From positions 1 to 41,538 of the forward strand of contig CAMBVX010000013.1 in the NCBI GenBank assembly GCA_945871085.1: a DNA stretch of 41,538 bases. Reading direction: 5' to 3'. Each line of letters begins with the position of its first letter. Position 1 is the stretch's first letter. This DNA comes from Opitutus sp. GAS368. Its GTDB lineage: Bacteria; Verrucomicrobiota; Verrucomicrobiia; Opitutales; Opitutaceae. Positions 1-41,538 of this stretch are shown here, piece by piece. The translations under genes and the position numbers were made by a program. The notes under the pieces were generated by a model. That model ran no database searches. It had not been told where the DNA came from and was given only the letters and a program-made list of their open reading frames with translations.

Positions 1-84
1 CTCCGACAGTTCGGCGAGCAACGAAAGGCGAGCAATCTTGCCCAGCAAAATGAGCGGTGATGCGTTGACGACCCAGACACTCAT
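1..84 (-). CDS. DUF3368 PIN-domain toxin, partial (runs off the window)
   Basis: Only the first 28 codons are in the window. The ATG is at 84-82 and the reading frame runs off the left edge. The protein begins MSVWVVNASPLILLGKI, which has the VNASPLI signature of DUF3368 proteins, a PIN-like RNase family found as type II toxins; the Asn stands where classical PIN domains have Asp. The start codon overlaps the stop of the upstream UPF0175 gene (ATGA), the usual antitoxin-first arrangement for this pair. A role as a ribonuclease toxin is inferred from the family and the operon. Whether the rest of the gene is intact cannot be seen. Confidence 0.8.
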   Translation of the reverse strand, partial: MSVWVVNASPLILLGKIARLSLLAELSE

Positions 85-326
85 GCCTGGAGCTCAGAGG
101 CCAGTTCGCCGGGGCGCAATTGCACCGGGGAGACGCTAAATCCGTGCAATGCCGCGATAAATTCCGCCCGCGAGAGCGCAGCCACTTCTGCGGCCTTGGC
201 TTGGGATATCCGGCCCAGCTCGAACCATTTGACGGCCGCCGCCAAGCGAAGCTCAGCGCCGAACTCGTCGGGCGAGCGGCGCAGGCTGGCAAAGGCTTCA
301 TCCGCGATGTCGAGTGTGACCTTCAT
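81..326 (-). CDS. UPF0175 family antitoxin
   Basis: This small protein (81 aa) begins MKVTLDIADEAF and has the UPF0175 layout: an N-terminal strand, an FGAELRLAAAVKWFELGRIS helix region, and a predicted helix-turn-helix (SQAKAAEVAALSRAEFIAAL) around residues 40-60. Family members are the probable DNA-binding antitoxins partnered with DUF3368 PIN toxins. I chose the ATG at 326-324 rather than one ten codons upstream because the family starts at this MKV-type strand. The stop overlaps the ATG of the following toxin. It is one of three copies of this module in the first 5.4 kb. No Shine-Dalgarno sequence is visible. Confidence 0.82.
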   Translation of the reverse strand: MKVTLDIADEAFASLRRSPDEFGAELRLAAAVKWFELGRISQAKAAEVAALSRAEFIAALHGFSVSPVQLRPGELASELQA

Positions 327-403
327 GCGTTTATCTTGGTAGGCATGTGCCCACAAAAGTCCACCTCCGCCTCAGCCATCTGATATCCGCCCTCTGTCCT
401 CTG

Positions 404-526
404 TCATCCGCCGTCGTTGGCCTCGCGGGCCAGCCGGTGCAGGATTCCCAATCGGCCAATTTTGGCCAAACCGATGAGTAGACTCGCATCGGCTATGATC
501 AGTGATTCAAGCGGAGCGAATGTCAT
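404..526 (-). pseudogene. Truncated DUF3368 PIN toxin remnant
   Basis: An ATG at 526-524 overlaps the end of the upstream UPF0175 antitoxin by 20 bases and opens a 40-codon frame. It contains LIIADASLLIGLAKIGRLGI, clearly the N-terminal strand and helix of a DUF3368/PIN toxin. After about 36 residues it runs into a tract of short CCGTC/CTGTCATCCGCC words and stops there at 404-406. The remaining roughly 120 residues expected for the family are absent. It is therefore a broken toxin whose antitoxin is still intact. The breakpoint coincides with the low-complexity tract, which suggests deletion or replacement at the repeat. Confidence 0.75.
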
Positions 527-758
527 GTTCAATCTGCTCTTCGCTCAGATTGGACCAAGAAATGCCACGCGCCTGCAACGCATCGATAAACTCCCAGAGT
601 GAAAGGCCCGCCAATTGGCTGGCTTGTCCTAAGGTGATTCGCCGCAACTCGAAAAGCTTGGCGGCTGCCAGCACACGAAATTCCTCACCGGCTTTCGCGG
701 GGTCAACCCCCGCGCTGAGGAGGAGTTCTTCATCAACGGCTATTTGCAAGAGAGTCAC
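507..758 (-). CDS. UPF0175 family antitoxin (orphaned partner)
   Basis: This protein (83 aa from GTG 758-756; a TTG four codons upstream at 770 is also possible) has the same plan as the other UPF0175 proteins here. It has an N-terminal strand (TLLQIAVDEEL), the segment FRVLAAAKLFELRRIT, and the helix-turn-helix SQLAGLSLWEFIDALQ. The downstream DUF3368 toxin gene is only a fragment, so this antitoxin is orphaned unless it acts on the other two modules nearby. Its sequence is clearly diverged from them, so they are not recent duplicates. Confidence 0.75.
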   Translation of the reverse strand: MTLLQIAVDEELLLSAGVDPAKAGEEFRVLAAAKLFELRRITLGQASQLAGLSLWEFIDALQARGISWSNLSEEQIEHDIRSA

Positions 759-770
759 GCGTCTAACCAA

Positions 771-1555
771 ACGCTGAGAGTGCTCTGCCGCAACTACAGA
801 TTAGGACGGCGGCCCTACGCCCGGATATTTGCTGGAGACGCGACGCCCTCGTCGCGTTTCATTTCAATCACAAACCGCGACGAGGGCAAACCGCGGCCAA
901 CCGCGACGAGGGCGTCGCGGCTCCAGCGTGCGGAATATTCCGCGTCTTCCGTGGGCCACCCGCTGCCCTCCGCCCTCTGCCGTCGCCCCCCGTCCGATTC
1001 TTGCGCCCCTTGCGCCTCTTTGCGGCCAACCCTTCGCCCACGATACGGCACGCCGGCGAGCGGCGGCCCTACGCCGCACGCCCGACAGCCGCCCGGCCTG
1101 CGCCCTCTGCCCGGATATTTGATGGAGACGCGACGCCCTCGTCGCGTTTCATTTCGTTCGCCGACCGCGACGAGGGCGTCGCGGCTCCAGCTCTCCGTCA
1201 TCTGCCCTCCGAATCTGCGTCCATCTGCGCCATCTGTGGTGAATGTCGCGTTCCATTCGCCGACCGCGGCCAACCGCGACGAGGGCGTCGCGGCTCCAGC
1301 GTGCAAAATATTCCGCGTCTTCCGTGGGCTAGCCTCCGTCATCCGACCTCCGTATTCGTGTCCATCCGCGGTTAAAACCGATTCGATATTTTTGCGTCTT
1401 TTGCGCCTCTTTGCGGCCAATCCTCCGCCATCCGCCTTCCGCCCTCTGGCCGTAAGAACCACCATCCGACATCTGTCATCTGTCCTCGTGACTATCTTCC
1501 GGTCCGACATCCGTCCTCAGTCATCTGACGTCCGTCCTCCGTCCTACGTCCTCCG
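771..1555. repeat. Composite dispersed-repeat region without a credible gene
   Basis: The stretch contains no convincing coding sequence, although GC-rich open frames cross it. It is built from recurring modules. (a) An inverted pair with arms GACGCCCTCGTCGCG and CGCGACGAGGGCGTCGCG, followed by GCTCCAGCGTGC, occurs at 834-931 and 1124-1190, with a half copy at 1274-1304. (b) A tail TTCCGCGTCTTCCGTGGGC follows at about 937-957 and 1310-1329. (c) A word like TTTGCGCCTCTTTGCGGCCAA occurs near 1011-1030 and 1401-1421. (d) ACGATACGGCACGCCGGCGAG lies near 1038. (e) Words like ATCTGCGTCCATCTGCGCC lie near 1207-1240. From 1455 to 1557 it becomes a tract of CATCTGTC/CGTCCTC words. The same modules return at 2.3-2.5 kb and 3.3-3.8 kb. 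Confidence 0.85.
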
Positions 1556-2026
1556 CTAGTGCTGCGATACCTTGAAGCCTTCAAGAGCAGCGAGCTTCCT
1601 CGCTCGTTCATCAAAACTAAAAAAGTGGTCGCAGCCGAGCAGCCGGGCGAAAGCGATATGCAAAATATCGTAAGTCCTGAAACCATGTTTGGCCGTGTGG
1701 CGAGCAACGGTCTCCTCGAATTCCACCTGAAGATCGGAGAGTTCGACGGCAGTCCGGCGAATAAACCTCTCCTCCGTCATATCCGACTTAAACGTATGGA
1801 GAGCCACCGCCGCATTTTCAGGCGTCACCCGCGGATGGCCTCCTTGCTTACCCATCCAGACCGAAAGCGCGAAAGCGTTCGCCAGTTCCATCTGGTGCAG
1901 CCACGTGATGGGCAACGGAGGACAATCACCCTGGCAAGCTGCCTCCAGCAACCGATCTGCCGCGTCGCTGTCTGGCAACGCCAGGTAGACGCGCGAAAAA
2001 AAGTTCGTGTCGGCGTAGGGTGTCAT
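1556..2026 (-). CDS. VapC-like PIN-domain ribonuclease toxin
   Basis: This 156-residue protein has the full acidic quartet of PIN-domain nucleases: D6 in the opening YADTNFF motif, E47 (HQMELANAF), D120 (YDILHIAFA) and D139 (FSFDERARKLA). The length is typical for VapC-type toxins, which cleave tRNA or rRNA with bound Mg2+. The start ATG overlaps the stop of the upstream Phd-like antitoxin (ATGA), so the two are translationally coupled. All catalytic residues are present and the toxin looks functional. Its 3' end abuts the CCGTCCTC-type tract. The RNA target cannot be read from the sequence. Confidence 0.88.
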   Translation of the reverse strand: MTPYADTNFFSRVYLALPDSDAADRLLEAACQGDCPPLPITWLHQMELANAFALSVWMGKQGGHPRVTPENAAVALHTFKSDMTEERFIRRTAVELSDLQVEFEETVARHTAKHGFRTYDILHIAFARLLGCDHFFSFDERARKLAALEGFKVSQH

Positions 2027-2268
2027 TCGCCGGCCAACGCTCGATCAAATTTGCGGGTAAATTCAGGCGACAAGGGTTTGGCGAGCAAGGCGGCCCGGCG
2101 CGCTGCGAAATTCGGCAAAGAGGTGATGCGCCGCGGCGGAGCCGATTCAGGCATGATGATATAAGTCTGTCCGCCGCGCGCCCGAATGCGTGCCTTCCCA
2201 TCGATGCGGGAAGCTTCCAGCACTTCGCCGGGTGAGCGGTCCAGCTCGCGAACGGTGAACGTTTTCAT
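2023..2268 (-). CDS. Phd/YefM-like antitoxin
   Basis: The 81-residue protein starts MKTFTVRELDRSPGEVL, the typical N-terminal strand-helix of Phd/YefM-type antitoxins that binds operator DNA. It continues with a basic strand (GKARIRARGGQTYIIMPE) and a C-terminal tail expected to wrap around the PIN toxin. An in-frame ATG three codons upstream (2277) is an alternative start. The gene overlaps the VapC-like toxin downstream by four bases. By family precedent the pair should repress its own promoter. No Shine-Dalgarno sequence is seen. Confidence 0.8.
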   Translation of the reverse strand: MKTFTVRELDRSPGEVLEASRIDGKARIRARGGQTYIIMPESAPPRRITSLPNFAARRAALLAKPLSPEFTRKFDRALAGE

Positions 2269-2304
2269 GTCGGACATGATGTCGGCGTAGCTGGGGGTGT
2301 CAAG

Positions 2305-2538
2305 CGGCCGCTGTCCTCCGCCGTCCGACATCTGCCCTCCGTCCTAGCTCATCCGCCGTCTGCCCGGATATTTGATGGAGACGCGACTCCCTCGTCGCGT
2401 TTCATTCGCCAACCGCGACGAGGGCGTCGCGGCTCCAGCGTGCAAAGACTTCCATGGGCCAACCGCGCCGTCCGCCCTCCACATCTGCGCCCATCTGTGG
2501 CATCCGCGGTCAAAACCGGATCGATCTATCAGCCGGCA
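2305..2538. repeat. Second composite repeat block
   Basis: Between the Phd/VapC and HigBA modules lie the same repeat modules as at 0.8-1.55 kb. There is a short-word tract at 2313-2362, then the inverted pair at 2377-2443, where the left arm has diverged to GACTCCCTCGTCGCG, then GCGTGCAAAGACTTCC, and an ATCTGCGCCCATCTGTGGCA-type word ending in AAAACCGGATCGAT near 2485-2524. No coding sequence is supported. Confidence 0.8.
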
Positions 2539-2859
2539 TCAAGCAACCAGCACCTCGGGATGCCGACGCGCAATGTCCAAGAGCCGGAGCGCAGCGCCGG
2601 TTGGCTGGCGCCGGCCCCGCTCCCAGCTCGCGGCCGTCACGGTCGGGATGTTCATCATGGCGGCAAAAACCGGCTGACTCACGTTGAGGCTCTTGCGGAT
2701 CGCCCGCACCTGAGCCGGGGAGAGCGGCTTCACGCGAGGAGGCAACTGCACCGTCTTCGTCCGCAGGGTGAGCTTCCGGCTGCCTTTCAGGTGATCGGCG
2801 AACGCTTCGGCGCTGCCAACCAGATCGTCGGCGTTAAATTCAATGTCTTTCGTTTTCAT
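2539..2859 (-). CDS. HigA-like helix-turn-helix antitoxin
   Basis: The 106-residue protein has an N-terminal segment (MKTKDIEFNADDLV) and a C-terminal XRE-type helix-turn-helix (LSPAQVRAIRKSLNVSQPVF, then AMMNIPTVTAASWERGRRQP) at about residues 46-90. This is the arrangement of HigA/MqsA-type antitoxins that follow a HigB/RelE toxin. Its ATG lies 20 bases inside the end of the upstream toxin gene. It probably acts as autorepressor. Because the toxin carries an early nonsense codon, the antitoxin may now be redundant or act only as a regulator. Confidence 0.82.
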   Translation of the reverse strand: MKTKDIEFNADDLVGSAEAFADHLKGSRKLTLRTKTVQLPPRVKPLSPAQVRAIRKSLNVSQPVFAAMMNIPTVTAASWERGRRQPTGAALRLLDIARRHPEVLVA

Positions 2860-3190
2860 GTCTGAAGTCTCGTTTGATGGTTTCGACGGCGGCCCGAAGA
2901 CGACGTGCTTGGTCGGGCGTTAAGTTTTCCGATTTCGCCTTGGTATAGACGTAGAAGAAGACAATCGCGTGATGCTGACGAAGGTTAAGATAGATGACTC
3001 GGGCACCGCCCCGCTGCCCTCGGCCCTGAACAGCCATACGCACCTTGCGCAGGCCTTGCAGCCGAGGGATGAGGTCGCCCTTTTCCGGGTTTTTGAGCAA
3101 GTCGTGTTGGAGACGATTGAGACAGGAGTCGTCGGCGACCTGCACGATGAGGCTCGTGAAGAGCGGCAGTTAAATGAAGGTCAGTTTCAT
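2840..3190 (-). pseudogene. HigB/RelE-type toxin with nonsense codon at position 7
   Basis: From ATG 3190 the frame reads MKLTFI, stop, LPLFTSLIVQVADD. It then continues as a clear HigB/RelE-like toxin containing GDLIPRLQGLRKVRMAVQGR, GGARVIYLNL and AKSENLTPDQARRLR. Family members usually begin like MTFIExPLFT, so the TAA at 3172-3170 replaces a Glu codon (GAA) by one base. The rest of the frame is open to 2840. A GTG at 3145-3143 could restart translation and yield 101 residues, but without the first beta strand. I read it as an inactivated toxin; a truncated active product or a sequencing error are alternatives. It overlaps the intact HigA-like antitoxin gene. Confidence 0.78.
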
Positions 3191-3862
3191 TTAACCCTCA
3201 CAACGTAAGGGGGCGTATTCAAGCGGGTCAAAGGAATTTCTCCCCTTTCGCGGCAGTCCGGTCGACGAGTCGCCAACAGCAAGAACGGTTTCATGCCCGT
3301 CCGTCGTCAGCCCTTCGCCCCCCGTCCGATTCTTGCGCCCTTTGCGCTTCTTTGCGGCTACCTCTCCGCCTGTTCCGTCCTCGGTCGTCCGTCATCTGTC
3401 CTCCACCATCCGCCCTCCGTTCTCTCTGTTTCCTCCTGTTCAATCCTTCTAAATCCGTGTCCATCGTGGTGAAAACCGGATCGATTTTTTTACGTTTTTG
3501 GTGGCCAACCCTCCGCCCACGATACGGCACGCCGACGAGCGGCGGCCCTACGCCCAGATATTTGCTGGAGCCGCGACGCCCTCGTCGCGTTTCATTTCAT
3601 TCGCCAACCGCGACGAGGGCGTCGCGGCTCCAGCGTGCAAAGTGTTCCATGTCTTCCGTAGACCACGCTCAGGCATCCGCCCTCCACATCTGCGTCCATC
3701 TGCGCCATCTGTGGTTAATGTCGCGTTTCGTTCGCCGACCGCGGCTCCAGCGTGCAAAGACTTCCGCGTCTTCCGTGGGCCAACCGCTGCCCTCCACCCT
3801 CCCCACCCTCCCGAAGTTCTCCCCCTTCACATTTTGCGCTTCACGGACGGTGATCCCCTCGC
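3191..3862. repeat. Third composite repeat block
   Basis: No credible gene. The repeat modules return: TTTGCGCTTCTTTGCGGC at about 3340-3358, a short-word tract at 3376-3420, AATCCGTGTCCATCGTGGTG with AAAACCGGATCGAT at 3450-3486, ACGATACGGCACGCCGACGA near 3519, the inverted pair at 3567-3638, ATCTGCGTCCATCTGCGCC near 3687-3715, and a version at about 3721-3782 in which the central arms are deleted so that CGCCGACCGCGGCTCCAGCG is joined directly. The module order is similar to the first block, so these look like copies of one long composite element with internal rearrangements. Confidence 0.82.
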
Positions 3863-3876
3863 ATGCTCGGTTTCGC

Positions 3877-4293
3877 GTGGACTCTTTTCCTCCTTCCGAT
3901 TTTTCAGAGCTGCAAAAGCCCTTGGATCACTTCCGGGCCAAGACGAAGCGCCTGAAAATCCACCCGCTCGAGATCCTCGTTTTGTGGATTGTCGCGACCC
4001 ATCTCGTTTTTCTCCCGTGGGCTATCGGCGCCATGGCCGTCTGGGGTCAGTTTGTCAGCTTAGGGTTCGCCGTGCTCGGATTTATTTTCGCGCTCTGGCC
4101 CCGCAGCTACACCGAGGAGCACACCGGCTCAAACACCTTCCGCTTGGTAATGTGGCCCCGAACCAGCACTTGCTCTTCGAAGGCCACGATTTCACGCGGG
4201 CGACCTTCGGATCTAACCAAGGTCCATGACAATCCCGGCGCTTTGGAGCGCCGGCGGGACTTGGTCTCAGCGAAAGTTGCCATTCTTCGGTAA
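3877..4293 (+). pseudogene. Truncated membrane protein, possibly an O-antigen ligase-family N-terminus
   Basis: From a GTG at 3877 the frame encodes a soluble lead (VDSFPPSDFSELQKPLDHF), a basic stretch, and two hydrophobic segments (LEILVLWIVATHLVFLPWAI and a second ending LGFIFALWP). Next comes YTEEHTGSNTFRLVMWP. This resembles the start of O-antigen ligase/polymerase-like membrane proteins, but the match is from memory and weak. After MWP at about 4160 hydrophobicity is lost and the frame enters a dispersed element containing a CCGGCGCT hairpin. It ends after 139 codons, far short of the 400 or more of such proteins. I treat it as a truncated gene. Confidence 0.4.
4235..4254. repeat. Perfect 8-bp inverted repeat (CCGGCGCT/AGCGCCGG)
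   Basis: CCGGCGCT, a TTGG loop, then AGCGCCGG form a perfect hairpin. It lies at the ruined 3' end of the membrane-protein fragment and is not followed by a T run, so it is more likely part of a dispersed element than a terminator. The flanking sequence about 4190-4300 does not continue the membrane protein. Confidence 0.55.
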
Positions 4294-4644
4294 TGCAAAC
4301 GATTCCCGAAATAGAGTTCAAATCAAATTGAAGGAAAATCGCATTCAGACCCGTGAGGGCGTCCGAGCGGGTCAGCCCCTAACCTTTTTGGTGCACTCAT
4401 TCGAACTGCTCTAAAACTGTGGGACTAAAAGCACCCAAGATACGACGGTCGGGGTGTTTAACCACGGATATTATAGGTGAACACAGATGACTGGGTTATC
4501 AGGGTGTTATCCGCGTTATCCGCGTAATCTGTGGTGAATCGGATCGGAGGGTTGGCCGCAACGAGACGGAAAAGAGGAGACGGGGCGAGCACTGCGCCGC
4601 GTATGGCTTCACACGCAGTCAGATTAAGAGAAACTCAGAGCGGA
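4294..4644. repeat. Gene-free stretch with an ACCACGGAT/ATCTGTGGT-type dispersed repeat
   Basis: No gene is supported here. At 4461-4536 there is a repeat running from ACCACGGATATTATAGGTG to CGCGTAATCTGTGGT. It has internal direct words (GTTATCCGC, GTTATCCGCG), and its ends are roughly inverted (ACCACGGAT against ATCTGTGGT). Such ACCACxGATxxCACxGAT-like elements are scattered in intergenic DNA of many environmental bacteria and have no known function. The following bases (GTTGGCCGCAACGAGACG) are the reverse of the TTTGCGGCCAAC module in the composite repeats nearby. Confidence 0.7.
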
Positions 4645-5130
4645 TCACGGTGCTTTCAAACGGGCACCCAGCTCCGCTGCAATCACGGGATCGACATAGA
4701 GCCCGGCTTGCACCACGGCGGCCACTCCGCCGGTGAAACTGGGCAAGCATCCGGCCTCGAACGCGGCCGCCAACACGCCCAACGTGCCAGTCAGCGGTAG
4801 ACGTAACATCCCGGCCGCGCGCCGCGCCGCCTTGTCGTCCAAAACCGCCACGGTGCCGGCGTGCGTGCGAGCGTATTCCAGCACCTCGGTTTCTCCGCGG
4901 CCCAGTCGCGCGAAGGCCAGCGGCGAAAGCAGAGCATTGGTTTCAACCACTGACAACCACCTTGACCCGCTGAGTAGCGCGTTCAGCGGATCGTCGACGG
5001 CACCGGCGGCGATTTCTTCCACCACAGCCCGAGGCACGACGATCGAGGAAAAGATCGAGGGGAGCAACTCAAGCAAGCCGGCTCGACCCAGCACGATCAG
5101 CGGCGACGCGTTAACGACAGCAGGTTTCAC
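4645..5130 (-). CDS. DUF3368 PIN-domain toxin
   Basis: This complete 161-residue DUF3368 protein begins MKPAVVNASPLIVLGRAGLL. It has conserved acidic positions at E38/E39 (RAVVEEI), G79-E80 (LGRGETEVLEYA) and D98-D99 (VAVLDDKAARRAA), and the family's TGTLGVL motif at 114-120. It is expected to be a ribonuclease toxin with a PIN fold, with Asn in place of the first Asp as is usual in this family. The ATG overlaps the stop of the UPF0175 antitoxin (5127-5130). It is the only one of the three DUF3368 genes shown whole and intact in this window. Confidence 0.88.
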   Translation of the reverse strand: MKPAVVNASPLIVLGRAGLLELLPSIFSSIVVPRAVVEEIAAGAVDDPLNALLSGSRWLSVVETNALLSPLAFARLGRGETEVLEYARTHAGTVAVLDDKAARRAAGMLRLPLTGTLGVLAAAFEAGCLPSFTGGVAAVVQAGLYVDPVIAAELGARLKAP

Positions 5131-5387
5131 CGGTCCAAAATCATCCGAACTGCGGCCATCGCTTCATCGGCAGACTCCTGCAAAGGCGAAACGCGCATCC
5201 GGGAAAGGTGGGACACAAATTCACTGCGGGTCATTCCTGCCACTTCGGCCGCAACCTCCTGGCTTACTCTGCCGATTTCATACCATTTCGCCGCGGCGGC
5301 CGCCCTGAATTCGTGCGCCAACTCGCCGGAATCTCGATCAAGGCCGAAGAAGGCCGAATCTGTCAGCTCGATTGCAACAGTTTTCAC
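5127..5387 (-). CDS. UPF0175 family antitoxin
   Basis: This 86-residue protein starts at a GTG (5387-5385) and reads MKTVAIELTDSAFFGL. The family segment EFRAAAAAKWYEIGRVSQ is followed by a helix-turn-helix (AAEVAGMTRSEFVSHLSRM). It overlaps the downstream DUF3368 toxin gene by four bases. By analogy it binds the toxin and represses the operon. It is the third UPF0175/DUF3368 module in the window and differs clearly in sequence from the first two. Confidence 0.84.
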   Translation of the reverse strand: MKTVAIELTDSAFFGLDRDSGELAHEFRAAAAAKWYEIGRVSQEVAAEVAGMTRSEFVSHLSRMRVSPLQESADEAMAAVRMILDR

Positions 5388-5473
5388 AATTGAAGAGAAT
5401 CTTCAGGGCAATCTACGTTGTCAATCCGCCGGCGCCCTTGCGCAGACAGACCCACATGGTCTTTCTTTTTGAC

Positions 5474-5842
5474 TCAAGCGGCACGGAGAACGCGGAGGCA
5501 GGCAGCGGGATGGGAGTGGAGTTGCTCGTGGATTTCGGGGTGGGAGACGTCGGGAAAGTGCTTGGGTAAGAGGGCGAAGAGGGCGTTGCGCAGCAGGGCG
5601 AGGGCGGCCAGTGCGCCGGGGTGACGCGTGCGGGAGCGGTCCTCGCCCCAGACCGCGTCGCGGCGCCAGTGGTGATTGATCGTAAAGAGGAACACGACGT
5701 GGTCGGCGAGGCTGAGGGCGTGTTGCAGAAAGCGGCGGATTTGGCTCCAGGGCGGGTTGGTGATGATCCAGTCGACGCTCTGACCCCACGCGAAAAAGTC
5801 GCGGTTCCTTTTGATCTCTGTCCAGGAGGCACGCGTGGTTGA
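5474..5842 (-). pseudogene. Chimeric remnant: DNA methylase fragment joined to ISAs1-type transposase C-terminus
   Basis: One open frame, read from about 5842 down to the TGA at 5474, holds two unrelated pieces. The first (about 5842-5670) has DWIITNPPWSQIRRFLQHAL and VVFLFTIN. NPPW is the catalytic motif IV of N6-adenine methyltransferases and the spacing to VVFL fits that family. The second (about 5670-5474) has WRRDAVWGEDRSRTRH and LALLRNALFALL, which match the C-terminal end of ISAs1/H-repeat DDE transposases (the GEDxSRxR and LALLRxxAL motifs). Neither part has its own start. The 5' side begins in a CGTCCTCCGTCGTCCGCC-type tract. It is a degraded junction with no likely product. Confidence 0.6.
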
Positions 5843-6267
5843 CTGACGGCGGACGACGGAGGACGGAGGGCGGTAGACTTATCACGCATGGGCAGGAGCT
5901 TCTCATTAACAAGCCGACCCATTCCGGTATTCCTCCAGCAGGCACCTCCACTGAGAAAACAGACGGATCTCGACGGGGCAATCCGGCTATTGGGTGCAGG
6001 TCCAACCGTTCGGTTGCATCTGCATGAAAGTCGCGAAATCCCAGCGTCGAATAATCACCCTCGCGGCGCGCTCTTCGTTCTGCAGGGCTCGCTCATCGAG
6101 CATCAGCTTTCTCAAAAAGACGTAGTGGTTTTCAAACCGCCCAATTTTGGTGATGTTCTCGCCGCCGCTCGCACCATTCGGAGATCCGGATCGAACATCA
6201 GTCGATGGACGGCGCGAGTGGTGCAAAGATCGAGGCGCAGTAGCGAGGACTACCGGAACAAGAAAAA
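5843..6267. other. Stretch with no recognised gene
   Basis: 5843-5876 is a short-word tract (GGCGGACGACGGAGGACGG). Beyond it open frames exist on both strands, but none has a recognisable fold, a coupled neighbour or a convincing start. A minus-strand segment around 6030-5900 reads LDLHPIAGLPRRDPSVFSVE then VPAGGIPEWVGLLMRS. It looks protein-like and could be the C-terminal end of a decayed gene, but I cannot name it. Confidence 0.4.
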
Positions 6268-6425
6268 ACCGCCTTAGCGGTAAATACATCCGTTTTTCTC
6301 TCCATAATCCATAACTCCGAGTAAAAACATAATATTATCACCGCTTAAAAGGTAAATATTGTAGCTATTTATTGTTTTCGTCTTGAGAAACAACATTTAA
6401 TAGATTTATTACCGCCAAAGCAGCA
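6268..6425 (+). promoter_or_regulatory. AT-rich promoter region with candidate HipB operator sites
   Basis: This roughly 150-bp leader is strikingly AT-rich compared with its surroundings. It contains related GC-cored sites: ACCGCCTTAGCGGT (6268-6281, a 5-bp inverted repeat with a 4-base spacer), a looser ACC/GGT pair at 6340-6353 flanked by AATATT on both sides (6331-6336 and 6355-6360), and TTACCGC at 6409-6415. TTGTTT (6372-6377) and TTTAAT (6396-6401), 18 bases apart, are possible -35/-10 boxes. The sites are reasonable operators for the HTH protein that follows. This is inference from symmetry and position. Confidence 0.45.
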
Positions 6426-6755
6426 ATGATACCTTTAGGACAACTCATCAGAAACCATCGCCAGAAGGCGGGATTGGCTCAAATCCAACTGGCGAAACTC
6501 GCCGGTGTGGGCAAAACCGTCGTGTGGGATTTGGAGCACGGCAAGGAGTCTGTGCAATGGGATACGCTCCAGAAACTCTTTCGCGTGCTAAATATCACAG
6601 TAGAATGGCGAAGTCCCCTCCTTGAGCGCATGGCGTCAGCATCATCACCGACAGCAGCGTCAGAAGAGCCGCCATCACCAGCATCATCACCGTCCGCCTC
6701 GTCAGGGTCATCCTCGCCCACAACTCGCTCGTCCAAGACGACCCGTTCATCATGA
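6426..6755 (+). CDS. HipB-like XRE-family regulator
   Basis: The protein has 109 residues. Residues 1-65 form an XRE helix-turn-helix (IRNHRQKAGLAQIQLAKLAG followed by VWDLEHGKESVQWDTLQKLF), characteristic of HipB in hip operons. In a HipBST system HipB is the DNA-binding component that represses the operon. The HTH ends near WRSPLLERM (about residue 69). After it comes a 40-residue tail almost entirely of Ser, Pro, Ala and Thr, encoded by CATCACC-like words; this is unusual and may be a decayed or slipped extension. The stop overlaps the next ATG (ATGA at 6752-6755). It should repress its own AT-rich promoter. Confidence 0.8.
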   Translation: MIPLGQLIRNHRQKAGLAQIQLAKLAGVGKTVVWDLEHGKESVQWDTLQKLFRVLNITVEWRSPLLERMASASSPTAASEEPPSPASSPSASSGSSSPTTRSSKTTRSS

Positions 6756-7060
6756 AGACCGCGCGAATCTATCAGCAGGATCAACTGGCCGGCATCCTCG
6801 AGGCCCGAGACGACGGCTCCTATCGCTTCACTTATGCGCCGGAGTTCCGCGGCGAGCCGGTCTCGCTCACCATGCCGACAAACCAAACGGTGTGGGAATT
6901 CCCGCAATTCCCGGCACCGCTTGAAGGGTTGCTGCCGGAGGGAGTGCAACTCGATGGATTGCTCCGTATCCGCAAACTGGACCACCGCGACTTGTTCGGC
7001 CAGTTGCTCGCGGTCGGACACGACGTCGTCGGTTCACTCCGCATTGAGGCCGCCCAATGA
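6752..7060 (+). CDS. HipS-like small protein (HipA N-terminal domain)
   Basis: This 102-residue protein corresponds to the N-subdomain 1 of HipA, encoded as a separate gene. It begins MKTARIYQQDQLAGIL, includes SYRFTYAPEFRGEPVSLTMP, and has the strongly conserved GLLPEGVQLDGLLRIRKLD and DLFGQLLAVGHDVVG segments. In the E. coli O127 HipBST system the equivalent small protein HipS, not HipB, is the antitoxin that inhibits the HipT kinase. It overlaps HipB at its start and the kinase gene at its end (ATGA at 7057-7060), so the three are co-translated. Assignment as an antitoxin is by analogy. Confidence 0.82.
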   Translation: MKTARIYQQDQLAGILEARDDGSYRFTYAPEFRGEPVSLTMPTNQTVWEFPQFPAPLEGLLPEGVQLDGLLRIRKLDHRDLFGQLLAVGHDVVGSLRIEAAQ

Positions 7061-7992
7061 GATGCCTAATCACCAATGCCCCGTGGGAAGGGCCCGGACC
7101 TTATTCTCCAGCGGGCCTGCGGTTGCTTGACCGGCGGCTCTCGTCCTTGGCCCCGCTACCCTATACCCGCGAACAATTGATCGCGGAAGCAGCCGCACGG
7201 TCGGTGAAGATGTCAATCCAAGGTGTGCAGCCGAAGGTCAGCACCGTGCTGCGAGCGACCGAAGGTCGGATGGAAATCGTGGACAACGGAGGTCGGTATA
7301 TCGTCAAGCCGCCCCACCTCGTCTATGCCGAACTCCCGGAGAACGAGGCGCTCACGATGTCGCTCGCAGCGACCTTGGAAATAGAAGTGCCTGCGCACGG
7401 ACTACTGCTCAATTCCGACCAGACTCGCTCCTATTTCGTGCGCCGCTTCGACCGGGCCGGTTGGAACAAGCAACCGGTCGAAGATTTCGCGCAGCTAAGC
7501 GGCGCCAGCCGCGACACGAAGTATAATTCCAGCACCGAGCGGCTGGTCGAAATCATCGACCAGTTCTGCACTTTCCCCGCGCTGGAGAGGATGAAATTCT
7601 TCGACCGGCTGTTGTGTGCGTTTCTGACCGGCAACGAGGACATGCACCTGAAAAACTGGTCGCTCACCACGCGCAACGACAAGGTGGAGCTTTCGCCGGC
7701 TTACGACCTGCTCAATTCGACCATTCCCAATCCGAAAAGCCGGGAAGAACTAGCGCTGCCGCTGCGCGGCAAGAAATCCAATCTCCGCGCGAATGACTTC
7801 TGGCGGTATCTCGCCGCCGAGCGGCTTGGCTTCACTCCCGCTCTGATTGAGGAGATCCGGGCGCGGTTTGCCGCCGCCTGCGCGGGTTGGCCCGCGCAGA
7901 TCGAAGCCAGTTTTCTCTCCGCTGAGATGAAGGCTCGGTATCTTGCTTTGCTGGCCAAGCGACGAATTCAACTCAGCCTCGAACAAGCCTGA
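7057..7992 (+). CDS. HipT-like serine/threonine kinase toxin
   Basis: The 311-residue protein is a HipA-type kinase core lacking the N-subdomain, which the preceding gene supplies. The Gly-rich loop is SIQGVQPK (53-60). K84 lies in YIVKPP, the catalytic segment is GNEDMHLKN (D195, K199, N200), and the metal-binding Asp is D217 in PAYDLLNS. The S-I-Q in the loop corresponds to the S-x-x motif whose serines are autophosphorylation sites in HipT. Family members phosphorylate aminoacyl-tRNA synthetases (GltX for HipA, TrpS for the studied HipT) and halt translation. All catalytic residues are present, so the kinase is probably active. The target here is unknown. Confidence 0.85.
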   Translation: MRCLITNAPWEGPGPYSPAGLRLLDRRLSSLAPLPYTREQLIAEAAARSVKMSIQGVQPKVSTVLRATEGRMEIVDNGGRYIVKPPHLVYAELPENEALTMSLAATLEIEVPAHGLLLNSDQTRSYFVRRFDRAGWNKQPVEDFAQLSGASRDTKYNSSTERLVEIIDQFCTFPALERMKFFDRLLCAFLTGNEDMHLKNWSLTTRNDKVELSPAYDLLNSTIPNPKSREELALPLRGKKSNLRANDFWRYLAAERLGFTPALIEEIRARFAAACAGWPAQIEASFLSAEMKARYLALLAKRRIQLSLEQA

Positions 7993-8105
7993 CGGAGCCG
8001 TCGATTTTTCGAGTATACCTAAAGAACAATCTGGGTATGCACTTGCTGGAACCGGGACACCCTGGCTGCCGCAACTCATAATATCGGCCTACACGCGCAT
8101 GCTAG

Positions 8106-8160
8106 CTAGCCGCGAGCGCCAGCGAGTGGTGATCCGTCCACTCGCTGGCGCTCGCCGGCT
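8106..8160. repeat. REP-like hairpin element with CTAGCCGCG head
   Basis: CTAGCCGCG leads into a perfect 17-bp stem, GCGCCAGCGAGTGG in its core, with arms 8113-8129 and 8138-8154 and the 8-base loop TGATCCGT. An AGCC/GGCT closure lies just outside. It sits between the convergent hipT and DUF1080 genes, has no T run, and could act as a bidirectional transcription stop or RNA stabiliser. It shares its CTAGCCGCG head and layout with the element at 17511-17548, so this looks like a dispersed REP family. Confidence 0.65.
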
Positions 8161-8212
8161 ACCGAAAAGTCCAGGGTTCAAAGGACGTTGGTATGAAGCC
8201 GCCGGCCGCCGC

Positions 8213-9655
8213 CTACAGCTTCTTCACCTTAAAACTGCGGAACTCCACGGGGTCGCTGTGCCCCGCGAAGCCAATGTGGCCCTTCGTGTGGTCGAGACCT
8301 TTTGGCGGAGTCTTGATCTGACTGCGGTCGAAGGTCGCAATATCCACGTCGAGAATCTTCGTGCCGTTCAGCGTCACTTTGATTTTCTGCCCCTGCACTT
8401 CGATCTCCTGAAAATTCCATTCGCCGACCGGCCGGAGGTAGCCGTGCTTCGCCCCGACACAGTGGTAGAGTGAGCCGTGATACTGCGTGGGCTCGAGGCC
8501 TTTCTTCCCGGCGGCGGCTTGCTTCGCGTTGTAGCCCTCGCTGTCGATTACCTGAATCTCCAAACCATCTTTCGAAGAATGCCCATTGAGCGGTGTGCGC
8601 AGCGCGATGCCGTTGTTGCCGGCCACGGGCAACCGGAACTCGACGCGGATGATGCCGTTTTCAAATTCGTCTTTGGTCAACAGATCCCCTCCCTTGCCGG
8701 GCTTGCAGACGATCGCGCCGTTTTTCACTTCGTAACTGTCCAGGGCACCCGTCCACCCACTCAAATCTTTGCCGTTCACCTTTTCCACAAAACCCGCGTC
8801 CGCTCCGCGGCCGGCGAGGTCCCGGTTGGCCTCGTCGGCCCCAATTTCCCGGATGAACACATTGCGCCAGCGAATCTCGCTCCCGTGGGTCTGCAGTTGA
8901 ATCGGCCCTTTCGGAAACGCCGGGTCGCGCATAAAACCATTCGCAATTTTTTGCTCCTTCTTTGCCTCTTTGGGCGCACCCGGAGCGGCGTAAGCAACAT
9001 AGCCGGCCTTTTGATTCGCAAAGAAATTTTCCAACACCGCGTGGTCCACGACCTTCTCCCCGTTGAAGATGATGGTGACTCGCTCGCCAATCATCCGGAC
9101 GTGAAATCGGTTCCACTCGCCGAACGGCCGATCCATTTTCTTCGAAGGATCTTTGCCGGGTGCGCCCTTGCGGTTGTTCCACAGCCCGCCGGAGCCCTTG
9201 TCCTGACCAAGCCCACGCGGGTCACCCTTCGTCGTATCCCAAATCTGCACCTGCGGAATCCCGCGCAAATAAATTCCGCTGTCTCCGTCGGGCAGCGCCT
9301 TGTAGTCCACCATCAACTCGAAGTCGCCGTAATCCTTGTCGCTCGTCAGATACAGGCCCTTGCCGTCGTTGATCAGCTCACCCTTCGCCACACTCCAATG
9401 GGCGTTGACGTGATCCGGTCCGGCCTTCCCGACGGGAAGACCGCCTGCGATGGACTTGCGTTTGTAGTCGGCGCGTTGCTCCGGCGTCATCACCCAAAGC
9501 TCCGTGGGATTCTTGGTGCCCCAGCCATACCAGCCGGCTAGGTCTTGGCCGTTGAAGAGCGCGGTGAATCCTTTGGGCGGAGCATTCTCCGCCGCACGGC
9601 TGAACGAGGCAAAGGCGAACAGGCAAAGCAGAGTGCGAACGAGGGTGTGTTTCAT
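8213..9655 (-). CDS. Secreted protein with two DUF1080 (3-keto-disaccharide hydrolase) domains
   Basis: The 480-residue protein starts with a signal peptide (MKHTLVRTLLCLFAFASFSRA, cleavage near AA-EN). Two LamG-like DUF1080 domains follow. The first (about 28-270) opens with GFTALFNGQDLAGWYGWG and includes SDKDYGDFELMVDYKALPDG and GIYLRGIPQVQIWD. The second (about 290-480) opens with KDLSGWTGALDSYEVKNGAI. DUF1080 proteins hydrolyse 3-keto glycosides or bind sugars in the periplasm and are very abundant in Verrucomicrobia and Planctomycetes. It lies 78 bp downstream of the NagB-like gene on the same strand and may feed the operon before it, or be a separate unit. No lipobox Cys is seen. Confidence 0.85.
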   Translation of the reverse strand: MKHTLVRTLLCLFAFASFSRAAENAPPKGFTALFNGQDLAGWYGWGTKNPTELWVMTPEQRADYKRKSIAGGLPVGKAGPDHVNAHWSVAKGELINDGKGLYLTSDKDYGDFELMVDYKALPDGDSGIYLRGIPQVQIWDTTKGDPRGLGQDKGSGGLWNNRKGAPGKDPSKKMDRPFGEWNRFHVRMIGERVTIIFNGEKVVDHAVLENFFANQKAGYVAYAAPGAPKEAKKEQKIANGFMRDPAFPKGPIQLQTHGSEIRWRNVFIREIGADEANRDLAGRGADAGFVEKVNGKDLSGWTGALDSYEVKNGAIVCKPGKGGDLLTKDEFENGIIRVEFRLPVAGNNGIALRTPLNGHSSKDGLEIQVIDSEGYNAKQAAAGKKGLEPTQYHGSLYHCVGAKHGYLRPVGEWNFQEIEVQGQKIKVTLNGTKILDVDIATFDRSQIKTPPKGLDHTKGHIGFAGHSDPVEFRSFKVKKL

Positions 9656-9733
9656 GGAGGGGGAAAGTATCGAAGTTGCGGCGATAAGAATGGCGCGTTT
9701 TGCGATGCGCTGACAATCAGCGATCGCGGATGC

Positions 9734-10663
9734 TCAGTGCATCTCCACCTGACAGGAGCCAAGCCCGCCGCGGAAGAAATTAAACTGCACATTGGGATGG
9801 TCTGCGAGCAGCGACATCGGCACGGCACTATCGATGTAGCGTTTGGAAATCATCAACGTCGTGAGGCGCTGGCCGAACGGACTGTCATGAGCTCCGGCCT
9901 GCCAGATGGAAACTTTTTCTGCCTGCCACGTCTCGACCGGACCGACCGTGAGTGCGCGCGTGGGCACGAGCGCGATATTACCGCCGCCGGAGGTGCGGGC
10001 GTTTTGCGCGAGTGTGACGGGGTGAAGGTCGACGACGCGCGTGCCGAGCTGGCGATACTCGGCCGGCGTCGGCGGCGCATCGCGATACGCACCGGTGCGC
10101 CGCACGGGATCGTTGAACGCCCAGTGCTTCGTGTCCCCCTGCCCGCCCTGCATCACTGCACAGCGCACACCGCGCCAGCTCTCGACGTAGCGCGTGAGAT
10201 CGGCCTTCGGGAAATGCAGGTTGGCCTCCGGCATCGCGAGCTCCGGGCGGATGCGGTTGAAACACAATTCCCGGTCAGCGCGCTCAAAGGAAAGCGGATG
10301 CGTGATCGGCGCTTCTTGGCCGTCGAGGAACCATTCGTCCATGCCCCAAAAATGCGCGGACTTCAGCGAGAGCCCGAGTTCGTTCACGATGCGCGCGACG
10401 AGCGGGAGTTGCTCCGTCGGGCCGATCGGGCCGCAAATGCCCACCGGATTGTCGGGCGTCGATTGCCGCCACGCCGTGATGTATTCGAGTGCTTCCGCGA
10501 GGTAGAAATCCTCCAGTGTATCGTAGATAACAACGTTGAAGCCATCGCGGGAGAGTCCAGCCATGGCCTCGGGCGTGAGTCGCGCGGCTTCTGCAATGAG
10601 CGCATCGTCGAGCGTAGTGTAATCCCACCAATCGGGGGCAATGGTGCTGAGTTTTCGGGGCAT
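9734..10663 (-). CDS. NagB-like glucosamine-6-phosphate deaminase/isomerase family protein
   Basis: The protein has 309 residues and starts at ATG 10663, giving [16 protein letters not shown]. It carries the NagB signature residues in diverged form: WGMDEWF (D109, compare MDEY in NagB) and [14 protein letters not shown] (D177, H180, D185), aligning with GxGxDGHxAFNEP of NagB. One residue is inserted before the His, and Asp replaces the Glu. NagB isomerises and deaminates glucosamine-6-phosphate. Here the altered catalytic loop suggests a different amino- or keto-sugar phosphate. It is the last gene of the operon, 37 bp after the nitrilase gene. The mapping to residues is by eye. Confidence 0.75.
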
Positions 10664-10700
10664 GGGCGTGAGCGAGGTCGTGTGAAACTGAACGGTTGGG

Positions 10701-11669
10701 CTATTCTGAGAATTTGATTTCGCGGGTGTCGCGCTCCTGTCCGGTGCGCTGCGCAAGCGGACCGTAAAGTTCGGGCCGGCGGGCGCGAATCCAAAGACGA
10801 CCGGTCGCGTGCTCCAGCAGGCTGGCCTCCAGGTCTGCCATCACCATGGCATCGGCCGCAGCGGACGTCTCGGCGAGGATCCGGCCATACGGATCGAGAA
10901 TCATCGCATTGCCCGTGCGCACTTCATCGTCGTCGATTCCGACGCCGTTGCTGAAAATGAGAAACATTCCGTTGTCGTGCGCGCGGCTCGGCAACCAGCG
11001 CATGAGCCAACCGCGCCCTTTGTCGCCCAAAAATTCGCGTTGAATCGCCGCCGGATCGCGAAGCCGGTCCTCCCACACGTGGCGCTCGATCAAACCCATC
11101 AGGTGCGGATTCCGGCTGCGCACGGCCCCGGTCTGGTGCGGCGCGATCAGAATCTCCGCGCCGCGCAGCGCGGTCAGCCGGACATTTTCACCGATATTAC
11201 AGTCGTAACAAATCAGGACGCCCACGCGGAATCCGTCCGGCAAATCAAACACCGTGAACTCGCTGCCACTGGCCATCGCGGCGTGCTCGAAGGCGTGCAG
11301 CTTCCGATGCCGGTGCACGGTGCCATCGGGCAGCGCCACGACGTAGCTGTTGTAGAATTTGCCGTCGGCGTCCGCTTCGAACCAACCCGCCCCGACCGAG
11401 ATCCCGTGCCGCCGGGCCAGCGCCATCAAACGCTGCGTACTCGGTCCCGCAGGGATCGGTTCCGCCAGCGCCGCAAGTTGCTCCACGGTGAGATTGCGCA
11501 CGAACCAATAACCGCTGACGCAGCCCTCGGGGAAAACCACCAGCCGCACGCCTTGCGCCGCCGCCGTCGCCGTGAACGCCTCAATCTTTGAGAAATTTGC
11601 GTCTTTGTCGCCCGGCACGCTTTCAAATTGCACGGAGGCGACCCGGAGTTGACGGAGCGGAGATGTCAC
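10701..11669 (-). CDS. Carbon-nitrogen hydrolase (nitrilase superfamily)
   Basis: The protein has 322 residues from a GTG at 11669-11667; no ATG exists at a sensible place and the frame upstream is not family-like. The Glu-Lys-Cys triad of the superfamily is present: E48 in [14 protein letters not shown]123 in RHRKLHAFE, and C154 in [14 protein letters not shown]. Such enzymes hydrolyse amides, carbamoyl groups or nitriles. The segment [19 protein letters not shown] is typical of the fold. It lies 29 bp after the PIG-L gene and 37 bp before the NagB-like gene, in one transcription unit. In this setting it may remove an amide or ureido group from a sugar-derived substrate; the actual substrate is unknown. 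Confidence 0.83.
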
Positions 11670-11698
11670 GGTGGTCGATGAAAACAATCGTTGAAAAG

Positions 11699-12499
11699 CT
11701 ACCCGCGAGCCAGACCGCGCTCGTAAGCGGAGTTGATCAAATATTTTTTCCCGAGCGCGTCGCGCAACGGATCGGCGCCCTCCGCGCAAAACCCCAGATG
11801 CGAATGCCGCCGCCAACCTTCGGCGTGGGCGAAGCGACGCGAAAGGCGGCCGACTTTTCGCGACGTTTTCTCCATCTCGCGCAGATAGGAGTTCATGCCC
11901 TGCGTGGACTGGAGCCAACCGTGCTGGCTCTCATGGCACGCGAGCGCCGCGAGTTTTTTCGGCTGCACCGAGGTTGTATCCACATACGCCCCGGCCGTGA
12001 CGCGCCGCCGCAGTTGATCAATCAGACCGTGCGGCATGGCATGGTAGACCGTGCAGGCTCCGCCCCGCGCCGCGCGCCGTGGGCGTGACACAAAATTCGG
12101 GATGCCCCGCGCAAACGCCGCCGTCACCGCGAGGCGCGACACGTTGGTATGATCCTCCATGTAATCCTGCGGCGAGTGGGTCAGCACAATCGTCGGCTGC
12201 ACCACGCGCATCACCGCCGTGATCGCCCGCAGCAACGGTACGGAATACATCACCTCCAAATCGTCGACATGGCTTTCATGATACTGCGCCCCAAGCAGCG
12301 CCGCCGCCCGCCGTGCCTCGTTTCGTCGTATCCGGCGCAGCGCTGCGGCGCCGTGGACGAGACTCCCGCCGGAGCCGCTCGACACATTGAGATAATGCGT
12401 AGCCCAGCCGGCCTCGCGCAGCAAGCAGAGCGTCCCGGCCATCACGAATTCAATGTCGTCCGGATGGGCCGCGATGGCGATGGCGACGGGCTTCGTCAT
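11699..12499 (-). CDS. PIG-L/LmbE family deacetylase
   Basis: The 266-residue protein opens with VAIAIAAHPDDIEFVMAGTL. The AHPDD motif gives metal ligands H12 and D15, and the third ligand is H117 in DYMEDHTNVSRLA. PIG-L family enzymes are zinc-dependent N-deacetylases of N-acetylglucosamine-containing molecules (GlcNAc-PI, mycothiol precursors, bacillithiol precursors, chitobiose). The ATG overlaps the stop of the upstream oxidoreductase (ATGA at 12496-12499), so the two are coupled. There is no signal peptide, so the substrate is cytoplasmic. In this operon it is the best clue that the substrate carries an N-acyl amino group. Confidence 0.87.
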   Translation of the reverse strand: MTKPVAIAIAAHPDDIEFVMAGTLCLLREAGWATHYLNVSSGSGGSLVHGAAALRRIRRNEARRAAALLGAQYHESHVDDLEVMYSVPLLRAITAVMRVVQPTIVLTHSPQDYMEDHTNVSRLAVTAAFARGIPNFVSRPRRAARGGACTVYHAMPHGLIDQLRRRVTAGAYVDTTSVQPKKLAALACHESQHGWLQSTQGMNSYLREMEKTSRKVGRLSRRFAHAEGWRRHSHLGFCAEGADPLRDALGKKYLINSAYERGLARG

Positions 12500-13530
12500 T
12501 GCAACTCGGCGAGCTTCACCGTGCGGTTTTCCCGGGCCGACAGATCGGCGGCGAGGACGGCGAGGTGCGACTTCATCGCCTCAGGCAGCGACGTCAGCGG
12601 CATTTCTTCGTTGCGGGCCACGGCGTCGAAGAACGCCTGAAATTGCGCCTGATAGGGGTGATCCGAGACATCGCCCGAATCCAACATCTTCATCGAGAGC
12701 TCGCTCCACTTGCTCTTGTCCACCGCGAGGCGCGACGAGTGAAACTTGTGATCGAGCAGGCTGCCTTCGCTGCCGACGAGATGCGTGTGAAAATAGTAGG
12801 GCTGGATGCAATCGATCACCGAGGCGACCTTTCCGAGTGAACCGTTGGCGAAGCGTAACACGCTCACGCTCGTCGTCGCATATTGGTATTGGCCGAACAC
12901 CGCGTTCGCCGAACCCGTCGAGTGGCTCGTGACGCTCTCCACCTCGCCACCCATGCAGAGCAGCAGGGCGTCGAGCGCGTGACAGCCCGCAGAGAGCAGG
13001 CTGCTGCCGCCCGACTCCTTCGACGTATTCCAGCGGAACTGCCCATACCACGGACCGATGCCGTGGTAATAATCGACTTCGCCGTAGTGCAGTTTTCCGA
13101 GCAGCCCACTGTCGATGACTGCTTTCGTCGCGACCAACTGACTCGAGTAGCGGCACTCGAAACACACGCAGGTTTTTACTCCCGCCGCTTTCACCGCCGC
13201 ACTGACCCGGTGGGCGTCGGCCAACGACAGCGTGATCGGCTTCTCAATAATGAGGTGCTTGCCGGCCTTCGCCGCCGCCACGATCTGATCGGCATGTTGA
13301 TTGGGATAACTGCACACCGAGACGACGTGCAGATTCGGATCCGCCAACATGGCGTTCAGATCGGTATAACAGGTAATCTTCCCGCCGTGCTGCGCGCTGA
13401 GCGCCGCCGCATCTTGCGGACGCGACGAGTAAACTGCCGTGACCTGCGCGTGCGAAGTCGCGTTGATGGCGGCGATGTGTGCTCCGCTCACCCAGCCGTA
13501 ACCGATGATTCCAACGTTGTATTTTTTCAT
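12496..13530 (-). CDS. Gfo/Idh/MocA family oxidoreductase
   Basis: The 344-residue protein starts MKKYNVGIIGYGWVSGAH. It has the Rossmann glycine motif (GIIGYGWVSG, 7-16), the EKP motif at 96-98 (LIIEKPITLS), and a C-terminal dimerisation/substrate domain with GGSSLLSAGCHALDALLL, whose His is the usual catalytic position of this family. Members oxidise or reduce sugars and inositols at a hydroxyl with NAD(P). It is the fifth gene of the operon, 13 bp after the PfkB kinase gene and overlapping the PIG-L gene. The next upstream oxidoreductase is only distantly similar, so the two probably act on different carbons or intermediates. Confidence 0.87.
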   Translation of the reverse strand: MKKYNVGIIGYGWVSGAHIAAINATSHAQVTAVYSSRPQDAAALSAQHGGKITCYTDLNAMLADPNLHVVSVCSYPNQHADQIVAAAKAGKHLIIEKPITLSLADAHRVSAAVKAAGVKTCVCFECRYSSQLVATKAVIDSGLLGKLHYGEVDYYHGIGPWYGQFRWNTSKESGGSSLLSAGCHALDALLLCMGGEVESVTSHSTGSANAVFGQYQYATTSVSVLRFANGSLGKVASVIDCIQPYYFHTHLVGSEGSLLDHKFHSSRLAVDKSKWSELSMKMLDSGDVSDHPYQAQFQAFFDAVARNEEMPLTSLPEAMKSHLAVLAADLSARENRTVKLAELQ

Positions 13531-13543
13531 AGGGGTAAAGTGA

Positions 13544-14560
13544 TCAATCGAAGAACGAGGCCTTGAACCCGAGCTGCTCGGCAAGCCGTCGACACTCTTC
13601 AACCGGACCCAGGCTGGAGGAGCAACGCGGATCGTAGAGAGAGGCGGCCGCCGCCGACACCGCCAAGCGCAGGCTCTCGGCGATCGGCCAGTCCTCGTGC
13701 AGCCCGTAGAGCACGCCCGCCGCAAATGCATCGCCGGCCCCGGCGGCACCTCGGATGTCGCCCGCCGGCACCCGCAAGCTCGGCTGCCACACTTCCGCCT
13801 CGCGGCTCGCGGCGAAGGCCCCTTCCTCAAAATGAATCAACACCCACTCGCGAACCCCCGCCTCCAGCAACGCCCGGGCTGCGGCACGGACTGCGCGCGG
13901 ATCGAGCCGTTGTTCCTTGCGCAGGACAACGCCGGTGAGTTTCTCGGCCTCGAAGTCGTTCGCAAAAAAATAGTCTACATGGGGCAACGAGGGCGCGGCC
14001 ACCGCCCGAAACCGTCCGCTTTGGTCGCTCACGCAATCCGCCGACGTCCGCAATCCCGCGGCACTCGCCCGCCGCAAAACTTCCGCCGCATCCGTCTGCC
14101 CATCGGCCGACAGCGTATCGAGCCGGTCGAGCAATAGGAGATAGCCGAGATGGAAAATCTTCGCCGTCACCCGCGTGAAATCGAAATGCTCCGGCCCGAG
14201 CAGCGCGTTGGCGCCGCGTTGGTGAAAAAACGTCCGGCGGCCCGTGGTCCGCACCGTCATCACATCGGTGTAACTCGTCGCGACCATCGGCGTGCGCTGA
14301 AGTTGCGCGACGTCGATGCGGTGGGCCGCGCAATCCGCCAAGATCGCGTCACCCGTCTTGTCGTTTCCCACCAGACCGATTCCCGTCAGCGGAAACGGCG
14401 CGCCGAGCAGCGCGAGATCCTTGAGCACGTTATACGCCGAGCCACCGTTGCCGGACGACTCCGCGAGGATGGACGCCAACGCATCCTGCGTCGGCCACGC
14501 ATCGATGATCTTTAGGTGATCTACGATCCAGTTTCCGCCTGCGATGATTCCGGAGCGCAT
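13544..14560 (-). CDS. PfkB-family carbohydrate kinase
   Basis: The 338-residue protein has the PfkB N-terminal glycine signature (SSGNGGSAYNVLKDLALLG, 36-54) and the C-terminal anion-hole motif GAAGAGDAFAAGVL (271-284), in which D277 is the catalytic base. I chose ATG 14560 because MRSGIIAGGNWIVDHLKII matches the first strand of the fold. PfkB kinases phosphorylate sugars, keto-deoxy sugar acids or nucleosides with ATP. In an operon with an aldolase the likely role is to make the phosphorylated substrate for cleavage, as IolC does before IolJ or YihV before YihT. The sugar is unknown. Confidence 0.87.
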   Translation of the reverse strand: MRSGIIAGGNWIVDHLKIIDAWPTQDALASILAESSGNGGSAYNVLKDLALLGAPFPLTGIGLVGNDKTGDAILADCAAHRIDVAQLQRTPMVATSYTDVMTVRTTGRRTFFHQRGANALLGPEHFDFTRVTAKIFHLGYLLLLDRLDTLSADGQTDAAEVLRRASAAGLRTSADCVSDQSGRFRAVAAPSLPHVDYFFANDFEAEKLTGVVLRKEQRLDPRAVRAAARALLEAGVREWVLIHFEEGAFAASREAEVWQPSLRVPAGDIRGAAGAGDAFAAGVLYGLHEDWPIAESLRLAVSAAAASLYDPRCSSSLGPVEECRRLAEQLGFKASFFD

Positions 14561-14568
14561 GGCGACGT

Positions 14569-15714
14569 TTAGGCGGGAGCAACGACACTCTGGTGGCGGT
14601 GCGACTCCAACGCGGCGCTCCACCACTCGTGACTGGCGACGGCTTCGTCGGGCGTGGCGCAGCCGAACGCATCGCCGAGTTTCCCGGCGCGCTCGGCGAG
14701 AAACGCGGCCCACATCTGCTGCATGAGGTCGGGAAATCCCGGTTCAAAAATACCCCCGGTGATCGTCTTGAACGGCATCGCGAACCCGAGGTCCGTCTTT
14801 TCCCACCATTGCTCTTTGTCGCGTCGGTAGGACCAAAACGTCTTCGGCTCCTTCGTCGAGTAACGCGCCCCGCGGTCTGTGCCCAAAATCTCGATATACC
14901 AGGTGTTCGTCTCCGTGGGCGCCATGCGCTTCATCTCGAGGGTCAGCGGCACCCGATCGTCGCCCAGCATCACCGTGGTGTGCAGCGCCGCGTTATCCCA
15001 AGTATCGCACTCCGTCTCGCCCCCGCGACCGTCCGGCCGGCGGGTGTAGATTTTTTGGAGCTGCGCGTAAACGGTCGCCGGCCGCCAGCCCAGCCGCAGC
15101 GGGAGGTGGGCCACGTGCAGCCCAAGATCGCCCATCACGCCGATCTCGCCGCAGAAGCGATTCTGGCGCTTCCAATTCGCCGGCTTCGTCGGATCGAGGT
15201 CGCTCGAGTGAAGAAAGCCCGCCCGGATCTCCAAAATTCGCCCGAACGCTCCCGCCGCCGCGAGCCGATGGAGGCGTTGCGCCCCGGGGAGAAAAGGAAA
15301 CTCCGACGACACCCGCACGAACCGCCCCAGTTTCACCGCTTCATCCCGAATCCGTCGCGCCGCCGCTAGATCGACGCCAAAGGGTTTTTCCGCCAGCAGG
15401 TCTTTGCCCGCGCGGAGCACATCGAGGTAAATCGTTTCATGCAAATGGTGCGGCACGGCGACATAGACGACATCGACGTCCGCCCGCGCCAGCAGCTCGC
15501 GATGATCCGCCGTGAGGCAGCGCACAGTCGGCACCTGACGAAACCACGCGAGCACCTCGGGTTGGACGTCACACACGGCGACCAACTCCGCCTTCACGGG
15601 AAAATCCACCAAGGCAAACCACCGCGCAAAAGCCGAGGCGGCTTCGCGGCCCATGAGGCCGCCACCGATGATGCCGATGCGAACCGGCGCAGGGTGATGA
15701 GAGGGAGTTTCCAT
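14569..15714 (-). CDS. Gfo/Idh/MocA family oxidoreductase
   Basis: This 381-residue protein begins METPSHHPAPVRIGIIGGGL. The NAD(P)-binding motif is GIIGGGLMG (14-22), the EKP motif is at 109-111 (LLAEKPFGVD), and GVMGDLGLHVAHLPL resembles the catalytic GxLxDxGxHxxD segment. The C-terminal half (WYIEILGTDRGARYSTKEPK) fits the family's beta-sheet domain. It differs in length and sequence from the other Gfo/Idh/MocA protein in the operon. It lies 11 bp downstream of the aldolase gene and 8 bp upstream of the kinase gene. Expected to be a cytoplasmic sugar or cyclitol dehydrogenase; the substrate cannot be told. Confidence 0.87.
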   Translation of the reverse strand: METPSHHPAPVRIGIIGGGLMGREAASAFARWFALVDFPVKAELVAVCDVQPEVLAWFRQVPTVRCLTADHRELLARADVDVVYVAVPHHLHETIYLDVLRAGKDLLAEKPFGVDLAAARRIRDEAVKLGRFVRVSSEFPFLPGAQRLHRLAAAGAFGRILEIRAGFLHSSDLDPTKPANWKRQNRFCGEIGVMGDLGLHVAHLPLRLGWRPATVYAQLQKIYTRRPDGRGGETECDTWDNAALHTTVMLGDDRVPLTLEMKRMAPTETNTWYIEILGTDRGARYSTKEPKTFWSYRRDKEQWWEKTDLGFAMPFKTITGGIFEPGFPDLMQQMWAAFLAERAGKLGDAFGCATPDEAVASHEWWSAALESHRHQSVVAPA

Positions 15715-15725
15715 GTTCAGTCGTG

Positions 15726-16562
15726 TCAGTTCGTTTTCAGGAATGCCATGGCCGCCTCGACACTCGCGCCGTCGTGGACCACCGCCATTAGCGCCCGGGT
15801 GATCCCGGCGGGATTCGGGTGCTGGATGATATTGCGCCCATACACGATTCCAGCCGCGCCCTGCGCGATCAGCGCCACCGTGCGCGCGAGGAGTTCTTGC
15901 TCGGGCGCTTTGCCGCCGCCACGCACGAGCACCGGAATGCCGCCGGCGGTTTCGATCACTTTATGATAGAGGGAAACGTCGTCGGTGGGATCGGCCTTGA
16001 TAATGTCCGCGCCCAACTCCACTGCCTGCCGCACGAGCGGGATGATTTTCTCCGGATCGCCGTCGACCATGTAGCCGCCCGCACGGGCATTGGACTGAAA
16101 CACCAGCGGCTCGATCATCAGTGGCATACCGTAGTGGTCGCACTGCGGTTTTAAGTGCAGGATATTGCGGATACACTGGTCCGCCACTTCAGGCTGATCG
16201 GGAATGCGAAACAGGTTCACCACAATGCACGCCGCATCGAGGCGCACCGCCTGGAGCACGGGCTCCTCGATCAATCGGGAGTAAAGTGCGCGGGGCAGCT
16301 CGGCCCCGTAGACGTTCGCCACATCGCTGCGCAGCACGAGCGCGGGTTTCGGTCGGAGCGGAATTTTTTGCAGCTGCGGTGCCTGCCCGACAGTCAGCTG
16401 GATCGCGTCCGGTCCCGCCGCCACAAGCGTCGCGATCGTGCGCGGCATGTTTTCGATGCCGGCGAGAAATGTGCGTTCGTTAAAAAAACCGTGGTCGAGG
16501 GCGACATCGAAACAGCGGCCGGACGCGGGATTGAAGAGGCGATGGTAGCGGGCGATTTTCAT
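15726..16562 (-). CDS. Class I (DhnA/LacD-type) aldolase
   Basis: The 278-residue protein matches the DeoC/FbaB/LacD aldolase group. VALDHGFF (20-27) is the family's first beta-strand motif and K189 in ADIIKADPTDD is the likely Schiff-base lysine. GIPVLVRGGGKAP (208-220) and GAAGIVYGRNIIQHPNP bind the phosphate. Such enzymes cleave fructose-1,6-bisphosphate, tagatose-bisphosphate, 6-deoxy-6-sulfofructose-1-phosphate or related keto-sugar phosphates. It is the first enzyme gene after the DeoR regulator (6 bp apart) and, with the PfkB kinase, forms the expected phosphorylation-cleavage end of a pathway. Confidence 0.83.
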   Translation of the reverse strand: MKIARYHRLFNPASGRCFDVALDHGFFNERTFLAGIENMPRTIATLVAAGPDAIQLTVGQAPQLQKIPLRPKPALVLRSDVANVYGAELPRALYSRLIEEPVLQAVRLDAACIVVNLFRIPDQPEVADQCIRNILHLKPQCDHYGMPLMIEPLVFQSNARAGGYMVDGDPEKIIPLVRQAVELGADIIKADPTDDVSLYHKVIETAGGIPVLVRGGGKAPEQELLARTVALIAQGAAGIVYGRNIIQHPNPAGITRALMAVVHDGASVEAAMAFLKTN

Positions 16563-16568
16563 CAGAGA

Positions 16569-17327
16569 TCAGGCGAGGCAGAGCTTCACATTGGCCGCGG
16601 CCAAGGCGACGCGCGCGCCGCGGGGAAAATCCGCGGTCGTCACGAGGGAAGAAAACGCCCGCCACGGCGCGAAATGCACGGCGGTGGGCTGATCCCATTT
16701 CTCACCGTCGGCGACCAAGACGCGCACCACCGCGCGCCGCAGGACCTCCGCCTTGACCGCGGCTTCGTGCAATTCGGTCGTGTAGGCGCCCGTCGCGACA
16801 TCGAGCCCGGAGGCCCCGATGACCGCAGCTTCAAAACGCAGATGAGACAACCACGCCTGCGCGAGCGCGCCGGTGAGCGCGAGGGAAACTTTCCTCACCT
16901 CGCCCCCGATGGAGAACACCGTCGCCCTTGCCTCCGCCGCTTGGAGCACGAGCGGGATTGAATTGGTGAAAATGTGCAGGCCGGACCGGTCGAGCAGCAG
17001 CCGGCCCACTTCGAGGCAGGTCGTCCCGGCGTCCACGAAGACATTGCCCTCGTGCGGCAGGAGCGTGACGGCTTTGCGCGCCAGCCGCGCCTTGAGGCCC
17101 ATGTGCCGGGCGGCCTTCACCCGGAAATGCGGTTCACGTTGGAAAAACTTGGCGGGCAGTAGGCCGCCATGGCTGCGCGCGGCTTTACCCGCCTCGGCCA
17201 ATCCGACCGCATCGCGTCGTGCCGTGGCCACCGAGACCTCGAACCGCTCAGCAATTTCCGCCATGGTCACACGGCCGTTCTCGGCAATGAGGCGGAGAAT
17301 GGCGCGATGGCGTTCGTCGGTCAGCAT
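16569..17327 (-). CDS. DeoR-family transcriptional regulator
   Basis: The 252-residue protein starts MLTDERHRAILRLIAENGRV, the usual start of the DeoR winged helix. The recognition helix follows as EIAERFEVSVATARRDAVGL and then RSHGGLLP. The C-terminal DeoRC effector domain has DAGTTCLEVGRLL, FTNSI and GASGLD, and normally binds a phosphorylated sugar that relieves repression. It is the first gene of the minus-strand operon, 6 bp before the aldolase gene, so it probably controls the whole unit and itself. The palindrome at 17426-17439, about 100 bp upstream of the start, is a candidate operator. Confidence 0.87.
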   Translation of the reverse strand: MLTDERHRAILRLIAENGRVTMAEIAERFEVSVATARRDAVGLAEAGKAARSHGGLLPAKFFQREPHFRVKAARHMGLKARLARKAVTLLPHEGNVFVDAGTTCLEVGRLLLDRSGLHIFTNSIPLVLQAAEARATVFSIGGEVRKVSLALTGALAQAWLSHLRFEAAVIGASGLDVATGAYTTELHEAAVKAEVLRRAVVRVLVADGEKWDQPTAVHFAPWRAFSSLVTTADFPRGARVALAAANVKLCLA

Positions 17328-17510
17328 GGGCACTGCGCGAGGTTGGAAAATCTCGGTGCGCCTGGCAACTCCGCTGAGCACAACCGCTCACGGCGCGCAT
17401 CATCGCTCACTCCCCGTGAAGTTTTTTTACCACGGTAAACGCCCGATGCGCCGCATCCTGTTTTCGCCCAAACCGCTCCGCTCGCCATGGGCACGCATCA
17501 AGGAATTGTT
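17328..17510 (-). promoter_or_regulatory. Upstream region of the deoR-led operon with perfect palindrome
   Basis: TTTACC-AC-GGTAAA at 17426-17439 is a perfect inverted repeat of 6+6 bases. It is preceded by a run of T residues and set in an otherwise GC-rich spacer upstream of the DeoR start. It could be the operator for the DeoR protein; LacI-type regulators also use sites of this shape. No clear -10/-35 pair was identified. Confidence 0.45.
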
Positions 17511-17548
17511 CGCCTACGTCGCGGCTGCCCGAACGTAGGCGCGGCTAG
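17511..17548. repeat. REP-like hairpin with CTAGCCGCG head, inserted in hsdM
   Basis: Read on the minus strand it runs CTAGCCGCG, CCTACGT, a loop, ACGTAGGCG. The arms CGCCTACGT (17511-17519) and ACGTAGGCG (17533-17541) pair perfectly. It has the same CTAGCCGCG head and stem-loop plan as the element at 8106-8160, although the stem sequence differs. The CTAG head supplies the TAG stop (17547-17545) of the truncated hsdM frame, which suggests the element replaced or displaced the rest of that gene. Confidence 0.6.
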
Positions 17549-18347
17549 AGGCGGATTTCGCCGAGCTTGCCGCCGTGGGATTCGACGAATTCTGCCAACT
17601 GCACGAACAGGCCGCCGGAGTCGCAGGCGGGGTCGTCGATGCGATCCTTGTAGGGGCCGGGCATCTCGACGAGGCAGCGCACGACGCAGGACGGCGTGTA
17701 GCACGGGCCGCCGTTCTGGCCCTCGGCGTCGGCGAACCGGGTGAGGAAATACGCGTACCCGCGGCTGAGCAGATCGCCGGAGCGGTGGGTCTGCTCGCCC
17801 TCGCTGGCGGCGGTGAGTGAGAGGGTGGCGATGACGTCGATGAGTTCGCCGAGACGCTGCTTGTCGAGGCTGGGGCGGGCGGAGTCTTTCGGGAGAACGC
17901 CTTTGACGCGCGGGTTGTCGCGCTCGATGGCGACCATGGCGTCGTCCACGATCTTGCCGATGGTGGGCTGCTTGGCCGACGACTGAAGGCGGGGCCAGCG
18001 GGCATCGGCGGGCACCCAGAAGACGTTCTCGGCTTTGTAGTCGTCGGGGTCTTCGGCGTTGGCTCCGGCGTAGTCGCCCTGGCCGGCGAGGAGCTTGGCG
18101 CGGTGTTCCTCGAAAGTGCCAGAGGTGTATTTCAGGAAGATGAGGCCGAGGACGACGTGCGTGTATTCCGCCGCGTCCATGTTGTTCCGCAGCTTGTCGG
18201 CGGTGAGCCAGAGCTTGGCCTCGAAGCCGGTGGTGGCGGTGGAATGACCGGAGGAAGCGGAAGATTTAGCGCGGGCCGTGCGGGACGGAAAAGTTGGGCG
18301 ATGCGGGCTGAGCCGCGACCTTCCTCCTGGCTTTTGCGCTGCGCCAT
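17545..18347 (-). pseudogene. hsdM remnant (type I restriction-modification methylase, N-terminal part)
   Basis: The frame carries the HsdM N-terminal domain (LWLTADKLRNNMDAAEYTHV, LGLIFLKYTSGTFEEHR, AENVFWVPADARWPRL, QRLGELIDVIATLSL) and reaches SAM motif I, then stops at 17547-17545. The NPPF catalytic motif and about half the protein are missing. Motif I reads DPACDSGG instead of DPACGSGG (GAC for GGC at 17622-17620), and other family-constant residues have changed (YTPSCVVRC for YTPRCVVRV). The natural start (perhaps ATG 18347, MAQRKS) is out of frame with the main body, so a frameshift is also likely near 18250-18340. hsdS and hsdR are absent. It is a decayed fragment. Confidence 0.8.
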
Positions 18348-18485
18348 GTCCGTTTGCGCTATCCGGCAGAAACCCGTGCCGTCTGCCCACGGCCATAGCT
18401 CATACCGCCCGCTCGTCGCGCTCTCGTCAGGCTGTGTCGGCGACTCATTTTTCCGATGGCCGCGGTTCCGCCGCGTACGCCCCGC

Positions 18486-19217
18486 TCACCGCACACTCTG
18501 CCGATAGACCAGCGCGGTCACGCCCGTCGCCGCCTTAAACTGCCGCGCAAACGCGCTGTGATCGTAGAAGCCGCAGGCCAGCGCGATCACGGCCACGCGC
18601 GCATCGGTCTCCCGCAGTCGTCGCGTCGCTTCCTGCAACCTCGTCTGGATGATCAACTGGCCCGGCGTGAGATGAAAAATTCGTTTCACGAGTCGGCTGA
18701 ATCGTGCCGCGGACAGTGCGGCTTTCGTCGCGAGCTGAGTCGTGGAAATCGGCTGATCGAAATTTTCCTGCAAGAACTGGATGGCGTCCGCCAGCTCCGG
18801 TGGAATCGCGCCCCGCTCATCAGGCGCGGCGAGATCACGCGAAAGTCCGGCGAGGCCGTGGATGCGTCCGGCGGCAGTGCGCAGTGGAATCTTGCTGGTG
18901 AGACACCAGCCCGGGCTGCCGTCGGTATAAAAATGCAACTCGAGTTTCGCCAAGATCGACCGCCCCGTGGTGAGCACCTGCCGGTCTTGTGCGGCATAAA
19001 CCTCCGCCCACTCCGACGGAAAAAATGCGCCAACCGTTTTGCCCATGACCTCCGCCTTGGCCTTGCACCCGCAGCGGGCGACGAGCGTGTGATTCACTGC
19101 CACATAGCGCCCCGCATCATCCTTCACGAAAAAAACGACATCCGGCACCAAATCGAACAACGCCTCCGCGATACCGGCATCGGCGAGTGCGGCCAAGGGA
19201 TGAACAGCGGAGGGCAT
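18486..19217 (-). CDS. PAS-domain AraC-family transcriptional regulator
   Basis: This 243-residue protein has an N-terminal PAS domain (about 15-115; LFDLVPDVVFFVKDDAGRYV and GWCLTSKIPLRTAAGRIHGL) and a C-terminal AraC double helix-turn-helix (about 135-243). The latter includes QPISTTQLATKAALSAARF, FHLTPGQLIIQTRLQEA and ALACGFYDHSAFARQFKAAT. The PAS domain probably senses a small molecule. I start at ATG 19217, giving MPSAVHPLAALADAG; upstream sequence in the frame is antisense to the peptidase gene. It is divergent from the S9 peptidase gene across 141 bp, so it may control that gene and possibly the hydroxyproline genes beyond. The effector is not known. Confidence 0.83.
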   Translation of the reverse strand: MPSAVHPLAALADAGIAEALFDLVPDVVFFVKDDAGRYVAVNHTLVARCGCKAKAEVMGKTVGAFFPSEWAEVYAAQDRQVLTTGRSILAKLELHFYTDGSPGWCLTSKIPLRTAAGRIHGLAGLSRDLAAPDERGAIPPELADAIQFLQENFDQPISTTQLATKAALSAARFSRLVKRIFHLTPGQLIIQTRLQEATRRLRETDARVAVIALACGFYDHSAFARQFKAATGVTALVYRQSVR

Positions 19218-19358
19218 GGCGCGGAAACTTGGCGGAAACCCACGCCAAAAGCCGCAAGATTGTGCAAGACGCCCATGGTAGTATGCCTCTCGTGCGAGCA
19301 CGCTGCCGTCCTCGTCTCCCTGCTGAACGCGTTCTACCGCCTCCCCCGCCCCGACTCC

Positions 19359-21575
19359 ATGCGCTCCCTCCTTTGCCTCCTCGCCTTGGCTCTTTCGTGC
19401 AGTGCTTCCCTCGCGGCCGCCGAAAAACCCAAGCTCTACCACGGCCCCGTCGATCCCCATTGGATCGGCCAGAGCTCGCGCTTCTGGTATCGGATCGACG
19501 TGCCGACCGGCGAAGAATTTTTCCTCGTCGACAGCGAAAACGGCACGCGCGCACCCGCCTTCGATCAGGGCCGCGCGACTGCCGCGATCACCGCAGCGAA
19601 GCTCGGTACCATCGCGCAATCCACGCTCTCGCCCGACGCCCGCACCCTCCGCTTCCGCGCCCATGACAGTGCGTGGGCGCTCAACCTCGACACCTACACG
19701 ATCGCGCCCGCACCCAAAGCCGCCGAAGCAAAACCGACCGCCGCCAACGACAGCGATTCCGCATCAACCGCGCGCCTCCGCCGCACCCGTTCACCGGACG
19801 CAAAGTGGGAAGCCTTCGCGCGCGACGACAATCTCTGGCTCCGCGAACTCGCCACCCAGCGCGAGTTTCCGCTCTCCGTCGGTGGCAGCCCCGGCCACAC
19901 CTATCGCCGCGACGCCTCCCGCGCCCGTCTTGTCAGCATGCGCTACGAACTCGCCGACTACCCCGCCGCCGAGCCCGACGTGCGCTGGTCCCCTGACTCA
20001 CGTCGCATCGTCGCGTTGCAAACCCGCGTCGTCCCTGAGCGACGCGTCACCCTCGTCGAGTCGAGCCCCACCGATCAGCTCCAGCCCAAGGTCTCGTCGT
20101 ATCCATATCTCAAGCCGGGCGACGAAATCCCCCTCAGCCGCCCGCATCTCTTCGACGTCACCGTCGCCCATGAAATCCCCCTCGACCAAGGCTCACTGCC
20201 GAATCCGTGGGCCCTCGATTCCGTCCGCTGGGCCCCTGACTCCTCGCGGTTCACGTTCCTCCATAACCAACGCGGCCATCAACTCCTCCAACTCCTCTCC
20301 GTTGAGGCGAACACCGGTGCCCTGCGCCCAATCTTCGAGGAGCGCAGCGACACGTTTGTCCACTACTCGCGCACGGGCCGCTTCCTTGAACACCTCGACA
20401 CGACCTCCGAAGTCCTCTGGGCCAGCGAACGCGACGGCTGGAATCACCTCTACCTCTTCGACGCCCGCACTGGCCGCGTGAAACAACAACTCACCCGCGG
20501 CGAATGGACCGTGCGCGGGATCGAACACCTCGACGCCACCCGCCGCCTCGTCTGGTTCCGCGCCGCGGGCGCCGGCGGTCTCGACGATCCCTACTACGAG
20601 CAACTCTGCCGCGTGAACCTCGATGGCACCGGCTTCATCGTGCTCACCCCCGAGCCCGGTATGCACACGATCAAGCTCTCGCCTAACAAAAAATTCTTCG
20701 TCGACACCTGGTCGCGCGTCGACGCCCCGCCCGTCTCCGTCCTCCGCCGCCTCGACGACGGCACCAACCTCCTCCCGCTCGAAACCGCCGACGCCACCGC
20801 CCTCCTTTCCACCCGTGGCCGCTGGCCCGAGCGCTTCGTCGCCAAGGGGCGCGACGGCCAGACCGACATCTACGGCATCATCCAACGTCCGGCCAATTTC
20901 GACCCCGCCAAAAAATATCCCGTCATCGAGCGCATCTACGCCGGCCCGCACGGCTACTTCACCCCGAAAACCTTTGGCACACACGACGCGCTCCTGGAAC
21001 GCGGCTTCATCGTCGTCCAGGCCGACGGCATGGGCACCGCCGGTCGTTCGAAAAAATTTCACGACGTCTCCTGGCGCAACGTCGCCGACGCCGGTTTCCC
21101 CGACCGCATCGCGTGGCTCAAGGCCGCCGCCGCGAACTACCCCGAGCTCGATCTTACCCGTATCGGAATCTTCGGCACGAGTGCCGGCGGTCAAAGCGCA
21201 CTCGGCGCGCTGCTCTTCCACGGAGATTTCTACCACGCCGCCGCCGCCGACTGCGGCTGCCACGACAACCGCATGGATAAAATCTGGTGGAACGAACAAT
21301 GGTTCGGCTGGCCCGTCGGCCCGCACTATGCCGACAACTCCAACGTCACGCACGCCGCCAAACTTCGCGGCAAACTCTTCCTCGTCGTCGGCGAACTCGA
21401 CCGCAACGTCGATCCCGCGAGCACTTATCAAGTCGCCAACGCCCTCGCGCAAGCCGACCAGCCCTTTGAATACCTCGTGATGCCCGGTGCCGGCCACGGC
21501 GTCTTCCGCACCCCCTACGGCCGCAAACGCATGGAAGACTTCTTCGTGCGCGCGTTCCGGCCGAACCAACCATGA
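19359..21575 (+). CDS. Secreted S9 family (DPP-IV-like) serine peptidase
   Basis: The 738-residue protein has a signal peptide (MRSLLCLLALALSCSASLAA). A beta-propeller domain follows (about 30-490; repeated WSPDSRR and WAPDSSR blades typical of DPP-IV), then an alpha/beta hydrolase domain with the catalytic triad S608 (GTSAGG), D681 (GELDRNVDP) and H713 (GAGHG). Members release N-terminal dipeptides, usually with Pro or Ala at position 2, in the periplasm. The start ATG 19359 is the only one giving a signal peptide. It is divergent from the AraC regulator and lies just before a hydroxyproline catabolic operon, which fits a role in digesting Pro/Hyp-rich peptides; that link is inference. Confidence 0.87.
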   Translation: MRSLLCLLALALSCSASLAAAEKPKLYHGPVDPHWIGQSSRFWYRIDVPTGEEFFLVDSENGTRAPAFDQGRATAAITAAKLGTIAQSTLSPDARTLRFRAHDSAWALNLDTYTIAPAPKAAEAKPTAANDSDSASTARLRRTRSPDAKWEAFARDDNLWLRELATQREFPLSVGGSPGHTYRRDASRARLVSMRYELADYPAAEPDVRWSPDSRRIVALQTRVVPERRVTLVESSPTDQLQPKVSSYPYLKPGDEIPLSRPHLFDVTVAHEIPLDQGSLPNPWALDSVRWAPDSSRFTFLHNQRGHQLLQLLSVEANTGALRPIFEERSDTFVHYSRTGRFLEHLDTTSEVLWASERDGWNHLYLFDARTGRVKQQLTRGEWTVRGIEHLDATRRLVWFRAAGAGGLDDPYYEQLCRVNLDGTGFIVLTPEPGMHTIKLSPNKKFFVDTWSRVDAPPVSVLRRLDDGTNLLPLETADATALLSTRGRWPERFVAKGRDGQTDIYGIIQRPANFDPAKKYPVIERIYAGPHGYFTPKTFGTHDALLERGFIVVQADGMGTAGRSKKFHDVSWRNVADAGFPDRIAWLKAAAANYPELDLTRIGIFGTSAGGQSALGALLFHGDFYHAAAADCGCHDNRMDKIWWNEQWFGWPVGPHYADNSNVTHAAKLRGKLFLVVGELDRNVDPASTYQVANALAQADQPFEYLVMPGAGHGVFRTPYGRKRMEDFFVRAFRPNQP

Positions 21576-21616
21576 AAGATCACTCGGTCTTTCCCTTCGG
21601 CCTCCCCGGCCCGCTC

Positions 21617-21946
21617 TCAGCCCGTTCCGCGAGCTTCTTGGAGTCTGCGCGGCAGATCTCGATGGCCCTGCCTCACTCGCCGAATTTCAACTCCGTCCGC
21701 CGCTACTTCAAAAAACACGACGTGCCGATGGAACGGCTTAAGCACCACGAAGAATCGCCAGACGGAAAGGCGCGGATGTTTGAACCCTGCCTGCGGCCCA
21801 AGGAGTGGATGCGTGCCGATCAGGGCACACGTTGCCTCGATGGCGACGAGGTAGCGATCCGCGACCTGCCAGCCGGCGTTCACGGCCTACCACTCATCTT
21901 GCAGTTCCACATCGGCGATGAAGAGCGCCGTTTTTCGCGTGGTCAC
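21617..21946 (-). pseudogene. ParE/RelE-type toxin with amber codon at position 20
   Basis: A GTG at 21946-21944 overlaps the antitoxin stop (GTGA) and opens MTTRKTALFIADVELQDEW, then a TAG at 21889-21887. The same frame continues unbroken as AVNAGWQVADRYLVAIEATC, HPLLGPQAGFKHPRL, HRHVVFFEVA and GHRDLPRRLQE, the expected body of a ParE-like toxin. Family members usually have Tyr right after the Trp, so TAC or TAT became TAG by one base. A GTG at 21883 could restart and give 88 residues without the first helix. I read it as a silenced toxin; readthrough or sequencing error are alternatives. It is convergent with the peptidase gene. Confidence 0.72.
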
Positions 21947-22218
21947 GACGACTTTCCAGCGAGCCGTGCGCGAACGCGTTCACGAATCCCCGCGAAGTCC
22001 TCGCCGCTCAACGGAGCAGTGGGCGCATCGGCAGACTCGAGCAACCAAGCTTCCAATTCTTCATTCACCTCAAACGATTTTTGGCCCTGTAGACTCCACG
22101 CCCGCAAGGCATCATTGACCAAATCCGCCGCACTCGGACTCGCGCCTGCTCGCACCTGCTCCGCCACGAACGCTTCCACGTCTTCCGCCAGCATGATTTG
22201 TATGAAAAAACCGTGCAT
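21943..22218 (-). CDS. ParD-like antitoxin
   Basis: The protein has 91 residues from ATG 22218, or 83 from the in-frame ATG 22194, which gives MLAEDVEAFVAEQVRAG. It shows the ParD-type ribbon-helix-helix start, then SPSAADLVNDALRAW, and ends with an acidic/basic C-terminal tail (DFAGIRERVRARLAGK) that would wrap around the toxin. It precedes and overlaps the ParE-like toxin gene. Since that toxin has an amber codon, the antitoxin may persist as an orphan regulator. It is divergent from the hydroxyproline operon, whose start is only 51 bp away, so the two units share a promoter region. Confidence 0.72.
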   Translation of the reverse strand: MHGFFIQIMLAEDVEAFVAEQVRAGASPSAADLVNDALRAWSLQGQKSFEVNEELEAWLLESADAPTAPLSGEDFAGIRERVRARLAGKSS

Positions 22219-22269
22219 GGACTCAATTGACGGGTCAATTCTCCATCTCTTCTGCCTTTCACCCCAGCC

Positions 22270-23202
22270 ATGAAATCCATCCGCGTCCTCGATTCCCACA
22301 CCGGCGGCGAGCCTACTCGCCTCGTGCTCGACGGCGGGCCTGAGCTCGGCACCGGCCCGCTCGATGAGCGCGCCGCGCGCTTCCGGCGCGATTTCGACGC
22401 CGACCGTTCCGCGATCGTTAATGAGCCCCGCGGCTCCGACGTCATGGTGGGGGCTCTCCTCGTTCCGCCGGATCGGGCGGACTGCGACTTCGGCGTGATC
22501 TTCTTCAACAACGTCGGCGTGCTGGGCATGTGCGGTCACGGCACCATCGGTCTCGTGGTTTCACTCGCGTATCTCGGCCGTATCCAGCCGGGCCGCATAA
22601 AAATCGACACGCCCGTCGGCGCCGTAAGCGCCGAACTGCACGCCGACGGATCCGTCTCCGTCGAAAACGTTCCAGCTTACCGCCAAGCCCAGGCCGTCCC
22701 CATCAACGTGCCCGGCCACGGCATCGTGCGCGGCGATGTCGCGTGGGGTGGCAACTGGTTCTTCCTCGTAGGTGAACACTCCTTACGCCTCGACCTCACG
22801 TCACTGGAAGCGCTCACCGAATTCACGTGGCGCGTGCGTCAGGCCGTCAACGCGCAGGGTTTCCCCGCGGTCGATCACGTCGAGCTCTTCGCTCCCTCTC
22901 CCTCACCGGGCGCCGACAGCCGCAACTTCGTCCTCTGTCCTGGCAAAGCCTACGACCGCTCGCCCTGCGGCACCGGCACCAGCGCCAAACTCGCCTGTCT
23001 CGCCGCCGAGGGAAAACTCGCCGAGGGCGCACCGTGGATCCAGGAAAGCATCATCGGCAGTCGTTTCACCGGGAGCTACCGTTGGCTCGATCAAGCCAAC
23101 GCTCGCATCGCTCCCACCGTCACCGGCACCGCGCACGTCATCGCGGAGACCACGCTGCTCCTTGATGATCGCGATCCATTTTGTTGGGGCATTCGCGGAT
23201 GA
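22270..23202 (+). CDS. 4-hydroxyproline 2-epimerase (proline racemase family)
   Basis: The 310-residue protein has both catalytic cysteines of the proline racemase/hydroxyproline epimerase family: C88 in [12 protein letters not shown] and C233 in [10 protein letters not shown]. It also has the opening [16 protein letters not shown]. The C-terminal Cys distinguishes it from trans-3-hydroxyproline dehydratases, which have Thr there. It converts trans-4-hydroxy-L-proline to cis-4-hydroxy-D-proline, the first step of bacterial hydroxyproline use, in the cytoplasm. Its stop overlaps the next gene's ATG (23199-23202). The following oxidase and deaminase genes support hydroxyproline rather than proline as substrate. 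Confidence 0.9.
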
Positions 23203-24464
23203 AATCCCGCGACTCCCGCCACATCGTCGTCTGCGGCGCCGGCATCATCGGCCTCAACTGCGCCTACGCCCTACGCCAACGCGGCTACGACGTCACCGTG
23301 GTCGACCGTTCGTCCGAAGACCGTGACGGCTGCTCCTTCGGCAATGCTGGCATGATCGTCCCGAGTCACTTCATTCCCCTCGCCGCGCCCGGCATGACCA
23401 AGCTCGCGCTCAAATGGATGTTCGATGCCAAGAGCCCGTTCTATATCCGGCCGCGCCTCAGCGCCGACCTCATCACGTGGGGCCTGCGCTTCATGCGCGC
23501 CGCCAACGCCGACCACGTCACGCGCTCCGCGCCGCTCATCCGCGATCTCTCGCTCGCGAGCCGCGCGCTCTACGAACAACTCGCCGACGCCACCCAAAAC
23601 GACTTCGGTCTCGTCCGCCGCGGGCTGCTGATGCTGTGCAAAACCCAGCACACGCTCGACGACGAAGCCCTCGTCGCCACCCGTGCCCGCGAGCTCGGCG
23701 TGCCGGCCGAAGTCGTTTCTTCAGCCCGCGCCGCTGAACTCGATCCCGCGGTGCGCATGGCCATCACCGGCGCGATCTACTTTCCGCTCGATTGCCACCT
23801 CTCCCCGCAACGCCTCATGGCGACGCTGCTCCGGCTCACGCGCGCCGCCGGCGTAAAGTTTCACTGGTCCACCGCGATCACCGGCTGGCGCTCCACCGGA
23901 AGCGCCCTCATTGCCGCCGAAACCTCGCGCGGTGATATCCCCGCCGACGAATTTGTCCTCGCCGGCGGCTCGTGGTCGCCCGCCATGGTGCGCGGGCTCG
24001 GCCTCAAGCTCCCGATGCAGCCCGGCAAAGGCTACAGCGTCACACTCACCCGCCCCCGTCAGTTGCCGCAGCTCTGCTCGATTTTCACGGAGGCCCGCGT
24101 CGCCGTCACCCCGCTGGGCGACACGCTGCGCATTGGCGGGACGATGGAGCTCAGTGGCATGGACGAGTCGATCCAACACGAACGCGTCGCCGGTATCACC
24201 GAGTCCGTCCCGCGCTACTTTCCTGAGTTCACCGCCGAAGATTTTCGTGATCGTCCCGTCTGGCACGGTCTACGACCGTGCGCCCCTGATGGTCTGCCCT
24301 ACCTCGGACGCTTCGCGCGCCACACCAACCTCACAGCCGCCACCGGCCACGCGATGATGGGCGTCAGTCTTGCCCCGATCACTGGCCAGCTTATCGCCCA
24401 ACTTTTATCCGGCGAAAAACCCTCCATCGACCTCACCGCACTTTCACCCGATCGTTTCAACTAA
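23199..24464 (+). CDS. FAD-dependent D-amino acid dehydrogenase (D-hydroxyproline dehydrogenase)
   Basis: The 421-residue protein has a DadA-type FAD-binding fold: [18 protein letters not shown] (dinucleotide motif GAGIIG at 13-18), the family segment [14 protein letters not shown], and the C-terminal [15 protein letters not shown] and [11 protein letters not shown] motifs. In hydroxyproline operons this enzyme oxidises cis-4-hydroxy-D-proline to 1-pyrroline-4-hydroxy-2-carboxylate. The start ATG is inside the end of the epimerase gene (ATGA), a sign of translational coupling. It is a single-polypeptide type rather than the multi-subunit dehydrogenase found in some other bacteria. Confidence 0.87.
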
Positions 24465-24476
24465 CCTCTTCCTCCT

Positions 24477-25376
24477 ATGAAAATGACTTGGACCGGCGTC
24501 CTTCCTGCCCTCACCACCAACCTGCGCGCCAACGGTGCGATCGATCACCCGGCGCTCCTCCGCCACTGCCGCTGGATGCTCGACAGCGGTTGCACTGGCC
24601 TCGTGTGCTGCGGCTCGCTCGGCGAAGCCGCCACGCTCAGCTTCGACGAAAAAATTTCCGTCGTCACCACCGCCCTCAAAGCCGCCGCCGGCCGCGCGCC
24701 CGTCGTGCTCGGTATCGCCTCACTCTCGACCGCCGAAGCCGTCGCCCTCGCGAAAGCCGCCGCCAAAGCCGGCGGCTCCGGCCTGATGGTGCTACCACCC
24801 TACACCTACACGACTGACTGGCGCGAAATGAAGGCTCACCTCGCCGCCGTGTTCCGCGCCACGAAACTCTCGTGCATGCTCTACAATAATCCTCCCGCCT
24901 ACAAAACCGACTACCTTCCCGCGCAGATCGCCGAACTCGCCGCTGAGTTCCCCACCCTGCAGGCCGTGAAAGAATCCAGCGGCGATATCCGCCGCGTCAC
25001 CGCCATTCGCGCGCTCCTCGGCGAGCGTCTGACACTGCTCATCGGTATGGACGACGCCATCGTCGAAGGCATCGCCGCCGGTGCGCAGGGCTGGATCGCC
25101 GGCCTCGTCAACGCGTTCCCCCGCGAATCCGTCCTCCTCGTCGAGGCTGCCCGCGCCGGCGATCACGCCAAGGCCCGCGCGATCTACGAGTGGTTCCTCC
25201 CACTCCTGCGCCTCGATACCGTGCCGAAGTTCGTGCAATACATTAAGTGGATCCAGGCCGAGCTGCACTGCGGCACCGCGACCGTCCGTCCACCTCGCCT
25301 CCCACTCGAAGGCGCCGAACTCGCCAACGCCCAGGCGATTCTCGCCCTCGCCCTCAAAACCCGGCCGAAACTCTGA
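24477..25376 (+). CDS. DHDPS-family 1-pyrroline-4-hydroxy-2-carboxylate deaminase
   Basis: The 299-residue protein is a DapA/NAL-family (beta/alpha)8 lyase: GSLGEAATLS (46-55), Y136 in MLYNNPP and the Schiff-base lysine K165 in AVKESSGD. In operons with a hydroxyproline epimerase and D-hydroxyproline oxidase this family member is the Pyr4H2C deaminase, which releases ammonia and yields alpha-ketoglutarate semialdehyde. It is 12 bp after the dehydrogenase gene, the last of the three. The next enzyme, alpha-ketoglutarate semialdehyde dehydrogenase, is not in this window. Sequence alone could also fit another DHDPS-family lyase; context decides the call. Confidence 0.85.
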   Translation: MKMTWTGVLPALTTNLRANGAIDHPALLRHCRWMLDSGCTGLVCCGSLGEAATLSFDEKISVVTTALKAAAGRAPVVLGIASLSTAEAVALAKAAAKAGGSGLMVLPPYTYTTDWREMKAHLAAVFRATKLSCMLYNNPPAYKTDYLPAQIAELAAEFPTLQAVKESSGDIRRVTAIRALLGERLTLLIGMDDAIVEGIAAGAQGWIAGLVNAFPRESVLLVEAARAGDHAKARAIYEWFLPLLRLDTVPKFVQYIKWIQAELHCGTATVRPPRLPLEGAELANAQAILALALKTRPKL

Positions 25377-25851
25377 CCAATGAACCCAGCTTGATTTGTC
25401 ATTGCGCAGGAGCCTAAGCGACTGCGGCAATCCACGAGGCACGGCCGGATGGATTGCTCCAGTCGGCAAGCCTCCAGCGAATGCACACAAAGGGTTTGTC
25501 ATTGCGAGCCCGGCTCGGCGGGCGTGGCAATCCAGCGGAAATTCCAGATGGATCGCCACGTCGCTTCGCTCCTCGCGACGACAAACGGGGTTCATTGCCC
25601 CTTCCACCCAACGGCTCGGCGGTGGTTCCAGCTCTCGCAATGAGAAGCCGTGGAAAGTTCCTGGCTCCGTTCACCCACGGCTCGGCGTTGTTGGAGCTCT
25701 CGCCATGACAAACCGGGTTCCTTGCACTCCTCCCCCAAGGTGTCGCGCCTTGGTTCCGCCCTCGCCATGACAACCACCGTGAGAAAGTCCGCCACGGTGT
25801 TTCGCTTTCACGGCAGAGTGTGAAATAACCGGCTGTGCTCCCATTCCGCTC
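25377..25851. repeat. Dispersed GTCATTGCGAG-type repeat region (MITE-like)
   Basis: No gene is seen. At 25494-25586 there is an element with near-perfect 15-base terminal inverted repeats, GTTTGTCATTGCGAG and CTCGCGACGACAAAC. Inside is a second inverted pair (GTGGCAATCC at 25524-25533 and GGATCGCCAC at 25550-25559). Related pieces lie on both sides: TTGTCATTGCGCAGGAGCC near 25396, TCTCGCAATGAGAAGCCG near 25633, CTCGCCATGACAAACCGGG near 25700 and CTCGCCATGACAACC near 25762. It looks like nested or tandem copies of a palindromic repeat common in intergenic DNA of diverse bacteria. Confidence 0.75.
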
Positions 25852-27198
25852 ATGATCACGCCGCCCCTCCTCGCCACCGCCGCCGCTACCGACGCGGGTA
25901 TCCCCCTGTGGTTGGTCGTGCCCTTCGCGCTGCTCCTGCTGCTCATCGCGGTGATGCCCCTCACGCCCCCGGGCGTGAAACACTTCTGGGAAAAATACTA
26001 CGCCCACCTGTCCGTCGGCCTCGGCTTGGCCATGATCGCTTTCTACCTGACGAATATTCCCGACGGCCGCGGGGTCGTCACCCACACGGTGCACGAGTAT
26101 TTTTCGTTCATCTGCCTCATCGGTTCGCTCTTCGTCGTCGCCGGCGGTATCCACATTAAAGTTCGCGACGAAGCCACGCCGCTCGCGAATCTCACGTTCC
26201 TCGCGATCGGTGCCGTCATCGCCAACGCCATCGGCACGACCGGTGCCTCCATGGTCCTCATCCGCCCGTGGATTCGCATGAACAAAATCCGCATCAGTGC
26301 CTTCCATATCGTTTTTTTCATCTTCATCGTCTCCAACGTCGGCGGCGCGCTCACCCCGATCGGCGACCCGCCCCTCTTTCTCGGCTATCTGCGGGGCGTG
26401 CCGTTTTTCTGGCTCATCGACCACGTGATCGGCCCGTGGCTTTTCACCCTCGCTCTGCTCCTCGCCGCTTTCTACGTCTTCGACCGTCGCAGCTATCTGC
26501 GCACGCCCGCAAAAATCCGCGCCGCCCTCGACCGCCCGTCCGCAGGCCTCCTGATCGAGGGCAAGATCAACCTCGTCTTCCTCGCCGCCCTCATCGGCGC
26601 CGTGTTTCTCCCTGAACGTTTTTTTCTGCGCGAACTCGTCATGCTGGCCGCCGCCGCCGCGTCCTACTTCCTGACGCCGCCCAAACTCCACGCCGAAAAC
26701 CACTTCAACTTTGGCCCGATCAAAGAAGTCGCGTTCCTCTTCGCCGGCATCTTCGCCACGATGATGCCCGCCCTCGGCTACATTGACCAACACGGCGAGT
26801 CGTTTGGCGTGAAAAAACCGCTCCACTACTATCTCGCCTCCGGCAGCCTCTCGGCCGTCCTCGACAACGCCCCCACCTACGCGACCTTTCTCCGCCTCGC
26901 CCAAGCCACCGCCCAGAGCGAACACCCCGCCGACTTCGCCCCGGCCGCCGGCAACGAAATCGCCATCGTCCGCACCCTGCTGACCAAGCCCGACTACGCG
27001 CAACTCGTCGTCGCCGTGAGCCTCGGCGCGGTCTTCTTTGGCGCGATGACTTACATCGGCAACGGCCCCAACTTCATGGTGAAATCCATCGCCGACCGCG
27101 CCGGCGTCCGCACCCCGACCTTCTTCGGCTACGTTTTTAACTACAGCCTCCCGATCCTCTTTCCGATCCTCGCCTTCGGCGGCTGGCTGTTCCTGTAG
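25852..27198 (+). CDS. NhaD-type sodium:proton antiporter (ion transporter superfamily)
   Basis: The protein has 448 residues and about 12 hydrophobic segments, starting with PLWLVVPFALLLLLIAVMPL. Conserved family patches are ANAIGTTGASMVLIRPWIRM, SNVGGALTPIGDPPLFLGYL and the C-terminal GAMTYIGNGPNFMVKSIADR. NhaD-like proteins of the IT superfamily exchange Na+ or Li+ for protons at the inner membrane. It stands alone on the plus strand, 475 bp after the hydroxyproline genes and convergent with the S4 gene. A dicarboxylate role is possible within the superfamily, but the GDPPLF and NGPN motifs favour the antiporter. Confidence 0.83.
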   Translation: MITPPLLATAAATDAGIPLWLVVPFALLLLLIAVMPLTPPGVKHFWEKYYAHLSVGLGLAMIAFYLTNIPDGRGVVTHTVHEYFSFICLIGSLFVVAGGIHIKVRDEATPLANLTFLAIGAVIANAIGTTGASMVLIRPWIRMNKIRISAFHIVFFIFIVSNVGGALTPIGDPPLFLGYLRGVPFFWLIDHVIGPWLFTLALLLAAFYVFDRRSYLRTPAKIRAALDRPSAGLLIEGKINLVFLAALIGAVFLPERFFLRELVMLAAAAASYFLTPPKLHAENHFNFGPIKEVAFLFAGIFATMMPALGYIDQHGESFGVKKPLHYYLASGSLSAVLDNAPTYATFLRLAQATAQSEHPADFAPAAGNEIAIVRTLLTKPDYAQLVVAVSLGAVFFGAMTYIGNGPNFMVKSIADRAGVRTPTFFGYVFNYSLPILFPILAFGGWLFL

Positions 27199-27307
27199 CG
27201 CCCGCCAAGTCTCTTTCCCCCTCCCGCGGGTAGTCGCTCACTCGCGGCGCACCAGTGAAGATTCCCCCTGGGAGACGCGGCGCTCCCGCCGTCTTGTTTC
27301 TTTCCGC

Positions 27308-27556
27308 TTAACCCTCCAGCTGCACCACCAGCGTTTCGTCGCCGACCGTGACCTTGTCGCCACGGACGAGCTTTTTCCCCTTCCGTGTTTCCACGGTTCC
27401 GTTGACCCACACTGCGCCGTCCACGACCGCCTGCTTCGCTTGACCGCCACTCTCGGCGGCACCGGAAAACTTCAGGAATTGCGACAGCTCAATCGGCTCG
27501 GCCCGGATGAGCACGATACGGGTTTTGGACGGTGCAGATTTTGGCTTGGCGCTCAT
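27308..27556 (-). CDS. S4-domain RNA-binding protein (YbcJ-like)
   Basis: The 82-residue protein has a short basic lead (MSAKPKSAPSKTRI) and a single S4 fold: IELSQFLKFSGAAESGGQAK, then VVDGAVWVNGTVETRKGKKL, then VRGDKVTVGDETLVV. Stand-alone S4 proteins of the YbcJ type bind RNA, probably in ribosome assembly or recycling. It lies 21 bp downstream of the methyltransferase gene on the same strand and may be co-transcribed with it. Confidence 0.85.
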   Translation of the reverse strand: MSAKPKSAPSKTRIVLIRAEPIELSQFLKFSGAAESGGQAKQAVVDGAVWVNGTVETRKGKKLVRGDKVTVGDETLVVQLEG

Positions 27557-27577
27557 GGTTGCGAGGGTCTTTCGAAT

Positions 27578-28318
27578 TTATTCGGTGGCTGCTTTGCGGA
27601 AAATGAGAATGTGCTGTTGCGGCAGCACGTCGATGAGCCGCTCGAAGATCACGGGGTGCACCGCCATCTCCTTTTTCACCTGCGCGGTCGTCATCTTGTG
27701 CAGTTTTTTAATCGGCACCGCCGGATCTTCGCCTCGATATTCCACGAGCACGAGCCGGCCACCGGGCTTCAACCCTTTGATCATGGCCCGAGTCATCTCA
27801 AAGGGAAAATCGAGCTCGTGATACACATCGACGAGCAAAATCAAGTCCGTCGAGTTCGCCGGCAGCTGCGGATCCTGCACCGTGCCGAGAATGGGCTCGA
27901 CGATTTTCTCCACGTGGCGCTTCCGCATCTGCGCCATGAGCAACTCCAGCATCTCCGGCTGAATATCGTTCGCAAAAATCTTCCCCGTCGGCCCGACTTT
28001 CTGCGCCATGCGCCACGAAAAATATCCACTCCCGGCGCCGACATCAGCCACCACGTCACCCGGCTTAAGCTCCAGCGCGTTGAGCAACAGATCCGTCCGC
28101 TCCTCGTCTTCCCGACTGCGCCGTTCGAGCCAACCCGCCGCCTGATGCCCCATCACCTGCGCGATTTCGCGCCCGAAATAAAACTTCCCGATCCCATCGC
28201 GCTCATGTTTGACCCGCGTCTCGTAGGCGGCCTCCGTCGGCCGGGGTCGCTCCGCCGCGCCGAGCAATAAAGGACACAGGCAACCGCAGAGCAGGAAAAG
28301 GAATTTTGGCATAAGCAT
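27578..28318 (-). CDS. Class I SAM-dependent methyltransferase with N-terminal signal peptide
   Basis: The 246-residue protein starts with a hydrophobic leader (MLMPKFLFLLCGCLCPLLLG) that looks like a signal peptide, possibly a lipobox-containing one. KFYFGREIAQVMGHQAAGWL follows, a block seen in a methyltransferase group from Verrucomicrobia and Planctomycetes. Motif I is VVADVGAGSGYFSW (89-102), and a motif II/IV region has LILLVDVYHELD. Methyltransferases need cytoplasmic SAM, so export would be puzzling: the leader may be a membrane anchor, or the true start may be further in. The substrate is unknown. It precedes the S4 gene. Confidence 0.78.
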   Translation of the reverse strand: MLMPKFLFLLCGCLCPLLLGAAERPRPTEAAYETRVKHERDGIGKFYFGREIAQVMGHQAAGWLERRSREDEERTDLLLNALELKPGDVVADVGAGSGYFSWRMAQKVGPTGKIFANDIQPEMLELLMAQMRKRHVEKIVEPILGTVQDPQLPANSTDLILLVDVYHELDFPFEMTRAMIKGLKPGGRLVLVEYRGEDPAVPIKKLHKMTTAQVKKEMAVHPVIFERLIDVLPQQHILIFRKAATE

Positions 28319-28569
28319 GAAAGGAGCGACGTGAGCCCCAACCAGGACATTGGCACTTCACGGCGCGGCGCAAAGCCCACGCGAAGACGGCGTTGAAAGC
28401 GAGCCCGGGAAACAGCCAATTCCTCTGCCCTCCTTGGCCCCCTTCCGACCTCGCTCGTCCCACCAAAAACAGAGTGACGCCGCACGATTCCTCGGGATTC
28501 TCTCGCGCAGGCCATTGACGCGCGGTCCGATCCCAATCAGCCCGCCCCGTCGCTAACCTGCCTGCCCTC

Positions 28570-29616
28570 ATGTCCGCGGAAATCATACCCAAAAAAACCT
28601 GCTGCGCGCCGCCGCGCGATCCCGCCGGCGTCGCCCCCCCGGCTCCCGCGGGCGGTGCCTTTATTCGTATCACCCGTGGCTCGAGCGACCGGATGCAGCT
28701 GATCCCGGGCGGTGAATTCCTCATGGGCAACGAGCGTGACTACGGTTTTCCCGCCGACGGTGAGGGCCCGGTTCACGCCGTGAAGCTCGCCCCGTTCTAT
28801 CTCGATGAGACGTGCGTCACCAACGAGGCCTTCAACACTTTCGCTAACGCCACCGGCTACCAGACCGAGTCCGAAAATTTCGGCTGGTCCTTTGTTTTCT
28901 GCGGCCACTTGAGCCCCACCTTGCAGCGGACAGCCGCCCGCGTCCGCGTGGCCGGCAGCGAATGGTGGTGCCGGATCAACGGCGCTTCCTGGCGACACCC
29001 CGAGGGCCCAAAATCGACGATCAAACAGCGTTGGGCCCATCCGGTCGTGCAGGTCTCATGGCACGACGCCACAGCCTATGCCGCGTGGGCCGGTAAGCGT
29101 CTCCCGACCGAGGCGGAGTGGGAGTTCGCCGCCCGCAGCGGGCTCGTCCAAAAAAGATTCCCGTGGGGCGACGACCTTGAGCCCGACGGCAAACACCGCA
29201 TGAATGTCTGGCAGGGCACGTTCCCCACACGAAACACCGAAGCCGACGGCTACTTCGGCACCGCCCCGGCCAAAAGTTTTCGGGCCAACGCCTACGGTCT
29301 CTACAACATGACGGGCAATGTCTGGGAATGGTGCTGGGACTACTCGGACGCCGCCTACTATCGCGCCTCTCCCACTGAAAACCCCACCGGGCCCGCCGGC
29401 GGCGAGCGGCGCGTCATGCGCGGCGGCAGCTACCTGTGCCATGCCAGCTACTGCAATCGTTACCGCACGGACGCGCGATCCAGCAACACCCCTGACAGCG
29501 GCACCACCAACCTCGGCTTCCGTTGCGCCCGCGACGTCTCGCCCCCGCCCGATCCAGCTGGACTTTTCTCCGCTGCGCCACGCTCGCTCCATCCACCGAC
29601 TGGACCTTTATACTGA
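28570..29616 (+). CDS. Formylglycine-generating enzyme (FGE/SUMF1 family)
   Basis: The 348-residue protein has the FGE-sulfatase fold: LIPGGEFLMGNERDYG, HPVVQVSWHDATAYAAWAGK, RLPTEAEWEFAARSG and GNVWEWCWDYSD. Both copper-binding active-site cysteines of genuine FGE are present, C290 and C295 in GGSYLCHASYCNRYR. This separates it from the many FGE-like proteins lacking them. FGE oxidises a Cys in the CxPxR motif of sulfatases to formylglycine. No signal peptide is evident; a Cys-rich lead (TCCAPP) occurs near residue 10. No sulfatase gene is in the window, so it must act on partners encoded elsewhere. Its stop codon overlaps a palindrome (29608-29622). Confidence 0.9.
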   Translation: MSAEIIPKKTCCAPPRDPAGVAPPAPAGGAFIRITRGSSDRMQLIPGGEFLMGNERDYGFPADGEGPVHAVKLAPFYLDETCVTNEAFNTFANATGYQTESENFGWSFVFCGHLSPTLQRTAARVRVAGSEWWCRINGASWRHPEGPKSTIKQRWAHPVVQVSWHDATAYAAWAGKRLPTEAEWEFAARSGLVQKRFPWGDDLEPDGKHRMNVWQGTFPTRNTEADGYFGTAPAKSFRANAYGLYNMTGNVWEWCWDYSDAAYYRASPTENPTGPAGGERRVMRGGSYLCHASYCNRYRTDARSSNTPDSGTTNLGFRCARDVSPPPDPAGLFSAAPRSLHPPTGPLY

Positions 29617-29622
29617 GTATAA
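29608..29622 (+). promoter_or_regulatory. Perfect palindrome TTATAC-TGA-GTATAA upstream of ribulokinase
   Basis: The 15-base perfect inverted repeat lies 63 bp before the ribulokinase ATG and includes the TGA stop of the FGE gene. Position and symmetry fit an operator for a repressor of the kinase gene; the bases differ sharply from the GC-rich surroundings. Which regulator binds is unknown, and no regulator gene is adjacent. Confidence 0.45.
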
Positions 29623-29684
29623 CGGTTCACGTCCCTAGCTGTTACCCCCTTCCCGCTCAGCCCATCTCCCTCCCCTCACTCCCT

Positions 29685-31346
29685 ATGTTCACCCTCGGCA
29701 TCGATTACGGCACCAACTCAGTCCGCGCACTCGTCGTGCGTTGCTCCGATGGCGCAGAGCTCGGCTCTTGCGTCGTCCCTTATCCGTCCGGCCAACAGGG
29801 CGTGCTGCTGGACCCCAAGGACCACCATCTCGCGCGCCAACACCCCGGCGACTACCTGTTCGGTCTCGAAAAATCCGTGCGTGGAGCCCTCGCCAGCGCG
29901 AAAAAAACTCGTGGCTTCGACTCCGCCAAGGTCATCGGCCTCGGCGTCGACACCACCGGTTCGAGCCCGATTCCCGTCGACGCCCGCAACCGCCCGCTCG
30001 CCCTCGACCCCAAGTGGAAGAAAAATCTCCACGCCCAGTGCTGGCTCTGGAAGGACCATACGTCCCACCGCGAGGCCGCCCAGATCACCGCGCTCGCCGC
30101 GCAACACCGCCCTCACTTCATCGCCAAGTGCGGTAATATTTACTCCTCCGAATGGTTCTGGGCGAAGATCTGGCACTGCCGCAACGTGGCCCCGCAAGTC
30201 TTCGCTGCCGCCCACTCCTGGGTCGAACTCGCCGACTGGATTCCGTCCGTGCTCGCCGCGATCAATGATCCTTCGCTGGTCGTCCGCGGGGTCTGCTGTG
30301 CCGGCCACAAAGCCCTCTACGCCGACGACTGGGGCGGTCTGCCGGACAAAGCCTTTCTCGCCCTCCTCGATCCTTCACTCGCCGCCCTCCGCGACCGCCT
30401 CTACGAAAAAGCCCACGATGCCAATACCGCCGCCGGCGCGCTCGGTGCAGCATGGGCAAAAAAACTCGGCCTGCCGACCGGCATCCCCATCGCCATCGGC
30501 GAAATGGATGTCCACTACGGCGCGATCGGCTGTGGCGTCGCTGAAGGCGTGCTCGTCAAAATCATCGGCACGTCCACGTGCGATTGCGGGGTCGTCTCGG
30601 CGACGAAGACCGTCCGCGATATCCCCGGAATCTGTGGCATCGTGAAGGGCGCCATTCTGCCCGGCTTCTACGGCATCGAAGCGGGCCAGTCCGCCGTCGG
30701 CGATATTTTCAAATGGTGGGTCGAGGTCGTTTGCCAGGGCGACGGCGCGCTTCACGCGAAACTCACCGCCGAGGCCGCGAAACAAAAACCCGGGCAGTCC
30801 GGGCTCCTCGCCCTCGATTGGAACAACGGCAACCGCACCATCCTCGTCGACCAACTCCTCACCGGTCTGCTCCTCGGTCAAACGCTCTACACGACGCAAG
30901 CCGAGATCTACCGCGCCCTCATCGAAGCGACCGCGTTCGGCGCTCGCACGATTCTTGAGCGCCTCAAGGACTACGGCGTCCCCGTCGATCGCATCGTCTG
31001 CGCCGGTGGCATCGCGGAAAAAAATCCGCTGCTCATGCAGATCTACGCCGACATCACCGGTTGCACGATGCAAGTCTCCGGCTCCTCGCAAGCGTGCGCA
31101 CTCGGTTCCGCCATCGCCGCCGCCGTCCTGGCCGGGGCGCATCAGGATTTCCCGACTGCCCAGAAAAAAATGACCTCGGTGCAGGCGAAAAAATACCGGC
31201 CCATTTCCGCCAACCGCAAAGTCTACGATCAGCTCTACGCCCTTTACCGCACGACCCACGACGCCTTCGGCGGCGTCAACCAATCCTCCGACCTCTCTCG
31301 CGTGATGAAAGATCTCCTCCTCCTCAAATCCGCCTCCGCCGGCTAA
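29685..31346 (+). CDS. araB: Ribulokinase (FGGY family)
   Basis: The protein has 553 residues from ATG 29685 and begins MFTLGIDYGTNSVRALVV. It is a full-length AraB-type FGGY kinase: VIGLGVDTTGSSPIPVD near the sugar site, WLWKDHTSHREAA, CGNIYSSEWFWAKIWH, and C-terminal ATP-site segments VKIIGTSTCDCGVV, GFYGIEAGQSAVGDIF and CAGGIAEKNPLLMQIYADIT. It phosphorylates L-ribulose (and some other pentuloses) in L-arabinose catabolism. No isomerase (AraA) or epimerase (AraD) gene is in the window, so it is a stand-alone gene or the start of a scattered pathway. A palindrome lies in its leader. Confidence 0.88.
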   Translation: MFTLGIDYGTNSVRALVVRCSDGAELGSCVVPYPSGQQGVLLDPKDHHLARQHPGDYLFGLEKSVRGALASAKKTRGFDSAKVIGLGVDTTGSSPIPVDARNRPLALDPKWKKNLHAQCWLWKDHTSHREAAQITALAAQHRPHFIAKCGNIYSSEWFWAKIWHCRNVAPQVFAAAHSWVELADWIPSVLAAINDPSLVVRGVCCAGHKALYADDWGGLPDKAFLALLDPSLAALRDRLYEKAHDANTAAGALGAAWAKKLGLPTGIPIAIGEMDVHYGAIGCGVAEGVLVKIIGTSTCDCGVVSATKTVRDIPGICGIVKGAILPGFYGIEAGQSAVGDIFKWWVEVVCQGDGALHAKLTAEAAKQKPGQSGLLALDWNNGNRTILVDQLLTGLLLGQTLYTTQAEIYRALIEATAFGARTILERLKDYGVPVDRIVCAGGIAEKNPLLMQIYADITGCTMQVSGSSQACALGSAIAAAVLAGAHQDFPTAQKKMTSVQAKKYRPISANRKVYDQLYALYRTTHDAFGGVNQSSDLSRVMKDLLLLKSASAG

Positions 31347-31384
31347 AAGCGGTGGCGGCGAGAGAGAGCCGCGAAACGGTCGCC

Positions 31385-31610
31385 CGACGTCGCGGCCCTG
31401 GCGTGGCACCGCGGTCCAGCCGCTGCACCGGTCGCGGGCCACGCACTGCCAGGCGGCCGCGCCAAACCGCGCGCAGGCCAGCGGCCGGCCGTCGCGGTCT
31501 TGCACCAGATAAGCGCAGGTTTTCGCCGACGGGACTGCGGAAGCTCCAATAAAGGTACCAACTGAGAGGGAACGGCGCGGGTGGTCCTCCCCGCTGACGA
31601 GCGGCGGTTA
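31385..31610 (-). pseudogene. DUF4338 (DruA/transposase-like) remnant with one-base frameshift
   Basis: Two overlapping frames on the minus strand together give a DUF4338 block. The first frame has WYLYWSFRSPVGENL, the family's YHYLGxRSPVGENL region. The second has YLVQDRDGRPLACARFGAAA followed by WQCVARDRCSGW. They join at about 31512, where CGCTTATCTGG has one extra T compared with the CGCTATCTGG needed to keep ENLRYLVQD in frame. Only about 70 residues remain of a protein of several hundred. DUF4338 occurs in the DruA defence protein and in IS-associated proteins; the fragment cannot tell which. It directly follows the ribulokinase gene on the opposite strand. Confidence 0.6.
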
Positions 31611-31866
31611 CGGCGGCGGCGCGCATCGGCGGCGCGCCATTTTCACCGTTCGCCGGAGTTGATCACCCACGACGAGCTGAACGACGAACTGAGGGGTTAT
31701 CCGGCAAACACTAAGTAATCTCTCTTCTTTAAATTCGGCGGTCTTGCCCAAACTTTGGGTATCGGACAACAACAACCGCCCAGCACCGAACAACTCCTCC
31801 TTTCTCTCCCTCTTCGATTCGAGCGCCCGATCCGCGTCTCGTCCGTAGACCACTCTCCCACCACCC
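31611..31866. other. Spacer before the signalling island
   Basis: No gene is seen. The stretch becomes less GC-rich around 31700-31740 (AAACACTAAGTAATC, TCTTTAAATTCGG), which may be the promoter region of the response-regulator gene that follows at 31867. No reliable -10/-35 pair or operator could be assigned. Confidence 0.4.
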
Positions 31867-32574
31867 ATGAAAACAGCGCCCGAAACCAGTTCCCTTCCCC
31901 AGGACCGCGTAGTCACCCCGGCCGGGAACTTGAACATTTGGATTTTTGACGATCACCAGTGCTTTCGGGATCTGCTTTCTGATCACCTTTCCACGCTGCC
32001 CCAGACCTGGGTCGTCGGGTGCGGCGACGACCGGGCCAAACTGTTCGCGGCGGTCGACCGCCACGACGTCAACTTGGTGTTGCTCGACCTGCATCTCCCC
32101 GATACCGGAGGATTCGGCATCATGGAGACGATGATGCTCAGGGCGAGCCCTCCGGCTGTGGTCATCTTGAGCAGTGAGGTTACGCTCCACTCGGTCAACA
32201 CCGCCATTCGTCTCGGCGCGGTCGGCTACCTTCAGAAGACGGCCGGACTCGACGAGATCGAAACCGCGCTCGGGCAAATTCGGCTGGGCGCCACCTATTT
32301 CGGCCAAGGAATCGCGCGAGAGATTGGCGCCGAAGTAAAGCGCAGGCTTGAGCGGCGCGGAAACTCGGACCTCACCACCCGCGAAGTTCGCCTGCTGTCC
32401 CGTCTGGCCCGTGGCGACAATGCCAAGGAACTGGGCGCGGCGATGAACATCTCCCCCTTTACCGTCTACAAAATGCGCACCGTGCTGATGGAAAAGATTG
32501 GGGTGAAAACCCAGCGCGAGCTGGTGGACTATGCTCTGCGCAACGGACTCATGGGCTGGCACCAGAGCGTCTAA
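31867..32574 (+). CDS. LuxR/NarL-type response regulator
   Basis: The 235-residue protein has a receiver domain (about 22-145) with acidic pocket D28-D29, phospho-acceptor D74 in LVLLDLHLPDTGGFG, and the K in GYLQKTAG. A C-terminal GerE/LuxR helix-turn-helix follows (LTTREVRLLSRLARGDNAKE, then NISPFTVYKMRTVLMEKIGV). It should bind DNA as a phosphorylated dimer. It is the first gene of the plus-strand signalling island, 52 bp before a PAS histidine kinase that may be its cognate partner. Receiver motifs are intact. Confidence 0.87.
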   Translation: MKTAPETSSLPQDRVVTPAGNLNIWIFDDHQCFRDLLSDHLSTLPQTWVVGCGDDRAKLFAAVDRHDVNLVLLDLHLPDTGGFGIMETMMLRASPPAVVILSSEVTLHSVNTAIRLGAVGYLQKTAGLDEIETALGQIRLGATYFGQGIAREIGAEVKRRLERRGNSDLTTREVRLLSRLARGDNAKELGAAMNISPFTVYKMRTVLMEKIGVKTQRELVDYALRNGLMGWHQSV

Positions 32575-32626
32575 ACGGCGCCCAGCCCGCACCCGTCCAA
32601 TCGTGACCCACCGCCTCCCGCTGACA

Positions 32627-33679
32627 ATGAGAACTCCACCCGCACCCTTTCCCGGCGACATGGTCCCCGCACCGTTTTTGATTGTCGGAGCCGACGGGCG
32701 GGTCGTGGACAGCAACCCCTTGGCGCGGACCGCTCTCTCCCTCGTGGGCCCGCTCCTTCCGGGCTCCAGTTGGCACGATTTGCTGGGCGTGGAAGAAACC
32801 CGACGGTTCGAAGGCTTGGTTCAAACCCTCACTCCCGGAGACACCGCCACGGCCCATTTTCGCTTCGGCACGGGGAAACAAACGGTCTCCTTTCGGCTCA
32901 ATGTGCTCCGCCTGGCCCGGGGGGCCTCCGTCACCCTGTACCCCGGCTTGACATCCTCGCTCAAAACACCGCTGTTTTTCGGGCAGGTTGACGCGCCGCT
33001 GCCGGCGGCGTTTCTCCCTACCCTCACCCACGGTCTGAAGTCGCACTTGGCGGCGGCCCGCACGGCCACTTTTCTGCTCACGAAACAATACAAGCCCCCC
33101 GCCTTGTCCAAAGAGCACCGGTGGCTGGCTGCGATCGGCGAATCCGTCGTCCAGTCGACCGCTTTACTCGATCAAGTCGAACTCCTGGACGCGACCGTGC
33201 TCAAAGAGGTGGTCCGACCTCCGGAGCCGACCGATGTTTCGGAGTGGTTGGGCCGGATGACCGAGCGGGCGAATCAAGCCCACCCCGGGACCACGGTCTC
33301 ACTGACCGGTCGCAGCGCGGTGAGCGGCCGTTGGTGGTTGTGCACCGGCCTCATGGACACGGCGGTCGGATGCCTCCTCTCCAACGCCCTGAAATTCGCC
33401 CCGGCCGGAAGCCAGTCCTGCCTGAGTGCGACTGAGCTGGAGGATGGCCTGGAGATCGTGGTCTCCAACGAAGGTGCCGGCCTGCCCGATGACGAAGTCG
33501 CCCAGCTGTTCACCCCTTTCTTCCGCGGCACCAATGCCCGCCAGACTCCCGGCCTCGGTCTCGGTCTGGCCATCGCCCGTGCCGCCGTTCTCCGCCTCTA
33601 CGGCACGATCTCCTACCGGGTTGCCCCGGGACCCCGGGTTGAATTCTCCCTCCGATTCCCGGCCAAAGCCGAACGCTAG
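32627..33679 (+). CDS. PAS-domain sensor histidine kinase
   Basis: The 350-residue protein has an N-terminal PAS domain (about 12-110; PAPFLIVGADGRVVDSNPLA). A helical segment with a possible phospho-acceptor H135 (THGLKSHL, resembling the H-box) follows. The C-terminal HATPase domain has the N box LLSNALKFAP, G1 NEGAGLPDDE, F box FTPFFRG and G2 TPGLGLGLAIARAAV. There is no membrane segment, so it senses a cytoplasmic signal. The H-box lacks the usual E/D and P and is diverged. Likely partner of the preceding LuxR-type regulator; the start at ATG 32627 gives the shortest sensible lead. Confidence 0.82.
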   Translation: MRTPPAPFPGDMVPAPFLIVGADGRVVDSNPLARTALSLVGPLLPGSSWHDLLGVEETRRFEGLVQTLTPGDTATAHFRFGTGKQTVSFRLNVLRLARGASVTLYPGLTSSLKTPLFFGQVDAPLPAAFLPTLTHGLKSHLAAARTATFLLTKQYKPPALSKEHRWLAAIGESVVQSTALLDQVELLDATVLKEVVRPPEPTDVSEWLGRMTERANQAHPGTTVSLTGRSAVSGRWWLCTGLMDTAVGCLLSNALKFAPAGSQSCLSATELEDGLEIVVSNEGAGLPDDEVAQLFTPFFRGTNARQTPGLGLGLAIARAAVLRLYGTISYRVAPGPRVEFSLRFPAKAER

Positions 33680-33694
33680 TCTCCTGTTTTCACG

Positions 33695-34768
33695 ATGAAT
33701 CCTCCTCCAGGCCACCGCATTCTCCTCGCCGAGGATGACCCCATCTTGCGCCAAATGACCACCGACTTGCTCGAGCTCAACGGCTACCAAGTTACCATGG
33801 CTTCCGGGGGTGCGCGGGCGATCGAATCCTTCAACCTCGCCTGCCCCGACCTCGTCCTGGCGGACATTGCCATGGCGGAAGGCGACGGCTATTCGCTGCT
33901 CAAACACATCCGCACTCACCAGACCGCCGCTGACGTGCCGGTCATCTTCATGTCCGGAAAATCCGGCCTCGCGGACATCCGCGCAGGACTGCGGGTCGGA
34001 GTCGACGACTACATTCCCAAACCGTTTGACCCCGACGAACTGCTCCGATCGATCACCCTCCGCATCAGTCGTCGGGAGCAAAAACACCGCCTCGACGCAT
34101 TGTTGGGCCGATCGCTCCATCACGACTTCCGCACGCCGCTCACCAGCATACTCGGTTTTGCCGCGTTGTTGAGCGCGGCCGCCGCGATGGGAAAGCCGAT
34201 GCCCGCGGCCGAAGTCGCGGAAGCGGCGGAGATGATGCAACACTCGGCGGAGCAGCTCTTGGAGCTGATCGAACGGGTCGGCACCATCGTGGAGATCGCC
34301 AGCTCGAGTCCCAAGCTGGCCGAAACCTACCGCACCGTCACGACCGCCGATTGGCTGGCCGGCACCCGCCGAAACTGCGAGGCCGTCGCGCAAAAAATGG
34401 ATCGGGCCCCGGATCTCGTCCTCGACCTCAACGATGTGCCGGTGCCGGTGCCGCTGGCTCATTGGCAGCTGACCTTGGCCCAGTTGGTCGAAACCGCCTT
34501 TGACGCCTCGCCCAAGGGGTTCCCGGTTCGGGTCACCGGTCGCTTGGAAGGCCACGCGTATCACGTCTCCGTGGACTGTGCGGCCGGCTCCCCGCCGCCG
34601 GCCGACGGCGCCGCGGTCGACCCCAAGGCTTCGTCTCTCCACTTTCCGGGACCGGGGATGGACATTGTGCGCCGCGTGGCAGCCCTCTCTTCCTCCGAGC
34701 TCAAAGTCTTGCCCACCGCCCGCGGGACGGCGATCCACTTGATTGTTCCGGTGGGACCGCGGAAATAG
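33695..34768 (+). CDS. Receiver-histidine kinase with degenerate ATPase domain
   Basis: The 357-residue protein has an N-terminal receiver (about 6-125) with D14-D15, phospho-acceptor D57 in LVLADIAMAEGDGYS and K109 (YIPKPFDPDE). A clear H-box follows, LHHDFRTPLTSILGFAALL (H143). The last 140 residues sit where HATPase_c should be but lack its motifs: the N-box position reads VETAFDASPKG without the Mg-binding Asn, no DxGxG G1 box is present, and only FPGPGMDIVRRVAALSS recalls G2. It may pass phosphate between partners instead of making its own. It follows the PAS kinase by 15 bp. Confidence 0.8.
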   Translation: MNPPPGHRILLAEDDPILRQMTTDLLELNGYQVTMASGGARAIESFNLACPDLVLADIAMAEGDGYSLLKHIRTHQTAADVPVIFMSGKSGLADIRAGLRVGVDDYIPKPFDPDELLRSITLRISRREQKHRLDALLGRSLHHDFRTPLTSILGFAALLSAAAAMGKPMPAAEVAEAAEMMQHSAEQLLELIERVGTIVEIASSSPKLAETYRTVTTADWLAGTRRNCEAVAQKMDRAPDLVLDLNDVPVPVPLAHWQLTLAQLVETAFDASPKGFPVRVTGRLEGHAYHVSVDCAAGSPPPADGAAVDPKASSLHFPGPGMDIVRRVAALSSSELKVLPTARGTAIHLIVPVGPRK

Positions 34769-34867
34769 TCCCGCCGGCCTCTCGGCGTTTTTTACCCCAT
34801 CGCCGCCGCTGCCCTACGAACCCATCCTGCCCGATCCCGCAGATCAAAAACCGCCGCAGGCACCACG

Positions 34868-37195
34868 ATGATTGCTCCGTCGCCCACCGAGGTCGAACGC
34901 CTTGCCCAGCTCCAACGCTACGAAATTCTGGATACGGGCCAGGAAGACGTGTTCGACGACTTCACCATTCTGGCCGCGCAGATTTGCGGCACGCCCATTT
35001 CGCTCATCTCCCTCCTCGATGCCGAACGGCAATGGTTCAAGAGCAAGGTTGGCCTGACCGAAACCCACACCCCGCGGGAGCTGGCTTTCTGCGACCACGC
35101 CATCCGCACACCCGAGGTGATGGAAGTCCCCGATGCCACCCTTGATCCCCGGTTTTTCGCGAACCCTCTGGTGACGGGCGCCCCGGACATCCGGTTTTAC
35201 GCCGGGTCGCCCCTCGTTGCCCCGGATGGCAGCCGCATCGGCACGCTGTGCGTGATCGACCGCGTCCCGCGCCGCCTGTCCGACGCACAGCGCGCCGCCT
35301 TGGCGCGGCTCGGGCGCCAGATCATCGTCCAACTGGAGCTGCGGCTGGCGCGGCGGGATCTCGAGGCCCGCATCGCCGGGGCCGAGCGGGCGGAGGCGCT
35401 CATGCGAGACACGCTGGCGCGCGCGACCGCCGCCGAACGCCGTACCGTCCGCGCGAACGACCTGCTCTCCGCGGTCCGCGAATTGCTCACCGGCCACCTC
35501 GTGCAAAACGGCCGCAAGGCCACCTTCGCCCGGCTGCTCCAGCTCCTGCTCGAATATACCGACAGCAACTACGGATTTGTCGCCGAGGTGCTGCACGATC
35601 CGGCCGGGCAGCCCTACCTCAAGACCCAGGCGATCACCAACATCGCCTGGAACGACGAGATGCGCGCCTTTTTCGACCAACATCACGCGCAGGGCCTCGA
35701 GTTCCGCAATCTGCAGACCCTCTTCGGCGCCGCCCTCACCACCGGCCAAACGGTGATTTCCAACTCGCCCGCCACCGATCCCCGCCGGGGCGGCCTGCCC
35801 CCGGGTCACCCTCCGATGAATGCCTTCCTCGGCGTGCCCATCCGGCACGGCGGTAAGATGATCGGCATGGTCGGCGTCGCGAACCGGCCGGACGGATACG
35901 ACCCGGCCATCGTCGAGCTGCTCGAACCGCTGTTCTCCGCCTACGCCACCATCATTCATGACGTGCGCATGGCCGACCTGCGCGAGGAAACCCAGCTGAA
36001 GATCGGCCGGCTGAACCAGGAACTGCAGGACCGCGCCGACCGCCTCGACCAGGCCAACCAGGCCCTCGCCGAACGCGACCAACTCCGCCAGCTCTCCCTC
36101 GAAAACGCCTCCGTCCGCCTGCAGCACCTCGCCGCCATGGACGCGGCCAGCGACGGCCTCGCGCTGCTCGACGCGGCGGGCCTCTACACCTACGTCAACA
36201 CCGCCCATGCCACCATGTTTGGCTTCGCCTCTGGCGCGGAATTACTGGGCCAGAACTGGCGCATCCTCTACGACGCCGACGAACTCACCCGGATCCAGAC
36301 CGAAGTCTTCCCCGAGCTGGGCGCCCGCCGCCACTGGCACGGCCGAGCCCGGGCCCGCCGCCTTGACGGCACGCACTTTCCGGAGGCGCTCACGCTCACG
36401 CTCACGCCGGACGGCGGGATCATCTGCGTCTGCCGGGACGACACCAGCGCCGTGGAATCGGAGCAAAAGATCCAGGCCCTCTCCTGCGGATTGGAAACCC
36501 GCGCGCAGGAACTGATGAAGGTCAACCGCGAGCTTTCCGACTTCGCCCACGTCGTTTCCCACGACCTGAAGGCCCCCCTGCGCGGCATCGGCTCGCTCTC
36601 CAACTGGCTGCAGCAGGACTATGCGGCCAAGCTCGGGCCGGAAGGCGCCGAGCAGCTCCAGCTGATCGGCGGCCGCGTGGCCCGCCTCAGCGGCCTGATC
36701 GACGGCATCCTCAGCTACTCCCGCGCGGGCCGCACCCCCCGCAGCCAGACCGTCGTCTCGCTGGACGTGCTGGTGCAGGGCACCCTCGAGATACTCGCGC
36801 CGCCCGCCCACATTGCCGTCACCGTGGCGACTGCGCTGCCCCAGATCAGGATGGACCCCACCAAGGCGCAGCAGCTCTTCCAAAACCTGCTGTCCAATGC
36901 GGTCAAATACATGAACAAACCCTCCGGCCGGGTCACCGTCAGCTGCGTCGCCGCCGACCGCTTCTGGCATTTCTCCATCGCGGACAACGGCCCGGGCATC
37001 GAGGAAAAATACTTCGAACGCATCTTCCAGCTGTTCCAAACCCTCGCGCCGCGCGACGAGGTCGAGTCGACCGGCGTCGGCCTGGCCGTCGTCAAAAAGA
37101 TCGTCGAAACCGAGGGCGGCCGGATCTGGATCGAGTCCGTCTTCGGCCACGGCGCCACCTTCCATTTCACCCTCCCGTGCGACGAACCCGCCTGA
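34868..37195 (+). CDS. GAF-GAF-PAS sensor histidine kinase
   Basis: The 775-residue protein begins with a GAF domain (about 10-165; RYEILDTGQEDVFDDF, CDHAIRTPEV, FYAGSPLVAPDGSRIGTLCV). A second GAF-like domain (about 215-375) has NAFLGVPIRHGGKMIGMVG. A coiled linker precedes a PAS domain (about 415-530; LALLDAAGLYTYVNTAHATM). The transmitter has H565 in AHVVSHDLKAPLRGI, N box LLSNAVKYMN, G1 DNGPGIEEKYF and G2 GVGLAVVKKIVE. The layout resembles phytochrome-like kinases without a visible chromophore cysteine assignment. It is soluble. The Rcp1-like receiver 21 bp downstream is the obvious partner. Confidence 0.88.
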   Translation: MIAPSPTEVERLAQLQRYEILDTGQEDVFDDFTILAAQICGTPISLISLLDAERQWFKSKVGLTETHTPRELAFCDHAIRTPEVMEVPDATLDPRFFANPLVTGAPDIRFYAGSPLVAPDGSRIGTLCVIDRVPRRLSDAQRAALARLGRQIIVQLELRLARRDLEARIAGAERAEALMRDTLARATAAERRTVRANDLLSAVRELLTGHLVQNGRKATFARLLQLLLEYTDSNYGFVAEVLHDPAGQPYLKTQAITNIAWNDEMRAFFDQHHAQGLEFRNLQTLFGAALTTGQTVISNSPATDPRRGGLPPGHPPMNAFLGVPIRHGGKMIGMVGVANRPDGYDPAIVELLEPLFSAYATIIHDVRMADLREETQLKIGRLNQELQDRADRLDQANQALAERDQLRQLSLENASVRLQHLAAMDAASDGLALLDAAGLYTYVNTAHATMFGFASGAELLGQNWRILYDADELTRIQTEVFPELGARRHWHGRARARRLDGTHFPEALTLTLTPDGGIICVCRDDTSAVESEQKIQALSCGLETRAQELMKVNRELSDFAHVVSHDLKAPLRGIGSLSNWLQQDYAAKLGPEGAEQLQLIGGRVARLSGLIDGILSYSRAGRTPRSQTVVSLDVLVQGTLEILAPPAHIAVTVATALPQIRMDPTKAQQLFQNLLSNAVKYMNKPSGRVTVSCVAADRFWHFSIADNGPGIEEKYFERIFQLFQTLAPRDEVESTGVGLAVVKKIVETEGGRIWIESVFGHGATFHFTLPCDEPA

Positions 37196-37216
37196 GGCCG
37201 CCGCCCGCTCCCCCCC

Positions 37217-37633
37217 TTGAACGCCCATCACTCCATCCTCCTCATCGAAGACGACCGCATCGACGCCATGACCGTCACGCGGGCCCTGCGCGACCTGGGC
37301 TCGACGAATCCGCTCCATCACGTGACCGACGGTGAAAAGGCGCTGTCCTTCCTCGTGGATCCGGCCAGCCCGCGCCCGATGCTCATCTTGCTCGACCTGA
37401 ACATGCCCCGGATGAACGGGGCCGAATTCCTCGCTGTCATCAAGGCCGACGACCTGTTCCGGGCGATTCCTATCGTCGTCCTCACCACCTCGCAGGAGGA
37501 TCGCGACCGGTTGCGCGCCTTCGACCTCAGTGCCGCCGGCTATATCGTCAAACCCGTCGACTACACCCAGTTCGTCAACGTGATGCGCACCGTCCTGGAT
37601 TATTGGACCACGAGTCAAACGCCGCCCATCTGA
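37217..37633 (+). CDS. Rcp1-like single-domain response regulator
   Basis: The 138-residue protein, from a TTG at 37217, is a stand-alone receiver: ILLIEDDRIDAMTVTRAL (acidic pocket 11-13), phospho-acceptor D60 in ILLDLNMPRMNGAEFL, T-box VVLTTSQED and K in YIVKPVDYTQF. There is no output domain. The extended loop before the phospho-site (DGEKALSFLVDPASPRP) is typical of response regulators paired with phytochrome-type kinases (Rcp1 group). It sits between two large kinases and overlaps the next gene by one base (TGATG at 37631-37635), so it probably shuttles phosphate between them. Confidence 0.86.
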   Translation: MNAHHSILLIEDDRIDAMTVTRALRDLGSTNPLHHVTDGEKALSFLVDPASPRPMLILLDLNMPRMNGAEFLAVIKADDLFRAIPIVVLTTSQEDRDRLRAFDLSAAGYIVKPVDYTQFVNVMRTVLDYWTTSQTPPI

Positions 37634-40600
37634 TGCCTACCACCTCTCCCAAAATCCGCCTGCTGCTCATTGAGGACGACGCCATCGATCGCCAGGAATT
37701 CACGCGTTTCGTGCGCGAGCGGGACCTCCCCTACGAGGTCACGGTGGCACTGAATCTCAGCGAAGCCCGCCGGCACTTGGCCGCGACGACCTTCGACATC
37801 GTCGTCGCCGATCATCAACTCCCCGACGGCACGGCGTTCGATTTGTTCAACACCCGCGAAAGCTGGGTCGATCAAATTGTGATTTTGGCCACGGGGGCGG
37901 GCGACGAGGATACGGCCGCCCGCGCCTTGCGGGCCGGAATGCGGGACTACTTGATCAAGGACCAGCAGCGCACCTATCTCCGCCGCCTGCCCCAGCAGAT
38001 CGACAGCGCGCTCACGGAGCGCCGACTCCTTCGCCAAGTCCGGGAAAGCGAGGCCCGCCTGCGGGATCTGTTCGACGGAACCACCGACCTCATCCAAAGC
38101 GTGGCGCCCGACGGCCAGCTCCTGTTCGTGAACCGGGCTTGGCGCGAGACGCTCGGCTATACGCTCCAAGACGTCGGGGGCCTAAACTTCTTCGCAGTGA
38201 TCGATCATTCCAGCCTGGCCCATTGCCAGACCATCTTTGGACAGCTGCTGGCGGGACAAGACGTCGGCCCGTTGCAGTTGAAGCTGCGGACCAAAGAGGG
38301 CCGCGCCGTCTCGCTGGAGGGCCGGGTGACGGTCCGACGCGAAGACGGCAAGGTGATCTCCAGCCGGGGGATCTTTCACAACATCACGGACCTCGCCCTC
38401 GCGGAGTCCGCCGCGCGCCTCGCGAACCAGCGGCTGTCGGACCTCCTCTCGGTGAGCAGCGCGGTGATCTTCACCTGTGCCGCCGAACCGCCCTTCGCCG
38501 CCACCTTTGTCAGCCCCAGCTCCAAGCTGGTTTGGGGCTATGAGCCTGCGCAGTTTGGTCAGCCGGGTTTCTGGGCTGACCAGATCCATGCCCATGACCG
38601 GGCCCGCGTGCTGGAAGGTCTGACCCAGACGGCGGTCTTGGGCAGCTGCACCCAGCGCTATCGCTTTCGCCGCAGCGATGGCGTGTGGCGCTGGGCGCAG
38701 GATGACGTGCGCCTGGGTGCGGTCGAGGGCTCCACCGCGAAGCAACTCGTCGGCGTCAGACGGGACATCACCGACGAGGTGACCAAGGACGCGACGATCC
38801 GCTCGTTCCAAGACCGGACGCTGCGCTTTCAAGCGGTGCTGCTGGTGTTGCATAATCGCGAATCCGCCGCCTTCGAGGACCTCATCCGTTCCGCCATTGA
38901 ACTGGCGACCACCGCCCTGGACGTCTCGTCAGCGAGTCTGTGGTTTGGGGACCCGCAGCGCGATCAGATGGCGCTGCTCACCGGCTGTCGCATCGACGGA
39001 CCTTCCCATCAGCCAGGTACCCAGCTGCCGGTGCAGCGCTTCCCGCAATTCTGGGAGGCCCTTTGCGCCGGGCCCGTTCTGCAGATCGACGACGTCATCG
39101 TTCATCCCTGCACCGCCGGCATCGCGGGTTCACCCCTCGCGCCGGACTCGACCCAGGCCCTGGCGGGTGCGCGGCTCCAATTCGACGGCCGGCCAATCGG
39201 CGGTCTCGTGTTCACGCGCACGGCCGCGCATCCCGCCTGGGCGGTGGACGAGGTGAAATTCGTGCAATCGATCGCGAACACCATCATGCTCGCGTTCGAA
39301 CAGGACAAACGCCGCGGGGCCGAGGCCGCCGAGCGGGAAATGCGGTCGCATTTGGAAGAATTGGTCGATTCGCGCACCGCGGCGCTCCAGGAATCCGAAG
39401 GACGGTTCCGCCAACTCGCGGAAAACATCCAGGAAATCTTCTACATCGTCGACGTGCCCAGCGGCAATTTCGTCTACGTGTCCCCCGCCTTTACCGTGCT
39501 GTTCGGCCGGACCGCGGAGGCACTCCTGCAGACGCGCCAAACGTGGTTTGACGCGGTCCATCCCGAGGATCGGGAGCGCGTCCAGGAATCCATTGCCCAT
39601 CGCTCGTCGGGGGCGACGGGCGTCGAATACCGCATCGTCCATGTCGATGGCCATACCCACTGGGTCCGGGATCGCTCGTTTGCCGTCAAAGATGGCCAGG
39701 GCCGCGTTTACCGCCACACCGGACTGGCCGAAGACATCACGGAACGGAAAAACTCCGAACAGGCCATTCTGCGCCGCCAACGGATGGAAAGCCTCGGCAC
39801 ACTGGCCAGCGGCGTCGCCCACGATCTGAACAATGCCCTCGCGCCCATCTCCCTCGGCGCTCATCTCCTGCGCAAAAAATATCCCAAGGAGGATCGCATC
39901 ATTTCCGGCATGCAGGCCAGTGCCCAGCACGGCGCCAACATGGTCCGGCAACTCCTCACGTTTGCGAAAGGGATCGACGGCGAGCGGACCGCCCTCAGCA
40001 CGCTGCACCTGTTCAGCAATCTCGCGACGCTGATCGAGTCGACCTTCCATCGGAACGTCACCCTGAGGGTGACCTGCCCGCCGGATATCCCCCCCGTCTT
40101 TGGCGACGAAACGCAATTGCACCAAGTGCTCCTGAATCTCTGCGTCAACGCCCGGGATGCCATGCCCGACGGCGGGACCCTCGAACTGGATGCCTTCACC
40201 CGGCACGTCGACCAAACCTATGCCAGCACCATCCCCGAGGCTAGACTGGGCGAATATGTGGTTTGGCAGGTGGCGGATTCGGGCGAGGGCATTCCGCCCG
40301 CCGTCTTGGAACGGATCTTCGATCCCTTCTTCACCACCAAAAGCCCGGACAAAGGCACCGGCCTCGGGCTTTCCACCGTCGCCGGCATTGTCCGCAGTCA
40401 CGGCGGGTTTGTGCGGGTGGCGTCCTCTCCCGGTCAGCGGACGATCTTCTCCGTGTTTTTGCCGAGCGCCCTGGAGCGGAGCCGTGCCACACCCGTCCGC
40501 GCCGTGGATCCGACCGCCCCGCTCGACGGCGAGGGCCGCACGATTTTGGTCGTCGACGACGACCAGTCCGTCCGGGAAGTCTCGGCCGCCGTGTTGCATG

Positions 40601-40908
40601 AGCTGAACTTTAACGTGATCACGGCCAACGACGGCACCGATGCCTTGATCCGCGTCGTGGAAAACCGGGCGGTGCTGCGCGGCGTGGTCACCGATCTCAA
40701 CATGCCACACATGGACGGGCTCAAACTGGTGCGGACGCTCAAGCACATGCTGCCGGGCATTCCCGTGGTGGTCTCCAGCGGCCGGGTCGACGAAAAACAA
40801 GCGCATGAACTGGCCGTTCTGGGCGTGGTCGCGGTGCTCCATAAGCCCTTCGACGAGGTCACGTTCGCCGCCGCGATTCGCCAGCTCATGGGCCCACCCC
40901 CGCCATAA
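37633..40908 (+). CDS. Hybrid sensor kinase REC-PAS-PAS-GAF-PAS-HisKA-HATPase-REC
   Basis: The protein has 1091 residues. An N-terminal receiver ([17 protein letters not shown]60 in [11 protein letters not shown]) is followed by PAS domains at about 140-260 ([20 protein letters not shown]) and about 275-395, a GAF domain at about 410-555, and a third PAS at about 590-715 ([20 protein letters not shown]). The transmitter has H730 in [15 protein letters not shown] box [14 protein letters not shown]1 [12 protein letters not shown] and G2 [15 protein letters not shown]-terminal receiver has D1021 in [12 protein letters not shown]. Two receivers flank the kinase, which suits both input from and output to a phosphorelay. 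There are no membrane segments. Its ATG overlaps the TGA of the Rcp1-like gene. Confidence 0.88.
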
Positions 40909-41019
40909 GCAGCGCTCCTCCGCTGTTCCGGCTCGCGCCCGCCGCTGCGGCGGGGCCACGCGGTGTGCACCCTCTCGCTGTCTACCCCCTGTTCCAATCA
41001 CCCCTCTACGCTCCATCAC
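40909..41019. other. Short spacer between hybrid kinase and membrane protein gene
   Basis: This 111-bp GC-rich spacer (CGCCCGCCGCTGCGGCGGGGC at about 40938 forms a small GCCGC/GCGGC hairpin) has no T run, and no promoter could be assigned. Confidence 0.35.
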
Positions 41020-41538
41020 TTGAAATCACTCGTCTTTGCGCAGTCCGACTATCTGGGGTTTTTACTGCTCGGTCTCACGCTCTTCGCCGCCGTCGAGGTG
41101 ACGCTGCGGCGCCGCCGTGGCGGTACACTCCCTTGGTCCGTCTGGGCGGCCGTCGGCCTCCTGCTCGGCCTCGCCTGGTGGCCCGCCAAGCTCGCCCGTG
41201 ACCGGGCCCACCATGAAGTTTCCCAGCAAATGGGCGATATCGCCCCCGTCTTCGCCGACATCTTTGAGCAATTGGGGCACAGTCGCATCACCTTGGAGAC
41301 GCCCGCCGACGACCCGCTCTATCTCCGGTTGATCGAAACCCAGATCCGGCTCCTCCGCGTAACGCCGACGGTGAATGACGTCTACACCATGCGCCGGCAG
41401 CCCGACGGCAAGGTCGTGATCGTCGTCGACTCCGAGACCGACTACGATCGCAATGGGCGGATCGACCAGGAGCGCGAGAAGCGCACCCCGATCGGCTTCG
41501 TCTACGACCACGTCGATAGCGGCTTGCAGCTCGCCCTG
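41020..41538 (+). CDS. Membrane-anchored sensor-like protein, 5' part only
   Basis: The frame opens with a TTG at 41020-41022 and is still open at the window edge after 173 codons. It has two hydrophobic segments (YLGFLLLGLTLFAAVEV and WSVWAAVGLLLGLAWW). A probably periplasmic region follows: HEVSQQMGDIAPVFADIFEQ, then VNDVYTMRRQPDGKVVIVVD, then SETDYDRNGRIDQEREKRTP. That pattern is familiar from extracytoplasmic input domains of sensor kinases, cyclases or HD-type proteins in environmental bacteria. The output domain lies beyond the window. It probably belongs to the same signalling island. Confidence 0.6.
   Translation, partial: MKSLVFAQSDYLGFLLLGLTLFAAVEVTLRRRRGGTLPWSVWAAVGLLLGLAWWPAKLARDRAHHEVSQQMGDIAPVFADIFEQLGHSRITLETPADDPLYLRLIETQIRLLRVTPTVNDVYTMRRQPDGKVVIVVDSETDYDRNGRIDQEREKRTPIGFVYDHVDSGLQLAL

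Follow-up and report, generated by a model that had tools for sequence, protein, structure and literature searches.

The window, the whole 41,538-nucleotide stretch analysed here, is one complete contig (C13) from an uncultured freshwater (lake) Opitutae bacterium. Seven signalling genes lie at positions 31867-41538, all on the plus strand; six are complete, and of the seventh only the start is present. The window edge is a contig end and not the end of the gene run: p7 carries on across to contig G000:C345, the two contig ends overlapping exactly over 149 bases, and beyond it lie an NMT1-type binding protein with a signal-peptide-like start (p8), a second membrane hybrid kinase (p9), and a single receiver as the last gene (p10). 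The full signalling island comprises ten genes over ~17.1 kb, most of it within the window, so the earlier note's count of six consecutive signalling genes was correct and an understatement.

31867-32574, plus strand: p1, regulator with a receiver (REC) and a LuxR/GerE helix-turn-helix (HTH), 235 aa (Pfam Response_reg 2.1e-15, GerE 2.5e-9)
32627-33679, plus strand: p2, cytoplasmic PAS-DHp-HATPase kinase, 350 aa (Pfam HATPase_c 5.3e-18; PAS weak)
33695-34768, plus strand: p3, REC-DHp-pseudo-CA protein, 357 aa (Pfam Response_reg 7e-26, HisKA 1e-9)
34772-34787, plus strand: terminator-like stem-loop with T6, 4 bases past p3 (terminator scan)
34868-37195, plus strand: p4, GAF-GAF-PAS-HisKA-HATPase kinase without a membrane segment, 775 aa (Pfam)
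37217-37633, plus strand: p5, single-domain receiver with a TTG start, 138 aa (Pfam)
37633-40908, plus strand: p6, REC-PAS-GAF-PAS-HisKA-HATPase-REC hybrid kinase without a membrane segment, 1091 aa (Pfam)
From ~40963 to 41538, plus strand: p7, N-terminal part of a membrane hybrid kinase that runs off the contig (hydropathy, overlap)
Contig G000:C345 (L023), to 4992, minus strand: remainder of p7, with PAS, HisKA, HATPase_c and REC (domain matches)

Pfam recovered five REC domains in 31867-41538, as previously counted, and the p5 stop and p6 start have the expected one base in common (TGATG). The four transmitter modules reported earlier reduced to three with an ATPase (p2, p4, p6) and a half, p3, with HisKA only. 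Hydropathy agreed that a membrane segment is confined to the incomplete last gene of the window: p1-p6 had no membrane-helix-like peak (highest 19-residue mean 1.77 in p4, 1.26-1.66 in the others), while p7 peaked at 1.96 in its N-terminal part and 2.2 in its continuation. The description of the network as cytoplasmic did not survive extension to the full island, which has two membrane hybrid kinases and the binding protein p8. p1 scored 57.3 bits for REC and 37.1 for GerE against Pfam cut-offs of 30.2 and 23.5, consistent with a LuxR/NarL-type regulator, and its HTH was 91-93% identical across three orthologues. As the earlier note had proposed a single LuxR output, p1 has the only DNA-binding domain found among the island genes; that the network ends there fits less well, since the LuxR gene comes first and p5 and p10 are further receivers.

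HATPase_c and REC matches in the 17.1-kb island numbered 13 against 0.5 expected under a uniform genome (given 94 + 124 such matches over the 7.37-Mb genome), a null that is too easy because two-component genes cluster in bacteria generally. Judged by eye from the match lists, the island is the densest such cluster of the genome. According to the accessible part of PMC4558063, two-component genes tend to cluster in operons, and HK-RR-HK2-RR2-like runs are far commoner than chance in 10-60% of species across most phyla, which makes the island less surprising. A promoter scan of the region, uninformative for this phylum, found none. Hybrid kinases often need a His carrier, and three island kinases are hybrids. 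Hpt (PF01627) had seven matches in the genome and none on the island contigs, C13 and C345.

A check of gene order suggested in the earlier note found that the orthologues are not scattered. Among 252 family genomes, p3 matches of at least 77% identity occurred in four (one a 163-residue part) and p4 at E <1e-150 in three, plus two pieces in G007. Order was kept in all four carriers found, including G006 (p1-p7, p9, and p10), G007 (parts of all ten genes across three contigs), and G125 (the C-terminal half of p3 through p10, with p8 shortened). p4 was 90% identical in G006 and 93% in G125, p5 83-88% in three relatives, and p6 83-85% over nearly its full length in G006, G007, and G125.

p3 has the HisKA-type acceptor histidine, in HHDFRTPL, together with a receiver. 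Asp57 of the receiver, His143, and HDFRTPL were invariant across three complete orthologues, a number that makes the His-box conservation weak evidence. The N, G1, F, and G2 boxes for ATP binding are missing, and the partial fourth p3 (G125) shows the same box loss in translation. HATPase_c was unlisted in two of the three orthologues, and the third scored 14.8 bits, below the 26.4-bit cut-off; a genome-wide HATPase_c search listed p2, p4, and p6 with p3 absent. We examined 75 REC-kinase proteins whose loci had been selected because they resemble p3, a non-random sample that excludes loci L024-L026 and L047 as duplicates of L057/L058. Among the untruncated proteins of this set, only the three island p3 had no N-box Asn; the acceptor His was missing in four of the 75. 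In a tree of 71 rows (excluding L120, L131, and L140 as truncated or shifted and L108 for want of a start), p3 grouped with the third genes of a cassette found across the family (support 0.989). Along p3, pN/pS was 0.17-0.25 in REC, 0.21-0.54 in DHp, and 0.51-0.68 in CA. Because its ATPase is lost, p3 should not self-phosphorylate, and its remaining activity is probably limited to relaying phosphate or removing it.

The C-terminal fold of p3 is not confirmed, since the AlphaFold model (three orthologues) had a mean pLDDT of only 45.6. Its C-terminal half returned only weak HisKA matches and antibody noise in a PDB sequence search; DivL (4q20, E 0.0015) ranked third among the weak matches, behind two kinases, and RetS was also listed. 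Pfam gave none of the three C-terminal halves of p3 a match to a Spo0B or ChpT family (such as PF10090 HPTransfase), so p3 is not a member by descent. It shares with Spo0B, ChpT, and PhyT a HisKA-type acceptor beside a dead ATPase; the accessible part of PMC5898713 establishes PhyT as a degenerate kinase acting as phosphotransferase and cites Spo0B and ChpT as precedents. Unlike these, p3 has its own N-terminal receiver, and transfer by p3 is putative.

The kinase p2 is degenerate in another part. HATPase_c scored 65-67 bits across three orthologues and was the only one of the two kinase domains recognised: Pfam listed no HisKA in any of the three (limit E 10 for the p2 and p3 search, with HMMER filters dropping most matches above 0.1). 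By alignment, His135 is present within THGLKSH and kept in all three orthologues, and the acidic residue after it is missing. The G1-box Asp is Asn in the window genome and Asp in the other two orthologues. pN/pS was 0.45-0.62 in the ATPase part and 0.39-0.68 in the DHp part.

By gene content, p1-p3 are a diverged copy of the family cassette and a real unit. With 8 candidates scored per genome, the list of p3-like matches had 43 with an E-value no higher than 1e-34, of which 33 were examined and ten left out. A receiver-LuxR gene, a soluble kinase, and a receiver-kinase stood together at 23 of these 33, the third gene being broken in one of the 23. Our residue table covers 25 cassettes: it adds G107:C50a and G007:C876 (outside the 43), includes G125:C122, which lacks a called LuxR gene, and excludes G066, in which a stop splits the third gene; G155 was counted as a cassette despite a 628-base gap between its LuxR gene and kinase. 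The island copy has the same order, strand, and domain make-up as the rest of the family, but its gene-2 HisKA is unrecognised, its gene-3 ATPase is lost, and its gaps are 15-53 bases, whereas 4-base overlaps are common elsewhere (genes 1/2 in 14/24 cassettes, genes 2/3 in 10/25). The cassette type also occurs at other places without p4-p10. A hybrid kinase lies directly downstream in 4/20 non-island cassettes (G023, G194, G070, G071); the other 16 had none there on the same strand. In the literature searched, which covered few subscription journals, we found no description of the cassette (under Verrucomicrobia two-component systems, degenerate kinases, and island-like clusters), nothing on CckA/ChpT/CpdR in Verrucomicrobi, and nothing on Opitut with LuxR and kinase.

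Gene 2 kept its His and N-box Asn in all 25 cassettes, while the gene-3 His was replaced in three: by Tyr in G125:C79, the closest sister cassette (p3 ~48-51% identical), and by Arg in G125:C122 and G002:C146. In G125:C79, gene 2 is without the acidic residue and gene 3 still scores 43 bits for HATPase_c. In G107:C50b, gene 2 is down to 17.3 bits for HisKA and gene 3 to 22.8 for HATPase_c, and in the island neither was listed above 15 bits. In five of the six other cassettes scored with Pfam, gene 2 and gene 3 each passed the cut-offs for HisKA and HATPase_c; in the sixth, G002:C146, neither gene reached that for HisKA. Gene-2 and gene-3 trees agreed on one five-cassette lineage (support 1.0 and 0.98), and this diverged lineage has eroded HisKA in gene 2 and the ATPase in gene 3, to differing degrees. 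The acidic residue is also missing from gene 2 of G194, whose gene 3 looks intact, and from five of the 75 other REC-kinases.

We tentatively propose, at somewhat less than even confidence, that p3, gated by its receiver, acts on the LuxR regulator p1 as a histidine phosphotransferase, a phosphatase, or both. The phosphate would be supplied to p3 by p2, by the hybrid kinases through their C-terminal receivers, or by both; the p3 histidine would hand it to the p1 receiver, or help strip it, and p1 would then act on DNA, with the direction set by the state of p3's own receiver. We infer all the phosphotransfer steps, their direction, and any action of p4-p10 through p3; the domain make-up, the lost ATPase boxes, the kept His and Asp, the conserved order, and the recurrence of the cassette are observed. 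Counted in favour were the box loss, the retention of Asp57 and His143, constraint falling from REC through DHp to CA, the absence of Hpt from the island contigs, the reality of the cassette, the four hybrids downstream, and the PhyT precedent. The hybrids are tied to p3 by neighbourhood only. Among NCBIfam models, the best match of p6, p7, and p9 (the only three compared) was CckA at 280-284 bits, far below the equivalog cut-off of 1000, and that of p10 was CpdR at 66.9 bits, likewise far below its cut-off of 180. Relative to CckA-ChpT-CtrA/CpdR, the island has a LuxR-type output, not CtrA, and three hybrids, not one. We had considered the combination of acceptor His and dead ATPase unique to p3 and hence firm proof of a phosphotransferase, and dropped this claim on finding G107:C50b similar and partly eroded. 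That erosion, with the Tyr of G125:C79, lowered our confidence in the phosphotransferase; in G125:C79 itself such a role cannot hold, the acceptor being replaced.

It is quite possible, though on balance doubtful, that three independent modules simply lie side by side: p1-p3, the kinase and single receiver p4-p5, and p6-p10. Besides the occurrence of the cassette type without the remaining island genes, p3 and p4 are separated by a 99-base gap with the terminator-like stem, which may separate two transcription units. The stem is weak evidence, since the terminator scan gave five such sites in the region against 7.7 in shuffles and the stem is not kept in G006; G125 and G007 have a similar inverted repeat by eye, and RNAfold on short stretches formed the stem only in the window sequence. 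p4 and p5 also resemble a self-sufficient kinase-receiver pair: as in Cph1-Rcp1, a GAF/PAS kinase precedes a single-domain receiver, p5 being presumably Rcp1-like by position and architecture, but PHY is absent among the p4 Pfam matches. Against independence, p3 and p4 occur in the same 4/252 genomes in fixed order at ~7-35% protein divergence. One network across the island is plausible. The cassettes without p4-p10 and the stem past p3 speak against an indivisible one, and the interpretation in the earlier note is, as a whole, partly supported.

A rather unlikely alternative keeps p3 as a non-catalytic, receiver-bearing pseudokinase that binds p2 and adjusts it allosterically in the manner of DivL, with p2 alone phosphorylating p1. 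The replaced gene-3 His in 3/25 cassettes, set beside the constant gene-2 His and N-box Asn, and the presence of DivL and RetS among the weak PDB matches agree with it. His loss in G125:C79 (the sister cassette), G125:C122, G002:C146, and the four REC-kinases favours such a regulatory role. Against it, HDFRTPL is intact in island p3 (3/3 complete orthologues), where constraint is also somewhat stronger on the DHp than on the CA.

We consider it improbable that p2 and p3 form a split kinase, the p2 ATPase phosphorylating the p3 histidine, which would then phosphorylate p1. Here p3 would bring no ATPase, and p2 would bring His135 with neither an acidic neighbour nor a HisKA match. The complementary erosion, seen in one lineage that both trees recover, has an intermediate in G107:C50b where 5/6 other scored cassettes are intact in both genes, and the accessible part of PMC7005713 describes the residue missing from p2 as the general base in the kinase reaction. 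Precedents exist: in the accessible part of PMC3591291, CheA3/CheA4 of Rhodobacter sphaeroides have ATPase and acceptor on two proteins, an arrangement possibly shared by p2/p3, although the island pair is HisKA-type and not CheA, p2 keeps its His, and a complex is hypothetical. Against a split, His135 is retained in p2 of all three orthologues, the p2 ATPase is no better kept than the DHp, and in the window p2 the G1 Asp is replaced by Asn. No split can work in G125:C79, where gene 3 has lost its His yet keeps its HATPase_c; the acidic residue is also gone from G194 gene 2 and five of 75 REC-kinases, and G002:C146 has weak HisKA in both genes.

Still less probable is an obligate p2-p3 kinase, p2 supplying the ATPase and p3 the receiver and acceptor His, that is also charged by three CckA-like hybrids. 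With the acceptor His behind the p3 receiver, such a kinase would be gated by receiver phosphorylation, and cytoplasmic and periplasmic inputs would merge on one LuxR regulator. That p3 is decaying and functionless is very improbable despite its fast-evolving CA part, given the strongly constrained REC and the open frame in 3/3 complete orthologues (the G125:C176 copy, at a contig end, is without its N-terminal half).

Overall, the island belongs to a well-known type of bacterial sensing circuit, of which it is an unusual form. For the wider field this is a modest addition, as dense two-component islands and dead-kinase carriers are both already known. Within the family, the cassettes form a graded natural series, with both kinases intact, one eroded, or both eroded in different parts. 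With such a series one can test how a unit of two kinases gives up and shares out its catalytic functions, and whether a receiver-kinase fusion can give rise to a phosphorelay carrier.

The island comprises ten genes (p1–p10) over about 17.1 kb across contigs G000:C13 and G000:C345 of the window's own genome. Six consecutive signalling genes, as the earlier note had it, lie complete on one strand, each with two-component domains, and a seventh begins at the window end. Five receiver domains were found as described (one each in p1, p3, and p5, two in p6), as was the 1-base overlap, a single base common to the p5 stop and the p6 start. In agreement with the note, no membrane segments were suggested in p1–p6, in contrast to p7, the gene cut by the window end, which is a membrane hybrid kinase. 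Its four transmitter modules stood except for p3, which has only half a transmitter. The island observation was confirmed with that correction and a second, that the island runs on past the window, and its interpretation as one network ending at a LuxR-type output was partly supported overall. The window spans all of G000:C13. Contig-end comparison showed that this contig and G000:C345 overlap by 149 identical bases, and their parts of p7 by 49 identical residues. The genes of the continuation are:

p7 (part on G000:C345), membrane hybrid kinase with PAS repeats, HisKA, HATPase_c, and REC
p8 (L023 4003-4995), 330-residue NMT1-type binding protein, four-base overlap with p7
p9, another membrane hybrid kinase, its domains including HAMP and PAS repeats, starting five bases past p8
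p10, single receiver after p9

Elsewhere in the window, one strand carries a separate gene group, putatively for the breakdown of hydroxyproline or proline peptides:

18456-27195, dipeptidyl/prolyl peptidase, one ORF, proline racemase family protein, FAD-dependent oxidase (DAO), DHDPS family protein, and CitMHS-type transporter

Among 252 family genomes, matches to p3 of at least 77% occurred only in G006, G007, G125, and the window's own genome, and matches to the p4 kinase with E <1e-150 in three; G007 had p4 in two pieces. G006 had p1–p7, p9, and p10 in the same order without p8, G007 had parts of all ten genes over three contigs, and G125 had p4–p10 and the C-terminal half of p3, with the p8 match confined to residues 197-330. 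p8 (L023 4003-4995, compared with L024 12163-12381) was whole in G000 and G007, cut short in G125, and missing in G006. It lies between two membrane hybrid kinases, p7 and p9, and may serve either as a co-receptor. In both G006 and G007, the match to window DNA ends some 170 bases before p1, which gives the island a sharp 5′ edge there. The named carriers are uncultured Opitutae MAGs, freshwater judging from their names:

CAJAYO01, Loc090116-9m bin-1378
CANHJG01, RE-23may17-750
CANJIU01, RH-23may17-1042

G006 belongs to the window's genus (g1) and G125 to g7, yet G125 was closer to the window in p4 (93% vs 90% identity for G006), p5 (88% vs 83%), p7 (83% vs 72%), p9 (76% vs 65%), and the p3 C-terminus (88% vs 70%), p6 being the exception (83% vs 85%). 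This points either to movement of the island between genera or to mixing in the G125 MAG, which is 10.3 Mb and 8% contaminated. On the minus strand of CANJIU01 contig 176, the p3 N-terminal half is absent at the contig start (L059 1-440) and another ORF is found there, resembling the start of what is presumably a TrwC-type relaxase; the break may reflect mobile insertion, recombination, or assembly artefact.

p3 contained a receiver and a HisKA box without HATPase_c above cut-off. Pfam listed no HATPase_c in two of three p3 orthologues and scored 14.8 bits in the third (cut-off 26.4), and p3 was absent from the 94 HATPase_c places of a genome-wide search that included p2, p4, and p6. In alignment, p3 had lost the N-box Asn, both the G1 and F boxes, and part of the G2 box, and retained Asp57 and HHDFRTPL. 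Of 75 receiver-kinase proteins at loci chosen for their similarity to p3, no other untruncated one lacked the N-box Asn. Its neighbor p2 had HATPase_c with no HisKA match, and p2 together with p3 could alternatively be a split kinase. The clean division this rival implies is blurred, because the G1 Asp is Asn in the window's p2 (kept in both its orthologues) and the ATPase part of p2 was no more constrained than the DHp part (pN/pS 0.45-0.62 vs 0.39-0.68). Directly after His135, p2 carries Gly or Ala rather than the acidic residue that a passage of PMC7005713 gives as the general base of autophosphorylation. Five of the 75 receiver-kinases (L124, L130, L132, L134, L141) also lacked this residue, with an AHNLNNLL H-box and intact-looking ATPase boxes, so the loss is not unique to p2.

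In a tree of 71 receiver-kinase proteins, p3 fell in a ten-member clade (support 0.989); nine of its members were the third gene of a receiver-LuxR / kinase / receiver-kinase cassette. A wider search gave 43 p3-like matches in 33 of the 252 genomes; the cassette was present at 23 of the 33 places examined, one with a broken third gene. Four-base overlaps joined genes 1 and 2 in 14/24 tabulated cassettes and genes 2 and 3 in 10/25. We consider p1–p3 an old unit because the cassette recurs in the family. A hybrid kinase lay directly downstream in 4/20 non-island cassettes (G023, G194, G070, G071), a link thus found more than once and not usual. G107:C50 had two successive cassettes plus further regulators, forming a dense island of nine signalling genes:

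L157 1157-11131, hybrid kinase in divergent orientation, LuxR regulator, cassette, single receiver, and second cassette

Receiver-kinase tandem pairs, one member with an AHDLKNPL-type and the other with a SHELLTPL-type H-box, were a second recurring family arrangement (L048, L049, L051, L090, L094, L095, L099, L101), most preceded by a further kinase gene.

Catalytic residues tabulated for 25 cassettes showed gene 2 keeping His and the N-box Asn in all. Gene 3 was without the N-box Asn in four cassettes, namely the three island copies and G107:C50b, and had lost its His in three (Tyr in G125:C79, Arg in G125:C122 and G002:C146). The three island copies, G125:C79, and G107:C50b formed a single lineage (support 1.0 in the gene-2 tree, 0.98 in the gene-3 tree). 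Within it, Pfam HisKA scores for gene 2 were 17.3 in G107:C50b, 11.7 in G125:C79, and none in the island, and HATPase_c scores for gene 3 were 22.8, 43, and at most 14.8. Six further cassettes were scored: in five, both domains passed the cut-off in both genes, and in G002:C146 HisKA fell short of it in both. These scores suggest that gene-2 HisKA loss and gene-3 HATPase_c loss tend to co-occur. G125:C79 misfits a simple division of labor, as its gene 3 lacks His yet still scores as an ATPase, and in G194 gene 2 likewise lacks the acidic residue while gene 3 looks intact.

Our best reading is that p3 is a predicted carrier or phosphatase between the hybrid kinases and the LuxR regulator p1, because it lacks an ATPase but keeps an acceptor His downstream of its receiver, and no Hpt domain was found in the island, which includes three hybrid kinases. 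Phosphate would pass from p6, p7, and p9 via p3 to p1, or p3 would act as a phosphatase placed between them. Passages of PMC5898713 describe PhyT as a degenerate kinase that moves phosphate from a single receiver to its output regulator, and name Spo0B and ChpT as earlier examples. The likeness of p3 to these would be a functional parallel and not membership, since Pfam listed no Spo0B or ChpT family match. A DivL-like pseudokinase is a rival reading of p3. Among NCBIfam models scored for island proteins, CckA was best for p6, p7, and p9 and CpdR for p10, all far below cut-off. Islands of this kind are common, p1–p10 being a large one, and the interest lies in its eroded cassette.
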